Source of the DNA: Candidatus Sulfotelmatobacter sp.
Lineage (GTDB): Bacteria; Acidobacteriota; Terriglobia; Terriglobales; Acidobacteriaceae
Reading direction: 5' to 3'
DNA length: 64,000 nt
Assembly: GCA_030041475.1 (NCBI GenBank)
Contig: JASHNU010000089.1
Span: 47,756 to 111,755 of the forward strand
The position numbers and the translations under genes were made by a program. Below, piece by piece: positions 1-64,000 of the stretch; positions within the stretch are counted from its first letter, which is position 1, and every line of letters begins with the position of its first letter. The notes beneath the pieces are model-generated. The model worked only from the letters and a program-made list of their open reading frames with translations. It was not told where the DNA came from and ran no database searches.

Positions 1-346
1 CCCGTTGCCTTGGTTCGCGGAACTTTCAGAAGCGAAGTTTTCAGGATCAGTCATTCCGAAGCTGAGAAGTCATTTTCCATGGTGACACTTTTTCCTCGAA
101 AAAAGTCGTGTCGAGCAAGATGCATCGAGAGAAAATTCTTTAGTCGCGGAGGCGCGCTTGGAGGGGCGAGAGCCGGCCGCCTCTTCCTATCCCTCCCCGG
201 TCAGCAGTTCCTCGGTTGCCAATAGCGCAGCCAGATAGCGAGGCTCGTTTCGACGCACTCCATGCTAACCTGAAACCGTTTGTGCTCATGCTGCGGCTGA
301 GCGAATGAATCGCATGAAAGGCGGCGCAGCTGCAGTGGAGGGCGCG
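1..346. other. window edge, no gene recognised
   Basis: I see no coding frame here that resembles a real protein. Short frames on both strands have no recognisable signal peptide or domain. A ribosome-binding site at 337-342 belongs to the next gene. The window may begin just after an upstream gene, so nothing can be said about the left neighbour. Confidence 0.5.
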
Positions 347-1420
347 ATGACGTTGAGGACGCGAGTATCCCTGCCCAGCGTTGAATCGAAGGTGTCCAAA
401 GATTTTTCGTTTCCCCCACGGTGTTGCCTGCTTCTCGCCATTTTCAGTATCTGCACCGTCCACCTCCAGGCTCAAAACACAGTAATTGTTGGTTCGGGAT
501 CAAGCATACCGGCGCCGCTTTACAACCGCTGGGCACAGGAGTACGGAAAACGTAATCCGAAGATTCAGTTGCGTTATGTGCCCATCGGCACAAGCGAGGG
601 GATCAAACAGATTTCGCACGGCGCCGGCGATTTCGGCGCCGGAGAGGCCCGCCTCACGGACAAAGAACGGAAAGAGGGTGACCTGATCGAGTTGCCGGCA
701 GTACTCATTGGCATCGCGCCGATTTACAACCTTCCCGGCATTCCACAGGAACTGCGGCTTTCCGGCGAGGTCTTGGCCGAGATCTTCCTCGGCGAGATCA
801 AGACATGGAACGCAGCGTCCATCGCGAAGCTGAACCCGGACCTGGCCCTGCCCAATCTTCGCATTCAGGTGATCAATCGCCCCGGGGGCAAGGGATCGAA
901 CTACGTATTCACCGACTTCCTTTCCAAGACCAGCCCTAAGTTCCGTGCCAAGATTGGAGTGACAGCTTCGCCAAGCTGGCCGGTAGGCACACCGGCAGAA
1001 CGAAGTGCCGACATGGTGGACAAGGTCAAGAGCGAAGCGGGCACGATCGGTTTTGTGGAGCTGCAGTATGCGCTCAAAGCAAACATCCCCACTGCGGCAG
1101 TTCTCAACCCGGCTGGGAAGTATGTTAGAGCGTCGGCTGAGACAATTTCTGCCGCCTGCGAAGCCGTGGAGGCGCCCCGCTGGAGCAGTTTCAGCGCGTC
1201 GTTGACGAACGCCTCCGGCGCCGATTCGTTTCCCATCGTTAGCTTCACCTGGATTTATCTACGAACCGAGTCCTCGGATTCCGCTCGATCCGCTGCGCTG
1301 CACAGTTTGCTGGACTGGATCTACTCCGACGGCCAGCAGTATGCGGCAGAAGAAGGCTATTCTGGGCTTCCTCAGCCGCTGCTCGCCGCAGCCCGAAAGA
1401 GGGTTCAGGAGTTGCACTAG
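347..1420 (+). CDS. PstS-like phosphate ABC transporter substrate-binding protein
   Basis: Periplasmic solute-binding protein of the PBP-like/PstS family (357 aa), which captures phosphate or a related oxyanion for an ABC importer. The start at 347 is chosen because GGAGGG lies just upstream; an in-frame start at 305 would add 14 residues. A hydrophobic signal segment ends at about residue 42 (LQAQ). The mature part opens with VGSGSSIPAPLYNRW, the usual PstS 'GAGxS.P.P.y..W' start, followed by the typical 'EIFLGEIKTWND'-like block (seen as EIFLGEIKTWNAASI) and NRPGGKGSNYVFTDFLS. No pstC, pstA or pstB genes follow, so the permease must be elsewhere or this is an orphan binding or sensing protein. 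Family assignment is firm; the exact ligand is inferred. Confidence 0.85.
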   Translation: MTLRTRVSLPSVESKVSKDFSFPPRCCLLLAIFSICTVHLQAQNTVIVGSGSSIPAPLYNRWAQEYGKRNPKIQLRYVPIGTSEGIKQISHGAGDFGAGEARLTDKERKEGDLIELPAVLIGIAPIYNLPGIPQELRLSGEVLAEIFLGEIKTWNAASIAKLNPDLALPNLRIQVINRPGGKGSNYVFTDFLSKTSPKFRAKIGVTASPSWPVGTPAERSADMVDKVKSEAGTIGFVELQYALKANIPTAAVLNPAGKYVRASAETISAACEAVEAPRWSSFSASLTNASGADSFPIVSFTWIYLRTESSDSARSAALHSLLDWIYSDGQQYAAEEGYSGLPQPLLAAARKRVQELH

Positions 1421-1470
1421 AATTGGTCTGCTCCATTCTGATAAACCTTGATTTCCGCCTTGGAGGCATA

Positions 1471-1998
1471 ATGCGAAGCTGGATTTTCTGCGTCCATATT
1501 GCCCTGCTAACAAGTTTCGCTCCGGCGCGACAGCCGCCAACCCAGGCAAATTCCGCTCAGTCTAGTCCCATCCCAGCTAATCCAACCCCTGCCAAACCGG
1601 CTGACAGCACTCCCTCCGCCGACAAAGAATCGGCTCTGAAAGCTATGTTTGAGGGCAAGATCAGAGCAGAATGGGACGCCATCAAGACCAAGGACAGGAA
1701 GGCCTACGGCGAACTGCTGGCGGACGATTATCAGGGTGTCGAAACCGATGGGCGAGGCGAGCGCAACAAGATTCAGGCGATCAATGAACTGGTGGACACT
1801 AACGTCTTTACCTACACGCTGTGGGGGATGAAAGTAATTCCTGTCAGCCCGGACGCTACGTTTGTCATTTATGAGGTTACGATGCAATTCCCTCCGAAGT
1901 CCCAGGTGCGCTATTCGCGCGTTTATATTGGAGCACTCTGGGTGAAGCGCGGCGGAGAATGGAAGGAACTGCACTATCAGGAAACGCACGTAAAGTAA
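1471..1998 (+). CDS. exported NTF2/SnoaL-like protein
   Basis: Protein of 175 aa. The start at 1471 is preferred over the longer frame from 1423 because TTGGAGG sits 5-10 bases upstream and a signal peptide follows directly (MRSWIFCVHIALLTSFAPA). A Pro/Ser/Ala-rich linker runs to about residue 50. After it comes a small alpha+beta domain (EWDAIKTKDRKAYGELLADD, then YQGVETDGRGERN and a C-terminal GGEWKELHYQETHVK) that looks like the DUF4440/SnoaL cone fold. Such domains bind small molecules or act as uncharacterised enzymes. Function unknown. It lies 50 bp after the PstS-like gene on the same strand and could be co-transcribed. Confidence 0.7.
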   Translation: MRSWIFCVHIALLTSFAPARQPPTQANSAQSSPIPANPTPAKPADSTPSADKESALKAMFEGKIRAEWDAIKTKDRKAYGELLADDYQGVETDGRGERNKIQAINELVDTNVFTYTLWGMKVIPVSPDATFVIYEVTMQFPPKSQVRYSRVYIGALWVKRGGEWKELHYQETHVK

Positions 1999-2083
1999 TC
2001 CTCTGTTGGCCGCACTAATTAGCAACCAGGGAGTAATTCTGGTCATCCGTTTAAGCATAGCGTCGGTGATTAGGAGGTGTGTC

Positions 2084-2449
2084 ATGAGGCCACTTGTGTT
2101 CGCTATGCTGCTGCTCTCTGCCAGTTTTGCCCTGGCGCAGAACGGCAATGCTGCTTCTGCAGACAATTCCAGACATGGTAAGGACGAAGTAACGATTCAG
2201 GGTTGCGTTACGCGATCCAGCGGCGACTACATCCTGTTGAAGCAAGATCCGGCCATCAGTTATGAACTGCTGCCGACCGGCAAGATCAGACTCAAGGACT
2301 ATCTCGGTCAGCGGGTCGAAGTGACTGGAGAACAATCGCCCACCCTGAGCAGCAGTTCCGACGCCATGAACAGGACCGGATCTGCCGCCCCGGTGACGAT
2401 TACAATCCGCTCAATCAAGACGCTAGATAAGCAATGCGAATTGCGATAA
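2084..2449 (+). CDS. small exported protein of unknown function
   Basis: Protein of 121 aa. Start at 2084 is set by a strong AGGAGG at 2073-2078; the longer frame from 2006 lacks one. A clear signal peptide is cleaved after FALAQ. The mature domain begins with VTIQGCVTRSSGDYILL and contains GQRVEVTGE, a pattern of small beta-rich exported proteins common in acidobacterial genomes (from memory, not searched). There are only two cysteines (in GCVTR and near the C-terminus, KQCELR), which could form a disulphide. No function can be given. Confidence 0.65.
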   Translation: MRPLVFAMLLLSASFALAQNGNAASADNSRHGKDEVTIQGCVTRSSGDYILLKQDPAISYELLPTGKIRLKDYLGQRVEVTGEQSPTLSSSSDAMNRTGSAAPVTITIRSIKTLDKQCELR

Positions 2450-2514
2450 GCGGCGTAAGTGTTTCAGCCACGGTCGGGCAACATCGTCGGGGCGAGCCGG
2501 GATGATCCTGGGCC

Positions 2515-3147
2515 CTATTGGCAATCCGGCGGCATCGCCATGATTGCCGACTCTGAATCGCAGGGCGGTTTCGTCTTGGCCGGCTCGAATCGGGCGGGAC
2601 GGTTGTAACGCAGAACCCACAATCCCTGGTCGTTGGTAAGGTAGATCAGGCCGTGGTGGCCATCGGGAAGGAGGCTGGTGACCTTGGTGAAGGTTTCGAG
2701 CGTCTTCGGATTGCTCGGATCACTTAGGTCCAACAGTCGTACGGTTTCTGTGGGACGGTTGCTGTTGGTCAGAGTAGTGGGTGTTTTCTCGGGAGCTTCC
2801 GCGATCGCCACGTCTGGACTGACCATTTCCAGGTTGCCGGCGGTGGATTGATTCTGTTGGGCGGTGCGTTTCAGCAGACTGGGCTGCTCCGGCTTGCTGA
2901 CATCGATAATCATAAAACCCTGCTTTGAAGCCTGCTGCACGTAGAGATATTGCTTCCCCTCTTCCCGCTGCAGAAGCATCTGACTTCCCGTAGCCTGCGG
3001 CAACGGCAAGTGGGCAATCACAATTGCCGGAACGTCGGTGGGCTTGGGCGCCGGCTGGTCAGTCCTGCAAAGCAACGTCACTGGCAAGACCAGAAAAGAT
3101 ACCGCTAGAACTCCATTGCGGACGAGACCCATAGGAAACATCTGCAT
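2515..3147 (-). CDS. exported LVIVD-repeat-like protein
   Basis: Protein of 210 aa on the minus strand, preceded by AGGAAG 6 bases before the ATG. An N-terminal signal segment (GVLAVSFLVLPVTLLC) is followed by two or three beta-propeller-type blades with the LVIVD flavour: QGFMIIDVSKPEQPSLLKR, then VRLLDLSDPSNPKTLETF and LIYLTNDQGLWVLRYNRP. LVIVD repeats occur in surface and periplasmic propellers of unknown binding function. It is the last gene of the minus-strand set porin - propeller lipoprotein - this gene. Too short for a full propeller, so it may pair with the lipoprotein upstream. Function unknown. Confidence 0.65.
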   Translation of the reverse strand: MQMFPMGLVRNGVLAVSFLVLPVTLLCRTDQPAPKPTDVPAIVIAHLPLPQATGSQMLLQREEGKQYLYVQQASKQGFMIIDVSKPEQPSLLKRTAQQNQSTAGNLEMVSPDVAIAEAPEKTPTTLTNSNRPTETVRLLDLSDPSNPKTLETFTKVTSLLPDGHHGLIYLTNDQGLWVLRYNRPARFEPAKTKPPCDSESAIMAMPPDCQ

Positions 3148-3212
3148 AATTTACTTCCTGAGCCCGCTCTCGTCGAACCAAAATAAAACGCTAACCGAGA
3201 GCACCGGGCAAC

Positions 3213-3238
3213 GACGCGAGGCCTGACGGCTTCGCGTC
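3213..3238 (-). terminator. stem-loop between propeller lipoprotein and LVIVD gene
   Basis: GACGCGAGGCC, a 4-base loop TGAC, then GGCTTCGCGTC: an 11-bp stem with one mismatch. It lies just after the stop of the lipoprotein gene in the direction of transcription. There is no immediate U-tract; a T-rich run comes 20 bases later. It may be an attenuator or mRNA-stabilising hairpin rather than a full terminator. Confidence 0.4.
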
Positions 3239-3271
3239 TCTCGCAACTATATCACTCGGCTCCCCGCTGCT

Positions 3272-5299
3272 TCACTGCTGCGCGACAACAGCCACGCACC
3301 CGTTGGCACTTTGTGTGGTGCAGATCGACCCGGCCTGCATGGGCACGAAAGCGTGGTTCGTGCTGGGGTCCACGGAAATGCTGTGCGAGTTAGTGTTGGT
3401 GGGGAAATTTACCAGCCACTCGTTGGTTGCGGCATCGATCACGCCCATCGCCGCCCCGGTGGGCAGGTCGCGCGCAGCCAGGTAGTACTTGTTGTCGCCC
3501 GGGTTATACCAGATTTCGTCCACGCCGCCGGTGTTGAAGACTTGCACGCAATTCACCATCGGACCCACGCAGTTGACGTTGTACCCGGTTCCGGCAGTAA
3601 AGCCCCCGGAGAGATTGATAACGTATTCGTTAGGAGGGAAGGCCGTGCCATCATGGTCTGCACAGCCCACGAGGAAGTTCTCACCCGGCCCCTGCACAAT
3701 ACTGGTCGGCATGCAATTGGGCGTAACAATACTTCCGACGACGACCGGGCCGTTTCCCGTGCCCAGCTGGAGATTGATTACGTCAACGTTGCCAATGTCG
3801 GTGGTGGCGATGGAATTCGAATTCGTCAGTAGCACGAAGCCGGTAGCCGGATCGAAGGTCATCGCACCCAACCCCGCGGGAGCGATGGCGCCCGCGCAGG
3901 TAGTGTCCGAAAAGGGAGGAGCCTGGGTGCCAACGGGGTTGTTCGTCGAGGCATTAGCACCTGGGCAATATTGTCCGGTTACGTAGCTGACGATCGGGCC
4001 ATGGTGGCAGGGGATTGTGTAAAGCGTCCCGGTAGCCGGAGTTATGCCAATTCCAGGGATCAGCGAGGCCGCCGCCGACCCGGAAACGCCGCTAAAAGTC
4101 TGCGGGTTCGAAGGATCCGGGCACGGGAACGTCGCCCCAGCGTTGTCCACGGGCACCGTGCCTGTAAGACCAACGCCTGCTGATGCAGCCCCGCCGGCGC
4201 CGTCATAGTAGATCTGCCCGATGACGCAGCTGGGAGGGTTGAAGGACGCGCCGGGCGCCGGAGTGACTACCGTCTCTGACGTCCCCTGGAACGGGTAGCT
4301 TGCGGGGTAGGTTCCAAGGTTGAATCCCGCTGGATACGGGCCGTAGGGATAAGCGGCATCGATCGGCAAACAATGCTGTTGCGAAGGAGTTCCCGTCTTG
4401 CTGATGATATTAGTCACGTCGAAGAAAGTGATGAACGGAAGTCCCGGATCACCGTCGATTACAGCGAGCACCTGATGCGCGGTCCCGCTTGTGTCGTTGA
4501 CCGTCCCCAGGGCCTGCTCGTCGCCGCGATCATCGCCGCAATCAGCGCTGGAACCGGCTTCGCCGTTCCACGAAGCAACACATGGAGCGATCCCTAAAGG
4601 ACCGTCATAGTCAGCCGACACGCCAGTTGGCATATCGGCAATCACTTGCGGCTGGGTGGGCGGATTTGTGCTCAAGTTCATCCCAGTCAGGTCGAAAACC
4701 ACCACGCTTGAGCTGCCATTACCCACAAACAGAAACTTTCCATCTGGCGTAGTGGTATTGCCGTCCGGCCCGGACATCGGATTCACGCCGTTGGCGCGCG
4801 CAGCGCAGCACTGGGCGCCTGGGAATCCGCCAAAATTCCCGCTGGCTCCGAAACCTGAATCGAGGTGAAAGGGCGCGTTCCTGCAGCCGAACCGGGTGAA
4901 GTTGCCGAACACGGAGACCAGCGGAGGAATGCTGGGATCGCATGGACTGGCGCCATTGCCCGCATCCGTGACGGCGTTCTGTCCTTGCAGGGCGTCCACG
5001 GCGATGTCTTGCGAGGTGTCAATCACCACCATGGCCAGACCGATACGGTCCGAGATGTAATCCAGGTAGGGACCTCCCGTGCCGGTCACGTTGGGCGCGA
5101 TGGTGCTGATGTCGAAGGAGTTGAATGGACCACCCGGCTCGCCGGTGGGATTGTGTTCCGGCACCGGAATGACGTTGATCACGGCATATGCGCCGTTCGT
5201 CGTGGTGCCGCACACCGGACAATTCGACGCTGTACCGCAGCTGCTAGCCAGCACAAACAGCGCCGTCAGAAAAGTAGAGAGCAGAAGCTTCGACTTCAT
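3272..5299 (-). CDS. Cys-rich beta-propeller lipoprotein (YVTN-like)
   Basis: Protein of 675 aa. The start at 5299 has GGGAGGAAATGCG directly before it and a signal peptide follows it; the frame extends upstream to 5398 without such signals. The signal ends in LASSC, an imperfect lipobox, so membrane anchoring after Cys is likely but not certain. The body repeats propeller-like blades (DGKFLFVGNGSSSVVVFDL, FLVGCADHDG, KYYLAARDLPTG, STNHAFVPMQ). There are about twenty cysteines, many in pairs, unusual for a cytoplasmic protein and consistent with disulphides outside the membrane. It lies between a porin and an LVIVD protein, so a surface-exposed binding or enzyme role is possible. No catalytic motif seen. 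Confidence 0.65.
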   Translation of the reverse strand: MKSKLLLSTFLTALFVLASSCGTASNCPVCGTTTNGAYAVINVIPVPEHNPTGEPGGPFNSFDISTIAPNVTGTGGPYLDYISDRIGLAMVVIDTSQDIAVDALQGQNAVTDAGNGASPCDPSIPPLVSVFGNFTRFGCRNAPFHLDSGFGASGNFGGFPGAQCCAARANGVNPMSGPDGNTTTPDGKFLFVGNGSSSVVVFDLTGMNLSTNPPTQPQVIADMPTGVSADYDGPLGIAPCVASWNGEAGSSADCGDDRGDEQALGTVNDTSGTAHQVLAVIDGDPGLPFITFFDVTNIISKTGTPSQQHCLPIDAAYPYGPYPAGFNLGTYPASYPFQGTSETVVTPAPGASFNPPSCVIGQIYYDGAGGAASAGVGLTGTVPVDNAGATFPCPDPSNPQTFSGVSGSAAASLIPGIGITPATGTLYTIPCHHGPIVSYVTGQYCPGANASTNNPVGTQAPPFSDTTCAGAIAPAGLGAMTFDPATGFVLLTNSNSIATTDIGNVDVINLQLGTGNGPVVVGSIVTPNCMPTSIVQGPGENFLVGCADHDGTAFPPNEYVINLSGGFTAGTGYNVNCVGPMVNCVQVFNTGGVDEIWYNPGDNKYYLAARDLPTGAAMGVIDAATNEWLVNFPTNTNSHSISVDPSTNHAFVPMQAGSICTTQSANGCVAVVAQQ

Positions 5300-5409
5300 C
5301 GCATTTCCTCCCTTGCCACCTGAATCGCCATGCTCGTGTGTCACCGCGCACCTTGTTTGCGAATCGCTGTGTTCTGATTGTCGGTTCGTGGGATCCATGT
5401 GTCCGTCTC

Positions 5410-7068
5410 CTAGAACCTGAACTGTAGCCGCTGCAAAACAACGTAGTAGTTCTGCGGCACATTGCCGATCGTGCTGGGATCTTTCAGCTGATCGATGCCC
5501 ACATTGACCACATATTTGACCCAGTAGTTTGGATACCAGTTGATGCCCACGGTGTACTCGAACGTGTGGTAATCAAAGGTCGGAACATATTCCGGGGTGT
5601 AGTAACTGTAGAAGTTTGCGCCCGGCTCATTGGCTTGGATGCCGGTAAACCGGAAACCAACTTCCCACGCTCCTAATCCGCGCCCCTTGCCACCGGGAGT
5701 ATCGGGACCAAACAGCGGATTCTTGACGCGAGGAGTGCCATTCTCCGGCCGCTTTTCGCCCGTCAGCAAATAAGTCGTGCTAAGGTCCCATGCTTTGCCA
5801 GTAATTCCCGGCAAACTGATGAAACCGAGCCCTCCCGCCTGCTCGGAACCGACATTGCGACGGAACTGATTGATCTGATCGTATTCGCCACGCAGCGCGA
5901 AATTCGATTTCAGGTAGGTGAACTCGCCGTTGTAGCGCTCGATGGGACCGTTGATGGGGAACTGCGGGAAAAAGCTGTAGGCGCCGTCGGGCAATGTGCT
6001 CGCGAAGCTTAGGTCGCCAGAAAGACCACGGGAACGGCCATAGTCAACGGAACCGCCGAAGGCGAGTTCCTTGAACCAGCTGCTGTTGGTTTTGCGCCAA
6101 GGGTAGAAGCGAAGCCTTCCAATCACTTCCGGTTGATTGGTCGTGTTGGCGGTGGCGTACCCTTTGCCGTTAAACGCCCCAATCCAGTACTGCATGACGC
6201 CACCAGAAATATCGCCATGAATGGCAGCGCCCGGACTGCGGTAGGCAGAGGCTGCAGAGGGGTACAACATGGACTGGAAACCACGCTCCACAAAGTCCAG
6301 ATTGGTGTCGCCGATTCCGGTTTCCTGGGCAAAAGGAGCCTTGAACTGGCCGACCTGAAACTGGAACTCTGGGTTGACTCTTATGTTGAGGTAAACGTCC
6401 CGCACCACAGATCCAGTCGTGGAGGCCGCGTCAGTGAGCAGCGCGAAATCGAAGTGCGACCCGTAATTACCCTGGAAGCCGAATCGTGCCTGACGCAGGA
6501 TGAACGTGTCCGCCGGGGCTCCGTCGCCCTGGTAGGCTCGGTAATCGTTATTCACGTAGCCGTAAGGGCTGATGCTGAACTGCCCGTCAGCGCTTCGGAT
6601 GAAGAAGTGCTCGCCGTTCCACCCCGCGGCAAGCGGTGCCGTGTCTTTCTTGGGCTCTCCAGCGGGAGCCTGCTCAACCATGGGCCAGGCTTCGGGCTCA
6701 GGCTCTCGCAGAACCGCGTCGCTAAGATGGACACCTGCGCCACCCGAAGCATCCGCTGGCTGCCATAGAGCTTCCGTCGTGGCCGCGACCGGCTTGACGG
6801 TGGCCGTACCCTCCGCCGTCCCTTTGGCGATTGGCTCCTGGGCCTTATCCTGGGCCTTGGCCAGTTTCTCCACCAGCGCCTTCAGTTCTTCGATGGTTTG
6901 GCGTTGCGCCGCCACTTCGCTGCGCAACTGATCCACCTCAGCCTTGGTGGCGCTCGGAGATGGGGACCCTCCCGCATTGGCGGCTGGCTCGGTGCCTTGA
7001 GCAAGGACGAATGAGCCGGGTGCCACGAAAAAGACGAGCAGCACAAGAAGCTTTATCAGCGAGCGCAT
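5410..7068 (-). CDS. phosphate-selective porin O/P family outer-membrane protein
   Basis: Protein of 552 aa. Start at 7068 is chosen for GGGAGA at proper spacing and the signal peptide that follows (LVLLVFFVAPGSFVLAQ); the frame runs open to 7536 but that part has no protein-like features. A short coiled coil (KAEVDQLRSEVAAQRQTIEE) precedes a Pro/Ala linker and a beta-barrel starting near residue 140 (SADGQFSISPYGYVNNDYRA), with RQARFGFQGNYGSHFDFALL and QVGQFKAPFAQETG, the hallmark 'G.fK.PF..E' of the OprO/OprP family. It ends in a C-terminal aromatic (LQRLQFRF), as outer-membrane barrels do. Trimeric porins of this family pass phosphate or pyrophosphate. With the PstS-like protein this hints at phosphate scavenging. 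Confidence 0.85.
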   Translation of the reverse strand: MRSLIKLLVLLVFFVAPGSFVLAQGTEPAANAGGSPSPSATKAEVDQLRSEVAAQRQTIEELKALVEKLAKAQDKAQEPIAKGTAEGTATVKPVAATTEALWQPADASGGAGVHLSDAVLREPEPEAWPMVEQAPAGEPKKDTAPLAAGWNGEHFFIRSADGQFSISPYGYVNNDYRAYQGDGAPADTFILRQARFGFQGNYGSHFDFALLTDAASTTGSVVRDVYLNIRVNPEFQFQVGQFKAPFAQETGIGDTNLDFVERGFQSMLYPSAASAYRSPGAAIHGDISGGVMQYWIGAFNGKGYATANTTNQPEVIGRLRFYPWRKTNSSWFKELAFGGSVDYGRSRGLSGDLSFASTLPDGAYSFFPQFPINGPIERYNGEFTYLKSNFALRGEYDQINQFRRNVGSEQAGGLGFISLPGITGKAWDLSTTYLLTGEKRPENGTPRVKNPLFGPDTPGGKGRGLGAWEVGFRFTGIQANEPGANFYSYYTPEYVPTFDYHTFEYTVGINWYPNYWVKYVVNVGIDQLKDPSTIGNVPQNYYVVLQRLQFRF

Positions 7069-7218
7069 GGGTTGTTCTCCCAAATGATTTGCAAAAACGG
7101 CCTCAAGACGGTGCAGACACGGGCTGCGGCAATGTTGGGTTCGGGTTGAGCGTTGACGACGAAATGGCGTACTGAAACTTGATCCGGTATGAAAAGCGGA
7201 CCAGTGACCGACTCGGCG

Positions 7219-7247
7219 GTTTAACACGTAGAAATGAAGACTGTCAA
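7219..7247 (-). promoter_or_regulatory. candidate promoter for the porin set
   Basis: On the minus strand TTGACA (7247-7242) is followed after 17 bases by TTAAAC (7224-7219). The -35 is perfect; the -10 is weak. It would give a leader of about 140 bases before the porin start at 7068. Confidence 0.35.
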
Positions 7248-7543
7248 GAAAACTTTTCAATGAGCCGCTGCCGAACATTAATTCCGCGGCCAACGCGTAG
7301 TTTGGAGTTCGCCGAACAGTAAACATTCTCCGAGGCTTGCCCAGGGGTAAGTTCAATGCTCCAGCCGCGTGATCGGAACCTCCGATCAAACCAAGGGCGT
7401 ATACTTTCCTGTTAGGGCGGTCGGGAGGGCGTGCCAGCGCTCTCTGGATTTGGATTATCGTCTGCTTCTCAGCCCGCGTCATCATCTCACGGCGTGAATG
7501 AGGGCAATAAGGAGAACTAATCGAATCGATCAACAAAATTAAC

Positions 7544-7571
7544 TTGACTACACTTGCGGTGCCGGTACACT
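7544..7571 (+). promoter_or_regulatory. sigma-70-type promoter of the glyoxylate aminotransferase gene
   Basis: TTGACT (7544-7549), a 16-base spacer and TACACT (7566-7571), giving an expected transcription start near 7578 and an 80-base leader. The leader contains the CACGA-TC-TCGTG palindrome. The shared operator found upstream of the regulator and of oxlT is not present here. Confidence 0.55.
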
Positions 7572-7657
7572 GCCAGACTCTATGTCGCTTTCCTATTTGA
7601 GGTCACGATCTCGTGTAACCCTTGAGCTTTTCATCTTCTGACAGGAAATGAGGCTTT

Positions 7658-8815
7658 ATGAGTGCTATCTCACAACCTTCTGCGCGCGAGCTGTTCGCCC
7701 CGCTGAACCCCCCGCAGCGTTATCTTTTCGGCCCCGGACCCACGATGGTCGACCCACGCGTCTACCAGGCGCTCTCAAAACCGATCGTTGGACATCTGGA
7801 TCCGTACTTCATCGACATGATGCAGGATGTGCAAGAGCTGCTCAAGACGGCATTTGGCTTCAAGAGCGGCTCGACGCTGGTGATTTCTGGCACAGGCAGC
7901 GCAGGCATGGAAGCCAGCGTCGCTAACTTTGTCGAGCCGGGAGCAAAGTTCGCCGTGTTTGCCAACGGGTATTTCTCCGATCGCTTGACGGAAATGGCCC
8001 GGCGCAACGGCGCCAATGTGGTGCGATTCGAGAAGGCATGGGGAGAAACGTTCAGCGACGCCGAGGCGTCGGATTTCATTCGTCGCGAGAAACCGGCCGT
8101 GGTGGGCTATGTCCATGCCGAGACGTCGACGGGTGCGTTGCAGGAAGGACAGGCGATCTGCGCCGCGGCACATGATGCCGGGGCTCTGGTGATCGCCGAC
8201 TGCGTTACGTCGCTCGGAGGCCTCCCGGTCGAGTTCGATCGCACCGCCATCGACATCGCTTACAGTTGCACACAGAAGGGATTGAGTTGCCCGCCGGGTT
8301 TGTCGCCGATGGCGCTGTCGCCGCGAGCGATGGATTGGCTGCGCGCTCGCACCACCTCACCGCGGAGCTGGTATCTGGATCTCAAGCTGATTCACGATTA
8401 CTCCACCGTTTCGCACCGCTACCACCACACTGCTCCGATTTCGATGTTTTACGCGCTGCGCGAGGCGCTGCTCGTGATTGCCGAGGAGGGTATTGAAAAC
8501 CGTTGGGAGCGTCATCGCCGTTTCCACAGGTTTTTTGTGCGCGAGATCGAAGCCATGGGATTGCATATGCACGTTCCCGCGTCCCACCGCATTCCAACGT
8601 TGAACACGGTGCTGGTGCCAAGTGGCGTGGATGACGGCAAAGTGCGCAAACGGCTGCTGGAAGGTCCGGGCATCGAAATCGCCGGCGGATTTGGACCGCT
8701 GGCCGGCAAGGTCTTTCGTATCGGCGTCATGGGGCCGCTGGCTACGGAAGAGAATCTGAAATTCTTCTTGGCCGAGTTTAAGAAGGCCTTGAAGGCGGAG
8801 GGCTACTCGATCTAG
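7658..8815 (+). CDS. class V aminotransferase, alanine/serine-glyoxylate transaminase
   Basis: PLP enzyme (385 aa) that moves an amino group between alanine or serine and glyoxylate, making glycine. The N-terminus carries FGPGPTMVDPRVYQAL and VGHLDPYF, both typical of alanine-glyoxylate transaminases. PLP-binding residues are visible: D181 (IADCVTSLGG) and the Schiff-base lysine K207 in CTQKGLSCPPG. The C-terminus has PTLNTVLVPSGVDDGKVR and FRIGVMGPLA. Length is normal. It opens the oxalate island, 100 bp before the oxalyl-CoA synthetase gene. In that context it would consume glyoxylate produced by oxalyl-CoA reduction. Family assignment is firm; the preferred amino donor cannot be read from sequence. 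Confidence 0.88.
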   Translation: MSAISQPSARELFAPLNPPQRYLFGPGPTMVDPRVYQALSKPIVGHLDPYFIDMMQDVQELLKTAFGFKSGSTLVISGTGSAGMEASVANFVEPGAKFAVFANGYFSDRLTEMARRNGANVVRFEKAWGETFSDAEASDFIRREKPAVVGYVHAETSTGALQEGQAICAAAHDAGALVIADCVTSLGGLPVEFDRTAIDIAYSCTQKGLSCPPGLSPMALSPRAMDWLRARTTSPRSWYLDLKLIHDYSTVSHRYHHTAPISMFYALREALLVIAEEGIENRWERHRRFHRFFVREIEAMGLHMHVPASHRIPTLNTVLVPSGVDDGKVRKRLLEGPGIEIAGGFGPLAGKVFRIGVMGPLATEENLKFFLAEFKKALKAEGYSI

Positions 8816-8915
8816 TTTGCCCATTCGTCGTGGCTAAAGACGGGTGCGAAAAGCGCCGCTTGTATCGATCCGTCGCCGACATTGCGCCCAGGGTACCGGG
8901 CCGAGGACTGCTTCC

Positions 8916-10439
8916 ATGTCTACCAAACTCACCCTGAAATCCGTCACAACTCTGCTCGACGTTTTGCACTATGCAGATAGTCACGCCGCGATCGCTGTGC
9001 CTGAACTTGAAATCTTTGTCACCTACGATTCGTTGCGCGAGCAGGTCTTGGCGATGGCTGACGCCTTGGCCTCCGCCGGCATTCGCCGCGGAGACCGCGT
9101 GGCGATGGCACTGCCCAACGGACTGCCTGCCATCGTAAGTTTCCTGGCTGCATCGATTGCCGGAACTGCCGCGCCATTGAATCCGGCTTATCCGTACGAA
9201 GAGTTCCTGTTTTTCCTCCGCGACACGGAGGCGAAGTTGTTGCTGTCTCCGCCAGCCGGCGCGAATTTCGTGCGCAGCGCTGCGACGGACCTGAAAATTC
9301 CCGTCCTTGAGGTCGGCATGACCGACAAGGGCATGGCTCACCTCATCGATGCTCCCTCGGGAGCGAAAGCGGTTGAGCCAACTCCCGATGACATCGCCCT
9401 GGTGCTGCACACCAGTGGCAGCACCGGACGCCCGAAGCGCGTCCCGTTGCGTCATTTCAACCTGGCCGTGTCGGCCGCGAACATCGCCAATACCTATGCG
9501 CTTTCGGAGGACGATGTCTCGTTGTGCATCATGCCGCTGTTTCACATCCACGGCCTGATCGGATCCGCCATGTCCACGCTCCTCTCCGGCGGCGAACTCG
9601 TTGTCCCTACGAAATTCAACGCGCTGACCTTCTGGAAAACGGTGCGCGAGCATCACGTCACCTGGTATTCGGGTGTCCCGACGATGCATCAAGTGCTTTT
9701 GGCGCGCACGCACCACAAGCTGCCGGAAGCGGCAACGCTGCGTTTCATCCGTTCGTGCAGCGCGCCTCTGTCCGCTGAACTGATTCACAAAATTGAGGGC
9801 ATCTTCGGCGTGCCATTTGTCGAAGCATACGGAATGACCGAGGCCTCGCATCAAATGACTTCGAATCCGCTGCCTCCGCGGCATCGCAAGGCGGGGTCTG
9901 TGGGAGTCGGCACGGGCATTCGGATCACGGTCATGGACAAAGACGGCATTGAGCTGGGCATGAATCAGCGGGGAGAAATTGCCATTCAAGGAGCCAGCGT
10001 GTTTCGCGGATACGAGAACAATCCCGAGGCCAATGCGCGCGCGCTGACGCGAGGATGGTTTCGCACCGGCGACGAAGGATTTCTCGACGAGGACTGCTAC
10101 CTGCATCTGACCGGCCGCATTAAAGACATCATCATCCGCGGCGGAGAGAATGTCGCGCCGCATGAGGTCGACGAGATTTTGCTCAAGCATCCCGCGGTGG
10201 CGGCGGCCGTCACTTTCCCGTTTGCTCATCCCACACTGGGTGAAGAGATAGCTGCGGCCGTGGTGCTCCACGAGCCGCACGGCGCAACTGAGAAGGATCT
10301 TTTGAAGCATTGTCGCGAGTGCCTGGCGGAATATAAGTGTCCGAAGAAGATCCACCTGGTGACCAGCATTCCCACCACCGCCACCGGGAAGATTCGCCGC
10401 CGCGCTGTAGCGGCCGCTTTGCTGGATATCGACGCATGA
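8916..10439 (+). CDS. oxalate-CoA ligase (AAE3/Pcs60-type oxalyl-CoA synthetase)
   Basis: AMP-forming acyl-CoA synthetase (507 aa) that would make oxalyl-CoA from oxalate, ATP and CoA in the cytoplasm. Start 8916 has GAGG nine bases upstream; a 72-base longer frame lacks one. The core shows HTSGSTGRPKRVPLRH (ATP loop), MPLFHIHGLIG, RFIRSCSAPL, EAYGMTEASHQMTSNPLPP, WFRTGDEGFLDE, LTGRIKDIIIRGGENVAPHE and the catalytic lysine region TTATGKIRRR. The FHIHGLIG and MTEASHQMTSN blocks are those I recall for yeast Pcs60 and plant AAE3, the known oxalyl-CoA synthetases. The following gene overlaps it by 4 bases (ATGA), so the two products are made together. Substrate is inferred from motifs plus context; a different short acid is possible. 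Confidence 0.75.
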   Translation: MSTKLTLKSVTTLLDVLHYADSHAAIAVPELEIFVTYDSLREQVLAMADALASAGIRRGDRVAMALPNGLPAIVSFLAASIAGTAAPLNPAYPYEEFLFFLRDTEAKLLLSPPAGANFVRSAATDLKIPVLEVGMTDKGMAHLIDAPSGAKAVEPTPDDIALVLHTSGSTGRPKRVPLRHFNLAVSAANIANTYALSEDDVSLCIMPLFHIHGLIGSAMSTLLSGGELVVPTKFNALTFWKTVREHHVTWYSGVPTMHQVLLARTHHKLPEAATLRFIRSCSAPLSAELIHKIEGIFGVPFVEAYGMTEASHQMTSNPLPPRHRKAGSVGVGTGIRITVMDKDGIELGMNQRGEIAIQGASVFRGYENNPEANARALTRGWFRTGDEGFLDEDCYLHLTGRIKDIIIRGGENVAPHEVDEILLKHPAVAAAVTFPFAHPTLGEEIAAAVVLHEPHGATEKDLLKHCRECLAEYKCPKKIHLVTSIPTTATGKIRRRAVAAALLDIDA

Positions 10440-11431
10440 GGTTCCTGATTGCGGGCGCAGGGGCGATCGGCGCTTACATCGGCGCGCGCATGACCCATGC
10501 CGGATTCGACGTGACTCTGTTTGCGCGCGGGCCTCACCTGAAGGCCATGCAGGAGCGTGGCGTTGAGGTACGGAGTTCCGAAGGAAATTTCCAGGTACAG
10601 CCTCGCATTGTCGCATCGCTCGAAGAAGCTGGGCCGGTGGACGTGGTTTTTCTGGGCGTGAAGGCACACGGCCTTCCCCAGCTTGCGCCTCAGCTGAAGC
10701 CGGTACTGGGGCGCGACACGACGGTCGTCAGCACGCAGAACGGAATTCCCTGGTGGTACTTTCAGGGTTTCGGCGGCCCGTGGGATGGTCTGCGTCTCGA
10801 GCGCATCGATCCGGGCGGCGTGATTTCTAATGCGATCGAAGCCCGCCGCGTGGTCGGTTCGATCGTCTATTTCTCCACACAAATTGTCGCTCCAGGAGTA
10901 ATTCAACACACCGAGGGCAACCGCATTTCTCTCGGCGAACCGGACGGCGCGCGCTCCGAGCGTTGCCGCAAAATCGCGGAAGCGCTGGTGGCGTCAGGTC
11001 TGCGCTGTCCCGTCAGCGCCCGTCTCCGGCAGGAAATCTGGGTCAAGATTCTGGGCAACGCCTCGCTGAATCCCCTAAGCGCATTGACCCGCGCCACTCT
11101 TGCCCAAATGTTGCGCGACCCCGGAGTCGCCAGCGTGATTCGGAACATCATGCTCGAGGTGGAAGCAGTCTCACACAAACTGGGAATGGGACTGCCCGTT
11201 TCCATCGAGCAACGAATGGCCGGCGCTGAGAAAGTTGGCGAACACAAAACATCAATGCTCCAGGATCTCGAAGCCGGACGGCCCATGGAACTTGAAGCCC
11301 TCGTCGGTTCGGTCGTAGAGTTGGGGGAAAAAGTGGGCGTGGCGATGCCTCATACGACAACGGTCTACCATTGCGCGAAGTTGCTCGGACTGTCGAGCCT
11401 GGCTGCCACTCACGCTGCGAAACCGGCTTGA
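10436..11431 (+). CDS. PanE/ApbA-family reductase, probable oxalyl-CoA reductase (PanE2-like)
   Basis: NADPH-dependent 2-oxo-type reductase (331 aa). The Rossmann motif AGAGAIGAYIG begins at residue 6; the catalytic lysine region is EIWVKILGNASLNPLSALTR, and the C-terminal domain has SMLQDLEAGRPMELEAL. These are signatures of the ketopantoate reductase family. In Methylobacterium extorquens a member of this family (PanE2) reduces oxalyl-CoA to glyoxylate. Here the gene is translationally coupled to an oxalyl-CoA synthetase and follows a glyoxylate aminotransferase, with no pantothenate genes nearby, so oxalyl-CoA reductase is the better reading. Ketopantoate reductase remains the alternative. 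The insertion FQGFGGPWDGLRLERIDPGG near residue 105 is longer than in E. coli PanE. Confidence 0.65.
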   Translation: MRFLIAGAGAIGAYIGARMTHAGFDVTLFARGPHLKAMQERGVEVRSSEGNFQVQPRIVASLEEAGPVDVVFLGVKAHGLPQLAPQLKPVLGRDTTVVSTQNGIPWWYFQGFGGPWDGLRLERIDPGGVISNAIEARRVVGSIVYFSTQIVAPGVIQHTEGNRISLGEPDGARSERCRKIAEALVASGLRCPVSARLRQEIWVKILGNASLNPLSALTRATLAQMLRDPGVASVIRNIMLEVEAVSHKLGMGLPVSIEQRMAGAEKVGEHKTSMLQDLEAGRPMELEALVGSVVELGEKVGVAMPHTTTVYHCAKLLGLSSLAATHAAKPA

Positions 11432-11474
11432 ACCAACAGCCTTCTCAGGGCCGTCCCTCGCCGGCGCCGAGAAA

Positions 11475-11504
11475 TTGCCCGCCCCTTGACAACCGGAGTA
11501 TACT
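11475..11504 (+). promoter_or_regulatory. promoter of the FadR-family regulator, with overlapping palindrome
   Basis: TTGCCC (11475-11480), an 18-base spacer and TATACT (11499-11504). A perfect 14-base palindrome CGGAGTATACTCCG (11494-11507) covers the -10 box, and TTGACA occurs at 11486-11491 but without a matching -10. The placement suggests that a repressor could block polymerase at this site. Confidence 0.5.
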
Positions 11505-11508
11505 CCGT

Positions 11509-11532
11509 GTGGTCCACTTATCGGACCACTTT
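11509..11532 (+). promoter_or_regulatory. operator 1 for the FadR-type regulator (autoregulation)
   Basis: GTGGTCC, seven bases ACTTATC, GGACCAC, then TTT: a perfect 7+7 inverted repeat beginning five bases after the -10 box. A nearly identical element (20 of 24 bases) lies downstream of the oxlT promoter at 19328-19351. TGGTC/GACCA half-sites are typical of FadR-subfamily GntR proteins, although the spacing here is wider than in E. coli FadR sites. The position at the transcription start fits repression of the regulator's own gene. Confidence 0.65.
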
Positions 11533-11542
11533 GGGGTTTCCC

Positions 11543-12256
11543 ATGTCTTCAGCTCTCAATTCCAACTTCGAGATCATCCGCCGCAATAAAGTCTACGAAG
11601 ACGTCGCACGGCAGATCGAGCGCCTGATTCTCAAGAAACTGCATCCCGGCGACAAACTCCCTTCCGAACGCGAGCTCGCTGAAACTCTCTCCGTGAGCCG
11701 CAGTTCGATTCGCGACGCCATTCGCAGCTTGGAACTGATGGGCATGGTGGAACCGCGGCAGGGCGCGGGCACGATCGTTCGCGAGATCACTGCCAACTCC
11801 GTAGCCAATCCACTGACCAATGCCCTAAAGCGCAAAAAGGAACTGATGAGCGAACTGCTCGATTTCCGCCGCATCCTCGAGCCGCCGCTGGCCGCGCGCG
11901 CCGCCACGCACGCTTCGGCCGAAGAGATTGCGGAGATGGAGGACATCCTCAACCGGCAAGAGACGAAACTGCGCAAGGGTGAAAGCACAATTCCCGAAGA
12001 TTCCGAGTTTCACTATGCCGTCGCCATGGCATCGGGCAACAGCGTTGTGCTCAAGGTGCTCGACATTCTGATGGATCTGCTGCGGGAGACGCGCGAACGC
12101 AGCCTGCAGGTTGAGGGGCGCCCGCAAAAGTCGATTGCCGGCCATCGTCGTATCCTGGCCGCGATCAAGCGCCATGACACGGAGGGTGCAAAAGCCGCCA
12201 TGCGCCGGCATATTGAGGACGTCGAAGAGATTGTTCTGCACGAAGTGCATTATTGA
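11543..12256 (+). CDS. GntR/FadR-family transcriptional regulator (FCD domain)
   Basis: DNA-binding regulator of 237 aa. Start 11543 (MSSALNSN) is used; the frame extends to 11486 but the operator and promoter lie in that extension. The N-terminal winged helix shows YEDVARQIERLILKKLHPGD, KLPSERELAETLSVSRSSIR and EPRQGAGTIV. The C-terminal FCD domain shows ELLDFRRILEPPLAARAA, EFHYAVAMASGN and the metal-ligand type GHRRIL plus RHIEDVEE. FCD domains bind small organic acids. The gene stands between the assimilation and oxidation branches of the oxalate island, so oxalate, glyoxylate or oxalyl-CoA is the likely effector. It probably represses its own gene and oxlT through the shared operators. 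Confidence 0.85.
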   Translation: MSSALNSNFEIIRRNKVYEDVARQIERLILKKLHPGDKLPSERELAETLSVSRSSIRDAIRSLELMGMVEPRQGAGTIVREITANSVANPLTNALKRKKELMSELLDFRRILEPPLAARAATHASAEEIAEMEDILNRQETKLRKGESTIPEDSEFHYAVAMASGNSVVLKVLDILMDLLRETRERSLQVEGRPQKSIAGHRRILAAIKRHDTEGAKAAMRRHIEDVEEIVLHEVHY

Positions 12257-12280
12257 ATTTGATCGAATATGAGTTGCTTG

Positions 12281-12314
12281 CGTAAACGATCGCTTCTGTG
12301 GGCGATCCTTTACG
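12281..12314. repeat. 13-bp inverted repeat between regulator and oxidoreductase operon
   Basis: CGTAAACGATCGC, eight-base loop TTCTGTGG, GCGATCCTTTACG: 12 of 13 pairs match. It starts 25 bases after the regulator stop. There is no T-tract, so either a factor-dependent terminator for the regulator or an operator/leader structure of the downstream operon is possible. A second weaker stem (CGTGAGGC / GCCTCGCG) lies at 12409-12430. Confidence 0.5.
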
Positions 12315-12507
12315 AATAGAACTACGGGGAACGTGGCCGCTCCGGGAAGTGCTGCCGCAAGCAGGTCTGGGGATATCCGAAGTGACCGAATTCGAAAACG
12401 AGATTTCTCGTGAGGCCGCGACGCCTCGCGCTGAGAACTGGACTGCGGCGGGAACATCCGATTGCAATTCAGTTTCAGAGACATCCTGAATCTGGACGAG
12501 GTTGAAC

Positions 12508-13155
12508 ATGAGCTACACAGAACTTACGGTTTGGACGCGCGGCATCATCATGGACAAGGAAGGCCGCGACATTGTCAATTCCGTCTCCGCATCGGCTCGC
12601 CTGGAAGGCAAGTACGCGCAGGCGATGGAAAACTACGTGGACAATCCCGATCGCACGAACGCGCCTACGCGCAAGTACTGCCGCGTGAGCGACCGGGTGC
12701 TCGAGAACGAACTCACCTACGAAAACGAGCACCCGAACATCGTCGTGCTGGTGGAAGACACGATGGTCAAAGGCTGGGATTACATGCGCGGTATGCCTCC
12801 CGGCGGAACGCTAATCATCAATACGCACTATTCGCCCGACTACATGCTTCGCTTCGTGCCTGGGGTCGAGCGGCTGGCACAACTGGTCTGTGTGGACGCG
12901 GCTCACTTGGCGCACCACAAGTGGTTGTATTACCGGCTGGGCGAATTGGGTCTCGACCGCCTTTCAACCGAGGGCGCGGCCGAGCGCAGCAAACTGATCG
13001 CTCCGGACATCGCTGCTCCGCTGATCGCTGCGCTCGTCAAATCCACGGGCATCGTCAAGATGGAGACGATCCTGCCCATGATCGCCAACAAGAACGCATT
13101 TGAAATGGCGTTGAGCGAAATGAAGATCATGCAATTCAACCCAGTGGCTGTGTAG
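12508..13155 (+). CDS. 2-oxoacid (oxalate) oxidoreductase gamma subunit
   Basis: Protein of 215 aa corresponding to the gamma (domain III) subunit of the pyruvate/2-oxoacid:acceptor oxidoreductase superfamily. The start at 12508 has GAGG six bases upstream; a TTG six bases earlier is less likely. It begins YTELTVWTRGIIMDKEGRDI and has LVEDTMVKGWDYMRGMPPGG, the pattern of a gamma-domain strand-helix core, but lacks the usual GxGGQG loop near the N-terminus. In pyruvate enzymes this domain takes part in CoA binding; oxalate oxidoreductase needs no CoA, so the loss would make sense. Identity rests strongly on the operon: it is followed by delta, alpha and beta subunits at short spacing. Confidence 0.75.
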   Translation: MSYTELTVWTRGIIMDKEGRDIVNSVSASARLEGKYAQAMENYVDNPDRTNAPTRKYCRVSDRVLENELTYENEHPNIVVLVEDTMVKGWDYMRGMPPGGTLIINTHYSPDYMLRFVPGVERLAQLVCVDAAHLAHHKWLYYRLGELGLDRLSTEGAAERSKLIAPDIAAPLIAALVKSTGIVKMETILPMIANKNAFEMALSEMKIMQFNPVAV

Positions 13156-13165
13156 GAAGGAACTC

Positions 13166-14998
13166 ATGTCGACAAAGGGCACAAAAATTCCTGATTGGCT
13201 TACCGTACCGTTCGCGGGTATCACGCCTGCGCCTTCGCAGGACAAGGGACAGAACCTGTTTCCCACCGGCAACTGGCGCGCGATCCGGCCTGTTTACCGC
13301 GACAAGTTGCCACCCTGCAACAATGCCTGCGGCACCAACGAAAAAATCCAGGGATATCTCGATCTGGTGAAGCGCGGCAAGTATCTCGACGCCTATGCAC
13401 TTATCAAGGAAGACATGCCCTTCCCTTCCGTGACCGGACGCGTGTGCTACCACCCGTGCGAGCAGGCCTGCAATCGCGGCAAGTACGATGAAGCCATTTC
13501 CATTCGCGCAGTCGAGCGCTTCCTCGGCGATCTGGGACAGGCGCTGAAGCATGATGTAGTGAAGCCGGGAAAACCGAACGGCAAGAAAGTCGCCGTGATC
13601 GGCTCCGGGCCCGCAGGCCACAGCGCCGCTTATCAGCTGGCGCGCATGGGTTACAAGGTAACGATTCTCGAAAAATCTCCGAAGCCCGGTGGGCTGAACC
13701 GCGGCGGCATTCCCGTCTGGGTTCTTCCTCCACACGTGCTCGATCGCGAAATCGAGCGCCTCGTCGAACTCGGCATCACACTCAAAACCAACACCGAAGT
13801 TGGCAAAGACGTCAGCTGGGACGATCTGAAGAAAAACTACGACGCTTGCGTGCTGGCCGTTGGCCTGACGGAGCCGAACAGCGTGCGCGCCGAAGGTGAG
13901 AACAAAGAAGGCGTGCTCTACGGACTTCCCTTCCTGCGCGACATCGGCATGGGGACATCGAAGGTGAAGCTGGGGCCCCGCGTCGCAGTGATTGGCGGCG
14001 GCAATACGGCCATCGACTGCGCCCGCGAAGCGCTGCGGCAAGGTGCAGTCGAAGTCACTATGATCACGGTCGAAGCGAACACGCAGGAAATGCCAGCCTC
14101 GCCGGAAGATCTTCACGACATGTTCGAGGAGGGCGTCGACCTGTGGCACGGACGCGCGATGACCGCGGTTCTGGGCAACGGCAAGGTCGAATCGCTGCAA
14201 CTGCATCCGGCGCGCTTCTCCGGCGCCATTAATGCATCGCCGATCAACATTGATCGCAATGCGCCGGCAGAAAAATTTGCCGTCGACAACGTGATCATCG
14301 CCGTGGGGCAACATGCTTCGCTGAACTGGCTGCCGCCGGAATTCAAGAACGAGCGCGGAACTATCAAGATCGATCGCTTCGGCCGCCTCGGCGATACGAA
14401 TTTCTTCGCCGCCGGCGACATCGCACAGTTCGGTTCGGGCCAGCCGCTCATGGTCGTCAATGCAGTCGGCGACGGCAAGCGCGTAGCCTTCAACCTCGAC
14501 AAAGCATTGCGGGGTGAGCCGCTGCAGCCGCGCACGATCGCCATCGACGTCATCATGGACCTGAACCGCATGAACATGACGTATTTCCCGCACTTCCCGC
14601 GCGTGCACCAGGGCATGCTGAACCCGATCACGCGTAAGAAGACGCAGGACGAAGTCATCCAACCGTTCACGGAAGAGCAGGCCGTCGAAGAGGCGGCGCG
14701 CTGCTTCAGCTGCGGCACCTGCAACGCCTGCGACAACTGTTACCTGGTCTGTCCAGAGCCGTGCATCACTCGGCCAGAGCGCTCGAACGGCCTGTACAAG
14801 ATCATCGTCGACTACTGCAAGGGATGCCGCGTGTGCATCGAGGAGTGTCCGACCGGATGCCTCGAAGGCGTGCCCGAACTCGACTTCGACACCGGTGTGG
14901 TGCGCATGGATACTGCCTTTGCCATCAGCCCCGGACTGCACGGACGGCAGGCTCAGGAACTCGTGAATCTGGCGAGCCGCCCTGCGAAAAACATCTAG
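13166..14998 (+). CDS. fused GltD-type NADPH:flavin oxidoreductase and 2-oxoacid oxidoreductase delta (ferredoxin) subunit
   Basis: Fusion protein of 610 aa. Residues 45-130 hold an iron-sulphur domain like that of glutamate synthase small subunits (C51, C55, C94, C98, C102). Next comes an FAD-binding site, VIGSGPAGHSAAYQLARMG (about 145-163), and an NADPH-binding site, VIGGGNTAIDC (about 275-285). The C-terminus from about 505 is ferredoxin-like: cysteines 513, 516, 519, 522, 525, 529, 533 and a second set 551, 554, 557, 561, 565 (CKGCRVCIEECPTGC), enough for two 4Fe-4S clusters. The layout would pass electrons from the TPP centre through the clusters to FAD and NADP+, or run from NADPH to ferredoxin. 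AGGAAGGAACTC precedes the ATG. The gene lies between gamma and alpha. Confidence 0.82.
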   Translation: MSTKGTKIPDWLTVPFAGITPAPSQDKGQNLFPTGNWRAIRPVYRDKLPPCNNACGTNEKIQGYLDLVKRGKYLDAYALIKEDMPFPSVTGRVCYHPCEQACNRGKYDEAISIRAVERFLGDLGQALKHDVVKPGKPNGKKVAVIGSGPAGHSAAYQLARMGYKVTILEKSPKPGGLNRGGIPVWVLPPHVLDREIERLVELGITLKTNTEVGKDVSWDDLKKNYDACVLAVGLTEPNSVRAEGENKEGVLYGLPFLRDIGMGTSKVKLGPRVAVIGGGNTAIDCAREALRQGAVEVTMITVEANTQEMPASPEDLHDMFEEGVDLWHGRAMTAVLGNGKVESLQLHPARFSGAINASPINIDRNAPAEKFAVDNVIIAVGQHASLNWLPPEFKNERGTIKIDRFGRLGDTNFFAAGDIAQFGSGQPLMVVNAVGDGKRVAFNLDKALRGEPLQPRTIAIDVIMDLNRMNMTYFPHFPRVHQGMLNPITRKKTQDEVIQPFTEEQAVEEAARCFSCGTCNACDNCYLVCPEPCITRPERSNGLYKIIVDYCKGCRVCIEECPTGCLEGVPELDFDTGVVRMDTAFAISPGLHGRQAQELVNLASRPAKNI

Positions 14999-15019
14999 CT
15001 AAAGAGAATTGGAGTGAAC

Positions 15020-16228
15020 ATGCCAACGGTTACTGCCACAAAAAAGAAAACGGTGCGGATTAACGGCTGCGTTGCGTCGGCACAGGCGGCCAAGTACGCC
15101 GATGTGGACGTCATCGCCGCCTATCCCATCCGGCCTTATACCGCGACCATGATGGCGCTGGCGCAGATGGTCGCCAATGGTGAACTCGACGCCGAGTACA
15201 TCGTGGCCGACAGCGAGCACTCGCAACTGAGCATCGCGCACGGCGCCTCGTCAAGCGGCGCCCGAGTCTTCACCGGCAGCTCAGGCGTGGGCGTGCAGTT
15301 TGCTTACGAACTGTATTCGCCAATTTCCGGCAGCCGCATGCCCGTCCAGATGATGATTGCCGACCGGACGCTCGACCCTCCCGGCGATTTCGGCTCCGAG
15401 CATACCGACGCGCTTTCCACGCGGGACATGGGCTGGCTCATGGGCTGGGCCTGTGACGCGCAGGAAGCATTCGACAATCATCTCATTGCCTATCGCATCG
15501 GCGAGGACCGGCGCGTGCTTTTACCCCAGATGGTCTGCCAGGACGGTTTCTTCGTGTCGCACATCACCAGCGACGTAGAACTGCCCGACTCGAGCCAGGT
15601 ACGAGAATTCTTGCCGCCCTACAAACATCCTTATCCGCTTGATCCGCGGCATCCGGTATCGCACGGCCCGCAGATCATGCCGGAGCAGGGTCCGCCGCTG
15701 CAACTTGAGCGGGCGCGCGCCATGGAAGGTTCAATGGCTGTAATCGAAGAAGTGCATAAGGAATTCGGCGAGATTTTCGGACGCCATTATGATCCGTGGC
15801 TCGAAGAGTACAAGACCGACGATGCCGAAGTCGTTTTCTTCCTGCAGGGCGGGCACGGAGTCACGGCGCGGTTCGCGATCCAGCACATGCGCGAAAAAGG
15901 ATTGAAGGTCGGCATGGTGCGGCTGCGTACCATCCGTCCGTATCCCACCGACCGGGTATGTGAAGTTCTGAGCAAGTTCAAAGTGGTCGGCGTGATCGAA
16001 ACCAACATGGGACTTGGCAGCCCCAGCAGCGGAGGCGTCCTCTACGCCGACGCCTGCGCCGCACTTTACGAGGCTCCAGAACGGCCGCTCGTGATCTCGT
16101 TCATGGCCGGCATGGGTGGAGAAGCGATCGTGCTGAAAGAGTTTTACTGGATGACCGAAAAGATGATTCAGGCCCAGAAGCGTGGAAAAATCGAAAAGCG
16201 CACGCATTGGGTGGGATTCGAAGAATAG
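15020..16228 (+). CDS. oxalate oxidoreductase alpha subunit (probable)
   Basis: Protein of 402 aa, alpha subunit of a TPP-dependent 2-oxoacid oxidoreductase (domains I and II). Start 15020 has GGAG five bases upstream. Where pyruvate enzymes read YPITPSS, this one has YPIRPY (R38). The second loop reads ADRTLDPPGDFGSEHTD, with R116, D119 and F124. From memory, Moorella oxalate oxidoreductase uses alpha R31 and R109 to hold oxalate and D112/F117 in a switch loop; the spacings (78, 3 and 5) are identical here. The C-terminal half has the transketolase-like domain II ending in KVVGVIETNMGLGSPSSGG. Predicted reaction: oxalate to two CO2 plus two low-potential electrons. A pyruvate or other 2-oxoacid enzyme is less likely. 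Confidence 0.8.
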   Translation: MPTVTATKKKTVRINGCVASAQAAKYADVDVIAAYPIRPYTATMMALAQMVANGELDAEYIVADSEHSQLSIAHGASSSGARVFTGSSGVGVQFAYELYSPISGSRMPVQMMIADRTLDPPGDFGSEHTDALSTRDMGWLMGWACDAQEAFDNHLIAYRIGEDRRVLLPQMVCQDGFFVSHITSDVELPDSSQVREFLPPYKHPYPLDPRHPVSHGPQIMPEQGPPLQLERARAMEGSMAVIEEVHKEFGEIFGRHYDPWLEEYKTDDAEVVFFLQGGHGVTARFAIQHMREKGLKVGMVRLRTIRPYPTDRVCEVLSKFKVVGVIETNMGLGSPSSGGVLYADACAALYEAPERPLVISFMAGMGGEAIVLKEFYWMTEKMIQAQKRGKIEKRTHWVGFEE

Positions 16229-16245
16229 GAACAGGAGAAACGGAT

Positions 16246-17310
16246 ATGGCAAGCATCGAAGTTCAGCGGCAGGTACTGCCCATTCTCGCCAACCCTAATC
16301 AGGGCGCGCGCTTCTACAATCCTGAGCTGCCTTCGTCGGAGCCGTTCGTCCCAGGTCACCGCACGTGCGCAGGCTGCGGGCCTTCCATCCAGTACCGCAT
16401 GACGAGCAAAGCTGCGGGCGACAACACGATCTTGGTCGGACCGACCGGGTGTATGTACGTGGCCAACAGTTCGTATCTGTGCACGCCGTACAACGTACCC
16501 TGGGCGCACACGCAGATTGGCAGCGCCGGGAGTTTTACCGCGGGCGTCGCTGCGGCGTATGAAGCCATGATCCGCAAAGGCAAATGGAGGGGGCATTATC
16601 CAAATATTATTTGCGAAGCCGGCGACGGCAGCGCCTCCGATATCGGTTTGGCCTCGATCTCCGGCGCACTCTATCGCAACCACGACTGCTTGATCATCTG
16701 CTACGACAATGAGCAGTACGCCAATACGGGCATTCAGGCGTCGTCGCGCACGCCCTACGGCGGAATGACCACGTTTTCGCCGCCGGGTCCGGAAGTTCCG
16801 GAAGGCAAGAAGCTGTTTCCGAAAGATCTCGCTCGCATGATGGCGGCGGGACATCCTCACTGCTACGTGGCAACGGCGAGCGTGGGCTACCCTATTGATC
16901 TTATGAACAAAGTCCGCAAGGGCCTGAACCACCGCGGCGCCGCATATCTCATGGTCTACACGCCCTGCCAGAAGGGATTCGTTTACGAGACGCCGCGCTC
17001 CATCGATCTCGGCCGCGTGGTGGTCGAGTGCGGTCTGTATCCGATCTGGGAGTGGAATCCGGAGAAGCGCGAGTTCGACTACAGCTTCCGCCCGCAGAAC
17101 ATTCGTCCGGTCTCGGAGTACTTGAAGCTGCAGGGACGATTTGGCCATCTGCACGCCGAACATATCGCCACCATGCAGAAGTTCGCCAACGAGCAATGGA
17201 AAATGATGGGCGTCGAGCTGCCGGAAGGGTTGATCCAGGCAGCCGATCCGAAGAACCAGGTCAACATGGCAGCGGCGGCGGAAGCCGAAGCAATTGCGGA
17301 GACCGTATGA
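16246..17310 (+). CDS. oxalate oxidoreductase beta subunit (TPP and 4Fe-4S binding, probable)
   Basis: Protein of 354 aa. The start at 16246 has AGGAGAAACGG in front; a frame from 16207 overlaps the alpha stop. It carries the TPP-binding motif GDGSASDIG (from residue 125) ending in DNEQYANTG, and the four cysteines for the proximal cluster: C41 and C44 (CAGC), C69 (GPTGC) and C240 (YTPCQKGF), as in other family beta subunits. Seventeen bases separate it from alpha, and its stop overlaps the start of the next small gene (ATGA). It forms the catalytic heart with alpha. Subunit identity is certain by motif; the oxalate specificity comes from the alpha subunit. Confidence 0.85.
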   Translation: MASIEVQRQVLPILANPNQGARFYNPELPSSEPFVPGHRTCAGCGPSIQYRMTSKAAGDNTILVGPTGCMYVANSSYLCTPYNVPWAHTQIGSAGSFTAGVAAAYEAMIRKGKWRGHYPNIICEAGDGSASDIGLASISGALYRNHDCLIICYDNEQYANTGIQASSRTPYGGMTTFSPPGPEVPEGKKLFPKDLARMMAAGHPHCYVATASVGYPIDLMNKVRKGLNHRGAAYLMVYTPCQKGFVYETPRSIDLGRVVVECGLYPIWEWNPEKREFDYSFRPQNIRPVSEYLKLQGRFGHLHAEHIATMQKFANEQWKMMGVELPEGLIQAADPKNQVNMAAAAEAEAIAETV

Positions 17311-17690
17311 GCGCACAATCAAATGCTCCAGCCACACCGGCGGAAGCGCAGGAAAGTTACATTGTTGCCGAAGGCAAAAAGCGCGGCGCGACCCGCGACG
17401 TGCGGCCGGAAGCGGCGTTCGACAAGTACTACACCGTGCTGCGCGTCCATGCCGGCGACGGCATTCTCACCGATAACTGGCATACCAATGAAGTCCTGAG
17501 CCACACGCGCAACAACTTCGAGGGCTACACCTTCGTGATGCGAACGCTCGAAGCCTGGGGCGTGATGATCGAGAACGACCATCGCGGCTACTACACGGCC
17601 GGCGGGCGCGTGTGGGTCCTCGATCTGGAGCGGTGTGAAGGCAAGAAGCCGCGGCTGCCGGTGGCGGGCGCCGGCGCCAGCAAAGGATAA
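17307..17690 (+). CDS. small protein coupled to the oxidoreductase operon, unknown function
   Basis: Protein of 127 aa whose ATG overlaps the stop codon of the beta-subunit gene, so the two are translationally coupled. No known domain is recognised. The N-terminal 40 residues are polar and Ala/Glu-rich; the rest (YYTVLRVHAGDGILTDNWHT, then NFEGYTFVMRTLEAWGVMIE and GGRVWVLDLERC) looks like a compact alpha/beta domain. It has one cysteine only, so it is unlikely to bind an Fe-S cluster by itself. The tight coupling suggests an accessory or regulatory subunit, or an assembly factor, for the oxalate enzyme. Confidence 0.6.
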   Translation: MSAQSNAPATPAEAQESYIVAEGKKRGATRDVRPEAAFDKYYTVLRVHAGDGILTDNWHTNEVLSHTRNNFEGYTFVMRTLEAWGVMIENDHRGYYTAGGRVWVLDLERCEGKKPRLPVAGAGASKG

Positions 17691-17698
17691 GCGCAGGA

Positions 17699-18064
17699 GT
17701 GGCTCGCATCCTGCTCATTGACGACACGCCGGAGATTGCCGAACTCCTGACCTTCGCATTGCGCGACCTTGGCCACGCGGTCTATGCCTCTGGCTACACA
17801 ACCACCGTCAACGACCTGATTGCGGAGCAGCGCGCCGATGCTCTGGTGCTCGACTGTTCCGCCTATGAGATGAGCGAAGCGCTATTCGACATGGTGCGCG
17901 GGGAAACGAAGCACACCCCGCTTCCCATCGTGATCATCTCCGACACGCCGGAAGAAGCTGATGAGAGCCTCGCTGCCCGCAACGCCGAAAAGGTCTTGCT
18001 GATCCCGAAGCCCTTTACGGCATCGCAGGTCGCGCGGGCGATCGACCAACTACTGGCAGCGTGA
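17699..18064 (+). CDS. single-domain response regulator (receiver)
   Basis: Receiver-domain protein of 121 aa starting at GTG 17699, with AAAGGA ten bases upstream. The phosphorylation machinery is complete: acidic pair D8/D9 (LLIDDTPE), phospho-acceptor D52 (LVLDCSAYEM), S81 (VIISDT) and K104 (IPKPF). No output domain follows. It lies eight bases after the small protein of the oxidoreductase operon and is likely co-transcribed. No histidine kinase is adjacent; a partner may lie elsewhere or in the chemosensory cluster 5 kb downstream. Its target is unknown. Confidence 0.75.
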   Translation: MARILLIDDTPEIAELLTFALRDLGHAVYASGYTTTVNDLIAEQRADALVLDCSAYEMSEALFDMVRGETKHTPLPIVIISDTPEEADESLAARNAEKVLLIPKPFTASQVARAIDQLLAA

Positions 18065-18113
18065 GCCGAACTCAGGCCTCGCCCTGGAGCCTTTCTGACG
18101 TGGAGTCCTGTTT

Positions 18114-18431
18114 ATGTGGAGTATGGATGATTGGGAGTACCTGGAGCGCGAAGTCGTCACCGACCCGAAGGGCCGGAAGTGGACGATCGCGCTGATGGAC
18201 GTGCTCGGCCAGAAGGGCGATCCCGACCGGCCCGACGCTTTGCTTGAGCTGCAATATTCTTCCGGCCGTTACTTCACTCTGATCTACGGCTCCGGTGGCG
18301 GATTGCAGTGGGAACGCGGCTACGGCTTGCTGCCGGACGCGACGCGGGCATACGGCGAGTTGATGCTGTCCGTCATCCGGGGGAAACTTGATCCGTCGCA
18401 GCCTGTCTTCCGCGCGGATCTGGAAGGTTGA
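18114..18431 (+). CDS. hypothetical protein at the end of the oxidoreductase operon
   Basis: Protein of 105 aa; start at 18114 with GTGGAG nine bases upstream, or at the nearby ATG 18123. It is acidic and aromatic-rich (MDDWEYLEREVVTDPKGRKW, ELQYSSGRYFTLIYGSGGGL), all in one globular-looking domain. No family is recognised. It follows the receiver gene by 49 bases on the same strand. Coding use looks real because frame, length and GC at third positions match its neighbours. Confidence 0.5.
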   Translation: MWSMDDWEYLEREVVTDPKGRKWTIALMDVLGQKGDPDRPDALLELQYSSGRYFTLIYGSGGGLQWERGYGLLPDATRAYGELMLSVIRGKLDPSQPVFRADLEG

Positions 18432-18461
18432 TCTCGCTTCCCTGCTGTTATCGCCCAGCTT

Positions 18462-19238
18462 CTATCGGCCCGGATCGAGATCTCTCAGAATCACGTTCAG
18501 CACTTGCCCAGCCAGTCGCGCGTCGCGCTCTGAAACCCCTGTGCCAGTCTCGCTCTCGTCTCGATAGGTTCTGGCGACCGACGGCAGGCGAGCGCAGCCG
18601 TTGCGAATCAGCCCTGCTCTCTCTGCGACCGCAATCCGCGTATCGAACGACCATTCGCTGATGTTTCCCGTGGGAGCACCCGAAGCCATGAGTGCGGCCA
18701 GCCCTTTTTTCTCCAGCGCGTCGGTGATGATGGCTTCGAGGATCCCGCAAGACGTGCGCAACGCCAGGTCAAATAGCCCTTCCTCCGAGGCGCGACGGCT
18801 CTCGCGATAGGCCTGTTCGAGCACCGGACGGAGCTCAGAGTTGTGCACGAACTCGAAGCGCCGTGGTGCCGGAGGCTCTGCGGTCGTGGAAAGAACCGGG
18901 ACTGCGTCCTTGCGCGTCAGCGAAGCGACTGCCTGTTCCAGTACTCCGAGCAGTCGCGTGACTATTTCCTCCGGCGCGACTCCTTCGACCACTCCACCGT
19001 CGCCAGTTCGGACCAGGAAGGCCTGGCTGAAGGACCGTGCCAGCCAGCGGGCTTTGCTACCCCCCGATAATCGATTGACGATGAGGCCGACTTCCTGCTG
19101 CCATACACGGGTCGTCGTCACGGAGAACGCGTCTGAGGGATCGGCCGCCAGCAGGCCGCGAAGCTCTCGTCCGCGCCGAATCAGGCTTTCGAGCTGTGTG
19201 AGGTGGGTCTCGATTTGAGCTTGCAGAGTCTGTTCCAT
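18462..19238 (-). CDS. hypothetical helical protein
   Basis: Protein of 258 aa on the minus strand, facing the oxidoreductase operon and ending 30 bases from its last gene. The start at 19238 (MEQTLQAQIETH) is a guess; a GTG at 19265 is also in frame, and neither has a clear ribosome-binding site. The N-terminus is helical (LTQLESLIRRGRELRGLL). The C-terminal half (AYRESRRASEEGLFDLALRT then ISEWSFDTRIAVAERAGLI) is reminiscent of DUF4145-like helical domains, but this is weak. Function unknown. Confidence 0.5.
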   Translation of the reverse strand: MEQTLQAQIETHLTQLESLIRRGRELRGLLAADPSDAFSVTTTRVWQQEVGLIVNRLSGGSKARWLARSFSQAFLVRTGDGGVVEGVAPEEIVTRLLGVLEQAVASLTRKDAVPVLSTTAEPPAPRRFEFVHNSELRPVLEQAYRESRRASEEGLFDLALRTSCGILEAIITDALEKKGLAALMASGAPTGNISEWSFDTRIAVAERAGLIRNGCARLPSVARTYRDESETGTGVSERDARLAGQVLNVILRDLDPGR

Positions 19239-19287
19239 CGGTGTATCGCGTGAGTCGGCGGGCACTGGAATTGGCCAGAATTCGTTC

Positions 19288-19316
19288 TTGACACCCTAGC
19301 GCGAGGGTGATAACTT
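19288..19316 (+). promoter_or_regulatory. sigma-70-type promoter of oxlT
   Basis: TTGACA (19288-19293), a 17-base spacer, TAACTT (19311-19316), the best promoter in the window. The spacer contains the near-palindrome CCCTAGCGCGAGGG. A transcription start near 19323 is expected, giving a leader of about 150 bases. Confidence 0.65.
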
Positions 19317-19327
19317 CTCTCCCCGAA

Positions 19328-19351
19328 GTGGTTCACTCATCAGACCAGTTT
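19328..19351 (+). promoter_or_regulatory. operator 2, shared with the FadR-type regulator gene
   Basis: GTGGTTCACTC, ATCAGACCAG and TTT: identical at 20 of 24 positions to the site at 11509-11532 and again just downstream of a promoter. The inverted half-sites TGGT and ACCA are kept. This links oxlT expression to the FadR-type regulator 8 kb upstream. Confidence 0.65.
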
Positions 19352-19474
19352 AGCATACGCGCTGTGCTGGCCCGGTCTTCTGGCGCAACGCCGGAGTGAA
19401 CCGCAACACGTGGGGACTGGCGTTCCGCCAGTGCATTGTCAAAGAATCCACCACCCAGTTGTGGAGGGCAATTG

Positions 19475-20821
19475 ATGGCGACGCAAGCTTCCTCCCTGAT
19501 TCATCCATCCCGCATTGTCAATCGTTGGGCCCAGTTGGTGGCCGGCATCGTCGCCATGATGGCAATTGCCAACTTGCAATATGCCTGGACCCTGTTCACG
19601 AAGCCTATACAAGCCCAGCTGCACGTTTCCCTGGTCGCTGTGCAGTGGACTTTTACTTTATTCGTCGCCCTTGAAACTTGGCTTGTGCCTTTTGAAGGGT
19701 TCCTGGTTGACAAGATCGGGCCTCGATTCATGTTGGGCATCGGCGCGGTCATGGTTGGATTGGGCTGGATCGGCTCCGGCCGGGCTGAGACCATAAACAG
19801 CCTCTATTTTTGGTACGGCGTGGGCGGCGTCGGTGCCGGTGTAGTCTACGGCGGGGCGATTGGGAATGCGTTGAAATGGTTCCCTGACCATCGCGGACTG
19901 TGCGTCGGCCTGACCGCCGGAGCGTTCGGCATAGGCACGGCTACGACGATTGCTCCCGTCGCTTCCATGCTGAAGATCTCGGGCTACCAGCACACGTTCA
20001 TATTCTGGGGAACCGTCCAGGGCATCGTGGTCTTAGCCGCTGCCCTGTTCATGGCCAAGCCACCCGAGGGCTGGACGCCGCAGGGTTGGAAGGAAAAGGA
20101 GGCTTTGATCAAAGCCCGCATTCGGACCTCCGCCAAGGACCTGACGCCCTTCGAGATGCTATGCCAGCCGTCTTTCTATGTCATCTATGTGATGATGACA
20201 ATGTTAGCTTTCGGTGGCTTGGTGGTTACGGCACAACTCAACCCCATGGCTTCCTCGTACCATGTGGATAACATCGTCGTGGGACTCGGCATGACCGCAT
20301 TGGTGATGGCCATTACGGTCGACCGCTTGCTGAACGGTTTGACCCGGCCATTCTGGGGATGGGTCTCCGACCACATTGGACGGGAGAATGCTATCTTCGC
20401 CTCTTTTATTCTGGAGGCAGTCGCAGTGTTTGCCCTGCTTCAGTTGATCAGCCATCCTGTCTGGTTCGTTGCGTTGTCGGGCCTTTGTTTCTTCGCGTGG
20501 GGCAATATTTTTTCTCTCTTCCCCTCTGTCACCGGTGACCTGTATGGAAGGAAATGGGCGACCACCAACTATGGAGTGGTCTATACCGCCAAAGGAGTAG
20601 CTGCGGCCTTTGCCGGACCCGGCGCCGCCTGGTTGTTTGCTAAGACCGGTTCCTGGACGAAGGTGTTCTGGGCCATGATCGTTTGCGATTTGATCGCTGC
20701 CTTCATGGCATTGCTATGGCTGAAGCCGCTGGCAGCCAAAATGGTAAAGGAGTCAGAAAGCGCGTCTGCGCCAGCCGTCGACCTGACGCCGACTCCCATC
20801 AAGGCCCGTGGCGTAGCATAA
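19475..20821 (+). CDS. oxlT: oxalate transporter, OxlT-type (MFS, oxalate:formate antiporter family)
   Basis: Twelve-helix MFS carrier (448 aa). Start 19475 has GGAGGG eight bases upstream. Much of it can be aligned by eye with Oxalobacter OxlT: NLQYAWTLFTKPI, VSLVAVQWTFTLF, VDKIGPR, GVGAGVVYGGAIGNALKWFP, NGLTRPFWGWVSDHIGR and TTNYGVVYTAKGVAA. The two positive residues that bind oxalate in OxlT (R272, K355) are both present, as R291 and K373. The family can exchange oxalate for formate; since this island produces CO2 or glyoxylate rather than formate, it may act as a symporter or exchange another anion. It lies 8 kb from the ligase but is tied to the cluster by the shared operator. Confidence 0.87.
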   Translation: MATQASSLIHPSRIVNRWAQLVAGIVAMMAIANLQYAWTLFTKPIQAQLHVSLVAVQWTFTLFVALETWLVPFEGFLVDKIGPRFMLGIGAVMVGLGWIGSGRAETINSLYFWYGVGGVGAGVVYGGAIGNALKWFPDHRGLCVGLTAGAFGIGTATTIAPVASMLKISGYQHTFIFWGTVQGIVVLAAALFMAKPPEGWTPQGWKEKEALIKARIRTSAKDLTPFEMLCQPSFYVIYVMMTMLAFGGLVVTAQLNPMASSYHVDNIVVGLGMTALVMAITVDRLLNGLTRPFWGWVSDHIGRENAIFASFILEAVAVFALLQLISHPVWFVALSGLCFFAWGNIFSLFPSVTGDLYGRKWATTNYGVVYTAKGVAAAFAGPGAAWLFAKTGSWTKVFWAMIVCDLIAAFMALLWLKPLAAKMVKESESASAPAVDLTPTPIKARGVA

Positions 20822-20843
20822 GAATTCGGACGGAGGTATGAAA

Positions 20844-20871
20844 GCCTCCCTTAAGTCAGGGAGCCTTTTTT
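20844..20871 (+). terminator. rho-independent terminator after oxlT
   Basis: GCCTCCCT, short loop TAAGTC, AGGGAGCC followed directly by TTTTTT. Stem of six uninterrupted pairs plus one after a mismatch. It begins 23 bases after the oxlT stop and closes the oxalate island on the plus strand. Confidence 0.75.
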
Positions 20872-20902
20872 GTACTTCGTTGTTCCGCCACGGGGCGCTG
20901 GT

Positions 20903-22216
20903 TTACTCCGGCAAAGGCTGCCCGCGAGTTTCCGCTCCGAACGGGATCAAGCACAACCCCACAGCAAAGGCGATCGCCGTCATCCCTACTGGCGCACCCA
21001 AGGATCCGTAATGGCGAATCCCAGCTCCCACAAGAAACGTGATGCCCGCGCCGCCAAAACGTGCCATGGATGTGGCAAAGGCGAAGGCACTCGCCCGACA
21101 CTCGGTCGGATATTGCTCCGGCAGCCATAGCGTGTAAACGGAGAAATTCGCCCCCCCAATGCCCAGAAAGAAGAGACAGCCAAAAAACCACGTCAGTCCC
21201 CCCGCTCCCAAGTAAAACACATAGCCGAAGGTTACCGCGATGAACACCATCATGAGAGTGAAGAAGAACGCCAGGGCGCCACGGCGGCCAATCCGACTGG
21301 CAATCGTGGGCATGGCCAGGCAGCCGAGGATCGTCCCGACCGAGATCAACATCGTGGCCAGCGAAGCAAGCCGCGTGGCAGCAGGTCCGACATGCCCTGC
21401 AGCCTCTGAGAGTGTCGTAGCAGCAGCGGGAACGTAGACCGTTCCGGCCCAGAGCCCGCAGATCGAGGCCAGCATAAAGAGGGAATTCAGGATCGTACGC
21501 CGCCGCCACTTTGGAGAAAACAGCGCCGCCAGCGGACGCCAAACCTCCCAGTTGCGGATCACATTCCCCTTCTCGCGCCAGCGCGAAGGCTCCGTCACTC
21601 CATGGCGAATCCAGGCCAGCAGCAAAGCGGGAACGCCTCCCACGGCAAACATGGCTCGCCAGCCGAAATGGCTTCCGACCGTGTAGTTGGCAATGGCCGC
21701 CAGGAGAAATCCCACGTAGTATCCGGTGTGCATATACCCGGAACCGGCGACGCGGCGACGCTCCGGCCACTCCTCTGCTACGAAGGTTCCGCCCATGGCC
21801 CACTCGCCGCCGATTCCGATGCCGGCCAGCAGGCGCAGGAGCGCGAGCTGCCAAACCCTGGTCACCACGGCGCTCAAGAACGTAAACGCGGAATACCACA
21901 CGATCGTCAGCATCAGCGTGCGCACGCGGCCGAACTTGTCTCCGATCGGTCCCCAGAGAAACGCCAGACCCCATCCCACCAGAAACAGGGCGAACAGCGT
22001 GCCGCCGTATACGCCAATGTTCCCTTTTGTGGCCTCTATGCCTGAGCGCGGCAAGAGCTCGCGCATCGAGGGCACGAGCACCAGCGCATAGATAAAGGAG
22101 TCCATTCCGTCCAGCGCCCAGCCACCCCACGCCGCCCAGAAGCCGCGTACCTGATTTCGAGTGAGGCTTGGCACAGTGGAGATCGAAGGAGTGGGGCGCG
22201 GCATAGGGGAGGTCAT
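20903..22216 (-). CDS. MFS carboxylate/sialate-type transporter
   Basis: Twelve-helix MFS protein (437 aa) of the SHS/AAHS type, which move organic acids such as lactate, pyruvate or aromatic acids with protons. Signatures: GGWALDGMDSFIYALVLVPS, GDKFGRVRTL (loop 2-3), AGIGIGGEWAMGGTFVAEEW, GYYVGFLLAAIANY and WLPEQYPTECRASAFAF. It is convergent with oxlT across the terminator and so not in the same operon. Its place next to an oxalate island suggests a related acid (glycolate, glyoxylate, lactate), but the sequence does not fix this. An alternative overlapping frame on the same strand from 22241 is a shadow. Confidence 0.75.
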   Translation of the reverse strand: MTSPMPRPTPSISTVPSLTRNQVRGFWAAWGGWALDGMDSFIYALVLVPSMRELLPRSGIEATKGNIGVYGGTLFALFLVGWGLAFLWGPIGDKFGRVRTLMLTIVWYSAFTFLSAVVTRVWQLALLRLLAGIGIGGEWAMGGTFVAEEWPERRRVAGSGYMHTGYYVGFLLAAIANYTVGSHFGWRAMFAVGGVPALLLAWIRHGVTEPSRWREKGNVIRNWEVWRPLAALFSPKWRRRTILNSLFMLASICGLWAGTVYVPAAATTLSEAAGHVGPAATRLASLATMLISVGTILGCLAMPTIASRIGRRGALAFFFTLMMVFIAVTFGYVFYLGAGGLTWFFGCLFFLGIGGANFSVYTLWLPEQYPTECRASAFAFATSMARFGGAGITFLVGAGIRHYGSLGAPVGMTAIAFAVGLCLIPFGAETRGQPLPE

Positions 22217-22828
22217 GACGGAGAGGAACTATATCAAACAAACAAATCCTCTCCTCACAAACTTTTCATTGCCGGAACGATCAATCCGGCGTCCAGCCCA
22301 AGAATTCCTCGTGCCCTTCGAACACTCTGCGCAACTGGATACCGATGCGCCGGCGGCTCAACCGCTCACACCCATTTCCTTCCGAGATCCCTTGCGGCGC
22401 CGGCTGCTTTGTCTGGACGAGAGGCTTTGTGGTCGAGATGCCCCCTTGCGCCTTCTCAACGGTGGGCGGTTCTCCTAACAGACTGGTTGGCACACTCCCT
22501 CCTGTCACTGGGATAATTTCTCCGAGACAACCGCCCGCAGTGACCGAAAGCCCATGACCCCGTGATCCGCCGTACTCCACCCGCCCATCGCGATTTGACC
22601 CGAAAAACTCGACTCAGCCCCTGCCGGACCTGTGAAACCACCTGCGGATCAAGCACTAACGTAACTCCAGAAATTTCTAAGAAACCTTTAATCTTCAGAG
22701 TTGGCGGACCGCTCGACTCCAGCCTCATCTGTACCGGCACGGCAACCTTCGCGCCGGGCTTTACTAGTGTTTCAACAAGCCTCAGTCGAACGATCCAGAC
22801 TGACAGAGGCACGAATTTCGAGGAAACC
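22217..22828. other. intergenic region before the chemosensory cluster
   Basis: About 610 bases between divergent genes with no convincing protein frame. The open frames here on either strand look like compositional shadows, and the frame upstream of cheY has no conserved features. On the minus strand, TATAGT near the MFS start is a possible -10 without a good -35. I see no RNA motif I can name. Confidence 0.4.
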
Positions 22829-23203
22829 ATGACGGCCAAGAAAATTCTTCTCGTCGATGACTCCAAGACGGCCCTGATGATGGAGCGGGCCATCCTGGAA
22901 AAACGCACGAAATATCAATGTGTCACCGCGTCGGATGGACTGGAAGCGGTGAGCAAAGCCAGCGAGGAACATCCCGACCTGGTACTGATGGACGTCGTGA
23001 TGCCGCGCATGAATGGCTTTGAAGCCTGCAAGAAGCTGCGGCAGCTTCCCGAGACTCGGGAAGTTCCGATCGTCCTCCTCACGACCCGCGGAGAAGAGAC
23101 ATACATGGAGGCCGGGTTTCAGAGTGGCTGCAATGACTATTTGACGAAGCCTGTCGATGGCGAGGAACTGGTCAAGCTGCTGCAAAGCTATTTGGGAGAG
23201 TAG
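22829..23203 (+). CDS. cheY: CheY-like response regulator
   Basis: Single receiver domain (124 aa), GAGGAAACC before the ATG. Acidic pair D10/D11 (ILLVDDSKT), phospho-acceptor D55 (LVLMDVVMPRMNGFEACK), threonine in LLTTRGEE and lysine in LTKPVDGEEL are all present, so it can accept phosphate. It opens the chemosensory cluster and is the likely output partner of the CheA encoded 1.2 kb downstream. With no flagellar switch genes present, its target could be a pilus or polysaccharide machine. Confidence 0.85.
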   Translation: MTAKKILLVDDSKTALMMERAILEKRTKYQCVTASDGLEAVSKASEEHPDLVLMDVVMPRMNGFEACKKLRQLPETREVPIVLLTTRGEETYMEAGFQSGCNDYLTKPVDGEELVKLLQSYLGE

Positions 23204-23299
23204 TTGAAAAAGAGTCGCTGAGAAAAAGATGTCTCAAGACATACGGGCCGCAAGCCCGAGGGACGAGCGCATGGGGATGAGAGCATTGAGGACGAGAGG

Positions 23300-23794
23300 A
23301 TGACAGCGGGCGCGGGAATCAGCAAGTTTGAAGATCCCCGGCTGGAGGCCGCACAAAAGCGGCTTCGGGACAGCGTAGATCGGGCCGACACGCTGGAGGC
23401 AATCCGTGAAATTGTCACCAACCTGCTGGGTTGCGAAGAGATTGGACTCTTCACCGTGGAGCGTGGAAACGGCGGGCTGCTCTGGTCCTTCGGCATAGAC
23501 ACGCAGCGGCACGGCACTCTGGACAGCTTTGACGAGTCCGCGTTACGCCGCGTGATGCAGGGTGAGTTTCACGTTGTCCAGGTCGAACACGAAGGCCACA
23601 CCCGCCACGAAAATCCGCCACTCAGAATCTTTGTTCCGATTCGACTGCACGGGCGCACGGTGGCAGTCCTGGTGATGGTGAAGCTGCTGCCACAGAAAGT
23701 CGGCTTCGACAAGGCGGACATGAATCTGGTGAAACTACTCTCCGACGAATCGGGCAGAGCCCTGTTTGAGAGGAGCGCGAACGCGAATGCTTAG
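23300..23794 (+). CDS. GAF-domain protein
   Basis: Protein of 164 aa with GAGGACGAGAGG before the ATG. After a short N-terminal helix (DPRLEAAQKRLRDSV) a GAF domain spans nearly the whole protein: IVTNLLGCEEIGLFTVER, then RIFVPIRLHGRTVAVLVM, ending KADMNLVKLLSDESGRALFE. GAF domains bind small ligands or mediate protein contact. No output domain is attached. It lies inside a chemosensory operon, between cheY and cheD, so it could be a soluble sensor or scaffold feeding into the CheA array. Confidence 0.75.
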   Translation: MTAGAGISKFEDPRLEAAQKRLRDSVDRADTLEAIREIVTNLLGCEEIGLFTVERGNGGLLWSFGIDTQRHGTLDSFDESALRRVMQGEFHVVQVEHEGHTRHENPPLRIFVPIRLHGRTVAVLVMVKLLPQKVGFDKADMNLVKLLSDESGRALFERSANANA

Positions 23795-23812
23795 CTCGGC
23801 GAGGAGAAGAGA

Positions 23813-24361
23813 ATGAGCCGGAACGTCGACAAATTCAACCCAGCCGTACTCCCTGCAGATGTGATGAAAGGGTTTGAACACGACGAGAAACCTGCTTCTG
23901 CGCCCAAACACTTTCTCTATCCCGGGCAACTCTTTGTGTCGCGCGAGCCGGCCGTCATCACCACCATCCTGGGATCCTGCGCCGCTTTATGCCTCTGGGA
24001 CCGGCGCAAAAAAATCGGCGGCATGAACCACTATTTGCTGCCGGAGGGAACCGACAACGGGCCGAACCGCTTGCGCTACGGAAACATTGCCAATCCGGCG
24101 CTGCTGAACGAACTGCTGGCGATGGGGTGCAAGGTTGAGGACCTGCAGGCCAAGCTTTTCGGCGGATCCAGCGCATTTTCGGCCAATCCCTCGGAGTCAG
24201 TCGGCACCAGAAATTCCCAGCTCGCGGAAGAATTCTTGCGCGGCGCTGGCATTCGCCTGGTGGCCAAGGATGTGATGGGAAAGCGCGGGCGGAAATTGAT
24301 CTTTCACACGGAGGATGGCATCACCCTGATTCGGGATTTTGCCGAGCCGCCAGCCCTGTAG
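23813..24361 (+). CDS. cheD: chemoreceptor glutamine deamidase CheD
   Basis: Protein of 182 aa. CheD deamidates glutamines on chemoreceptors, with a Cys-His-Thr triad. All are visible: T50 and C56 in VITTILGSCAALCLWD, H73 in GGMNHYLLP. The spacing from Cys to His (17) is that of Thermotoga CheD, from memory. An extra N-terminal 30 residues precede the core. The following segment NRLRYGNIANPALLNELLA is also family-typical. It sits 18 bases after the GAF gene and 42 before cheA. Firm assignment. Confidence 0.9.
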   Translation: MSRNVDKFNPAVLPADVMKGFEHDEKPASAPKHFLYPGQLFVSREPAVITTILGSCAALCLWDRRKKIGGMNHYLLPEGTDNGPNRLRYGNIANPALLNELLAMGCKVEDLQAKLFGGSSAFSANPSESVGTRNSQLAEEFLRGAGIRLVAKDVMGKRGRKLIFHTEDGITLIRDFAEPPAL

Positions 24362-24403
24362 GTTGCCTGGCTTGAGGTGCAGAGGTTTAGAGAAGAGAGC
24401 ACG

Positions 24404-26065
24404 ATGGATTTTGATCGCGATGCAGTTCTGACATCGTTTGTGGCCGAGACCCAGGAGGGCCTGGACCTCATGGAGCAGTCGCTGCTGGCCATGGAATCCA
24501 GGTCCGGAGGCACAGAACTGCTCGATGATGTTTTTCGTGTGGCTCACACGCTCAAGGGAAACGCCACCTCCCTGGAACTCGACGATCTCAAAGGCTTCGC
24601 CCACGCAGTGGAGGACCTGCTGGACGTGCTGCGCGAGCAAAACGCGGAAGTCAGCGCGGACGTAATTTCCCTCTTGCTCAAGGCGGTCGATGAGCTGCGC
24701 GCCTTGGTCGCCGCGACTCCTGCGGGAAGTCCAACGCTCACTCCGGAACAGCAGCAACTTAGAAAGCAAATCGGCACCCAGGTTGCGTCACGATCACAAC
24801 GAGTGATGGCGCCCAACCCGAGGACAGAGACCGAACAGACCGCGAGTGGAGCCGCAACCGTTGCCGCGCCAGCCCCCAGCCGCACACTGCGTACTGACAT
24901 CGACAAACTCGACCGCATGTTGAACCTCACGGGAGAAATCGTCATCGCTCAGGGGCGCCTACGCCGCATGATCGACAACGTTGGCGGTGAACTGGGACGC
25001 GACCTGCTCGAGATGCAGGGAGAGACAGAGCGCCTCTTCCACGACCTGCAGGATGAAGTCATGCGGGTACGGCTGGTTCCGATCGGCACCATGCTGCGCC
25101 AGAACCTGCGCGCCGTGCGCGACCTCGCCAACAGCCACAGCAAGCTGGCGCGGGTCGAAGTAGTTGGAGGGGATGTCGAGGTTGACACTACGATCCTGGA
25201 ACACCTGAAAGACGCCGTCCTGCATATGATCCGCAATGCCATCGACCATGGCATCGAAGCTCCGCCGGTGCGCAAGAAGAAAGGCAAGAACCCTTGTGGC
25301 CTCATCAACGTCTCGGCGGCTCATGTCGGCGGCTATGTGGTGGTTACCCTGCATGACGACGGCGCCGGATTGAATCGGGCCAAGATTCTGCAGAAGGCGA
25401 AGCAGTTGGGATTCTTCCAGAACGCCGACCCGACCTCGGACTCGGAACTCTATCAGGTCTTGTTCCGTCCGGGATTTTCGACGGCCGAACTGGTCACGGA
25501 ACTTTCGGGACGGGGCGTGGGCCTGGACGTGGTGAAACGGAATGTAGAAGCCTTGCACGGAACCGTGGAGATCGATAGTGAAGAGGGCCGTAGCACGACG
25601 GTCACGATCCGGCTTCCACTCACACTCGCAATCATCGACGGATTCTCAGTGCAGGCCGGCAGTGACACATACGTCGTTCCGCAGCAGTACGTGGTCGAGT
25701 GCACGGAACTGCCGAGCGCCCAGGGAAGACCAGGGAACAGCGGTGTTCTCAATCTGCGCGGCACGGCCCTACCCTACATCCGGTTACGCGAGGTGTTCGG
25801 CCAATCGGCCGCAACCGCAGGTCGAGAGAACGTAGTGGTCGTGAGGGTTGGCGACTTTCAGGCGGGGATTGCGGTTGATCAACTGCTCGGCGGCATGCAG
25901 GCGGTCATCAAGCCCCTGGGCAAGGTGTTTCGTGGAGTTTCAGGCATTGCGGGTTCGACGATTCTGGGCGACGGAAAAGTCGGCCTGATCATTGACGTGC
26001 CGGGTCTGTTGCAGGGCATGATGCAGTCCGGTTTGCAGGCGAAATCGGCAAGCGCAGTTCACTGA
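24404..26065 (+). CDS. cheA: chemotaxis histidine kinase CheA
   Basis: Protein of 553 aa, start 24404 with AGAAGAG upstream. P1 Hpt domain with phospho-acceptor H48 ([16 protein letters not shown]). There is no P2 CheY-binding domain: the linker from about 110 to 165 is low-complexity Ala/Thr/Glu. Then P3 dimerisation ([20 protein letters not shown]), P4 kinase with N box [15 protein letters not shown]1 [13 protein letters not shown] and G2 [18 protein letters not shown], and P5 CheW-like domain ([19 protein letters not shown]). Loss of P2 is seen in simpler chemosensory systems. Neighbours cheD, mcp and cheW complete the array. Confidence 0.92.
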
Positions 26066-26084
26066 GAGAGAAAGGTTCACGGCT

Positions 26085-27734
26085 ATGAAGACTTGGCAGG
26101 ATTGGAAGATCGGCACCAGATTGGGCATCCTTTTCGGATCATTCTTGTTGGTCCTGGTGGTATTGGGCGCGGCAGGACTTACGTGGCTTGGCCGCCTCAA
26201 CGAAAGCACGACGGCGGAACTGCAAAATCGCTTCAACATCACCAAGCTGACCAACAACACCATCGCGAATTCCACCGACAACGCCCGCATCACACTGCAG
26301 TTGTTTGAGACCAAAGATCCGGACGCGGAGAAAAATCTGAATGAGCAAAATGACGCCATCAGCCGTCAGATCGGTGTGGAAGTTGCCGAGATCGAAAAGA
26401 GCCTGAGTTCTCAAAAAGAGCGCGATCTATTCGCAACCGTCACCCAGAATCGCAACTTCTATGTCTCTGCCAGGAACAAAGCAAAACAATTGCTAGCCGA
26501 CAAAAAGCGCGACCAAGCGATGAACGTCTTGATGAACGAAGTCATGCCGGACCTGGCGGTCTATCGCGCTTCCTGGATCAAGTTCATTGATCTTCAGTCT
26601 GAGGCTGTGCAAAAGGCCATCAAGGACAGCGCAGACGCCTATGCGCGCGCGCGGCGGATCGCGCTTGTCGTCTTCACCCTCACGCTGCTTCTGGCCGGCT
26701 TTGGCGCATTCTCCGTCACGCGCACCATTACCGTGCCGATCCAGCAAGCGGTAGGACACGCCGAGGCGATCGCTGCCGGCGACCTGAACCGGACGATTCA
26801 GGTGACCGACATGTCCGAAACCGGTAAGTTACTGCGTTCGATGCAGGATATGAGCACGAAACTCTCGGCCATCATCCGCGATGTGCGGGAGGGATCATCG
26901 GCGGTGGCTTCGGCCGCAGCGCAAGTCTCGGCTTCGTCGCAGAGCCTGTCACAGGGCACGAGCGAACAGGCCGCCTCGGTCGAAGAAACCAGTGCCAGCC
27001 TCGAGCAGATGAATGCTTCCATCACACAGAACGCCGAAAACAGCCGCAAGGTTGAGCAAGTGGCCGAAAAGGGTTCACATGCTGCAGAAGACAGCGGCGA
27101 AGCAGTGCAGGAGACGCTGGTAGCGATGAAGCAGATTGCCGCCAAAATCTCCGTCATCGAAGACATTGCTTATCAGACGAACCTGCTGGCGCTGAACGCC
27201 GCGATTGAAGCCGCACGTGCTGGCGATCAGGGACGCGGTTTTGCAGTCGTTGCCGTCGAGGTTCGCAAGCTCGCCGAAAGAAGCCAGGTGGCCGCGAAGG
27301 AAATCAGCGATCTGGCCGCGAACAGTGTGTCAGTCGCGGAACGGTCCGGACAACTGCTAGCCGAACTCGTACCGGCGATCCGCAGAACGGCGGAACTGGT
27401 GCAGGAAGTGACGGCGGCCTCTTCCGAACAATCCTCGGGAGTCACGCAGATCAATCGGGCCATGTCGCAGGTTGACAGCGTGACGCAGCGGAACGCATCG
27501 TCTGCGGAAGAGCTTTCGAGTACCGCAGAAGAGCTGGCCGCACAGTCCGAGCAACTGCAGCAACTGATGACGTTCTTCCATGTGGCGGAAGACAAGTCGA
27601 CTGACCATGACGCGGACAAGAAGCGCTGGGCGGCACTTCCCCATCTCAAGACACTAAAGATGGGGCTGGGCGAGCTCAAGCCGTCAACGCAGCCTGCCAA
27701 GGCGGTGGAGCAGCCCGGGTTTGCACGATTCTAA
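26085..27734 (+). CDS. methyl-accepting chemotaxis protein
   Basis: Chemoreceptor of 549 aa. TM1 at about 13-35 ([19 protein letters not shown]), a periplasmic four-helix-bundle-type sensor region to about 190, TM2 ([20 protein letters not shown]) and a HAMP domain ([20 protein letters not shown]). The signalling tip is [20 protein letters not shown] followed by [18 protein letters not shown]. Methylation helices lie on either side. It lacks the C-terminal NWETF-type CheR tether and ends in a basic Pro/Ala tail. Sole receptor in the cluster, so it likely defines the signal. Confidence 0.92.
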
Positions 27735-27803
27735 ACGGGCCTGACGTAAACGACTGGTCACTAAGACGCAGAGCACGACAGCAACGCATTTGAAGGAGCA
27801 GAT

Positions 27804-28370
27804 ATGGAAGCGGTCAAGGAAGTCACGCCGCAGCCGGTGAGCCACGGACAGTACCTGACCTTTTATGTTGCCGGCGAAGAGTATGCGGTCAACATTTTGA
27901 AGGTCAAGGAAATCATCGAGTTCGACACGGTCACCGTGGTGCCCAACACCGCGCCCTGGATTCGCGGAGTCACTAATCTGCGCGGCAATGTGGTTCCGGT
28001 GATCGATCTGGCGGTGAAGTTCGGATTGCCGGCGAGCCAGACCTCGAAGTTCTCCTGCATCGTCATCACCGAAGTCTCTTACAACGGCGACAGGCTAACC
28101 ATGGGCGTCATGGCAGACTCGGTAAGCCAAGTGCTCGATTTCCTGGAAAACGAAATCGAGGCAACTCCGCCCTTCGGAACTCGTGTGCGACTCGAATTTT
28201 TGCTGGGCATGGGAAAGATGAACAAGAAATTCTGCCTGATTCTCGATATCGACAAAGTTCTTTCTGCTGATGAAATCGTCGCGGTGACGGACTCAGTGAA
28301 GACGCTTCCGGCCGAAACCGTTTCGCCCCGTTCCAAGTCTGGCAAGCGCGCCGCCGAACCGGGAGCCTAA
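27804..28370 (+). CDS. cheW: CheW coupling protein
   Basis: Protein of 188 aa with GAAGGAGCAG before the ATG. The CheW SH3-like domain is plain: YLTFYVAGEEYAVNILKVKE, APWIRGVTNLRGNVVPVIDL, and a C-terminal strand FCLILDIDKVLSADE. It links CheA to the chemoreceptor. The C-terminal 30 residues are a polar extension. It precedes cheR by 2 bases. Firm assignment. Confidence 0.92.
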   Translation: MEAVKEVTPQPVSHGQYLTFYVAGEEYAVNILKVKEIIEFDTVTVVPNTAPWIRGVTNLRGNVVPVIDLAVKFGLPASQTSKFSCIVITEVSYNGDRLTMGVMADSVSQVLDFLENEIEATPPFGTRVRLEFLLGMGKMNKKFCLILDIDKVLSADEIVAVTDSVKTLPAETVSPRSKSGKRAAEPGA

Positions 28371-28372
28371 CG

Positions 28373-29299
28373 TTGCCCGCGAGCGCGCCCCGTCGCAAAC
28401 GGTCGGGCCTTGTGCCCGACCCCGCCGCAGGCGTACCAGATCCTTCGGGATTTTCGGTGTCGCCCGCGCTCTTCGGAAAATTCCAGCAGCTCATTCATCA
28501 GGAAACCGGCATCTGGCTGGGCGATACCAAGTCGGCGCTCCTGTGCGGGCGCCTGTCGCGGCGGCTGCGCGTGCTGCAAATTCCATCGCTCGATGAATAC
28601 TACGAACTGGTCACCTTGGCCGATCAACACGACGAGCGCGTGTTGATGATCGACGCGATTACCACCAACGAAACGCGGTTTTTTCGCGATCCCAGGCACT
28701 TCGAATTTCTGGAGAGCCGGGTGATTCCACGCTGGCGCACGGAAGCCCAGCAGGGATCGCGCACAAAAACCGTCCGCGTGTGGAGCGCGGGTTGCTCGTC
28801 TGGCGAAGAACCATATTCCCTTGCGATGCTTTTGGCGAGACACCTTCCGGTCGAGCAAGGCTGGAGCGTGGCCATCTTCGCTACCGACATCTCCACTCGA
28901 ATTCTGGCGCAGGCGCGCATCGGGATCTACAACATCGCGAAATCTTCCGACATTCCCGAACCCCTGCTGAAGGACTACATGCTCAAGGGCGTGGACCAGC
29001 AGGATGGCCAGATGAAGGTCAGGCCGGAAATCCAGGCCGTGGTTGATTTCCAGAAGTTGAATCTCGCTCACGGACCTTATCCACCGCAGGCGCACTTCGA
29101 CATAATTTTCTGCCGCAATGTGCTGATCTATTTTGATCTCGAATCGAAGCAAAAAGTGGTGGAGCACTTGACCCGCTGCCTTGTGCGCAATGGACTTCTT
29201 TTCGTGGGGCAGGCGGAAAACCTGAGCAGCATGAACTCGCACTTAAAGAGCTTGGTCCCGGCAGTATACGCGCGGGCGGGAGAGCATCTTGGTTATTAA
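28373..29299 (+). CDS. cheR: chemotaxis methyltransferase CheR
   Basis: SAM-dependent methyltransferase (308 aa) that methylates chemoreceptor glutamates. It starts at TTG 28373 with GGGAG seven bases upstream, two bases after the cheW stop. The N-terminal CheR helix bundle (FSVSPALFGKFQQLIHQETG) is followed by TTNETRFFRD, the SAM loop VWSAGCSSGEEPYSLAM, FATDISTRILAQAR and FCRNVLIYFD. The C-terminus overlaps cheB by 11 bases. Firm assignment. Confidence 0.92.
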   Translation: MPASAPRRKRSGLVPDPAAGVPDPSGFSVSPALFGKFQQLIHQETGIWLGDTKSALLCGRLSRRLRVLQIPSLDEYYELVTLADQHDERVLMIDAITTNETRFFRDPRHFEFLESRVIPRWRTEAQQGSRTKTVRVWSAGCSSGEEPYSLAMLLARHLPVEQGWSVAIFATDISTRILAQARIGIYNIAKSSDIPEPLLKDYMLKGVDQQDGQMKVRPEIQAVVDFQKLNLAHGPYPPQAHFDIIFCRNVLIYFDLESKQKVVEHLTRCLVRNGLLFVGQAENLSSMNSHLKSLVPAVYARAGEHLGY

Positions 29300-30455
29300 T
29301 TCAAGCCAGATGCCGCCCGAGTCTTCTTCACCTCGGATCGGCGAACACGGATCGCGCACCCGGCAGCCGGAAAAGTTGCACGTGCTGGTCGTGGACGACT
29401 CCGCTACGGTCCGTCAGGTGATGCAGGCGATTCTGCAGACGGATCGAAGAATCACAGTCAGCGTCGCCTCCGATCCGCTCATCGCTGGCGTCAAAATGCA
29501 GAAGGACCGACCGGACGTAGTCATCACCGACCTGGAAATGCCGCGCATGGATGGCCTGACTTTTCTGCGCAAAATCATGGCGGAGTCGCCACTGCCCGTG
29601 GTGGTCTGCTCCGGCCTCGCCGCCAAAGGCACAGACCTTGCACTGCGCGCTCTGGAAGAAGGTGCAGTTGAAGTCATCACCAAGCCGAAGTTGGGAGTGC
29701 GCGACTTTCTGCACGAGTCGGCAGTGCTTCTGCTCGACGTCGTATGGAGTGCAGCCGAAGCCAGGATCATCCCTCGGCAAAGGATCGCAACACCGGCCCG
29801 GCTTAACGCCGATGCGGTGCTGCCATTGCGCGCAAAGCAGCGCGACTGGAATCCCTCCCACGGCCTGATTGCAGTTGGCGCCTCGACCGGTGGCACCGAG
29901 GCCCTGCGTGTTTTCCTCTCAGCAATGCCGCCGGACTGCCCGCCCATTGTCGTGGTTCAGCACATGCCGGAGAATTTCACGCGCGCGTTCGCCGAACGCC
30001 TGAACCAGGATTGCACCATCGCAGTCAGCGAGGCGCGGGATGACGTCCCATTGCGCCCCGGCATCGCACTGATTGCGCCCGGCAATTATCACTGCGTCGT
30101 CAACAGCCACGGTGCAAACCTTCTGGTTAACATCATGGATGGGCCTCTGGTGTCGCGGCACCGGCCGAGCGTCGATGTGCTCTTTCGCTCCGTCGCCGTC
30201 AGTGCAGGACGAAACGCGGTCGGGGTGATCATGACCGGAATGGGTGACGATGGAGCGCAGGGATTGCTTGAGATGAAGCAGACCGGCGCCCTCACCATGG
30301 CCCAGGACGAAGCCACTTGCGTTGTGTTCGGAATGCCTCGCGAAGCCATCGAGCGCGGCGCCGTCGATCTGGTCTTGCCGCTGGAGCAAATCGCACGCGC
30401 AGCCCTGGATTCCCTCACCGCCGAGGGAAAGCACCGTGCACAAGCGGGGAACTGA
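29289..30455 (+). CDS. cheB: chemotaxis methylesterase/deamidase CheB
   Basis: Protein of 388 aa starting at TTG 29289 (GGGAGAG upstream), overlapping cheR; ATG 29310 is an alternative. Receiver domain: acidic pair D36/D37 (VLVVDDSATV), phospho-acceptor D81 (VITDLEMPRMDG). The C-terminal esterase shows the triad S199 (GASTGG), H225 (VQHMPENF) and D320 (MTGMGDDG). It removes methyl groups set by CheR, with CheD as partner. Last certain gene of the chemosensory operon. Confidence 0.92.
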   Translation: MVINSSQMPPESSSPRIGEHGSRTRQPEKLHVLVVDDSATVRQVMQAILQTDRRITVSVASDPLIAGVKMQKDRPDVVITDLEMPRMDGLTFLRKIMAESPLPVVVCSGLAAKGTDLALRALEEGAVEVITKPKLGVRDFLHESAVLLLDVVWSAAEARIIPRQRIATPARLNADAVLPLRAKQRDWNPSHGLIAVGASTGGTEALRVFLSAMPPDCPPIVVVQHMPENFTRAFAERLNQDCTIAVSEARDDVPLRPGIALIAPGNYHCVVNSHGANLLVNIMDGPLVSRHRPSVDVLFRSVAVSAGRNAVGVIMTGMGDDGAQGLLEMKQTGALTMAQDEATCVVFGMPREAIERGAVDLVLPLEQIARAALDSLTAEGKHRAQAGN

Positions 30456-30729
30456 GTTCCGACTCGCACAGCAAGACGTAAGTTACGGGAATGTTGCGGA
30501 TGCGAAGCCGCGTCCGCTCCGAAGCCGTCGCCCCGCCGCAATTCATCGTCTGATTGCCCGGCCTACAGGGCGTTGGGAAAGCGGCCGGTAACTCCGAAGT
30601 CCTATGCCGAGAGTCATCTGTCCGCGCCCGGATCGAAAAACTACGATTAAGAGTCGTTAGGAATTGGGCGAGGCAAGCATAGCCGCAGCCTTGTCATTGC
30701 TTCAAATTTGCCTTAGAAGGGAACCGACT

Positions 30730-30891
30730 ATGGCGACTGGCGCCAAACCCGCTCTCGATCCGAATGTGAAAACCCAAGCCGAGGGTGCAGAGAGATCCGA
30801 TACAAAGCCAACAACGTTCGTCCAGAAGATCATCCATCAGTTGACCAAGATCTTCGAACACAACGAGCGTCTCGGGGTCACCCGCGAGTAG
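30730..30891 (+). CDS. small hypothetical protein
   Basis: Possible 53-aa protein starting at ATG 30730 with GAAGGG eight bases upstream. It has a disordered polar N-terminus and an amphipathic helix near the end (TFVQKIIHQLTKIFEHNERL). It lies 274 bases after cheB, where I see no other gene. Too short for a family call; supported only by its ribosome-binding site and reasonable composition. Confidence 0.35.
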   Translation: MATGAKPALDPNVKTQAEGAERSDTKPTTFVQKIIHQLTKIFEHNERLGVTRE

Positions 30892-31293
30892 GGATCAGTC
30901 GCCAGTAAAAGCGCTGGGCTGCGCGCTCGCCCTGAATCGACCAGCCATTTCCCTACGATCAGCACTTCAAATTGTTCACTTTCCGCAGTGGAGAGGAACA
31001 CCCGGTCAAGGATCAAAATTTCCGTACACCTGCCCACCCTGTCTCGCTCTGCGCTTCCCGCAACTGAGGGTGTGGTTTCGGGCATAAGCGCGCGCGGTCC
31101 CTTCACTGGGAGTGGAATCATTGACAAAGCTTGACTGTCCTTAAGGCCGCGTTTCCCTAGGCGGCGGACAACGGCCTGCACGAGAGAAGACACCACGAGC
31201 GCCGGCCTTCTAAAGGGATAGCAAACTGCGCTGGAAGCAACGAACGAGCAGGGACAGCCGGGCGGAAAAATTGGGGAGATTACGAAATCGCGG
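30892..31293. other. intergenic region between convergent clusters
   Basis: About 400 bases separating the chemosensory cluster (plus strand) from the end of the polysaccharide locus (minus strand). No convincing frame, strong terminator hairpin or RNA motif is seen. The minus-strand frame through 30837-31196 lacks a start signal and protein-like composition. Confidence 0.4.
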
Positions 31294-32904
31294 CTAGAGA
31301 GCTCTTAACAACTGCTTCAAGACCTTGCCCGAACTGTTCTTGGGCAGGCTCTGGATTACGGCAATGTCGCGGGGCACGAGCGGCGGCGGCATATTTTTCC
31401 TACAGAAGAGATACAAGCTTTCTTTGAGTCCATTGCCGTTGGCGGCTCGAGGAACTACAAATGCTTTCACAGCTTCGCCGAGGATTTCATCGGGGATTCC
31501 AATCACCGCTGCCTCCAGCACCTCTTCGCACGCAAGCAGTTGATCCTCGATCTGGCGGCAACTCATGCGTTTTCCTCCGCATTTCAGAAAATCTTTTGCA
31601 CGATCCACAATGTAGATGAATCCGTCCTCATCTACGGTCGCCAGGTCTCCCGTGTATAGCTTGCCATAGCGAAACGGATTGGCATGCTCATCTGTGGCAG
31701 GCGCAGCCGAGGGCCAGTAACCGAGCGCAACGTTTTCTCCTTCGGCCACAATCTCGCCAACCTGGCCAGGGCTGACTTCCCCGCCCGATTCGCTCAGAAC
31801 GCGTAGTGTCACTCCAGGAATTCCTTTTCCGATTGAGCTGAGCTTCGTGTCCAAAAATTCGGGAGGCAGATAGGAAAGCCGCGCGGTCGCTTCAGTTTGG
31901 CCGTACATGATAAAAATTTGAGTTTGGGGCAGGGCTTGCTGGAGCTCTCTTATAAAGGTTGGCGGCAGGTGTCCTCCGGCCTGCTGCACGTAACGCAGGT
32001 GAGGAAACGATTTCTTGCGCAGGCTCGAGTTGCGAAGCAAGATTTGAAAGTGACTAGGCACACCGGCAAATCCCGAGCACTCGGTGGCAATCATCCGCTT
32101 AAGAATGACCTCAGGATATGTAAAGCGCGAATCCAGCACCAGTTCCCCGCCACAGCGCAGGTGAGTGTGCAGCAAGGAAGTTCCGAAACAATAGTGAAAT
32201 GGCAGCACGGTCATGATGCGATCGTTCGCTGTCAGTCCCAGATATTGAATGATCGACTCCGTGTTAGCCATGATATTCCGGTGCGACACCATGACTCCGC
32301 GCGGTTTTCCGGTCGATCCGGAAGTGAACATCAGGGCCGCCAGATCATCCGGTGAAATCGTGGGAAGAGAGGGCACGGGATGAGGCGAGGCCCGTTCCGA
32401 GGTAAGGTCAGCGAAACTTGTTTGTGAGAAAAGGTTCGATAGAGGTGGGCACTTGTGATCGGTCACTATATGGACCGCATCCAGCCTGTCATCGTTCCGC
32501 GCAGCAAACGACGCTTGAGCCATCACCATCCGCGGTGCGGTCACATCGAGGACGTACTCAAAATCCGGCGGTGAAATTGCCGGCGGCAAAGGCACGCACA
32601 CCAGGCCAGCCCGCAAAATCCCCAAATAGGCGGCGACCCAGAACAGCGAGTTCTCGCTGACTAGAACAACGCGATCCCCTCTGACGCATCCGGCTTCGAT
32701 AAGGTAGCCAGCAATCGAACTGGTAGCGGCCTGCAACTCGCCGTAGGTATGCTCCCGGTTCAGCGGCCGAAGCGCAATTCGGTTGGGCGCCTTGCCTTCG
32801 AGAAGGAAGTCAGTGACGTTGGTCATGAGACTTTCAGGCATGCTCCTTGCCAGCGACGCGATGATAGACGGGGCAACTTCGAGGAACATGAAGGAATCCT
32901 TCAC
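31294..32904 (-). CDS. AMP-dependent acyl ligase of the polysaccharide locus
   Basis: ANL-superfamily adenylating enzyme (536 aa), activating a carboxylic or amino acid as the adenylate. Motifs: ALMFTSGSTGKPRGVMVSHR (ATP loop), FHYCFGTSLLHTHL, MYGQTEATARLSYLPPEF, LYTGDLATVDEDGFIYIVDR and the C-terminal lysine in KNSSGKVLKQLL. Its start overlaps the NadE-like stop by 4 bases, and an acyl carrier protein comes just before, so loading of an acyl or aminoacyl group onto that carrier is the likely job. This resembles ligases found in exosortase-linked capsule loci, but no exosortase is in the window. Substrate unknown. Confidence 0.8.
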   Translation of the reverse strand: MKDSFMFLEVAPSIIASLARSMPESLMTNVTDFLLEGKAPNRIALRPLNREHTYGELQAATSSIAGYLIEAGCVRGDRVVLVSENSLFWVAAYLGILRAGLVCVPLPPAISPPDFEYVLDVTAPRMVMAQASFAARNDDRLDAVHIVTDHKCPPLSNLFSQTSFADLTSERASPHPVPSLPTISPDDLAALMFTSGSTGKPRGVMVSHRNIMANTESIIQYLGLTANDRIMTVLPFHYCFGTSLLHTHLRCGGELVLDSRFTYPEVILKRMIATECSGFAGVPSHFQILLRNSSLRKKSFPHLRYVQQAGGHLPPTFIRELQQALPQTQIFIMYGQTEATARLSYLPPEFLDTKLSSIGKGIPGVTLRVLSESGGEVSPGQVGEIVAEGENVALGYWPSAAPATDEHANPFRYGKLYTGDLATVDEDGFIYIVDRAKDFLKCGGKRMSCRQIEDQLLACEEVLEAAVIGIPDEILGEAVKAFVVPRAANGNGLKESLYLFCRKNMPPPLVPRDIAVIQSLPKNSSGKVLKQLLRAL

Positions 32905-33920
32905 AGGCCATGTACTTCTTCAATCAGCGCAGGCGCAGCGCGGAGGTATCTCGCTACCGCTCGTTTCGAGTCGATCATCTTATACGCCCGCTCAATTTCT
33001 TTTTCGTCGAGATCCGCGGCCAAGGCGATTTCCGCCGCAGCGATGCCGTTGTTTTTCCCATAGAGGCAAAGGTCCATCTTTTCCAGCGGGAGCGAAAAGT
33101 AAAACTCCTCCTGCGACTGCTCCAGCGAGTATGTGTCGGTGGTTGATGGCCGGTTGCGAATTTCCTGCGGAACGCCTAAGTACTCAGCTAACTGGTAGAC
33201 CTGCGATTTGTAAACATGTGCGATGGGTTTGAAGTCGGCAGCGCCGTCTCCGTTTTTCACAAAGAAGCCCTGGTCATATTCCAGGCGATTTGGCGTTCCG
33301 GCTACCGCGTATTGCATGAGGTCGGCGTAGTAGTACTCGATCATCTTGCGGGTGCGCTGCTTGAAATTCGTAGCGGCTACAATGCCCAGATAGGCATTCA
33401 GGCTGAGCCTCACTTTTTTCTGTTTGCCATCCGGAGATTCCACTACAACCGAAAATATGGCATAGCGGTCCGCCTCCACCATGTTGGGAAGCACGATTTT
33501 GCTCTTGTATCCAGCGCTGTATTCCGGGACTACTTCCCGAATGGCGGCGTCGCGCCGTTCGTAACAGCGTGCACCTTTTAGGATCGGACTGATATCCTCC
33601 AGCACTGGGCGCGTACCCAGCGCATCGGCCACCGCTCGCCCCAACCGTAAACTGTCCGGCGAAGAATCCGCTTCGGGCATGAGAAGAATCAGAACTCGTT
33701 CTTTGCCCAAGGCGCGGGCACAAAGGAAAGCGACAACTGTACTGTCAATGCCGCCAGAGACACCGACTACCGCACCCTTGCGCTTGAGCTGGTTGAAGAC
33801 GATTTCCCGTAAGCGCGACGTAATCTTTTCAGTTTCGCGCGCTGCGTCGATTCGCAAAAGGTCAGCAGATATAGCCCGAGCAGATACAGACCCCGCAGAT
33901 ACAGACGAAGATGCGCTCAT
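32901..33920 (-). CDS. NAD synthase-like ATP-pyrophosphatase
   Basis: Protein of 339 aa of the NadE family without a glutaminase domain. The PP-loop GVSGGIDSTVVAFLCA, GIVAATNFKQRTRKMIEYYY, TPNRLEYDQGFFVKNGDGAA and PIAHVYKSQVYQLAEYLG match NadE blocks. Both ends overlap neighbours by 4 bases (acyl carrier protein and AMP-ligase), so it belongs to a dedicated module. It may make NAD, or the fold may have been recruited to amidate an intermediate. The N-terminal 25 residues are a Ser/Ala repeat-like tail. Confidence 0.8.
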   Translation of the reverse strand: MSASSSVSAGSVSARAISADLLRIDAARETEKITSRLREIVFNQLKRKGAVVGVSGGIDSTVVAFLCARALGKERVLILLMPEADSSPDSLRLGRAVADALGTRPVLEDISPILKGARCYERRDAAIREVVPEYSAGYKSKIVLPNMVEADRYAIFSVVVESPDGKQKKVRLSLNAYLGIVAATNFKQRTRKMIEYYYADLMQYAVAGTPNRLEYDQGFFVKNGDGAADFKPIAHVYKSQVYQLAEYLGVPQEIRNRPSTTDTYSLEQSQEEFYFSLPLEKMDLCLYGKNNGIAAAEIALAADLDEKEIERAYKMIDSKRAVARYLRAAPALIEEVHGL

Positions 33921-34228
33921 GCGTTCCCTCCTTGCATGGTTGTCTGAAGCTCAGCGACATTACCTTCCTCCTCTGAACTCAGCTTTCGCGCCAGATAGGC
34001 CGTAACATTCTTGATGGAATCCAGGTTGTCCGGATGCAGTTCCTCATCTTCCACGGTTATCCCGTAGGTCTCCTCCAGGAAAGAAACTAGCTGCAGTACG
34101 CCGGTGGAGTCGATGATGCCTTCGTTTAGGAAAGAATCACTGTCACCGAATATTTGCTCCCGTCCATAGAGAAAATTGCACGCAATGAAATTGCGAATCT
34201 CACTGGCAAAGTTGTTTGACATAGGCAT
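33917..34228 (-). CDS. acyl carrier protein
   Basis: Protein of 103 aa with the phosphopantetheine attachment serine S41 in GIIDSTGVLQLVSFLEE, the classic DSxxxxxL/V helix II pattern, and a helical bundle on either side. Its stop overlaps the start of the NadE-like gene. It is 12-25 residues longer at the C-terminus than housekeeping AcpP and clearly a specialised carrier. It probably holds the product of the AMP-ligase two genes downstream. Confidence 0.85.
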   Translation of the reverse strand: MPMSNNFASEIRNFIACNFLYGREQIFGDSDSFLNEGIIDSTGVLQLVSFLEETYGITVEDEELHPDNLDSIKNVTAYLARKLSSEEEGNVAELQTTMQGGNA

Positions 34229-34295
34229 GGATGGCCCTCTTTAGTGTGTGCGATAAAAAGTGCGTGTGCGCAAGGGAGGCGACGGGGGCGACCAG

Positions 34296-35192
34296 CTAAT
34301 CCTGCAGTCTCGATAAGACCTGCAAGAGCGCGACTGCGGCCGCCTGGCGTCCCACTTCATTTAGATGGCCGCCGTCGGTTGTGTACTCCGGAGCCAGCGT
34401 ATAAATAACCTCGCCTGGGCGCGTGAAGCATGACCGCGAGCGGTCGCAGTGCGTCGACTCGACCTCCGCCAGATCGAAGACAGGATCGGTGCCCACAAAA
34501 GTCTTCAGAAGCATGCTATTAAATTCACAGCGCTTCACGTTGGCATGATGCGGGGCTGACTTTCCCAGCATGCTTTTGAGCCAAGCCTTCGCGGCCGGCT
34601 CGGCGACCGTCAGCGGCACTGTGATGTGCACAATCTGCAGAGCCGGATGTTTCGCTTTAATGGCAGCAATCGCATTGCAATAATTCACAAAAACCTGTTT
34701 CACGTCAGTGGAAGCGTCGATATCGGCGTAGCAGTATTTGTACATGGCAGTTTCTCCCTGCGCACCGAAGCCTCTCGCCAGAACTTGCTCGAACGCTTCA
34801 TCCTTCGATCGCGGATTACCGTTTTGTCCGATCTCAAACTCTGCCAGCACCGGCCCTGGAATCGACTGCGGATCCTCCGACTTCGCAATTTTGATCTCCA
34901 ACCGTGCATCGGATGCCATCAGGTCTCGGATTCCGTCAAGGATGTTGTTGCCGACCGACTGATGGCCAAAGAAAATTCTTGCGGTTGCCAGACGAGCAAT
35001 CTGTCGATCGGTCAGAAGCAGCGGCTCAGATGGAATTGCAGTCTTCACCTTATTTTTCTCCGCGATCGTGTACCGCAGTTCTTTACGATCATCCGGATTA
35101 TGCCGGTTGCAGAGCGCGAGACCTGGCGTGAGAACCCCGATCACGCCGGTGGACGAATTGGTCGAGCAACAGCTGGGTCGACAAGATTCCAA
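34296..35192 (-). CDS. SGNH-hydrolase-like protein
   Basis: About 298 aa if begun at TTG 35192, but that overlaps asnB by 95 bases and lacks a ribosome-binding site; GTG at 35144 or GTG at 35048 (GGAG upstream) are alternatives. Motifs FFGHQSVGNNILDGI near the N-terminus and DGGHLNEVGRQAAA near the C-terminus (Asp and His of the catalytic dyad) are those of SGNH-fold esterases, with serine in GHQSVG in place of GDS. Such enzymes add or remove acetyl groups from polysaccharides. Middle section ADIDASTDVKQVFVNYCNAI. Start uncertain, fold likely. Confidence 0.65.
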   Translation of the reverse strand: MESCRPSCCSTNSSTGVIGVLTPGLALCNRHNPDDRKELRYTIAEKNKVKTAIPSEPLLLTDRQIARLATARIFFGHQSVGNNILDGIRDLMASDARLEIKIAKSEDPQSIPGPVLAEFEIGQNGNPRSKDEAFEQVLARGFGAQGETAMYKYCYADIDASTDVKQVFVNYCNAIAAIKAKHPALQIVHITVPLTVAEPAAKAWLKSMLGKSAPHHANVKRCEFNSMLLKTFVGTDPVFDLAEVESTHCDRSRSCFTRPGEVIYTLAPEYTTDGGHLNEVGRQAAAVALLQVLSRLQD

Positions 35193-37053
35193 CCAGCGCC
35201 ATATCGTCCTTTATGCCAGTTGGGCGACCGCTCTCAAACTTAGTTACCAGTGCCGCCACCATCTGAGGATTGAAGATCCCGTAGCTCTCGATTCGTTGCG
35301 GCGACAGCATCTCCTGGACATAACTCTCGCTGCTGAGGAAGAAGCTTTTGCCATCCGGCGCCCGGTAGGGCTGTTTGGGGCGCTTTTCGATGGAGAGCGG
35401 AATGAGCCCGTGCGCAGCCTGCTTCAGCAAATGCTTCTGATCAAGAACCTTCATTTTCAAATTCGGCGGCAGCTTGGCGGCAAATCCGACGACCCGGTGA
35501 TCCAAGAAGGGATATCGTCCCTCTATCGAATGGGCCATTGCCATGCGATCGCCTTGCGACGACAGGATGTATCCCGGCAAAAGAGCAGAGGCCTCCAGAT
35601 ACTCCGCCTGATTGAACGTTTGCCACGAACGGTAGGCCGGCGGCAACATTTCTTCCAGCTCTGACAGCGCAGTATAGGATCGCGTTTCGGCATGAATCGA
35701 ATCCGAAAAGAACATTTTCAACTGCGCCGTCAGCCCCCACCTTGGCAGATGCGAAAAGAACGGACTCGCCAGATCTTCGGCAGTGACTCGGAAGAAGCGT
35801 TGAAGGTAGGCGGCGGGCTGTCGCTGGATGCCGTTCATATAGGGATAGAGTTGCTTTAACAGCAGTGGGCGCAGGCGAGAGTCCGGGCGGCGCCCCCAGA
35901 AACGGCGAACCTTCGTTTCTTTGAAGATGTCGTACCCTCCCAGCATTTCGTCCGCGCCTTCTCCAGTCAGCACCACCTTGAAGCCGTTCTCGCGCACGAG
36001 CTTTGCCAATATGAACAACGGCGCGGGTGCGGTGCGAAGAATCGGCTGTTCTGTGTGGCGAACGACTTCCGGAAAAATCCGTGCGATGTCTGCGCAACTG
36101 CAATGGACCTCGCTGTGTTCGGTCCGCAGGAATGCGCTCGCCTCGTGCTGATAGGAACTCTCGTCGAATTCGGCATCATCGAAGCTCACTGAAAACGTCC
36201 TCAGGCGGTCTCCGACCAAAGACTTCGTCAGCGCCGTGATGACAGTCGAATCGATGCCTCCACTCAAATAAGCTCCTACCGGCACGTCGGAGCGCAGTCT
36301 GATTCGCGTGGCATCCAGCAGCAGAGCCAGCAATTCCTCTTTCAGCTGCTTTTCACTTTCAGCCGCACAATCGCCGGCGGCATAGTCCATACCCCAGTAC
36401 TTCCAGATGCGCAGTTTGCCATTCTCGAAAACCAGGGAATGTCCGGGTGGGAGCTGAGAAATGTTCTTAAATGCAGTCCGCGGTGGCAGAGTCACCCAAA
36501 ACGTGAAGATCTGATCGAGAGCGATGAGATCGAGTTCCCGCTTGACTTCATGACAAGCGAGCAGTGCTTTGATTTCCGATGCGTAAAGAAACTGGCCGCT
36601 GGTTTGTGTGTAAAACAGCGGGCGCACCCCGACGCGGTCGCGGGAAAGAAACAGTCTCTTTCTTTTCGTATCCCAGATGGCGAATGCCCACTGCCCATTC
36701 AGGCGCTGAGTGCAGTTTTCACCTTCCTCCTGGTAGAGCCGGAGAAGAACCTCCGTGTCGGAGCGCGTGGTGAACCGATGGCCCTTCTGGATGAGTTCTT
36801 CTCTTAATTCAATGTAGTTGAAGATCTCGCCGTTGAACGTGATCCAGAGTTTCCCATCGTCGATGCACATGGGCTGGCATCCGCCCGCCAAGTCGATGAT
36901 GCTAAGGCGTGCGTGGGCCAGACCAGCGCCGTCACCCACGTAAACGCCGTTGGCATCCGGCCCGCGATGAGAGAGCGTGCCAATCATCGCGTCGAGCTGA
37001 TCCAGTTCGACGCGATTGCCGTGCAGGTTAACAAATCCGGCTATGCCACACAT
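35098..37053 (-). CDS. asparagine synthase (glutamine-hydrolysing)-like, AsnB family
   Basis: Protein of 651 aa. Nucleophile Cys2 (MCGIAGFVNLHG) and the N-terminal glutaminase block SHRGPDANGVYVGDGAGLAH; the synthetase domain carries the PP-loop YLSGGIDSTVITALT and VLTGEGADEMLGGYDIF. All residues for both half-reactions seem present. In polysaccharide loci such enzymes amidate sugar acids or amino-acid substituents. It follows the large secreted protein gene by 74 bases and precedes the SGNH gene. Housekeeping asparagine synthesis is possible but less likely in this place. Confidence 0.85.
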   Translation of the reverse strand: MCGIAGFVNLHGNRVELDQLDAMIGTLSHRGPDANGVYVGDGAGLAHARLSIIDLAGGCQPMCIDDGKLWITFNGEIFNYIELREELIQKGHRFTTRSDTEVLLRLYQEEGENCTQRLNGQWAFAIWDTKRKRLFLSRDRVGVRPLFYTQTSGQFLYASEIKALLACHEVKRELDLIALDQIFTFWVTLPPRTAFKNISQLPPGHSLVFENGKLRIWKYWGMDYAAGDCAAESEKQLKEELLALLLDATRIRLRSDVPVGAYLSGGIDSTVITALTKSLVGDRLRTFSVSFDDAEFDESSYQHEASAFLRTEHSEVHCSCADIARIFPEVVRHTEQPILRTAPAPLFILAKLVRENGFKVVLTGEGADEMLGGYDIFKETKVRRFWGRRPDSRLRPLLLKQLYPYMNGIQRQPAAYLQRFFRVTAEDLASPFFSHLPRWGLTAQLKMFFSDSIHAETRSYTALSELEEMLPPAYRSWQTFNQAEYLEASALLPGYILSSQGDRMAMAHSIEGRYPFLDHRVVGFAAKLPPNLKMKVLDQKHLLKQAAHGLIPLSIEKRPKQPYRAPDGKSFFLSSESYVQEMLSPQRIESYGIFNPQMVAALVTKFESGRPTGIKDDMALVGILSTQLLLDQFVHRRDRGSHARSRALQPA

Positions 37054-37127
37054 TGGTTGCTGTTGTTGCGGTGGAGATGGACGTACTCGTGTGCCACCGG
37101 TCCGCTCGCCAGCCGGCGGCCATTCGT

Positions 37128-40100
37128 TCAGTGCTTAATTGCGAGTTCCTGTATGACCCACGTCGAGGACGTGCCAATTAGCGGACAAGTCACGCTTTCT
37201 GTGCCTGCGGCGGGGCTTGCAGGCCGAAACTGCACGGCGGGATCGGATGCGATTTGTGCGTAGTTGTCCGCCGCCGTGGTCCCAGCCGGCGAAACGCAGG
37301 CAACGTAAACCCAGTCGTTACCTTCGGAAGTGACCACGCTGGCGCCGGCCGTAGTCCCCGATCCGTTCGCACCCGTGACTGCATCGACTGGACTTGCCGC
37401 AGACTGTGAGCTGTATTCGGAAATCATCAGCGTCGTCGGTCCGTCGGCAGTGAAGTTGGTGACCGATAAAGTGTGCGAGCCGGCATTGACGACACTGGCA
37501 ATGTGCCACAAGGCAAGATCGAGCGTGCCATCGGTATCGTTGTTGCGGTCCGTGACCACAACCTCGCCCAGACTATCTGTCGCAACGGGAAGGTCGGATG
37601 CCTGCCCCCACCAGAAGAACGAAAGAACGAGCATATCCCCCGCAGACACGTCATTAATCGTGCAACTGGTCGCATATTGGCAATAGCTGTAATTGCCTGT
37701 GAAATTCGGCCCGACGATTGGTGGCGCGCTTGTGCCGGCGGGCCGGATCGCCATGGCCTGATCGCCTACCGTTTGTGCGGGAAGCGGAGGACGGGGCAGG
37801 ATCGTCACCGTTTGCTGACCCGTACCCGGCGCGATCGTGTACTCCGCGGTCGGGGTCACGCGTACGGCGTTCAATCCTTCTCCCTCGTCGGTGCCGTTGG
37901 AAGCGCGGCCCCACCCATACAACAGGTCGTTGGAAACGCTAGTTTCGAGATCAGCGGCGCCCATGGATGCCGAAGCCATACTCGATTGCGCAACAGACTC
38001 CACGGGATTACCCGCAGCTTGTCCGGATACCTCCATCACATTGATTACCAGGCTGCTGTCGTTCGCGTCGTTGACAGCAATCGTGTGCGCGCCCGCATTG
38101 ACGACCGGCGAGATGTGCCAGGTGCCGAGGCCGGTGACGTTATTGATCTGATCAAATGTGACCACTTCAGTCTGACTGTCAGTGACGCTGATTGGCGTTG
38201 CGGGCAGGCTGTTAAACGTATGCCCGCTGACAATGAGCATATCTCCAGCTGCAACATTGTTAATGGTGCAGGTAGCTGCCGCGCTGCAGTAGTTTCCCGT
38301 GAAGAGAGGAGTCTGGATAACCGGCCCCGGTCCTTCGCTAAAGCAGTACAAAACCGCTGGAGCCGTGTTCGCGTTCGGGCCGGTAACGTGAGACTGAACG
38401 CTCGTCCCGGCTGGAGCTTCGGTATAGCTCGTGAGCAGCGTGCCCCCCTCCATGAAATTCGGGTCCGACTGCGAGTAGAACTGCGAAACGCTCACAGGAA
38501 TGAAATTGCCGTCGAGCGTGTAGGAGGTAATTGGCGCGGGCGCGCCGTCATCACTGCCTCCTGCTCCCACGCCAAGCGCGCCGAGGCACATATCGCTGCT
38601 TCCCTGAGTGGCTGGTGTTTGTCCTGTCCACCATCCCGGGACGCCCGTGGCCGGGTTGTCGACTCCGGGAAGGCCTACATTAGGATTTTCGAAGCTTACA
38701 CCGACATCCGGCTGGCTGCTTTGGGCCGGTCCAATGTCGTAGACAGAAAGTCCCCATGAGTCTGCGCCTGGAACATTCAGGGTTATGGAGTCCGCCGTTT
38801 TCAGGGCGGTGGTGAGGTTCGAGTACGCGGCATTGATGGTCCCGTAGCCACCGCTGGTCGGCGTGCCCAGGATGGCGTAAACATTGCCTTCCGAATCTTG
38901 CATTGCCCCGGCCTCGAGCGTCTGCGCCGCGGTTGACGTTATGAAAACTACGACACCGTCACCGACGCTGATTCCTGCCGGTAACGTGCACGCTACTGAC
39001 AGCGATGTCTCACTCTCGATCAGGCAGATGCGCTCGGGCACGCGAGACTGAATGAATGGAATCACCGTCAACGTACTCGAACCGACGAGCCCCGAAAACG
39101 TAGCTGTGATTTTCGTTGATCCCACACTGAGAGTCGTTGCCAAGCCTGCAGCGATTTCCGCCACTGCCGGTAGCGAAGATCTCCACCTCGCATAAGTCGT
39201 CAAGTTCCTGGTAGTTCCGTTGTTGTAGTTTCCTGTGGCTGTGAATTGCAGAGTATTCCCCACAACCACGGAGGGCGCCTGGGGCGTGACGGAGATCGAC
39301 TGCAATACCGCCGGAACACCGATGCCGGTCAAGGAAACAATCTGAGGATTGTTTTGGGCGTTATCCCGGAAGCGCAACGAGGCGTCCCTGTTACCCGATT
39401 CCTTCGGCGAAAATGTCACCGATACGGTGCAACTCGCCCCAGCTGCAAGTGTATTCGGGATGATGGGGCAAGCTGAGGAGATCAAGTAGTCGCCCGTGCT
39501 GCTGGTAATGGCTGAGATCGACAGCGCCGTCGGGAGATTGTTGGTCAGCGTAACCTGCTGCGGAGCGCTGGTTGTACCTACGGTTTGTGGAGAAAAGCTG
39601 AGGCTTGTAGGGCTCACGGAAGGTGGCACAACACCGGTCCCGCGTAGGCTGACCGTCGGGTTGTAACCGGCATCGTCAGTAATCGTGAGCGTACCGTTCC
39701 GCTCGCCGGTGACAGAGGGTGTAAAGAAGACGGACACAGTGCAACTCGTATTGCCAGCTAGCGTGGCCGGGCTCTGCGGGCAGTTGGTTGTGGTGGTGTA
39801 ATCGCTGAGGTCGGTTGTAATGCTCAGAATGGTCAAGCTTGTGCTTTGATTGTTGTTGACCGTTACCGTCTTGGCCGGACTCTCAAGTCCAATATCGCGG
39901 TAGCTGAACGCAAGGGTGGTTGGCCTGGCGGTGATGGCGGGAAGACTCGCCACTAGCGATGAGAATCTCTCCAGTTGAGCGGATGCCAGACCGATAGCGG
40001 CAAGCAGAAACAAAGCCAGTCGCGAGGCTAGGCGCCTTCGAGCGAGTGCGCGCTGAAGGTTCGCGCAAGCGCACTCGCGCCGTTGCACTGAACTATTCCC

Positions 40101-40142
40101 CAGAAAGTATGACGAAATGATGTTGAGACTTTGTCGATGCAT
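37128..40142 (-). CDS. large secreted repeat protein (choice-of-anchor D / Ig-like)
   Basis: Protein of 1004 aa. GGAGAAGG lies just before the ATG. Signal peptide ends near residue 56 (LASAQ). Residues 70-275 hold two ASH/HYDIN-type choice-of-anchor-D beta-sandwiches (TLAFSYRDIGLESPAKTVTV; TSLSFSPQTVGTTSAPQQVT). Next is a Big2-like domain (LQSISVTPQAPSVVVGNTLQ). The remaining ~600 residues contain at least two homologous ~170-aa repeats, each with FTGNY...C.I..V.AGDML (for example YATSCTINDVSAGDMLVLSF and AATCTINNVAAGDMLIVSG). No membrane anchor or PEP-CTERM tail is seen. It likely forms part of the extracellular matrix or binds polysaccharide. Confidence 0.75.
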   Translation of the reverse strand: MHRQSLNIISSYFLGNSSVQRRECACANLQRALARRRLASRLALFLLAAIGLASAQLERFSSLVASLPAITARPTTLAFSYRDIGLESPAKTVTVNNNQSTSLTILSITTDLSDYTTTTNCPQSPATLAGNTSCTVSVFFTPSVTGERNGTLTITDDAGYNPTVSLRGTGVVPPSVSPTSLSFSPQTVGTTSAPQQVTLTNNLPTALSISAITSSTGDYLISSACPIIPNTLAAGASCTVSVTFSPKESGNRDASLRFRDNAQNNPQIVSLTGIGVPAVLQSISVTPQAPSVVVGNTLQFTATGNYNNGTTRNLTTYARWRSSLPAVAEIAAGLATTLSVGSTKITATFSGLVGSSTLTVIPFIQSRVPERICLIESETSLSVACTLPAGISVGDGVVVFITSTAAQTLEAGAMQDSEGNVYAILGTPTSGGYGTINAAYSNLTTALKTADSITLNVPGADSWGLSVYDIGPAQSSQPDVGVSFENPNVGLPGVDNPATGVPGWWTGQTPATQGSSDMCLGALGVGAGGSDDGAPAPITSYTLDGNFIPVSVSQFYSQSDPNFMEGGTLLTSYTEAPAGTSVQSHVTGPNANTAPAVLYCFSEGPGPVIQTPLFTGNYCSAAATCTINNVAAGDMLIVSGHTFNSLPATPISVTDSQTEVVTFDQINNVTGLGTWHISPVVNAGAHTIAVNDANDSSLVINVMEVSGQAAGNPVESVAQSSMASASMGAADLETSVSNDLLYGWGRASNGTDEGEGLNAVRVTPTAEYTIAPGTGQQTVTILPRPPLPAQTVGDQAMAIRPAGTSAPPIVGPNFTGNYSYCQYATSCTINDVSAGDMLVLSFFWWGQASDLPVATDSLGEVVVTDRNNDTDGTLDLALWHIASVVNAGSHTLSVTNFTADGPTTLMISEYSSQSAASPVDAVTGANGSGTTAGASVVTSEGNDWVYVACVSPAGTTAADNYAQIASDPAVQFRPASPAAGTESVTCPLIGTSSTWVIQELAIKH

Positions 40143-40238
40143 GGTTGCCTTCTCCTTTTACCTGGCGGCAAGCTAGGGAATAACTGGGCAGTTCTCGTTA
40201 GGGGGAAGTAATCCTATGAATTCAAACTTTCTGGTGCG

Positions 40239-41924
40239 CTACCGGGCAACACTCAGAATGACCGCTTCTCGACGGCCAGGCGCCGTCTCCAGATTTCGAC
40301 TGGAACCCAGCACCCATGCCTTATTGAGGGGGTCGAATTGTTTGACGACGCGCGCAGGATTACCTGATATCACCGAGTACGGCGGAAAACTTCGCGTGAC
40401 CACCGAGTTTGCCGCTACCACGGAATTGCGGCCCACGATCAGCTCGCCGCTATCACAAACGATCACGGCTCCGTGCCCGATCCAAGAGCCCTGTTCAATC
40501 CGGACTCTTCCGCCTTCAGTCACTCCCTGATCGCGTATCGGAACCGTAATATCTTCGAACGCATGGTTGTGATCCATAATGAGGACCGAGGGTGACAGAA
40601 TGACATCGCGCTCCAGGTGGACGCAGTTCTTCGCTGAAATCTGACTGCGACGTGCGACGGCAACATTGTCGTCGAGGATGATCGCCGGCTCGACACTGCC
40701 ATCGAGCGCACCTGTAACGTTGAGCCACGCATCTTTGGCGATCAAGACAGAATTGCCGATTTTGATGCGCCGTGCCATCGCCCGATATAAGTCGACTGAG
40801 GGATGAATCGAGAGCACGGAACCGACCGACGCGAATGGGTATGTGCGGCTCACCCACAGGCTATGCAGCTTGGTCAGTGCTCGCGAAAAAAGACCCAGCG
40901 GATCACGGTAGTCCAAGTAGGATTGGCGATTGCTAGTGGACATAGGCACCTTCAACCACGGAACGCGTTGGACAGTACTACGATCGCTCAAACGGGACGC
41001 CGCCCGGCCCATTCTTCTCTTGCCTGCCCCTGAAAAGAGCGCGGCGATTTTCTGCTTCTGCTCGCAACGGAGGAACTCGATGAACTGGCGGGAAACCTGC
41101 CTGCTCTCCCGCCGGATACAGCACCAGGTAAAACCTGCCAGCCGAGTGAAACCGCCGAGCACTAGCGGCCGCTCCGGAATCCGCTGCAAGCATTTGAAGA
41201 CCTCGAATAACGGATCGCTGCCAACCGAGTAGTCCAGCCTGCCCAGCCGAAATCGGTGTCCCAGCAGATTCGTTCCTGCGCCGGTGTGCCGGTGGTGAAA
41301 CACCTCAAGCTCGGGAATTGCTTCTGCCGTCCAGCCCTTCAGTCTGGCGCAGGTCTGCGCATACCAGTCCTCTCCCCCATACTTGAGCACGGCGTAGCCG
41401 CCGATCGCCTCGTAGCACTCGCGCCTCACGAGCTGTGCGGCATGCGGAACGGAGTCGATCCGGTTACTGCTGCGGTTACGAAACTCTCCGCCGGTTTCTT
41501 CATGAATGAAGCCGGAAACCAGGCCTAATTGCGGCGATTGTTCAAATCGGATGATGAGTTGTTCGAAATAGTCCGGCTCAACCGAGATATCCGCATCCAG
41601 GTTGCCGATGAAGTCGAAGGCGACCTCCTGAAGCAAGGGAAGACCCGCCTTGAGAGCCAGAGTTTTCGACGCGAAGCTGTGACCCGGCGGCCGTGTCACT
41701 CGCAAGAAGCGGATAAAATCGTGCTGCCTTGCGTATTGCTTTACGATCTCATCGGTCCTGTCAGTGGAACCATCGCTGACGATCATCCACCTCCGCGGCG
41801 GCACGGTCTGATGCAGAACGCTCGTGATGGTTTTTTCGATCTGCGTTTCCTCGTTATAGGCCGCAGTCATCAGCACAAAGCGGCGGCCACTCCGCGTCAA
41901 AGGTTGTAGGCTGCAAGGGCTCAC
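40239..41924 (-). CDS. fused glycosyltransferase family 2 and hexapeptide acyltransferase
   Basis: Protein of 561 aa starting at GTG overlapping the upstream stop (GTGA). Residues 15-250 are a GT-A glycosyltransferase: FVLMTAAYNEETQIEKTITS, MIVSDGSTDRTDEIV, DFIGNLDADISVEPDYFEQL (DXD) and YGGEDWYAQTCARLKGWTAE. After a linker, residues 390-540 form a left-handed beta-helix of the WcaF/Maa type (VLIAKDAWLNVTGAL, SWIGHGAVIVCDSGELIVGR, VVAANSVVTRSFPPYSVISG, NPARVVKQF). The fusion would couple sugar addition with acylation. Substrates unknown. Confidence 0.8.
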   Translation of the reverse strand: MSPCSLQPLTRSGRRFVLMTAAYNEETQIEKTITSVLHQTVPPRRWMIVSDGSTDRTDEIVKQYARQHDFIRFLRVTRPPGHSFASKTLALKAGLPLLQEVAFDFIGNLDADISVEPDYFEQLIIRFEQSPQLGLVSGFIHEETGGEFRNRSSNRIDSVPHAAQLVRRECYEAIGGYAVLKYGGEDWYAQTCARLKGWTAEAIPELEVFHHRHTGAGTNLLGHRFRLGRLDYSVGSDPLFEVFKCLQRIPERPLVLGGFTRLAGFTWCCIRRESRQVSRQFIEFLRCEQKQKIAALFSGAGKRRMGRAASRLSDRSTVQRVPWLKVPMSTSNRQSYLDYRDPLGLFSRALTKLHSLWVSRTYPFASVGSVLSIHPSVDLYRAMARRIKIGNSVLIAKDAWLNVTGALDGSVEPAIILDDNVAVARRSQISAKNCVHLERDVILSPSVLIMDHNHAFEDITVPIRDQGVTEGGRVRIEQGSWIGHGAVIVCDSGELIVGRNSVVAANSVVTRSFPPYSVISGNPARVVKQFDPLNKAWVLGSSRNLETAPGRREAVILSVAR

Positions 41925-43393
41925 AATCGTCGGTCCGTCTCACTGGTGACAGAACTGGCAGGCTCAAGCAATGGGGACAGTGCGCGCCCCGTAGCGTAGA
42001 TCGGCTCGGGTTGCAGTTCGTCGCTGAATGCATGTGCAGGGATCGCGCCTTCTGCCATCGCTTCCGCTTTGCGGACCAGAACGCCTTGGGGCGCTGCAGC
42101 GATGGGGATCATTGCCAACAACGCATACCAGGCCACAATCGTCTGATCAAAATAGGCGACACCGAAGAACGCAACCGCATTGGCGAACAGGGCTGACCCA
42201 ATCGCCCAGAGGAAGCCTTGCTGTCGGCTGTTGGCAGGGGCCAGCTTCCGTGCTTTCCCCAAATACTGGAAGCCGAAAACGAACAGCGCGATAAAAGAGA
42301 GGAGGGGGATCAACCCGGCCGTGTCTGCAGTCCCGACAAATTGATTGGAAAGGTCCCACATGTCCCATCCCCAAGCGGCGTAGGACTTGGTTCCGATCAG
42401 CCACCAGTCACTGAAGTGCAGGATGCACTGATTCACGAGTTGATATCGGTGGTATGAAGAGGATCCGCCAGCCAGATCAATCCGCGAGATCAGGTGCCAC
42501 ACGGGTGCTTTCATCACCAGGTGCAGCCCGACCAACGCTGCCACGACTCCCCATCGCAAGGGGCGCGTCCAGCGACGTAAAGGCCAGAAACTCAGGGCAG
42601 CCACTCCGCCGAGCAGGCCAAATAAGGAAGTGCTCGAGTTTGCGGCCAGAGGTATCACCAGAGACGCGGCGATTCCCAAGGCGGCCAGCCCTCGACTCTT
42701 TCTATCCCTCAGCCACAAGCCGACGAACAATGGCAGCAGGACCGCGCCAAACGTCCCGGCCAAAATCGGATGGCCGAAAACGGCAACGGCGCGAAAGCGG
42801 CCCTGCCGCTGCATGGCTGAGCCGTAAATGTCAGCTCGGGCGCCGCCCAAAAGACTGTAGACCGGATTCTTCCCGGTCGCCTGCTCGATGGTCATGATGA
42901 CGGCGACGATGACAGCAATCCAGACGAAACAACGCATGGTCCGCACCAAGTCTTTCTGATCGCGGACGAGCAAGCGCAGCAAGAAATAGATTCCGAACCC
43001 CTCGTACAGCAGCGAAAGCTGGTAAACGACCATCCCCCATTCCCGCCACAAGAGCATCCCGTTGACGGCAACAAAAAGGACCAGGGTAATTAGTGCGACG
43101 TCGACCTTGTTCCAGCCGCCAGCCAGAAAGGAACGGGACTGAGTCAGCGCGGTCCGCAGCATGCGCCCAGAACCAAAGAGGATCAGTACGCGCAACATGT
43201 CGAAATGGAGCGTACCCATCAGCAGTACCTGATCCTGCGGGATCAGGATTGCTCCGACCAGAAAAGCCGCCAATGCCTGGCGCCGCGATCCGAGCCAGAT
43301 CACCAGACCGAGAATCAGCACGAACGCCAGCACGATCGGATTCGCGATCGTTTGCGAGACTCCGCCTCCGAAAATCAGGTTGCGCGGGGACAT
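41921..43393 (-). CDS. O-antigen ligase / polysaccharide polymerase-like membrane protein
   Basis: Integral membrane protein of 490 aa with about 11 hydrophobic segments (for example VLAFVLILGLVIWLG, VALITLVLFVAVNGML, WGVVAALVGLHLVM). A large loop between late helices (SRIDLAGGSSSYHRYQLVNQ, then FSDWWLIGTKSYAAWGWDMW) carries the Arg, His and Tyr often seen in Wzy/WaaL-type enzymes. It would polymerise repeat units or transfer the polymer outside the membrane. Coupled to the fusion glycosyltransferase by overlapping stop and start. Typical low sequence conservation; the assignment is by topology and place. Confidence 0.7.
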   Translation of the reverse strand: MSPRNLIFGGGVSQTIANPIVLAFVLILGLVIWLGSRRQALAAFLVGAILIPQDQVLLMGTLHFDMLRVLILFGSGRMLRTALTQSRSFLAGGWNKVDVALITLVLFVAVNGMLLWREWGMVVYQLSLLYEGFGIYFLLRLLVRDQKDLVRTMRCFVWIAVIVAVIMTIEQATGKNPVYSLLGGARADIYGSAMQRQGRFRAVAVFGHPILAGTFGAVLLPLFVGLWLRDRKSRGLAALGIAASLVIPLAANSSTSLFGLLGGVAALSFWPLRRWTRPLRWGVVAALVGLHLVMKAPVWHLISRIDLAGGSSSYHRYQLVNQCILHFSDWWLIGTKSYAAWGWDMWDLSNQFVGTADTAGLIPLLSFIALFVFGFQYLGKARKLAPANSRQQGFLWAIGSALFANAVAFFGVAYFDQTIVAWYALLAMIPIAAAPQGVLVRKAEAMAEGAIPAHAFSDELQPEPIYATGRALSPLLEPASSVTSETDRRL

Positions 43394-43428
43394 GGTCGAT
43401 TTTTTTCGCGTGAGAGAAGATTCGTGCG

Positions 43429-44652
43429 CTAAGACGGAAGCCGTCCGTTCGATGCCTGGGATGAGCCAACAGCGGTTCGAATAACCTTACTCACCTGTTC
43501 ACCCCAAGCATCCCAGTTCAATCGTGATTCGAATTGATTGCGGCTGGATGCTCGAAGGGCCTGGTACGCATCCCGATTCTGCCAGAGATCATGCACCCGA
43601 TGGGCGTATTCATCGCCACCAGCCTCCAAGGGAAACAGGTAGCCGTTGACCCCGTTGAGGACGAGCTCGGGCAGTCCGCCCGTATGGGTCGACAATATAG
43701 GGAGCCCAAAGGCACTGGCTTCGCAAAGAGCGATGCTGAAACACTCCGCGCGAGTTGGGAGCAGGAAAAAGTCAGACTTACTCCACAGCTCGTGTAGCTG
43801 GGTGCGTCCCTGGGGCTCATTCTTATCGATGAACGGAATAACCCTCAGACCAGGATGTCTGAAGTCGTTGGGTGGCTTGCATCCCACAATGGTCAGCTCG
43901 GTAGGGACACCCATGCGCTCGAGACTGAGCAGCGTCTGCACCGCGATCTCCCCACCCTTTCGTTGCCAATCAACACCGACAAACAACAGGCGGCATCGGT
44001 CCCGGCTTAGCGGCCTTAACGCCGCCTCCCGGGGTGGCGCAGACTCGATGTTTGCCCCAAACGGCACAATGTGCACCTTCCCCGGATCGGCACCATAGTG
44101 CAAGATCGCCGAGCGGGCCGCCCACCAACTGGGGTAGATGAGTTCCCTAGAATTGCGGATAGCAGCCCTCTCGATGTCGTCCAATGCCCGAAGGTAGGAG
44201 GGGGACAGATTGGTGAACTCTGGATAATAGTTCACCATTATTTTCACGGTCGCGTCCGAGAGGTAGACAATCGGGACCTGCGTCGAGAGACGGGCAATGA
44301 GCGCTGAACTGGAGGGCGCGAATACCACGTTGTACGTGCCCTTCGAAAGCCTTCTCCCAGCTAATCTGCCCAACTTCCCTATCAGCGGAACAGCGTACGG
44401 GTAGTTTCTTCCGGTCGCGGCCATGATCCCGCGGTGAACCGCCTTCCTGAGATTCCAGGAAAAAGGTTTTATTGGGCCAATGAGGGACACCTCGCCACAA
44501 TGCCTCTCCAGCGCTCGGGCCATGAGATAGTGGGTGCCAGACCACGATCTCCGGTCACGAGGATCCTGGACGGTCAGATAGGCGATGCGCAGGGATCCCT
44601 TGGAGACCCCGGTGCCAATTTCCATGGAATCAAGTTGAGTCGGAGTGTACAT
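43429..44652 (-). CDS. glycosyltransferase, GT4/GT1 family
   Basis: GT-B glycosyltransferase of 407 aa. Start ATG 44652 is chosen; no clear ribosome-binding site is seen. The C-terminal donor domain shows RLLFVGVDWQRKGGEIAVQT, LTIVGCKPPND, FLLPTRAECFSIALCEASAF (the E-x7-E motif) and GGLPELVLNGVNGYLFPLEA. The N-terminus has IAYLTVQDPRDRRSWSGTHY. It adds a sugar to the growing lipid-linked repeat at the cytoplasmic face. It follows a 260-base gap that contains a candidate internal promoter. Confidence 0.85.
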   Translation of the reverse strand: MYTPTQLDSMEIGTGVSKGSLRIAYLTVQDPRDRRSWSGTHYLMARALERHCGEVSLIGPIKPFSWNLRKAVHRGIMAATGRNYPYAVPLIGKLGRLAGRRLSKGTYNVVFAPSSSALIARLSTQVPIVYLSDATVKIMVNYYPEFTNLSPSYLRALDDIERAAIRNSRELIYPSWWAARSAILHYGADPGKVHIVPFGANIESAPPREAALRPLSRDRCRLLFVGVDWQRKGGEIAVQTLLSLERMGVPTELTIVGCKPPNDFRHPGLRVIPFIDKNEPQGRTQLHELWSKSDFFLLPTRAECFSIALCEASAFGLPILSTHTGGLPELVLNGVNGYLFPLEAGGDEYAHRVHDLWQNRDAYQALRASSRNQFESRLNWDAWGEQVSKVIRTAVGSSQASNGRLPS

Positions 44653-44747
44653 CGCAAGCAAACCGTGGGACCAGAACAGGGGCGGTGGGCTGTCCTGAGC
44701 TAGTGGCCAGAATTCAGACCGGACGGTCTTCTCGTCATAGGGCGAAC

Positions 44748-44775
44748 ATTATAAATCTACGTGGATGCATGGCCA
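44748..44775 (-). promoter_or_regulatory. candidate internal promoter of the polysaccharide locus
   Basis: On the minus strand TGGCCA (44775-44770), a 16-base spacer, then a perfect TATAAT (44753-44748). It lies in a 259-base gap upstream of the glycosyltransferase gene. It may boost expression of the distal half of the locus. The -35 is only partly matched. Confidence 0.35.
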
Positions 44776-44911
44776 CCTTCACTTCGACCGCGAGAAAGCA
44801 GAAAATCAGGCAGGGTTACTCCGCCAACGCGAGGGGAGCTTTGCCGAAATCTGTGTGAAGAACGGCGAAACCATGTCACATCACGCTCGGTGACTCGCTG
44901 CCTTGTACCAG

Positions 44912-46474
44912 CTATTGAACCGTGGCCGTGAGGCCGGTCGGCGGGCTGGGCAGATTGCTATTATAAAAATATGCGCCGGCATCCCAGTTGCCGCTCCCAT
45001 TCCCGGGCCTGTTCACCGACGTCCTTCCCGGGCAGACTGACTGCACGACTCCATTGAGGGTCTGCTCGGAACAGCCATAACTGGTATCGGCCGTCGTAAA
45101 TCCTGAGGGCCAAACGCTGGTGAGGTTTACGCCCGCGCCGATCGGGCAATTGGCAGAAATTCCGTTGCAATTTTGGCTTTGGGGGGAGTACACGATGGCG
45201 GTGCTGCTGGTATAGCCCTGGCTCGCCGCAGCGGAAGAACTTACCAATACGTTGTTGCCAATGCTCTTTGTCGTTGCGTTCACGCTCCCACTGATCAAAG
45301 TCGCCCCGTTCGATGTGATCGCATGGTTATTCTGAAAGTAGAAGTTCGTCCACGACCCGCATCCGGCGTTGACGGCTTGTGGGAGCTGGGTGACGATCGT
45401 GTTGTTCCAGGCGTAAAGCCCGACCACACCTGTACTGCAAGATTGGGGCAAATCCCAGGTGTTCCCCCCGGTATTTGCCTGAAGGTTCCACCAAATGTTG
45501 TTCCAGGCATAATCGGTCTCGCCCGGATTCCCGACCTGGAAACCCTCGCCAGTTGTAATGTCATGCAGCAGATTGTTGTAGAAGTAGAAGACACCTGTTC
45601 CGTGCCCTGACGCGTAGACGGTTTCTATGACGTTTGGGTGAGTTGCTCCGTCGAAAGACAGACGAACATTGTAGATATTGTTGCCTGCGAAGCTGCCCTG
45701 TGTCCACGGCTTAATCGCGTTCACGACATCGTGGACTACGGAGCTGCTAAGGCTCCACTGGATGCCTACCCCAGAGTCGCCGTTTCCATCCGAGTTGTCG
45801 ATCACCGTATTCGCGACCATACAATTTCCGCAATAAGGGCTGGCGTTGTAGATTCCGATCAGGCGGTCACTGTCCATCGCGGAAGGCCCCACCGTCCATG
45901 CGTGGATGTACCAATTGTCAACGGTAATGTAGTCGGAAGCGGTTGATTCGATTAATCCGGCGGTTCCCCAGCAGGCGTTGCCCTGGTCGGTGTTCCAGTA
46001 AAAGTTCCGCGCCTCGATCCAGTTGAACGTGGTGTACATGGCCGAGTTGAGGCTCAGGAACTGATTAATGTGCCCGCCGGTGCACTCGGGCGCCTGGATG
46101 GCAGCGCTCTGCGCATCAAAAACCGGCCGATTCCAGCCTGAGGGACAGGTTGCCGTGTTGTACCAGGTCTGATCCACGTTAATCGTAATCGGATTCGAGC
46201 TGGTTCCGCTCCACGTCCACGTGATCGGGAAGTTTGCATTTCCCCAAACATCGCAGCCGCGAAGAATCAAGGTGTCGCCCGCGGTGGGTTTGTAGCTCCC
46301 TGCCCAAGTCGCCATCCCGGGCAGATGCGCCCAGGGTGTGCTCTTCGACGTGCCGCTGTTCGAATCCAAGCCATTGGCCGCGACGTAATAGGTCGTGGCT
46401 GAGGCATTTCCGATAAAAGCGAGAGCGATACAGAGAATCCAGGTGCAGAGTGTGGGGGAAAGTCTGCGAGTCAT
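44912..46474 (-). CDS. secreted right-handed beta-helix protein
   Basis: Protein of 520 aa with signal peptide (CTWILCIALAFIGNASA). The start at 46474 is used because the frame upstream to 46786 has no protein-like features. Mature start TTYYVAANGLDSNSGTSKST then PWAHLPGM, typical of pectate-lyase-like beta-helix proteins. Repeated Asn/Ile turns follow (VANTVIDNSDGNGDSGVGIQ, NNLLHDITTGEGFQVGN). It ends PPTGLTATVQ, which looks like only the first strand of a fibronectin-III domain. It may cut or modify the polysaccharide in the periplasm or outside. Catalytic residues cannot be assigned. Confidence 0.7.
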   Translation of the reverse strand: MTRRLSPTLCTWILCIALAFIGNASATTYYVAANGLDSNSGTSKSTPWAHLPGMATWAGSYKPTAGDTLILRGCDVWGNANFPITWTWSGTSSNPITINVDQTWYNTATCPSGWNRPVFDAQSAAIQAPECTGGHINQFLSLNSAMYTTFNWIEARNFYWNTDQGNACWGTAGLIESTASDYITVDNWYIHAWTVGPSAMDSDRLIGIYNASPYCGNCMVANTVIDNSDGNGDSGVGIQWSLSSSVVHDVVNAIKPWTQGSFAGNNIYNVRLSFDGATHPNVIETVYASGHGTGVFYFYNNLLHDITTGEGFQVGNPGETDYAWNNIWWNLQANTGGNTWDLPQSCSTGVVGLYAWNNTIVTQLPQAVNAGCGSWTNFYFQNNHAITSNGATLISGSVNATTKSIGNNVLVSSSAAASQGYTSSTAIVYSPQSQNCNGISANCPIGAGVNLTSVWPSGFTTADTSYGCSEQTLNGVVQSVCPGRTSVNRPGNGSGNWDAGAYFYNSNLPSPPTGLTATVQ

Positions 46475-46718
46475 TGACAGGGTTCCGTGCCCTAAGAAAT
46501 CAGGTTCTCTTGACGATGCGGGCGCTACGAAAAGCGTACTCGTAGCCTGTGTCCCAGCCAAGTCACAGAGGTTCACGGGTGCATTCCCGAAAGGACTAGT
46601 ACCGGCCCTGACCTTCAGTCGGTATTTTCTTCTCCCTGTTCGCTTGTTCCATCCTATTGCGAAAACCGCTAGCTCCAAGGATTTACGCGCCTTCCGCCCT
46701 GGCGGCACAGGCCAGGTG

Positions 46719-48200
46719 TCAAGCAGCCTCGCTCGATCCGCGCGATGAGAGCGCCCAAGCAAAGCCGGACGCCAGCACGGTTCCACAAATGCCGAGGAAC
46801 AGGTTTGGGGCAGGCCGTCCTAGTATTCCCGCCACTCTCACGGCGAGCCATAGGGCAACAATCACGAGAGAACAGAGGGCTGGAATCGGGAAACTCCTCC
46901 AATAGTCAGCCAACCGGAGGCCCGTGACTTTGCGAATGCGTTCCACTTGCAGCAAGTAGCCCGCGAAAACTGCGATCAAGCACGCCAGCTGCCCTCCCCA
47001 AAGCCCCCCGACTTTCGCCAGTGGGTAAATCATGGCAATCACGACCAGCGCCATGGTAGCCACGCTGCGACGATGCAGTTGCGGAGCTCCTTTCGCGTAG
47101 AACACGATGGTGAGCTGCACATTCAAAATGTTGAGAAAAGCAGCAGCGGCAGCCAAAGCCAGTGCTGCAGCCGCTGCGGCGTAACGTGTTCCATAGACGA
47201 TTGTCAAAACGGAGCGCCCGCAAAACGCCGCGCACACCACCGCGGGCAACCCCAACATCACGGTCGCTCCTGTTACCTGCAACAGGATCCGATTCACGCG
47301 GGCATCGTCCGATTGAATGTGGGATAAAGCCGGCAGCAGCATCTGCGACAGAATAGCTGCCAGAAAGGCGATGGGCGTCTGCACCAGGTAGACGGCCATG
47401 GAATACAAACCGAGCTGAGCAGTCGGATATAGTTTGCCCAGCACAAAGATATCGGCACGACTGAATATCAGATTGAGAAAAGCCAGTCCAAACAGCCCGC
47501 GGGAAAATCGAAACAGCTCGCGAAGCGCTGCCAGGTCAAGGTGAAATCCCGGCAGGTAGGGACATAGGATGTAGGAGAGAAAGCAGCGGGCAGCGTTCTC
47601 CGAACAGTACCCGATCGCGAGCGCCCATACGTCTCGGAGGAAATAGCTAAGGATCACGGTGGTTGCGACTCCGAGAATGCCACCACCGTTGCTGATGATC
47701 GCCCACTTGGAAAACTTCATCTGCTTCTGCGCAACGATCGCTTTGGGACTGAGAAAGCCGTCAAAGACAACACTCAGGGTTACGATCCGTGCCAGCGCCG
47801 TGAGCTCCAGGTTGCCATAAAACCGGGCGATGAAAGGAGCGGCAGCGAACATGATTGCGTAGATCGACAGCGACCGCCCGACCGACATCCACCACGCCGC
47901 TCGAACGTGTCCTTCTTCGGCCCCACGCGGATTTTGGATGAGCGCTTCTCTGGCCCCAACTTCAGCCATCACTTGAATCAAGGTAGTAGCCGACAGAACG
48001 ATGGCCATTGTCCCGAAGGCCTCCGGGGCCAGCAAGCGCGCCAACAACATATTCCGGCCAAATCTTACGGCTTGCTCGATGAAGCTGCCCGCACCCAGCC
48101 ACGCACTGCCGCGGAATACCCTGCCCTTTAGGCCGTCGGCGCGCAGGATGCCCTCCACACTCAAACGGACTTTCTCGAAACCTCGCGACAAGATTGACAT
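46719..48200 (-). CDS. polysaccharide flippase, Wzx family
   Basis: Membrane protein of 493 aa with about 12-14 helices of the MATE/MOP type (Wzx). The N-terminus reads GSAWLGAGSFIEQAVRFGRN then MLLARLLAPEAFGTMAIVLS, which is standard for the polysaccharide-transport branch; FLSPKAIVAQKQMKFSKWAI lies in the third helix pair. It moves the lipid-linked repeat unit across the inner membrane. Located between the deacetylase and beta-helix genes. No ribosome-binding site stands out at the ATG. Confidence 0.85.
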   Translation of the reverse strand: MSILSRGFEKVRLSVEGILRADGLKGRVFRGSAWLGAGSFIEQAVRFGRNMLLARLLAPEAFGTMAIVLSATTLIQVMAEVGAREALIQNPRGAEEGHVRAAWWMSVGRSLSIYAIMFAAAPFIARFYGNLELTALARIVTLSVVFDGFLSPKAIVAQKQMKFSKWAIISNGGGILGVATTVILSYFLRDVWALAIGYCSENAARCFLSYILCPYLPGFHLDLAALRELFRFSRGLFGLAFLNLIFSRADIFVLGKLYPTAQLGLYSMAVYLVQTPIAFLAAILSQMLLPALSHIQSDDARVNRILLQVTGATVMLGLPAVVCAAFCGRSVLTIVYGTRYAAAAAALALAAAAAFLNILNVQLTIVFYAKGAPQLHRRSVATMALVVIAMIYPLAKVGGLWGGQLACLIAVFAGYLLQVERIRKVTGLRLADYWRSFPIPALCSLVIVALWLAVRVAGILGRPAPNLFLGICGTVLASGFAWALSSRGSSEAA

Positions 48201-48236
48201 GAAGTATTTTGGAGGAGTTTGGCGGCGCCGGAACTT

Positions 48237-49190
48237 CTAGAGCTTGGGGAAGGCGCGGTCGACCCTAACCCGGCCCACGCTTGGAGTAGTCTCTGCGCCG
48301 GGCGCCGCAGCACCGGGCACACTGCCTTCACGCTTGTTTCCTGCAATCCGTGCGCATCGGGCTTTAATTTTCGTCCTCAGCGCTGACACCCATGGTTGCC
48401 AGCAATACGCCCCGGTCAGCTTTAGTCGGAACTCCAGATTCCAATCCCAGGGATCGGCCGCCACACGACCAACCACAAAGCGATCGCCGGAAACCAGTTC
48501 TGGCAGCGTCGTGAACGCACGCTCGTATCCTGCTTCAAGACACTGGCGCAGAGTGGAATCGTCGAATGCGCCAAAAGGAAAACTGAGAAAGGTTATCGGC
48601 CGAGACAACACGCTCTCCAGAGTTTGACGCGAGCCGCTAATTTCGTTCGCTGCCTCCGCCGAACTCAGCGCCGTCAAATCACGATGGGTCCTTGTATGCG
48701 AACCGATTGTGATGCTTTCCGGCAGGCTGCGAAGACTCTGGACCGACATCACGCGCTCTTCCGCTGGGAAATATGAATCGCCCCATGTTGGCCGTGCGCC
48801 CATCGCATCTGCGACTGCGAATACAGTCGCTGGGACGCCGAACCGTTCGAGCACCGGGATTGCGTTTCCTGCAAAACTTTCGAGCGCGTCGTCAAATGTG
48901 ACAGCGACGGAATGACTGTCAACCGGCAGGTCACTGAGTTGCTGGAGATTGATGGCAGTCCAGGCTTGCGCTAGCGTTTGCATCTGCCATTCAAACCGGT
49001 GGCGATAGTCGGTCGGGACGTTGTGATAGTAAAGGACTACGCAGGTTCCAGCTTGCCGCCTTCCTGCCATCCGGCGAAGATTTTTGATCAAACGGCTGAT
49101 CGTGAAAAACAACGCCGAGATGGCCAGCTTCGTGATCCGCAGCATGAAGCTTGCCGCCGACGGCTTGATAACTCCTGGCGTTGCGCTCAT
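48237..49190 (-). CDS. polysaccharide deacetylase (NodB-like)
   Basis: Protein of 317 aa. ATG 49190 overlaps the upstream stop (ATGA); the longer frame from 49250 is rejected. The catalytic NodB fold is seen as VAVTFDDALESFAGNAIPVL (Asp-Asp base and metal), IGSHTRTHRDLTALS (metal-binding H-x3-H) and ITFLSFPFGAFDDSTLRQCL. There is a hydrophobic segment near residue 15-35 (MLRITKLAISALFFTIS), so it is probably membrane-linked. It would remove N-acetyl groups from the polymer, altering charge. Confidence 0.85.
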   Translation of the reverse strand: MSATPGVIKPSAASFMLRITKLAISALFFTISRLIKNLRRMAGRRQAGTCVVLYYHNVPTDYRHRFEWQMQTLAQAWTAINLQQLSDLPVDSHSVAVTFDDALESFAGNAIPVLERFGVPATVFAVADAMGARPTWGDSYFPAEERVMSVQSLRSLPESITIGSHTRTHRDLTALSSAEAANEISGSRQTLESVLSRPITFLSFPFGAFDDSTLRQCLEAGYERAFTTLPELVSGDRFVVGRVAADPWDWNLEFRLKLTGAYCWQPWVSALRTKIKARCARIAGNKREGSVPGAAAPGAETTPSVGRVRVDRAFPKL

Positions 49191-49891
49191 GCTACGCGAG
49201 ACCCTGGGATCGGTGCTGCAACGGCGCTGGCGCCGGGTTTTGAACTGCACTCAGTCCACTCAACGAATGTTCTTCCGAAAAACGAGGCCTTGCGCGCGAC
49301 ACCGAGAAGGCGGAAAGGCGTTTTGCGCAGGGAATTCAGCTGCGGTTGATTCCACTCCGCCACTTCGATATAGGCGCGGACCCTGCGTTCCGCTGCAAGT
49401 TGCTCCAGCATGTAGTTCACCAGCCGCGGATTGATCTGCCGTCCGCGAAACTCGGGAAAAACGAGAAAATCGAAGAAGTGCACGTCGTTCCGGCCGAGAG
49501 GGCAATAATGCGACTCGATGGTGTGTCCCGTCATGGTCCAGCCATAGCCGGCGAGTTTTCCTTCCGCGCGAATCAGCCAGAGCGATGCACCTTGCCGCAG
49601 ACGTTCTGCAAACTTCCTGGAACTCAGTTTCTGATTCCAGTAGCTCACCATCTTCTGCCAGTCCGGCGCATCAATTTGTTCCTTGTGTTCCTTGCGTTCC
49701 ACGATCAACTGAGGCGGTAATATTGTCGTTGCGGGAGGACTGTCGGGGTTGGTCAGATCGAAATAAAAAACAACCATGCGGTTTGCGAAGATCAAGCGGC
49801 GGACGAAAAGGCACGCCCGACTCAGTGTCGCGCTGGCGCCGTGGCGCAGAAAATAAGTCTGGAAGCGAGAAATGGAATCCGCGAGAAGCAT
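49187..49891 (-). CDS. GNAT-type acetyltransferase
   Basis: Protein of 234 aa with a C-terminal GNAT fold: AEGKLAGYGWTM (beta 2-3), VHFFDFLVFPEFRGRQINPR (the acetyl-CoA loop of the V-x2-E/Y-x-R-G-R-G type, here FPEFRGRQI) and ERRVRAYIEVAEWNQPQLN. The N-terminal 60 residues are of uncertain fold. It probably acetylates an amino sugar of the repeat unit. Overlaps the deacetylase by 4 bases and follows a glycosyltransferase by 16 bases. Confidence 0.75.
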   Translation of the reverse strand: MLLADSISRFQTYFLRHGASATLSRACLFVRRLIFANRMVVFYFDLTNPDSPPATTILPPQLIVERKEHKEQIDAPDWQKMVSYWNQKLSSRKFAERLRQGASLWLIRAEGKLAGYGWTMTGHTIESHYCPLGRNDVHFFDFLVFPEFRGRQINPRLVNYMLEQLAAERRVRAYIEVAEWNQPQLNSLRKTPFRLLGVARKASFFGRTFVEWTECSSKPGASAVAAPIPGSRVA

Positions 49892-49907
49892 GTGTCACCG
49901 AACGGGG

Positions 49908-50897
49908 CTACACCTTCCGAACCGAATCACTCGAGAGCAGCGCTTCCATACAGGCCCGGCTCAGAAGCAAACGCTTTTCGTTGTCCGCACTGACCACCCT
50001 TACCCGGTGCGAGATTACGCTGAGCAGGTAGCGCACAAAATATCGGCTGAATAAGATTCCGCGAATGCCGAAGCGGCCAGCCCAACTGTGGTACTTGTCC
50101 CAGTAGTGCAGCACTGCGCGCTGCTGTTCAATTGCGAATCGAGCCGGGTCGTTGGCTGAACTCGCCGCGCGATAGTGAATCGCCTGCGCTTCTGGAAAGA
50201 AACTCACGCGCCATCCAGCATTCCAGCACCGGCGGCACCAATCGAGATCCTCGGCATAAATAAAGAAGTCCTCGTCCAACAGGCCTACCGATTCCAGCGC
50301 TTCTCGCCGAATCATCCAGAAACACCCGACCAGCACATCCGCATCTACGATCCGGTCATGCGGGAAACAGAGCATGTGCTCGGTGCTGAAGAAGCTGGTG
50401 CGCGGAAACATGCGGAACAAGCCAACGGACTCGCAGAAGTTATTCCATAGCGAGGGGAACCTGCGGCATGAGCTTTGCAGTGACCTGTCCGCATTCAGGA
50501 TTTTCGGTCCCGCCAGTCCAACTAAGGAATGCGCGTCCAGATACTCCACCAGACGATCCAAGCAGTTGGGTAGAACATGCACGTCCGAGTTGATCAGGCA
50601 GACGTAGCGGCCTGTGCTTTGGCCAATACCGACGTTGTTCGCCTTGGCAAAGCCCAGGTTCCGATCATTTCGGATCAGTCGTACTTGCGGAAAATCGGCG
50701 GCCACCATTTCCGCCGAACCGTCAGTGGAAGCGTTGTCCACGACGATGACCTCCAATGTGTGTTGAAACGGGCCCTCTGTCAGGCTCTGCAAGCACTCGC
50801 GCAGACATCGGCTGGCGTTCCAGCTAACTACGATGACGGAAACGTCCATCTCTGTGTTGTCGCAAGTGTGGCCATGGGATTTTGCATCCTTATTCAT
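49908..50897 (-). CDS. glycosyltransferase family 2
   Basis: GT-A transferase of 329 aa (rhamnosyltransferase/WcaA type): DVSVIVVSWNASRCLRECLQ, VIVVDNASTDGSAEMVA, RNLGFAKANNVGIG, YVCLINSDVHVLP (DXD-like) and EDFFIYAEDLDWCRRCWNAG, the family acceptor block. ATG 50897 overlaps the FemAB-like gene by eight bases; ATG 50849 is an alternative. It adds a sugar to the lipid-linked intermediate. Confidence 0.88.
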   Translation of the reverse strand: MNKDAKSHGHTCDNTEMDVSVIVVSWNASRCLRECLQSLTEGPFQHTLEVIVVDNASTDGSAEMVAADFPQVRLIRNDRNLGFAKANNVGIGQSTGRYVCLINSDVHVLPNCLDRLVEYLDAHSLVGLAGPKILNADRSLQSSCRRFPSLWNNFCESVGLFRMFPRTSFFSTEHMLCFPHDRIVDADVLVGCFWMIRREALESVGLLDEDFFIYAEDLDWCRRCWNAGWRVSFFPEAQAIHYRAASSANDPARFAIEQQRAVLHYWDKYHSWAGRFGIRGILFSRYFVRYLLSVISHRVRVVSADNEKRLLLSRACMEALLSSDSVRKV

Positions 50898-52053
50898 GCG
50901 AGAGTTGCCGCTGAGCGCTGCCGAAACCGGCGTGCAGCAGCTGGACCGTCTTAACTGCTGCCCGGCTCATAGCGCTGTCGCAGGCAGTAAACGGCGGGAT
51001 GTGGCTCACGTAGGCTCCCGAGAGGCCGCTCTTGAAATGGTGAACTCCGGGGTTCTGCCTGGGATCGGTTCCGCCCAGGTCGTAGACACGAATGCCAGCC
51101 TCTTTCAGCCGGCGAATCATCTCCCACTGCAGCAGGTATGAGCTTTTCAGCTTCATGCCGTCATCGTTGGTGGCGCCGAGCAGGAAGATGGCTGAGTCTC
51201 CGATCGCCGTACAGACTAATCCAGCGGTCGGTTTTTCCTGATGCGCGCAAATCAAGATTCGCATTTTCTGAGGCTCGGTCAATCGCTCCTGAATCCGCCC
51301 GAACTCTTCCACGCTTATTTTTCGGTCGAAATGTTTCCGCCGCCACATTTGCTCGTACAGCTCGCCGAACGTGCGGTAGATGCTGGCGTTGTTCCCCTCG
51401 ATAATCGTAAGGCCATTTCGTTCGACTACATTCAGTTGATTGCGCCATTTCTTGTCCAAGCTTCTGCGCAATTCTTCCAGTGGAGGAGAAAGATTCAGCG
51501 CCAAGGTTCTGTACTCTTCGGAGCCGAGACCTCGCCGGCGATCGAATTGTCGAAACCCAGATTCAAAAATCTGCGCCCGCAAGGAACCGCCAAATGCGTT
51601 TGGCAATATCTCCAGAAACAGCCGTCGTCTCTCGACGTACTCGTGACGCAAAGCACGGGCCAGGCTTGCGACCACCGCTGGATCCAGATCTCGTCCTCGC
51701 CGGTGACAGAGTGGACCCCATCGTAAGTAGGCAACGCCGGCTCTCCATCCCATCGGGCGAACAATCCTCAGTTGCGCCAGACCGAGAACTTCGGCGCCGC
51801 GTTTTAGCAGAAGATGACTGAGATTCGTTCCCCCCCAGCGCACGGCGCCATAAGCCCACGTCTGATAGATGTTGGCGTCGGCAAATTCCTGGATGAGTTC
51901 GGACCATTCCTCCTCCTTAATTTGGTCCACTTCAATCCGATGCTTCGAGTCGGTTGCGGCCTCCAGGGTCGTCGCGCGAGACACTACATCCCGGCTCTGC
52001 TCAATACCGGCGCTGCTCAGCATACTCAACTCGTCAAGGGCCTTCATCTTCAA
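50890..52053 (-). CDS. FemAB/GNAT-like acyl- or aminoacyltransferase
   Basis: Protein of 387 aa, double-GNAT type (Acetyltransf_6/FemX): FADANIYQTWAYGAVRWGGT, RAGVAYLRWGPLCHRRGRDL, KWRNQLNVVERNGLTIIEG, then SAIFLLGATNDDG and YLLQWEMIRRLKEAGIRVYD, ending DLGGTDPRQNPGVHHFKSGL. These are the standard blocks of the FemAB-related EPS proteins. It may transfer an amino acid or acyl group to the sugar. The presence of an AMP-ligase and carrier protein in the same locus offers a donor, which is inference. Confidence 0.8.
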   Translation of the reverse strand: MKMKALDELSMLSSAGIEQSRDVVSRATTLEAATDSKHRIEVDQIKEEEWSELIQEFADANIYQTWAYGAVRWGGTNLSHLLLKRGAEVLGLAQLRIVRPMGWRAGVAYLRWGPLCHRRGRDLDPAVVASLARALRHEYVERRRLFLEILPNAFGGSLRAQIFESGFRQFDRRRGLGSEEYRTLALNLSPPLEELRRSLDKKWRNQLNVVERNGLTIIEGNNASIYRTFGELYEQMWRRKHFDRKISVEEFGRIQERLTEPQKMRILICAHQEKPTAGLVCTAIGDSAIFLLGATNDDGMKLKSSYLLQWEMIRRLKEAGIRVYDLGGTDPRQNPGVHHFKSGLSGAYVSHIPPFTACDSAMSRAAVKTVQLLHAGFGSAQRQLSHE

Positions 52054-52068
52054 GACTCGGCAGGATGC

Positions 52069-53301
52069 CTACCCTCCATGCCGATACAGAATGCTGCCGA
52101 TCGCCGTCTGATTTTCCGAACTTATGAAACGTAGGTTATGAGTTTCCGAATCACGTGGGGACAGCCGATTAACGCGGCCTGCGGACGCATACAGCAACCA
52201 GCCCAACTCGTAGGGCCGGCATTCAAACAAGACTTTAAGGTTATCTGCGGACTCCACGCCAACATCGTGCTCCTGTCCAACCGCCGCTTTGAGATATCGC
52301 CTGAGTCGGAACGATGGTCTGAAAATGCTCCGCCACACCACGCCGGCGGCGGCATTTTCCATGTCGAAGCCCAGTTCATTGCTTCCCTTGATCCAATCCA
52401 GCCCGCGCTGAATCCATGGCCGGAAGTCCGTCCCTGTGACAGAGGCAAGAAGACACAGGGCCATCGGCGCCATCGCATGCTGATGCACAGAAAAAACCGG
52501 ATAACCCTCTATTACTCGTCCAGTAGATGAGTCGTAATGCCACCACCACTGTCCTTTTTCACCTTGTGCGTCGCAAATCGTGCGACCGCACTCGAGGGCA
52601 CGCGATTCGGCTTCCCTATGACTCGTGACTTTCGAGAACAGCGACATCGCATAAATTGGATAGACCTGATCGGCGAAGCTGCCGATCCATCCGCGCACTC
52701 GTCCCGCCAAACTCCCTACCCTTGAAGCATGGCGGAAAATGCCACGCTTGCGCTGATTGCAACTGAGTCGGCGATAGACGTCAAACGCCAAGTTCTCCAG
52801 TCCCGAAGACTTCTCTGGGCAAGCTAGGCTCCAATAACATAATCCGGTCAGAAGCCATGCCAACTCCATGGTTTGGCCTCGTTGCGCGTCCCGGTACAGC
52901 GACAGAGCATCTTTCACGCCCAGCCGCTCATCTACCTCTTCCAGCCGTTCGGGCGCGGCGCGGGCGCAGAGCCACACGAGCAATCCAAGGTCGCCGAGGT
53001 TGTCTACCCAATCCGTCCTCGCTAACAAACGCTCCAGCACCGGCGCGATTTCGATTGGTGGCTGCACCCCGCTCATTTGCAACTGATGCAGCCCCAGCAA
53101 GGCCATTACTGTATAGCGCGCGGATAGGCCTTCCCGGACCAATCCGTCGGACCCGCTTCTCAGTCGGAAGCAAAACAACTGCGCCCGGTCATCGAACATC
53201 GGCACCAGTCCGCGAGCGGCCAGTTCGACCAACTGCCCCACTTGCTTCTGCTCGTTGTTGGAAGGACCCACGCAGCGTGTTATTGCGTCCGCGAATGTCA
53301 T
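52069..53301 (-). CDS. hypothetical protein, possible alpha/alpha-toroid
   Basis: Protein of 410 aa, not recognised. It is helical, with repeated aromatic patches: QWWWHYDSSTGRVIEGYPVF, VHQHAMAPMALCLLAS, ELAWLLTGLCYWSL. These resemble the inner helices of alpha/alpha toroids (glycoside hydrolase or lyase type), with conserved-looking His, Tyr and Trp. No signal peptide, so it acts in the cytoplasm. Tightly packed with both neighbours (15 bases and a 4-base overlap). Could act on a sugar, but no catalytic assignment is safe. Confidence 0.6.
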   Translation of the reverse strand: MTFADAITRCVGPSNNEQKQVGQLVELAARGLVPMFDDRAQLFCFRLRSGSDGLVREGLSARYTVMALLGLHQLQMSGVQPPIEIAPVLERLLARTDWVDNLGDLGLLVWLCARAAPERLEEVDERLGVKDALSLYRDAQRGQTMELAWLLTGLCYWSLACPEKSSGLENLAFDVYRRLSCNQRKRGIFRHASRVGSLAGRVRGWIGSFADQVYPIYAMSLFSKVTSHREAESRALECGRTICDAQGEKGQWWWHYDSSTGRVIEGYPVFSVHQHAMAPMALCLLASVTGTDFRPWIQRGLDWIKGSNELGFDMENAAAGVVWRSIFRPSFRLRRYLKAAVGQEHDVGVESADNLKVLFECRPYELGWLLYASAGRVNRLSPRDSETHNLRFISSENQTAIGSILYRHGG

Positions 53302-54458
53302 TGGCAGGCACCGGCCGTGCAGGTCAGAATCATGCTGATGTTCTCGACAATCGTTCGCAGCGCAGGACGACCTCGCAAATCGGGCTGGATTGGACGATTT
53401 CGTCGCCTCAGGATGATCTTGCTTCTGATATCGTCGACACTCTCAATAAGAATGAGACGGCCCTGCTCTGCCAGAGAGTGGTCGACCGCACCAATCTTGC
53501 CCCTGAAAATGCTGTGCACGGGGACGCCGAGTGCTGCGGCCTCCCGATTCATGGTACCGCCCCCGCTGATCACCAAATCGGAGAACCAAATCAGGTTGAG
53601 TCCATCGACGACAGAATCAGGAATCACCATCCGGCCTGAGTTCAGCAGTGCTGACCAATCGTTACGCAACTCCTGATCTTGTTGGCGGCTTCGCGGCAGC
53701 ACAAAGGTCTTCACATGCGGACGGTCGAGGAACTTGACGGTTTCGGCAAACAGCAGGTCACTCGCATGAGTGTGGTAGTGCGCTTGGGTCGCCGGAGGGC
53801 GCAGTGTGACTACCAATTCCTCCCGGGAGATCCCAAGCTCGCGCAGAATGGATGGATCGGGGCGGAAGCCAGAGACGTACACGTCTTCTTTCAGGCCGGG
53901 GTATTTCAGAACACGCTCAGGCCTGCTGCTCATGGCGTTGTCCGGCACGACCTCTGGTGTGAAGATCCAGTCTGCTTCGAGAAAACCCGTTCGAAAGCTG
54001 TGTTCGTAGTCCTGCATCATGACGGTAGGAATTCTCAGCGCCTTGCCCACAAGAACCTGCGCACGCGAACCGTGAGAAATGGCCAGATCAGGCCGGCGCT
54101 TCACTATCAATGGCAGCAATTGGAAAGCACGGAAAGTGTTTCCCATGACCTTTAAAAGCTTGTTCTTGCCGTAATGACGTCCCACAACCCTGCAACGCAA
54201 GTGAAAGTAATCGAGCAAATCGCAGACCTGGTATGTATTTCGTGCTGTCAGCAGGATCTCGACCCCGCGACGCCGCAATTCGGTAATGATGGGAAGAAAA
54301 AACGGAACATGCGGCGAATTATCGAGGTCAATCCAGACTTTCTTGCGGAGTGCCTCTCGTCCGCGTATTGGACGAGACGGCAAACGCGGCAGTTCGATCT
54401 CCAGCTCCGGACCCGCAGCTACTGGAGGGTCCAACACACTTCGGTAGCTAGTTGCCAT
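53298..54458 (-). CDS. DUF354 family, GT-B/epimerase-like protein
   Basis: Protein of 386 aa of the DUF354 family, related to UDP-GlcNAc 2-epimerase and GT-B transferases. Blocks: KKVWIDLDNSPHVPFFLPII, EILLTARNTYQVCDLLD, GSRAQVLVGKALRIPTVMMQ, WIFTPEVVPDN and LVISGGGTMNREAAALGVPV (the GGG..REA nucleotide-sugar loop). It could make or transfer a sugar of the repeat. AGGAG lies ten bases before the ATG. Its stop overlaps the next gene's start. Confidence 0.8.
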   Translation of the reverse strand: MATSYRSVLDPPVAAGPELEIELPRLPSRPIRGREALRKKVWIDLDNSPHVPFFLPIITELRRRGVEILLTARNTYQVCDLLDYFHLRCRVVGRHYGKNKLLKVMGNTFRAFQLLPLIVKRRPDLAISHGSRAQVLVGKALRIPTVMMQDYEHSFRTGFLEADWIFTPEVVPDNAMSSRPERVLKYPGLKEDVYVSGFRPDPSILRELGISREELVVTLRPPATQAHYHTHASDLLFAETVKFLDRPHVKTFVLPRSRQQDQELRNDWSALLNSGRMVIPDSVVDGLNLIWFSDLVISGGGTMNREAAALGVPVHSIFRGKIGAVDHSLAEQGRLILIESVDDIRSKIILRRRNRPIQPDLRGRPALRTIVENISMILTCTAGACQ

Positions 54459-54541
54459 ATTCGTAGTACTCCTGAAAGGAGAAGTGAATCGCTTCGGACT
54501 TACAAATGAAGTCCAGGGGGAGGCAAGAATTAGTGCGAGAA

Positions 54542-55699
54542 CTAGAAACCGTCGTTTCCCAGCAGAACTGCCCTGGGGGTGCGCAGCAGAATTTGAATGT
54601 CAAGCCAAAGCGAGCGACTGCGCACATAGCGCAGATCGAGACGCACCATGTCGTCGAAGCGGACACGGCTCCGTCCGTTCACCTGCCAAAGCCCGGTGAT
54701 GCCAGGCTTGACCCCGAGCACGCGGCGGCGATGCCAAATGTCGTATTGCTGGAACTCATAAGCCAGCGGAGGCCGGGGCCCTACCAAGGACATCTCGCCC
54801 TTGAGCACGTTAATGAACTGCGGCAATTCGTCAAGGCTGGTCCGTCGTAGAAAACGCCCCAGTCGAGTTGTTCGCGGATCATTCGTCATCTTGTAGACAT
54901 GCTGGCCATTGCCTGCATCCTTGGCTTCGTATTCACCATTGATTATTTGCTTGATGAACTCTTTGTGAATGGTGACGTCGTTGTTGACGCACATGGATCG
55001 AAATTTCAGGCAGGTGAACGTGCTTCCAAACTGACCCAGCCGCTCTTGCCGGAAGATGACCGGACCTCGGGAAGTTAGTTTGATCGCAGCCCCAACGATC
55101 AAGAACAAAGGCGAAAAGATGGTGAGAGCAATCAGGCTGCCCACAATGTCCATGAGTCTCTTGATGTGCCCAGAAACTGTTTTGCGATTTCCCGTCTCCG
55201 CAAGATCGCGGTAGAAGATCTTGCTCGGGCGTTTTGGCACACCATTGCCCCATTCCTCCGGGAACCAATGAAATGAGACGTTGAGTTGGTTGAACTGCTC
55301 AAAGCTGAGGCCACCCTGCAGTGCGGCAGTGATGCGGGTCAGCATCGTACTCAGGATGTACTTCTTCCCTTCCGGATCCATTTCAGTGAACATCGCGCCC
55401 ACGACAACACCGTGCTTGTACCAACCGACCACGTCCGTTTCTCTGGTCGAGCGAGATAAGACGCCAAGAATCTTGCCCAATACGTCGGTATCGGCAGACA
55501 TCTCGGCGCCCACGTCCAACAACATCAATAGAAGCGGCTTGTGAGATCGTTCCGTTCTTCTTCGCTCGCTGGCGATCGTCTTCTGGAAGGTTTCCTCATC
55601 GAAAATGCCGTGACCATCCCCTAATTCATGATTCATGGCAAATAGGCCGGGCCAAACGGAGTCAAGCGTGCGTCGCACGTTCACGATTTCTTCTCCCAC
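54542..55699 (-). CDS. initiating sugar-phosphate transferase with GGDEF-like N-terminus
   Basis: Protein of 385 aa. The C-terminal ~200 residues are a bacterial sugar transferase (WcaJ/WbaP class): one membrane segment ([20 protein letters not shown]), [57 protein letters not shown] and [14 protein letters not shown]. It attaches the first sugar phosphate to undecaprenyl phosphate. Residues 25-140 replace the usual multi-helix domain with a soluble region resembling a degenerate GGDEF fold ([40 protein letters not shown]). The signature would be YKHGVVVG, so no cyclase activity. Confidence 0.82.
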
Positions 55700-55762
55700 T
55701 CTATTAAGAATGTGAAATGGCTAAGCGGTCGACTTGAGGTCTTGCCTTGGGAGGGCCAATGG

Positions 55763-56626
55763 TTAAAGCGTCTTGGGAAGTGAGGATGCTGCCTTGGCGC
55801 CGGCGGCATATCGTTGGTAGTAGGTGTGATGGTTTCCATCAGAGCAGGCGTTGAGCACAACCCCGAGCAAATCAGTTTTCTTCAGGATTTCAAGGCCGCG
55901 TTGCAAGGGAGTCTTTTCCGTAATTGCTTCCCGCACTACCAGCAGGGCCCCATCGGTAAGACGTATCCAAACGCTGGTATCGGCAAGCGGCAGGAGGGGT
56001 GGTGAATCCACAATGATCCAATCAAAGCCAACGGCGAGTTGCTTCACCAGCGCCGCCAGCCGGCCCGACTGGAGCAACTCGAGCGGATTAGTGGGCGGTT
56101 GGCCGGCAGGCAGCAGCCAGAAGTCGGCCTGCTCCAGGTGATAGATGCTGGAAGCAGCCTGTACGTCCCGTTGCAGCAATTCGCTGAGGCCATCGCTTCG
56201 AGTGTCCAGTCCGAACTGGCGCGCCAGTACAGGTCTTCTGAGGTCGCCTTCGATCAATAACACTTTGTGTTTCTTCCTGCGCGCCAGCACTCCTGCCAGA
56301 TTGGCGGAGACCAGGCTCTTCCCCTCTTCCGCTATTGTGCTGGTCACAAGCACGGTCTTAAGCGAACGGCTCTGCCGCAGTTGCCGCATTCGTACGCTGA
56401 GGAACCGAAACTTCTCGGCGGCCAGACTTTCCGGCTCAGTCAGAAACACCAGCCGGTCTGCGGGCGAAACCGAGACCGGTACGGACGGGCAGTCCAGTGG
56501 AATGGTGCTGGCGTCCGCGTTGGCCGGGCCCTCAAATACTTTGGTTGCCACTGCCACCATATCCGGGTATTCAATCCCCGTCTGTTCAAGTCCGGATCTC
56601 TGCAGCGCGTCAAAAATATGGCTCAT
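55763..56626 (-). CDS. CpsD/CapB-type P-loop tyrosine kinase
   Basis: Cytoplasmic BY-kinase domain (287 aa) of the polysaccharide co-polymerase system: EKFRFLSVRMRQL, Walker A region VLVTSTIAEEGKSLVSANLA, Walker A' VLLIEGDLRRPVLARQFG and Walker B FDWIIVDSPPLLPLADTSV. The Walker A lacks the usual first glycine. The tail has only a short tyrosine group (HTYYQRYAAG). It would pair with the Wzz protein encoded two genes upstream. Its 5' end overlaps the ExeA-like gene by 17 bases. Confidence 0.85.
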   Translation of the reverse strand: MSHIFDALQRSGLEQTGIEYPDMVAVATKVFEGPANADASTIPLDCPSVPVSVSPADRLVFLTEPESLAAEKFRFLSVRMRQLRQSRSLKTVLVTSTIAEEGKSLVSANLAGVLARRKKHKVLLIEGDLRRPVLARQFGLDTRSDGLSELLQRDVQAASSIYHLEQADFWLLPAGQPPTNPLELLQSGRLAALVKQLAVGFDWIIVDSPPLLPLADTSVWIRLTDGALLVVREAITEKTPLQRGLEILKKTDLLGVVLNACSDGNHHTYYQRYAAGAKAASSLPKTL

Positions 56627-57593
56627 ATTTGTCTCCAGCGCCTGCCATGCTTAAATCAGGAGTGCTCGCTTGCGCGTCGCACAAATGCGCATAAAGCTGC
56701 AGAAGAGCTTTGGCCGCCGCCTCCTTGAGTTCGGCTGCGTGCTTTTTCTGGGCAGCCTCTTCCCTTTGCGAGGGACGCACCACGTCCAGTCGGAAGCTGG
56801 CGGAGATCTCCTGAATGATTTCAGGGTTAATGCTGTGAACTTGTTTCGCGTATCCGTGGATCAGCGCGTTTTCGCACAGCGTATTGATCAGCCGGGGAAA
56901 CCCTCGCGAGTACCCGTGCAGCCCAACAATGGCCTCCAGCGGAAACACCTCTGACGGAGCCGTATTTCCCGCCAGCTGCAGACGGCGATAGACGTACCCC
57001 CGGGTTTCGTCCAAGTCCAGCGCATCCAGGTGCGCGCGCGTGGCAATGCGTTGCTTGAGCTGCCTCAAGTCAGACGAGTCGAGCTTGTCATCGAGTTCCG
57101 GCTGACCCACCAGCAAAATCTGCAGCAATTTTTCCTGCGGCGTTTCCAGGTTGGTCAGGAGCCGGATTTCCTCCAGCACGTCGGCCGAGAGTTGGTGGGC
57201 CTCGTCTACGACCACGACGGTCGTAAGGTTCTCTTGGTGACGCGCGATCAGGTACCGGCTCAAATCCAGTAGCAGTTCGCTTTTAGACTTGCCCGCGGTC
57301 GGCAAACGGAGGTCTCCTGCAATGTACTGCAGGAACTCGACAGGGCTCAGGCACGGGTTGAATACATAGGCATAGGCCACCCGGTTACGATTCAGAACGT
57401 GGAGAAGGCAGCGGACCAACAGCGTTTTCCCGGTCCCCACCTCGCCGGTCAGAAGCACAAAGCCTTTGCGCCGCCACACACCGTAATAGAGCGCCGCCAA
57501 CGCCTCGTTGTGCGTCCGTGTTGCGAACAGAAACGACGGGTCCGGGGTAATCTCGAAGGGATTTCTCTTCAGATTGTAGAAACGCTCATACAT
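56610..57593 (-). CDS. ExeA-type AAA ATPase of the polysaccharide locus
   Basis: AAA ATPase (327 aa) of the ExeA/GspA family linked to polysaccharide loci. N-terminal MYERFYNLKRNPFEITPDP, Walker A LLTGEVGTGKTLLVRCLL, Walker B VVVVDEAHQLSADVLEEIRL and sensor-1-like ILLVGQPELDDKL; the C-terminus has HGYSRGFPRLINTLCENALI. In ExeA the peptidoglycan-binding part lies after the ATPase; here only a helical Ala-rich tail follows. Probably energises assembly of the export machine. The XrtA-associated ATPases are close relatives. Confidence 0.85.
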   Translation of the reverse strand: MYERFYNLKRNPFEITPDPSFLFATRTHNEALAALYYGVWRRKGFVLLTGEVGTGKTLLVRCLLHVLNRNRVAYAYVFNPCLSPVEFLQYIAGDLRLPTAGKSKSELLLDLSRYLIARHQENLTTVVVVDEAHQLSADVLEEIRLLTNLETPQEKLLQILLVGQPELDDKLDSSDLRQLKQRIATRAHLDALDLDETRGYVYRRLQLAGNTAPSEVFPLEAIVGLHGYSRGFPRLINTLCENALIHGYAKQVHSINPEIIQEISASFRLDVVRPSQREEAAQKKHAAELKEAAAKALLQLYAHLCDAQASTPDLSMAGAGDKYEPYF

Positions 57594-57603
57594 GTCGGGA
57601 AAC

Positions 57604-59178
57604 CTACCCGTGCAGATAGCTGAAGAAAGATCCCAGCAGGATCGTCGCTATGATCGCAGCGGTCAGAGCCCAGGTTCTCCACAACGTTCGAAACTGAGCT
57701 CGTCCATCAAACGGAGCCGGGATCACTGGAATTTCACAAATCACCGGTACCGGAAGCAGGTTCTTGAAAGCCTGTTCGCTGTAAAGCCGGTCATCGGTCA
57801 TTTCAAACAAACCGGCCACGAGCAGGCCTAATACGATCCCGACGCCAAGCCCAATCGAGCAGAACTTCAGGCGATTGGGAAAGTCGGGTTTCAGTGGGAG
57901 GCTGGGAGGGTCAAGAATGCGGAAGCGCTCGCCCTGTTGCAGGAGCTCCATACTGGTCGCCATGGCGGATTCGTTTTTCTTCTTCAGGAGGTCATCGTAG
58001 TTCGCTTTCAACTGATCGTAGCCGCGCGTCAAGTCTGCCAACTGCTGTTCCCGCACCGGTTCCTGATTCAAGCGGCCTTGATATGCATTCACTTTCGCTT
58101 TCAGTTCGGCAATGGAATTCTCACGGTTGGCGATTTCGAGCTGGTTCGATTGCAACTGACTTTGCAACTGAGCCGCGACGGATGGTTGTGGGAGACTGCC
58201 ATCGGCCTGCACTCCGCCTGGCGCATCTCCAACGATCTGGTCTCGCATGCGTTGCGTTTTCGCGATCTGGTCATGCAATTTGCGAACATCAGGATGCCGC
58301 TCGGTGTAGCGCGAACTCAGGTCGGCCAATTGCGCCTTCAACCGATCAAGTTCCTGATCGATCGCTTGCAACCCCGCGGGAGCGCCGTTGGGAGTGGGTG
58401 AAGCAGCTTTCGCTCCGACACGGTACAGGTCCACCAGCGACTGCAGATAGGCCCGTTGTTGCCTGGCGGTATTGAGAGAGTCTTGTTCGGTCTGCAGTTG
58501 AGACTGCACGCCGCTCAGAATCTGCAGATTGCTCTCGAGTTGTGCCGGCAATTCGCCCACATGTTCAGCTTTGAACTCGCGAATCTTCTGTTCCTGCTCA
58601 GCCAGGGTTCCCCGCGTAGTCTCCAACTGACCTTCCAGGAACTTGGTTGTGTCTTCCGACTGTTGTTGGCGAACTTCCAGATTCTCATTGATGAACAGAT
58701 CCGTTAACTCGCTGGTCACTTGTTGGGCGACACGGGGATTGCGTCCCACATAGTAGACGTTGAACGCATCGACCCGGTTCTGCGGATCGCGCACAACTTC
58801 GATGTCGATATCCTTGCGCATGCGCTCGACTTTTTCATCCGGGCTGAGCTGGGCGCGCGTATCTGCATAGAGGTGGCGTTCATCGATAATGCGTAACAGG
58901 CGAGTACGGCTGAGAATCTGCTGGGTGATACTTTGCAACCGCTCCTGCAGATCGTCGCTGACGTTGGGCGTGACGTAATCCTTGGGCATCGTAGGCTGTT
59001 CGACCAAAATCAGCGTGCCGGAACGATAACGGGGTGGGAGCACCCAACTGGCGCCCCACACGGCCAGCCATCCGAAGAATAGCGGGACGAGAAAGTGCAA
59101 CCGCCGGCGCCGCGCCACTCGCAGGTAATGTTTCAGATCGATTTGTACTGCCTCGTCGTCGTCGAGATGGTCAACCAT
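57604..59178 (-). CDS. Wzz-type chain-length determinant / polysaccharide co-polymerase
   Basis: Inner-membrane protein of 524 aa. ATG 59178 has GGGGAGA seven bases upstream. N-terminal VQIDLKHYLRVARRRRLHFL and TM1 (VPLFFGWLAVWGASWVL), long coiled coil (EQKIREFKAEHVGELPAQLE etc., 190-410), then LDPPSLPLKPDFPNRLKF (the Pro-rich Wzz motif) and TM2 (IGLGVGIVLGLLVAGLFEM); a further C-terminal TM segment (WALTAAIIATILLGSFF) follows. It sets chain length and contacts the CpsD-like kinase. Similar to exosortase-linked chain-length proteins. Confidence 0.87.
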   Translation of the reverse strand: MVDHLDDDEAVQIDLKHYLRVARRRRLHFLVPLFFGWLAVWGASWVLPPRYRSGTLILVEQPTMPKDYVTPNVSDDLQERLQSITQQILSRTRLLRIIDERHLYADTRAQLSPDEKVERMRKDIDIEVVRDPQNRVDAFNVYYVGRNPRVAQQVTSELTDLFINENLEVRQQQSEDTTKFLEGQLETTRGTLAEQEQKIREFKAEHVGELPAQLESNLQILSGVQSQLQTEQDSLNTARQQRAYLQSLVDLYRVGAKAASPTPNGAPAGLQAIDQELDRLKAQLADLSSRYTERHPDVRKLHDQIAKTQRMRDQIVGDAPGGVQADGSLPQPSVAAQLQSQLQSNQLEIANRENSIAELKAKVNAYQGRLNQEPVREQQLADLTRGYDQLKANYDDLLKKKNESAMATSMELLQQGERFRILDPPSLPLKPDFPNRLKFCSIGLGVGIVLGLLVAGLFEMTDDRLYSEQAFKNLLPVPVICEIPVIPAPFDGRAQFRTLWRTWALTAAIIATILLGSFFSYLHG

Positions 59179-59182
59179 GGAA

Positions 59183-60514
59183 CTATCTCCCCAAGGGCCC
59201 GGCAAACTGATACGAAAGTGAGACGAATTCGCGATTCGTATTCGGGGCACCTGCAAAGATGGGGATGTCATAGCTCATGTGCATCCGTGTGTAGCCGGCC
59301 TGCAGGCTGACATGCCCGCCCACGCTCCGTACCAGCGCCGCCGTTGCAGCGATGGTGTGGCCGTTGTTGGAAAGCAGCGAAGGTCCAAGCAGGTTGTTAT
59401 TGGCGTAATAGCTGGAGAGCGACCCAGTCCACGTACGAGTAAACTGTTGCCGGATTGTGGCGCTGGTATTATCGAGCCGGACCGCTCCGTACAAACCGCC
59501 GCCTTCACTGACGGAGTGCGAATAGCTTAACGCAGCGCTGGTGAGTCGGCCTTGCCAACTCAGGCTCGCTCCTCCCGCCGGCGCCCAGTCCCGCGCAGAA
59601 AATGCCGGAAGTCCGAGCCCGGTCTGGCCCGGTTGTACGGTGTCCGCGTATTGCGGACCGCCAAACACTGACATCGAGAATCGTGTTGAAGGATAGACAG
59701 TGTAGAAGAGAAACGCACCGTGCGTCCGGGTTTCGTTCTGCAATCCGCTCGGATAGGACACGAGTCTCTGGTACTGATACATCGCTCCGAGATAGTGACG
59801 ATGAGAGAAGCGATGTGAGTAGAAAGCTGATCCCGCCTGTGAACTGGAATCCCATAGCCCAGGGACCTGCGCCGCATCCGGATAGTGCAGGTTGCTGACA
59901 CTGCCATTTATCCCCACCATATCGTGTGCGCTGTACTGATACGTGATTCCGGCAATGCCCACATTGCTCAGCCGATCAGCCAGCGGTGCAGGCACTGATT
60001 CGTTGGCCAGAGGCGCGCCGCCGCTGACCGATCCCGACGCCAGGTTGGGCTGATTGAACACGCTGGAACTTTTCTGAAAATTGTCGTGCGCGCTGAAAGT
60101 CACATGGGGACTGAGGCGGTACTGAAAGCCGAGCAAGGCATTTTGATCGGCTTCATTTCTCTGACTGGTGTGCTGGTAAAACGTAAACCCAGGTGAGTAC
60201 GTTAATCCCCAATGAAGTCGCGTAGTCGTCTCATCCAATCCCATCGTCGGCCAGACCGAATAACTCACATCGCTAACTGGATATCCGCTGTTTGCTCCCA
60301 GCACGTTGTCGCTGTACGCACCCACCAAGGCAACGCCGTAGCGTACGTAATTCGCTCGGGCCTCGGTTTCCAAAGCAACTGAATAGGCTTCGCCACTGAT
60401 CGGCGGTGGCGTGAGCATCCGGTCTGCCACATTCACATCCGCGGTTGTGGCGTCTGTGTTCGTCACCTGCGCACAAGCAGTGGCCGAGGCAAGCAGAACG
60501 ACACAGAGAAACAT
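59183..60514 (-). CDS. outer-membrane beta-barrel protein of the polysaccharide export system
   Basis: Protein of 443 aa starting at ATG 60514 before a signal peptide (MFLCVVLLASATACAQ). A 11-residue longer frame overlapping wza is less likely. The mature part alternates aromatic/polar strands (VALVGAYSDNVLGANSGYPV, TRLHWGLTYSPGFTFYQHTS, HYLGAMYQYQRLVSYPSG, REFVSLSYQFAGPLGR) as in 16- to 18-strand barrels. It sits between Wza and Wzz genes, so an outer-membrane channel or anchoring role in export is likely. Related to outer-membrane barrels of exosortase-linked loci. Confidence 0.7.
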   Translation of the reverse strand: MFLCVVLLASATACAQVTNTDATTADVNVADRMLTPPPISGEAYSVALETEARANYVRYGVALVGAYSDNVLGANSGYPVSDVSYSVWPTMGLDETTTRLHWGLTYSPGFTFYQHTSQRNEADQNALLGFQYRLSPHVTFSAHDNFQKSSSVFNQPNLASGSVSGGAPLANESVPAPLADRLSNVGIAGITYQYSAHDMVGINGSVSNLHYPDAAQVPGLWDSSSQAGSAFYSHRFSHRHYLGAMYQYQRLVSYPSGLQNETRTHGAFLFYTVYPSTRFSMSVFGGPQYADTVQPGQTGLGLPAFSARDWAPAGGASLSWQGRLTSAALSYSHSVSEGGGLYGAVRLDNTSATIRQQFTRTWTGSLSSYYANNNLLGPSLLSNNGHTIAATAALVRSVGGHVSLQAGYTRMHMSYDIPIFAGAPNTNREFVSLSYQFAGPLGR

Positions 60515-60533
60515 TCGTCTTCGCACAGGTGCC

Positions 60534-61175
60534 TCACGGTACAACAACGGTGTCGCGCGCTTGCAGCTTCACGTTCTGTGCCGGGTTTACGCCATTGACC
60601 ACTTCCTTATAGTTGAAGGAAAGTCGACTCTGGGTCCCATCAGGATTCTGGCGCAGAACGTAAATTGACTTCTGCTTGGCGAAATCCCGGAAACCGCCCG
60701 CCAAGGCAATCGCATCCAGCACGGTGGGCGAATTGGCCATTACGTAAAGACCGGGATGCACTACCTGCCCCAACACATTGAATTTCTGGCTGTTGATCTG
60801 TTGGATTATCACCGTCACTTCCGGCTCGGAAATGTAATTCTTAAGCCGGCTTGCAATCTCCGCTTCCAGGACCACTGGCGTCCGGCCGGCCGCTTGTACT
60901 TCGCCCACCAGAGGAAGCGATATCTTGCCATCCGATCGCACCGGAATAGATCGTGAGATCTCCGGCTCTTTCCAAACATTGATGGCCAGCACATCGTCAT
61001 TACCGATCACGAAGCTGGTGTCGTGCGGCTGGCTCGCGGCAGGCGCCGCCGCTGAGCTGCCAGCACTCATGACGTGTACCGGTGCAATTTGGCTTCGGGC
61101 TGCAATCGACAACGTCAAACACACTGACGCTGCAATCAGCCCTCTCGTCCAGACAATAGTTGAAGTCGTTCTCAT
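60534..61175 (-). CDS. polysaccharide export protein, Wza-like
   Basis: Protein of 213 aa. ATG 61175 has AAGGAGCAGCC upstream; a longer frame from 61310 is rejected. A signal peptide (GLIAASVCLTLSIAARSQ) precedes the Poly_export domain (FVIGNDDVLAINVWKEPEIS, RSDGKISLPLVGEVQAAGRT) and one SLBB-type domain (FNVLGQVVHPGLYVMANS, LDAIALAGGFRDFAKQKSIY). The conserved lipobox Cys of classical Wza is absent. It forms the outer-membrane or periplasmic part of the export channel. Confidence 0.88.
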   Translation of the reverse strand: MRTTSTIVWTRGLIAASVCLTLSIAARSQIAPVHVMSAGSSAAAPAASQPHDTSFVIGNDDVLAINVWKEPEISRSIPVRSDGKISLPLVGEVQAAGRTPVVLEAEIASRLKNYISEPEVTVIIQQINSQKFNVLGQVVHPGLYVMANSPTVLDAIALAGGFRDFAKQKSIYVLRQNPDGTQSRLSFNYKEVVNGVNPAQNVKLQARDTVVVP

Positions 61176-61221
61176 GGCTGCTCCTTGGTGAATCTTGTCT
61201 GCTTCATTCGATCTCTTGAAC

Positions 61222-62721
61222 TTACTTTGCCTTCGACCCGGGTCCGATCCCAGGGACCGGTGACAGCGGAGACAGAAAAGACTCTGAGGAATGCAATTGA
61301 TATTGTTCAATCTTGTACAGTAATGTGCGGTAGCTCACCTTCAACAAGCGTGCGGCAGCCTTGCGGTTCCACCCGGTCTTCTCGAGCGCTTGCCCGATGG
61401 CGTTCCTTTCGGCTTCATGTTTCACGCATTGGACTACGGCTTTCAGCGATCTCGGACCCGTTTCCGGGCATTCCGCTTCATCGGGAGAAAGCTCAATCCC
61501 ATCTAAATCTGCCGAATCCACCTTCACCGCTACACCGTCAGGGTGTACGCACTCCAATCGCCGGAATTCGGTACCTTGTTCGCCGGTAACGAGGTAGCGC
61601 TTTACGAAGGTCTCGAGCTCCGTCAGATTCCCTGGCCACGAATAGCCCTGACATGCCTCGATGAGCGTGGGCGAGAAGTCTCGAGCGGGCAATCCGTAAT
61701 GCCTGGCGAGGTCGCGCATAAAGTGCCGCAGGAGAACTCGGATTTCTTCCCTCCGTTGGCGCAGCGGCGGCACGTGGATCGTGAAAGCGCTCAAGTGGTA
61801 GTACAAGTCTTCACGCAATCTCTTCTCGGCCAGAGCGCGCTCAATGTTGGCGCTGGTGGAAGCCACAATCCGAACATCCGTGCTCAACTTTTCCTCACTC
61901 CCGGAGCGCACGTAGCAACCGTCCTGTAACAGCGCCAGCAGCCGTGCTTGCAGCTGATTCGGCAACGCGGTGATTTCATCCAACAGGAGCGTGCCTTTTT
62001 CCAGCATCTCGAGTTTTCCTGGGCTGATATAACTGTGACCGCCAGCAACTGGACTCGCAGTCCCGAAGAGCTCCTTCTCAAGCAGATCTGCCGGCATGGC
62101 CGTACAGTTAACTCTGGAGAACCGGAAACTCGAACGTACTGACAAGCGGTGTATGAGGCGCGCGGTAGTCGCTTTGCCGCTTCCTTTCTCCCCAAGAAGA
62201 AGAACTGGAAAGTCGGCTTGGGCGAGCATCTCCGCCTGAGCGCGCAGCTTCAGCATGAGCGGGCTGGCGCTGACAAAAAAGCGTTCCTGGCCCAGCGACT
62301 CAATGTTCTCGCTTATCAGTTCGCCGGTCGGCATGCTCTTGGGACAGGCAAGGAAGCGGCGGATGAGCAACTCCAGTTCCTCATCCGGAAACGGCCGCAC
62401 GAGAACCTCGTCTGCACCCAAACGGATCGCATCTGTTCTTTTTCCCGCGTCGGAGGGATGGCAAATCAGCACAATCGGCAGTTCCGGCCGCACTTGGCGG
62501 AACCAGCGCAACGCGTGCAGCCCATCGCGATCGTCGCGGGGCAAATCCAGAATGAGCAAGTGCGGTGCAACCCCCGACTGCACTCGTTCCAGCGCCTCCC
62601 AACCACTGCCCGCCGTCTCTAGATGCCAGGACTTCGACTCCACTAGAGACCATAATGGCCGCAGAGTCGTCATTTCACGGCTCACAACCAAAACGCGCAC
62701 GGTCTCAGCAATCGTTTCCAA
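61222..62721 (-). CDS. AAA+ regulator with degenerate receiver, no GAFTGA loop
   Basis: Protein of 499 aa shaped like an NtrC-type activator. Residues 1-125 form a receiver-like domain with D59 (LLILDLPRDD) but no N-terminal acidic pair (VSREM in place of VDD) and Arg instead of the conserved Lys (LVRPF). The AAA+ part has Walker A LLLGEKGSGKATTARL and Walker B GTLLLDEITALPNQ, but the GAFTGA loop expected after ELFG reads ASPVAGGHSYISPG. C-terminal Fis-type HTH: ERNAIGQALEKTGWNRKAAA then RLLKVSYRTLLYKI. It probably controls the locus without sigma-54. Located second in it. Confidence 0.82.
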   Translation of the reverse strand: METIAETVRVLVVSREMTTLRPLWSLVESKSWHLETAGSGWEALERVQSGVAPHLLILDLPRDDRDGLHALRWFRQVRPELPIVLICHPSDAGKRTDAIRLGADEVLVRPFPDEELELLIRRFLACPKSMPTGELISENIESLGQERFFVSASPLMLKLRAQAEMLAQADFPVLLLGEKGSGKATTARLIHRLSVRSSFRFSRVNCTAMPADLLEKELFGTASPVAGGHSYISPGKLEMLEKGTLLLDEITALPNQLQARLLALLQDGCYVRSGSEEKLSTDVRIVASTSANIERALAEKRLREDLYYHLSAFTIHVPPLRQRREEIRVLLRHFMRDLARHYGLPARDFSPTLIEACQGYSWPGNLTELETFVKRYLVTGEQGTEFRRLECVHPDGVAVKVDSADLDGIELSPDEAECPETGPRSLKAVVQCVKHEAERNAIGQALEKTGWNRKAAARLLKVSYRTLLYKIEQYQLHSSESFLSPLSPVPGIGPGSKAK

Positions 62722-62767
62722 GCGAGCAGCCGCCGATGACGGATCAGCCGGAAACTATGGAGCTGCC

Positions 62768-63322
62768 TCAGGCAGCTTCGACTTCGTATCCTTCCACGCG
62801 AACTGCCAACGATCTCTGGATCGCGTCCACTGAGATCACCAGGGTTCGATCACCGTTGCGTGACAACAGAATCCCTTCCATTCCGTTCAGGGCTCCGCTT
62901 CTGATGCGGACGCGTTGCCCAACCGCAAGGAAGGGATGCGGGGACCAGGAGCTGCGTTCTTCAAGCAAAATTCGCACCGATTCGATCTGATCATCTGGAA
63001 TCGGCGTTCCCTGACCATGCGCACCCACTAGTCTCAGCACACCGTTAACACCAAGGATTCGCAAGCGGTTGACGTTTGTGGGGATAATCTTGGCAAATAC
63101 GTAACAGCTGAACAGAGGCAGCTGCACAACTTTCTTGCGGTCGCTCCAGTGGTGCACTGCGCTCACCAGCGGCAAGAACGCCGTAACCCCTCGTTCCTGA
63201 AGGTGCTGTGTAACAACCTTCTCGTGCCGCGCCCGAGTTTGCACCGCATACCATTTTTCTGTTTCCATGCCCGAAATCGGCAACTGCTCCCGACTCTCCC
63301 ACGATTGCATCGAAGTGGCCAT
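62768..63322 (-). CDS. NusG-family paralogue, probable processive antiterminator
   Basis: Protein of 184 aa, starting at ATG 63322 with AGAGGG upstream; METEKWYAVQTR at 63268 is an alternative start. NGN domain: EKWYAVQTRARHEKVVTQHL, FLPLVSAVHHWSDRKKVVQL and PLFSCYVFAKI. KOW domain: VGQRVRIRSGALNGMEGILL. Specialised NusG paralogues (RfaH, LoaP, UpxY) bind the elongating polymerase and prevent termination in long polysaccharide operons. It heads a ~32 kb single-strand locus, as expected for such a factor. It is not housekeeping NusG because it lies apart from secE and rplK. Confidence 0.85.
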   Translation of the reverse strand: MATSMQSWESREQLPISGMETEKWYAVQTRARHEKVVTQHLQERGVTAFLPLVSAVHHWSDRKKVVQLPLFSCYVFAKIIPTNVNRLRILGVNGVLRLVGAHGQGTPIPDDQIESVRILLEERSSWSPHPFLAVGQRVRIRSGALNGMEGILLSRNGDRTLVISVDAIQRSLAVRVEGYEVEAA

Positions 63323-63343
63323 AGCTTTGCCCTCTGAGTCACT
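63321..63343. repeat. 23-bp element, copy 1 (over the NusG-like start)
   Basis: ATAGCTTTGCCCTC then TGAGTCACT; copy 2 (63517-63539) reads GTAGCTTCGCCCTC then TGGGTCACT, differing at three positions. On the minus strand copy 1 holds the ribosome-binding site AGAGGG and start codon of the NusG-like gene; in copy 2 the start codon position is ACG. It looks like a duplicated start region or a regulatory site. Confidence 0.5.
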
Positions 63344-64000
63344 CTTTGCGGGGTGACCCTCTTCGTCTGGCGGTCAGTTTGCAGCTGGCCCGAAGTTAGC
63401 AGGCCTCTTGGGGAGAGAACACCGGGGGGAATCTAAGGGAGAGGAATTGCAAACACAGGGCTACTAACAGAGCTAGTATTTGTTATCAACTTTGCCCTGA
63501 TAGTGATCGCATGGGCGTAGCTTCGCCCTCTGGGTCACTTGTGCGATTTCGGCCCGTCGTCATCGAGCGAGATCAAAGGGGGGAGTGTCGTTTCCAAGGT
63601 TCAGTGGTACGATCTCGAGCTGTTCCTTGTCCTTAACTCGGCCCGGCAACGTGGAGACGTCCGTCTTACCGCGTGGCCAGATTGCAAGAGGTTGCAGCCG
63701 GTGCCAGTTATTTGCAACGACCATGCATATCTTCTCCTCATCACCCAGCGTTGTCTGTGACGTTAATCACGACCCACTGTGATGCGAGTCCGCCTGGAGT
63801 CGAATCGATGTGATAATGAGATGGCCTCAGCGATGTGCAGACGCATCGATCCTGCTGCGCCCGTATGCTTACTGACGGACGATGGACAAACCGATGGAGT
63901 CTCAGGCGAAGATAGTCAATGGGCTTCAACGGGCGGACAGTTCAACGCTTCATTCAGTAGGCATGGCTGATCGACCGTGGGTGATGTTGCCGACCTCTGA
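63323..64000. other. region upstream of the polysaccharide locus, leader candidate
   Basis: About 680 bases with no convincing gene. It should contain the promoter and 5' leader of the long minus-strand locus. I see copy 2 of the 23-bp element, a partial third copy (CTTTGCCCTGATAG at 63491-63504) and an inverted pair TACTA/TAGTA near 63464-63480. No strong -35/-10 pair is seen on the minus strand. Frames at 63539-63970 look non-coding. Confidence 0.4.

Follow-up and report, generated by a model that had tools for sequence, protein, structure and literature searches.

Oxalate oxidoreductase (OOR) is known as the oxygen-sensitive enzyme of an anaerobe, the acetogen Moorella thermoacetica (5c4i, 5exd, 5exe). 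Methylobacterium extorquens oxidises oxalate via frc and oxc and also has the PanE2 route, in which a PanE-family enzyme converts oxalyl-CoA to glyoxylate. In plants and yeast, the AAE3/Pcs60 oxalyl-CoA synthetases (5ie0, 6qjz, 8aff) feed oxalyl-CoA decarboxylation. A further relative, the NADH-dependent phenylglyoxylate dehydrogenase PadEFGHI, has a separate gamma subunit and an NAD-linked flavoprotein. According to the available text on Moorella OOR, the enzyme needs no CoA, and Arg31 of its YPIRP motif and Asp116 are tied to the uptake of oxalate into the active site (PMC5020499).

The island described here occupies positions 7544–20871 of the window (the whole 64,000-nucleotide stretch analysed, from the soil acidobacterium Candidatus Sulfotelmatobacter). 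Every gene named in an earlier note on this DNA is present, and each was confirmed by a family or profile match: an aminotransferase, a ligase, a PanE-like reductase, a regulator, four OOR genes and a carrier. That parts list left out three small genes and a minus-strand gene between OOR and the carrier; as the last of these (18462–19265) sits inside the island, the genes are not all on one strand. Promoter-like sites were found at 7544 and at 11475–11504, the latter upstream of the regulator gene, and a terminator-like stem followed by a T-run (20846–20863, plus strand) agrees in position with the proposed end of the island at a terminator. The scan gave 11 terminator-like and 7 promoter-like signals against shuffled means of 12.4 and 3.7 respectively, and these calls therefore rest on position, not on number. 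A chance gathering of unrelated genes is ruled out by recurrence in the loci of relatives and by the co-occurrence of ligase, PanE and OOR.

The four OOR genes span 12508–17310 on the plus strand. OorA (15020–16228), the alpha subunit, carries the YPIRP and DRTLDPPGDFG motifs and scored above the NCBIfam cut-off for OOR alpha (NF045791, 581.2 against 500 bits, E 1e-174), compared with 253 bits against the PadG model. It is 57% identical to the Moorella alpha subunit (5c4i_A) and 34% identical to a pyruvate enzyme. The six substrate-site residues checked, Tyr28, Arg31, Arg109, Asp112, Asp116 and Phe117, are shared with Moorella and identical in 13 of 13 OorA rows (the window and 12 loci), whereas the pyruvate enzyme reads Y-T-R-S-N-I at these sites and keeps two of the six. 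These comparisons rule out an ordinary pyruvate oxidoreductase, and the earlier assignment of an oxalate-type alpha subunit stands. YPIRP and the switch-loop motif are both present in 50 of 56 aligned alpha segments; among the other six, locus L042 has YAIRP. In a tree of alpha subunits, Moorella groups with OorA (93/88), apart from a second type of OOR-like module described below (100/96). Because the tree flags long branches, identities and site residues were preferred over it. No close OorA was found in plasmid records (four records, best 35%).

The remaining core subunits are homologous to those of Moorella. OorB (16246–17310), the beta subunit with thiamine diphosphate and a [4Fe-4S] cluster, fell below its NCBIfam cut-off (NF045792, 442 against 590 bits, E 9e-133), but OOR beta is still its best family, and it matches 5c4i_C with an E value of 1.8e-115. 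OorG (12508–13155) represents the gamma domain, residues 12–210 of the Moorella delta subunit (5c4i_B, E 2.7e-44). It scored 175 bits against the 230-bit cut-off of the OOR delta model NF045790 (E 2e-51), and OorF matched the tail of that model only (50.5 bits, E 2e-13). The cut-off was missed because the Moorella subunit is split here; OorG and the OorF tail together cover both of its parts. By sequence, the 2-oxoacid oxidoreductase of the island is an oxalate oxidoreductase.

OorF (13166–14998, plus strand) sets this enzyme apart from that of Moorella. A four-gene oxidoreductase had been recognised correctly, but the nature of the fourth gene had been missed: Pfam, NCBIfam and solved relatives identify a GltD-like FAD/NAD(P) oxidoreductase placed ahead of a C-terminal 2[4Fe-4S] domain that corresponds to residues 259–315 of Moorella OOR delta. 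The OOR operon thus encodes a flavoprotein that has both an FAD and an NAD(P) site. The arrangement resembles that of PadEFGHI, a 2-oxoacid oxidoreductase that likewise combines a separate gamma subunit with an NAD-linked flavoprotein, except that in the island the ferredoxin and flavoprotein parts form one gene, and OorA matches OOR alpha far better than PadG. All 8 rows compared, from two phyla, keep the FAD motif, the nucleotide motif GGGNTA and the Fe-S cysteines. At the nucleotide site OorF has Glu in place of the Arg-Arg seen in five solved relatives; this Glu is conserved in 47 of 47 rows that reach the position, three of these being second fetches of the same locus. OOR is accordingly predicted to be NAD-linked here, a preference read from one site in one subunit.

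This prediction departs from the earlier comparison with OOR of Moorella, which implies a ferredoxin-linked enzyme. The enzyme might still act on oxalate with ferredoxin as in Moorella, OorF being a ferredoxin:NAD(P) transhydrogenase or a bifurcating partner. The Moorella enzyme is of the low-potential, ferredoxin type according to the available text, OorF has the same 2[4Fe-4S] domain, and NfnA/NfnL-type proteins are among the relatives of OorF. Against this, flavoprotein and ferredoxin domain form a single protein whose gene belongs to the OOR operon in loci of both Acidobacteriota and Actinomycetota, and several relatives have a separate, ferredoxin-fused OOR-like module. We regard ferredoxin linkage as unlikely, and NAD linkage as the preferred reading. 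The use of OOR under air is uncertain, since the enzyme is known as an anaerobe's oxygen-sensitive one; the island's host has COX1-family genes, whereas Moorella is an acetogen.

To see how far the island is conserved, 52 loci were compared, 47 non-actinobacterial and 5 actinobacterial, many of them cut by contig ends. The same four OOR genes, including the OorF fusion, also occur in Actinomycetota. The ligase was found in 9 and PanE in 11 of the 47 non-actinobacterial loci, many of which end at contig ends, so that the two adjoin OOR in a minority of loci and the exact gene set proposed as a unit is not fixed. Of 16 OOR genomes, three had no PanE of the island type, and in many loci the pair lies away from OOR; the assimilation and oxidation branches are therefore not obligatorily linked. 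The ferredoxin-fused module, which we call module B, has Ala where OOR has Asp116 and occupies the same place as OOR in several relatives. Across genomes of the order, ligase and PanE associate with either OOR or module B, and another OOR-like operon is present in the genome that carries the island.

The other genes of the island vary in conservation. A FadR-type GntR/FCD regulator (11543–12256, plus strand, identified by Pfam) is followed by the remnant of a CDC48-type AAA+ gene (12257–12505, plus strand), of which both ends are left and approximately 2.06 kb is missing relative to locus L002. A CDC48-type gene directly precedes oorG in 24 of the 31 non-actinobacterial loci with 2.5 kb at that place. 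Downstream of OOR, a small conserved protein and possible accessory subunit (17307–17690, plus strand), whose ATG overlaps the oorB stop codon, is present in 41 of 47 non-actinobacterial and 0 of 5 actinobacterial loci. It matched no Pfam or NCBIfam family, and its predicted fold (124 aa, mean pLDDT 75) had no PDB match at E≤0.001. Next on the plus strand are a stand-alone response-regulator receiver domain (17699–18064, PF00072; 39 of 47 loci) and a conserved 105-aa protein with no Pfam match (18114–18431; 38 of 47 loci). The minus-strand gene encodes a conserved protein of 267 aa, also with no Pfam match, and occurs in 35 of 52 loci, downstream of oorA in 25 and upstream in 10. It lies between the 105-aa gene and OxlT in all 22 loci having these two in that order.

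The carrier (19475–20821, plus strand; an upstream TTG start at 19436 is also possible) scored above the TIGR04259 cut-off for OxlT (469 against 335 bits). Aligned with 8hpj, it keeps Arg272 and Lys355, the oxalate-binding pair, as well as Gln34, Tyr35, Asn268 and Trp324, in keeping with its earlier description as an OxlT-type carrier; it differs at Tyr150, Tyr328 and Trp352. The Actinomycetota carriers tried received no NCBIfam name at E≤1e-40, save for a sub-cut-off lactate-transporter match in L041 (149.6 against 320 bits). The predicted oxalyl-CoA synthetase (8916–10439, plus strand) is an AAE3-type AMP/acyl-CoA ligase, as had been proposed: its nearest solved relatives are the oxalate-CoA ligases 6qjz, 5ie0 and 8aff (420, 409 and 358 bits), the next kind scoring 231. 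No paper giving the oxalate-contacting residues of the AAE3 type was found among the texts available to a literature search. Carrier and ligase both bear on the idea that the oxidoreductase serves another small acid (glyoxylate, mesoxalate or pyruvate) and that a different acyl-CoA is handled by ligase and PanE. Such a reading could draw on module B, which has Ala instead of Asp116 yet takes the same place, on the sub-cut-off scores of OorB and OorG, and on Rhodobacteraceae SC52, where a ligase-PanE pair stands beside an ABC importer with no OxlT match. It is improbable given the six Moorella-type residues of OorA, the Arg/Lys pair of the carrier and the oxalyl-CoA synthetases nearest to the ligase.

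The PanE/ApbA-family gene (10436–11431, plus strand; NF005089, 417 bits), a predicted PanE2-like oxalyl-CoA reductase, begins with an ATG overlapping the ligase stop codon (ATGA, four bases shared). Genes of the island type were found in 34 of 298 genomes of the order, 33 of which also have the ligase. They occur in 26 of 32 genomes with OOR or an OOR-like module against 8 of 266 without, Fisher counts that ignore kinship and use identity thresholds set by eye after a gap was seen. In Methylobacterium and Azospirillum, homologues are located close to OxlT; in Methylobacterium bullatum, the only species of that genus with which the island protein was compared, an over-cut-off OxlT (630 bits), PanE (46% identity) and ligase fall within 5 kb. 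That the gene encodes an ordinary ketopantoate reductase for pantothenate, beside the ligase incidentally, would suit its family and the NCBIfam subfamily name (2-dehydropantoate 2-reductase), but is the least probable of these readings in view of the overlap, the pairing with the ligase, the homologues near OxlT and a second PanE-family gene elsewhere in the same genome. The class-V aminotransferase (7658–8815, plus strand; Pfam Aminotran_5), predicted to act on glyoxylate and an amino acid, has the aspartate-glyoxylate aminotransferase BhcA as its best NCBIfam match, at 189 bits far below the cut-off of 650. Its gene precedes the ligase in loci L002, L007, L008, L016, L058–L060, L070 and L075.

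The earlier note had reported no formyl-CoA transferase or oxalyl-CoA decarboxylase in the island, and a genome-wide check extended this to the whole genome. A family search gave no match to CoA-transferase III (CoA_transf_3), and the best match to the Oxc model was 181 against 739 bits. The only two matches to the Oxc and glyoxylate carboligase (Gcl) models are acetolactate synthases above their own cut-off (760 and 624 against 538 bits), one of them adjoining ilvC. This rules out a hidden Oxc or Gcl among the thiamine diphosphate enzymes of the genome; frc and oxc thus look absent, and gcl was not found in it either. The locus therefore shares an OxlT-type carrier with classical frc/oxc/oxlT oxalotrophy and differs from it in that neither enzyme was found in the genome; it differs from the AAE3/Pcs60 systems in that no Oxc was found, and from M. 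extorquens in that OOR stands in place of frc/oxc. Across the order, Oxc exceeded the cut-off in 2 of 298 genomes. Genome G213, which has a true Oxc, also contains a piece of oorG at a contig end, and the two enzymes can thus occur side by side in a genome.

Taken together, the sequences make it probable that the island encodes oxalate catabolism in two branches, NAD-linked oxidation by OOR and assimilation by the ligase and PanE2-type reductase, with import by OxlT. We infer the substrates, NAD as acceptor, direction and regulation of the pathway. The carrier would bring oxalate in; OorA and OorB, with thiamine diphosphate and oxalate bound, would convert free oxalate to two CO2, electrons passing from the OorB cluster through the 2[4Fe-4S] domain and N-terminal clusters of OorF to FAD and NAD+. 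The NADH may feed a respiratory chain, the genome having four COX1-family genes. In the other branch, the ligase would form oxalyl-CoA at the expense of ATP, the PanE2-type enzyme would reduce it to glyoxylate, and the aminotransferase would yield glycine, from which the glycine cleavage system can lead on to serine; malate synthase would offer glyoxylate an alternative exit, and both glycine cleavage P and malate synthase are present in the genome. The FadR-type protein probably senses an acid of the pathway. Of the proposal that this organism combines ATP-dependent oxalyl-CoA formation with OOR, the part supported by ligase, OorA and carrier is retained, and the Moorella-like ferredoxin linkage, the single strand and the fixed gene set are not.

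Plant and fungal oxalate is a large soil carbon pool. No published description of this system was found among the texts available to a literature search. An existing survey of oxalotrophs was based on frc, oxc, oxdC and oxlT; it lists Acidobacteria as one of the groups that may hold new oxalotrophs, and its available text nowhere contains the word 'oxidoreductase' (PMC10192776). A count based on oxc would miss the present organism and 296 of the 298 searched genomes of its order. The chances seem to us evenly balanced that the island represents a widespread, undescribed oxalotrophy of soil Acidobacteriota and Actinomycetota, in which an NAD-linked, possibly oxygen-compatible OOR takes over the energy branch from frc/oxc, can be exchanged for the ferredoxin-fused module at the same place and, in Acidobacteriota, is paired with ATP-dependent oxalyl-CoA reduction to glyoxylate, oxalate being both respiratory fuel and carbon source with no formyl-CoA or formate step. 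If OorGFAB does use NAD+ to oxidise oxalate, soil phyla have a respiratory form of an enzyme known from an anaerobe, and surveys of oxalotrophs would need oorA as an added marker; through the assimilation branch, PanE2-type oxalyl-CoA reduction would reach a further phylum.

The island, which is real and coherent, extends from the start of the aminotransferase gene at 7658 to the end of a terminator-like stem at 20863. The assembly containing the window, which lies on contig C61, is 4.63 Mb and 99.6% complete. The nearest of 52 loci from named genomes are in two Candidatus Sulfotelmatobacter MAGs (Acidobacteriota; 98% OorA identity). The genes for the AAE3-type ligase (8916–10439) and PanE-like reductase (10436–11431) overlap by 4 bases, and the genes of the oxalate oxidoreductase (OOR), oorG, oorF, oorA and oorB (12508–17310, plus strand), are spaced approximately 10 to 21 bases apart. 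The earlier note placed all genes on one strand; this was incorrect, as a conserved gene at 18462–19265 lies on the opposite strand. It was found between the 105-aa gene (18114–18431) and the OxlT carrier gene (19475–20821) in all 22 loci showing both in that order. Minus-strand genes flank the island, encoding a phosphate-selective-porin-type protein (5410–7536) and a second MFS carrier (20903–22216); the latter also comes after OxlT in several relatives.

OorA scored over the cut-off of the curated OOR alpha model; OOR was also the best family for OorB and OorG, yet both scored under cut-off. OorA shares 57% identity with the alpha subunit of Moorella OOR and 34% with a pyruvate enzyme. The window protein and Moorella OOR alpha agree (YRRDDF) at Moorella positions 28, 31, 109, 112, 116 and 117, where the pyruvate enzyme has YTRSNI. 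Positions 28, 112 and 117 belong to the Moorella substrate site. PMC5020499 names positions 31, 109 and 116 for Moorella OOR. Of 56 segments aligned from the loci, 50 carried the motifs YPIRPYT and DR(T/A)LDPPGDF; among the others, the actinobacterial locus L042 has the variant YAIRPYT. Oxidation of oxalate by this OOR is a well-supported prediction from these comparisons. No report of OOR in Acidobacteriota was found among the titles and abstract openings listed, in literature that excludes most subscription journals; a review (PMC11045627) names Moorella as a source of OOR.

Residues 12–210 of the Moorella delta subunit correspond to OorG, and residues 259–315 to the tail of OorF. Ahead of this tail OorF is GltD-like, with a Fer4_20 domain and FAD and NAD(P) sites. 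Its nearest PDB relatives are parts of a molybdopterin oxidoreductase, a formate-dehydrogenase-like subunit, Nfn-type proteins and glutamate synthase small chains. OorF has Thr-Val-Glu in place of the Arg-Arg that follows the second nucleotide-binding strand in five aligned PDB relatives, and all 47 rows spanning this site carry the Glu (three being repeat fetches). The FAD motif, nucleotide motif and Fe-S cysteines were invariant in eight aligned rows, four of them from Actinomycetota. From these residues we infer that OorF would use NAD+ as acceptor, and NAD linkage of OOR is a good prediction. Phenylglyoxylate dehydrogenase is a known enzyme with the same plan.

Conservation of the gene set proposed in the earlier note was examined in 47 non-actinobacterial loci, many on cut contigs, with presence counted by set thresholds (L043 is labelled Myxococcales). 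Of the OOR genes, oorG was present in 38, oorF in 45, oorA in 47 and oorB in 44; the ligase was present in 9, PanE in 11, the small protein (17307–17690) in 41 and the aminotransferase in 4. Where 7.2 kb or more lay upstream of oorG (20 loci), ligase and PanE were found in 7; in one of the seven, L030, they lie downstream and divergent. OxlT (at least 60% identity) was present in 19 of 28 loci having 5 kb downstream. The small protein, 124–127 aa and tied to OOR in Acidobacteriota loci, has 1396 homologues at E≤1e-5; neither a family nor a fold match was found for it. Actinomycetota loci L039–L042 carry oorGFAB with a different small protein. L039 and L040 adjoin membrane genes judged by eye to be TctA-like (no NCBIfam match at E≤1e-40), and L041 carries an MFS carrier.

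A CDC48-type AAA+ gene lies directly 5′ of oorG in 24 of 31 non-actinobacterial loci having 2.5 kb there; the protein of one locus, L002, scored 769 bits against TIGR01243, under the cut-off of 803. In the window the gene is deleted down to both ends (12257–12505), and a search of the same genome at E≤1e-40 gave only a 46% match with one AAA domain. The constant position before oorG in relatives points to a possible part for this gene in OOR assembly or renewal.

The classical formyl-CoA route, noted earlier as missing from the island, also looks absent from the whole genome: no CoA_transf_3 gene was found, and the Oxc model found no oxc. The Oxc and Gcl models matched just two enzymes, both rejected as acetolactate synthases. 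Of 298 genomes searched in the order, two have Oxc over cut-off. Neither of these belongs to the 16 genomes that carry OOR alpha, but one of the two, G213, also holds an oorG piece. Both true-Oxc genomes (G213 and G223; loci L056 and L055) have an AAE3-like ligase (40–42%) near Oxc, and perhaps use a ligase-plus-Oxc route.

A three-gene OOR-like module B comprises gamma fused to ferredoxin, alpha and beta. Its alpha is 41–44% identical to Moorella OOR, retaining Arg31, Arg109, Asp112 and Phe117 with Ala at 116. In five loci (L058–L061, L069) the module lies between the regulator and OxlT, with ligase and PanE upstream; L070 begins identically and its contig ends inside the module. L064–L067 have regulator, module B and OxlT, the pair being absent from the fetched stretch (the sole ligase-family match in L065 is 27%), and L001 and L007 have both modules. 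On contig C96 (L057) the window's own genome has a second OOR-like operon of GntR, gamma–ferredoxin fusion, alpha with YPIRP, beta and an OxlT-like carrier 41% identical to the window's. As module B and OOR exchange at one place, their substrates are suggested to be the same or kindred.

The closest relatives of the ligase are solved oxalyl-CoA synthetases. Among the 298 genomes (thresholds: OOR alpha at least 85%, PanE 63%, ligase 57%), OOR alpha was present in 16, PanE in 34 and ligase in 33, every one with PanE too; 3 PanE genomes (39–47%) and 5 ligase genomes (42–48%) were too distant and left out. PanE occurred in 13 of 16 OOR genomes versus 21 of 282 others (Fisher 2e-11, uncorrected for kinship), G213 being scored as OOR-less despite its contig ending within an oorG. 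Including a second OOR-like class (24 genomes classed by identity, alpha 42–48%; 14 loci inspected), the figures were 26 of 32 versus 8 of 266 (Fisher 8e-25, likewise uncorrected).

Outside the phylum, 59 plasmid records have a PanE relative, and six were inspected. Methylobacterium bullatum has OxlT, a FAH-family gene, PanE and ligase consecutively; in Azospirillum ramasamyi, OxlT, PanE and gcl lie inside 12 kb, and no ligase match was found. On a Rhodobacteraceae plasmid an AMP ligase gene (43% to the window's) overlaps PanE, with an ABC importer alongside. PanE adjoins a GntR gene in Skermanella, where ligase and OxlT were not found, and the unannotated Nonomuraea and Cupriavidus metallidurans records gave no ligase or OxlT match.

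The window's genome also has glycine cleavage P protein, malate synthase and four COX1-family genes. PMC12927642 describes an assimilation route in which oxalyl-CoA reductase leads to glyoxylate, with serine-glyoxylate transaminase. The glyoxylate branch, in which ligase and PanE would form oxalyl-CoA and reduce it to glyoxylate, is a good prediction for this organism.
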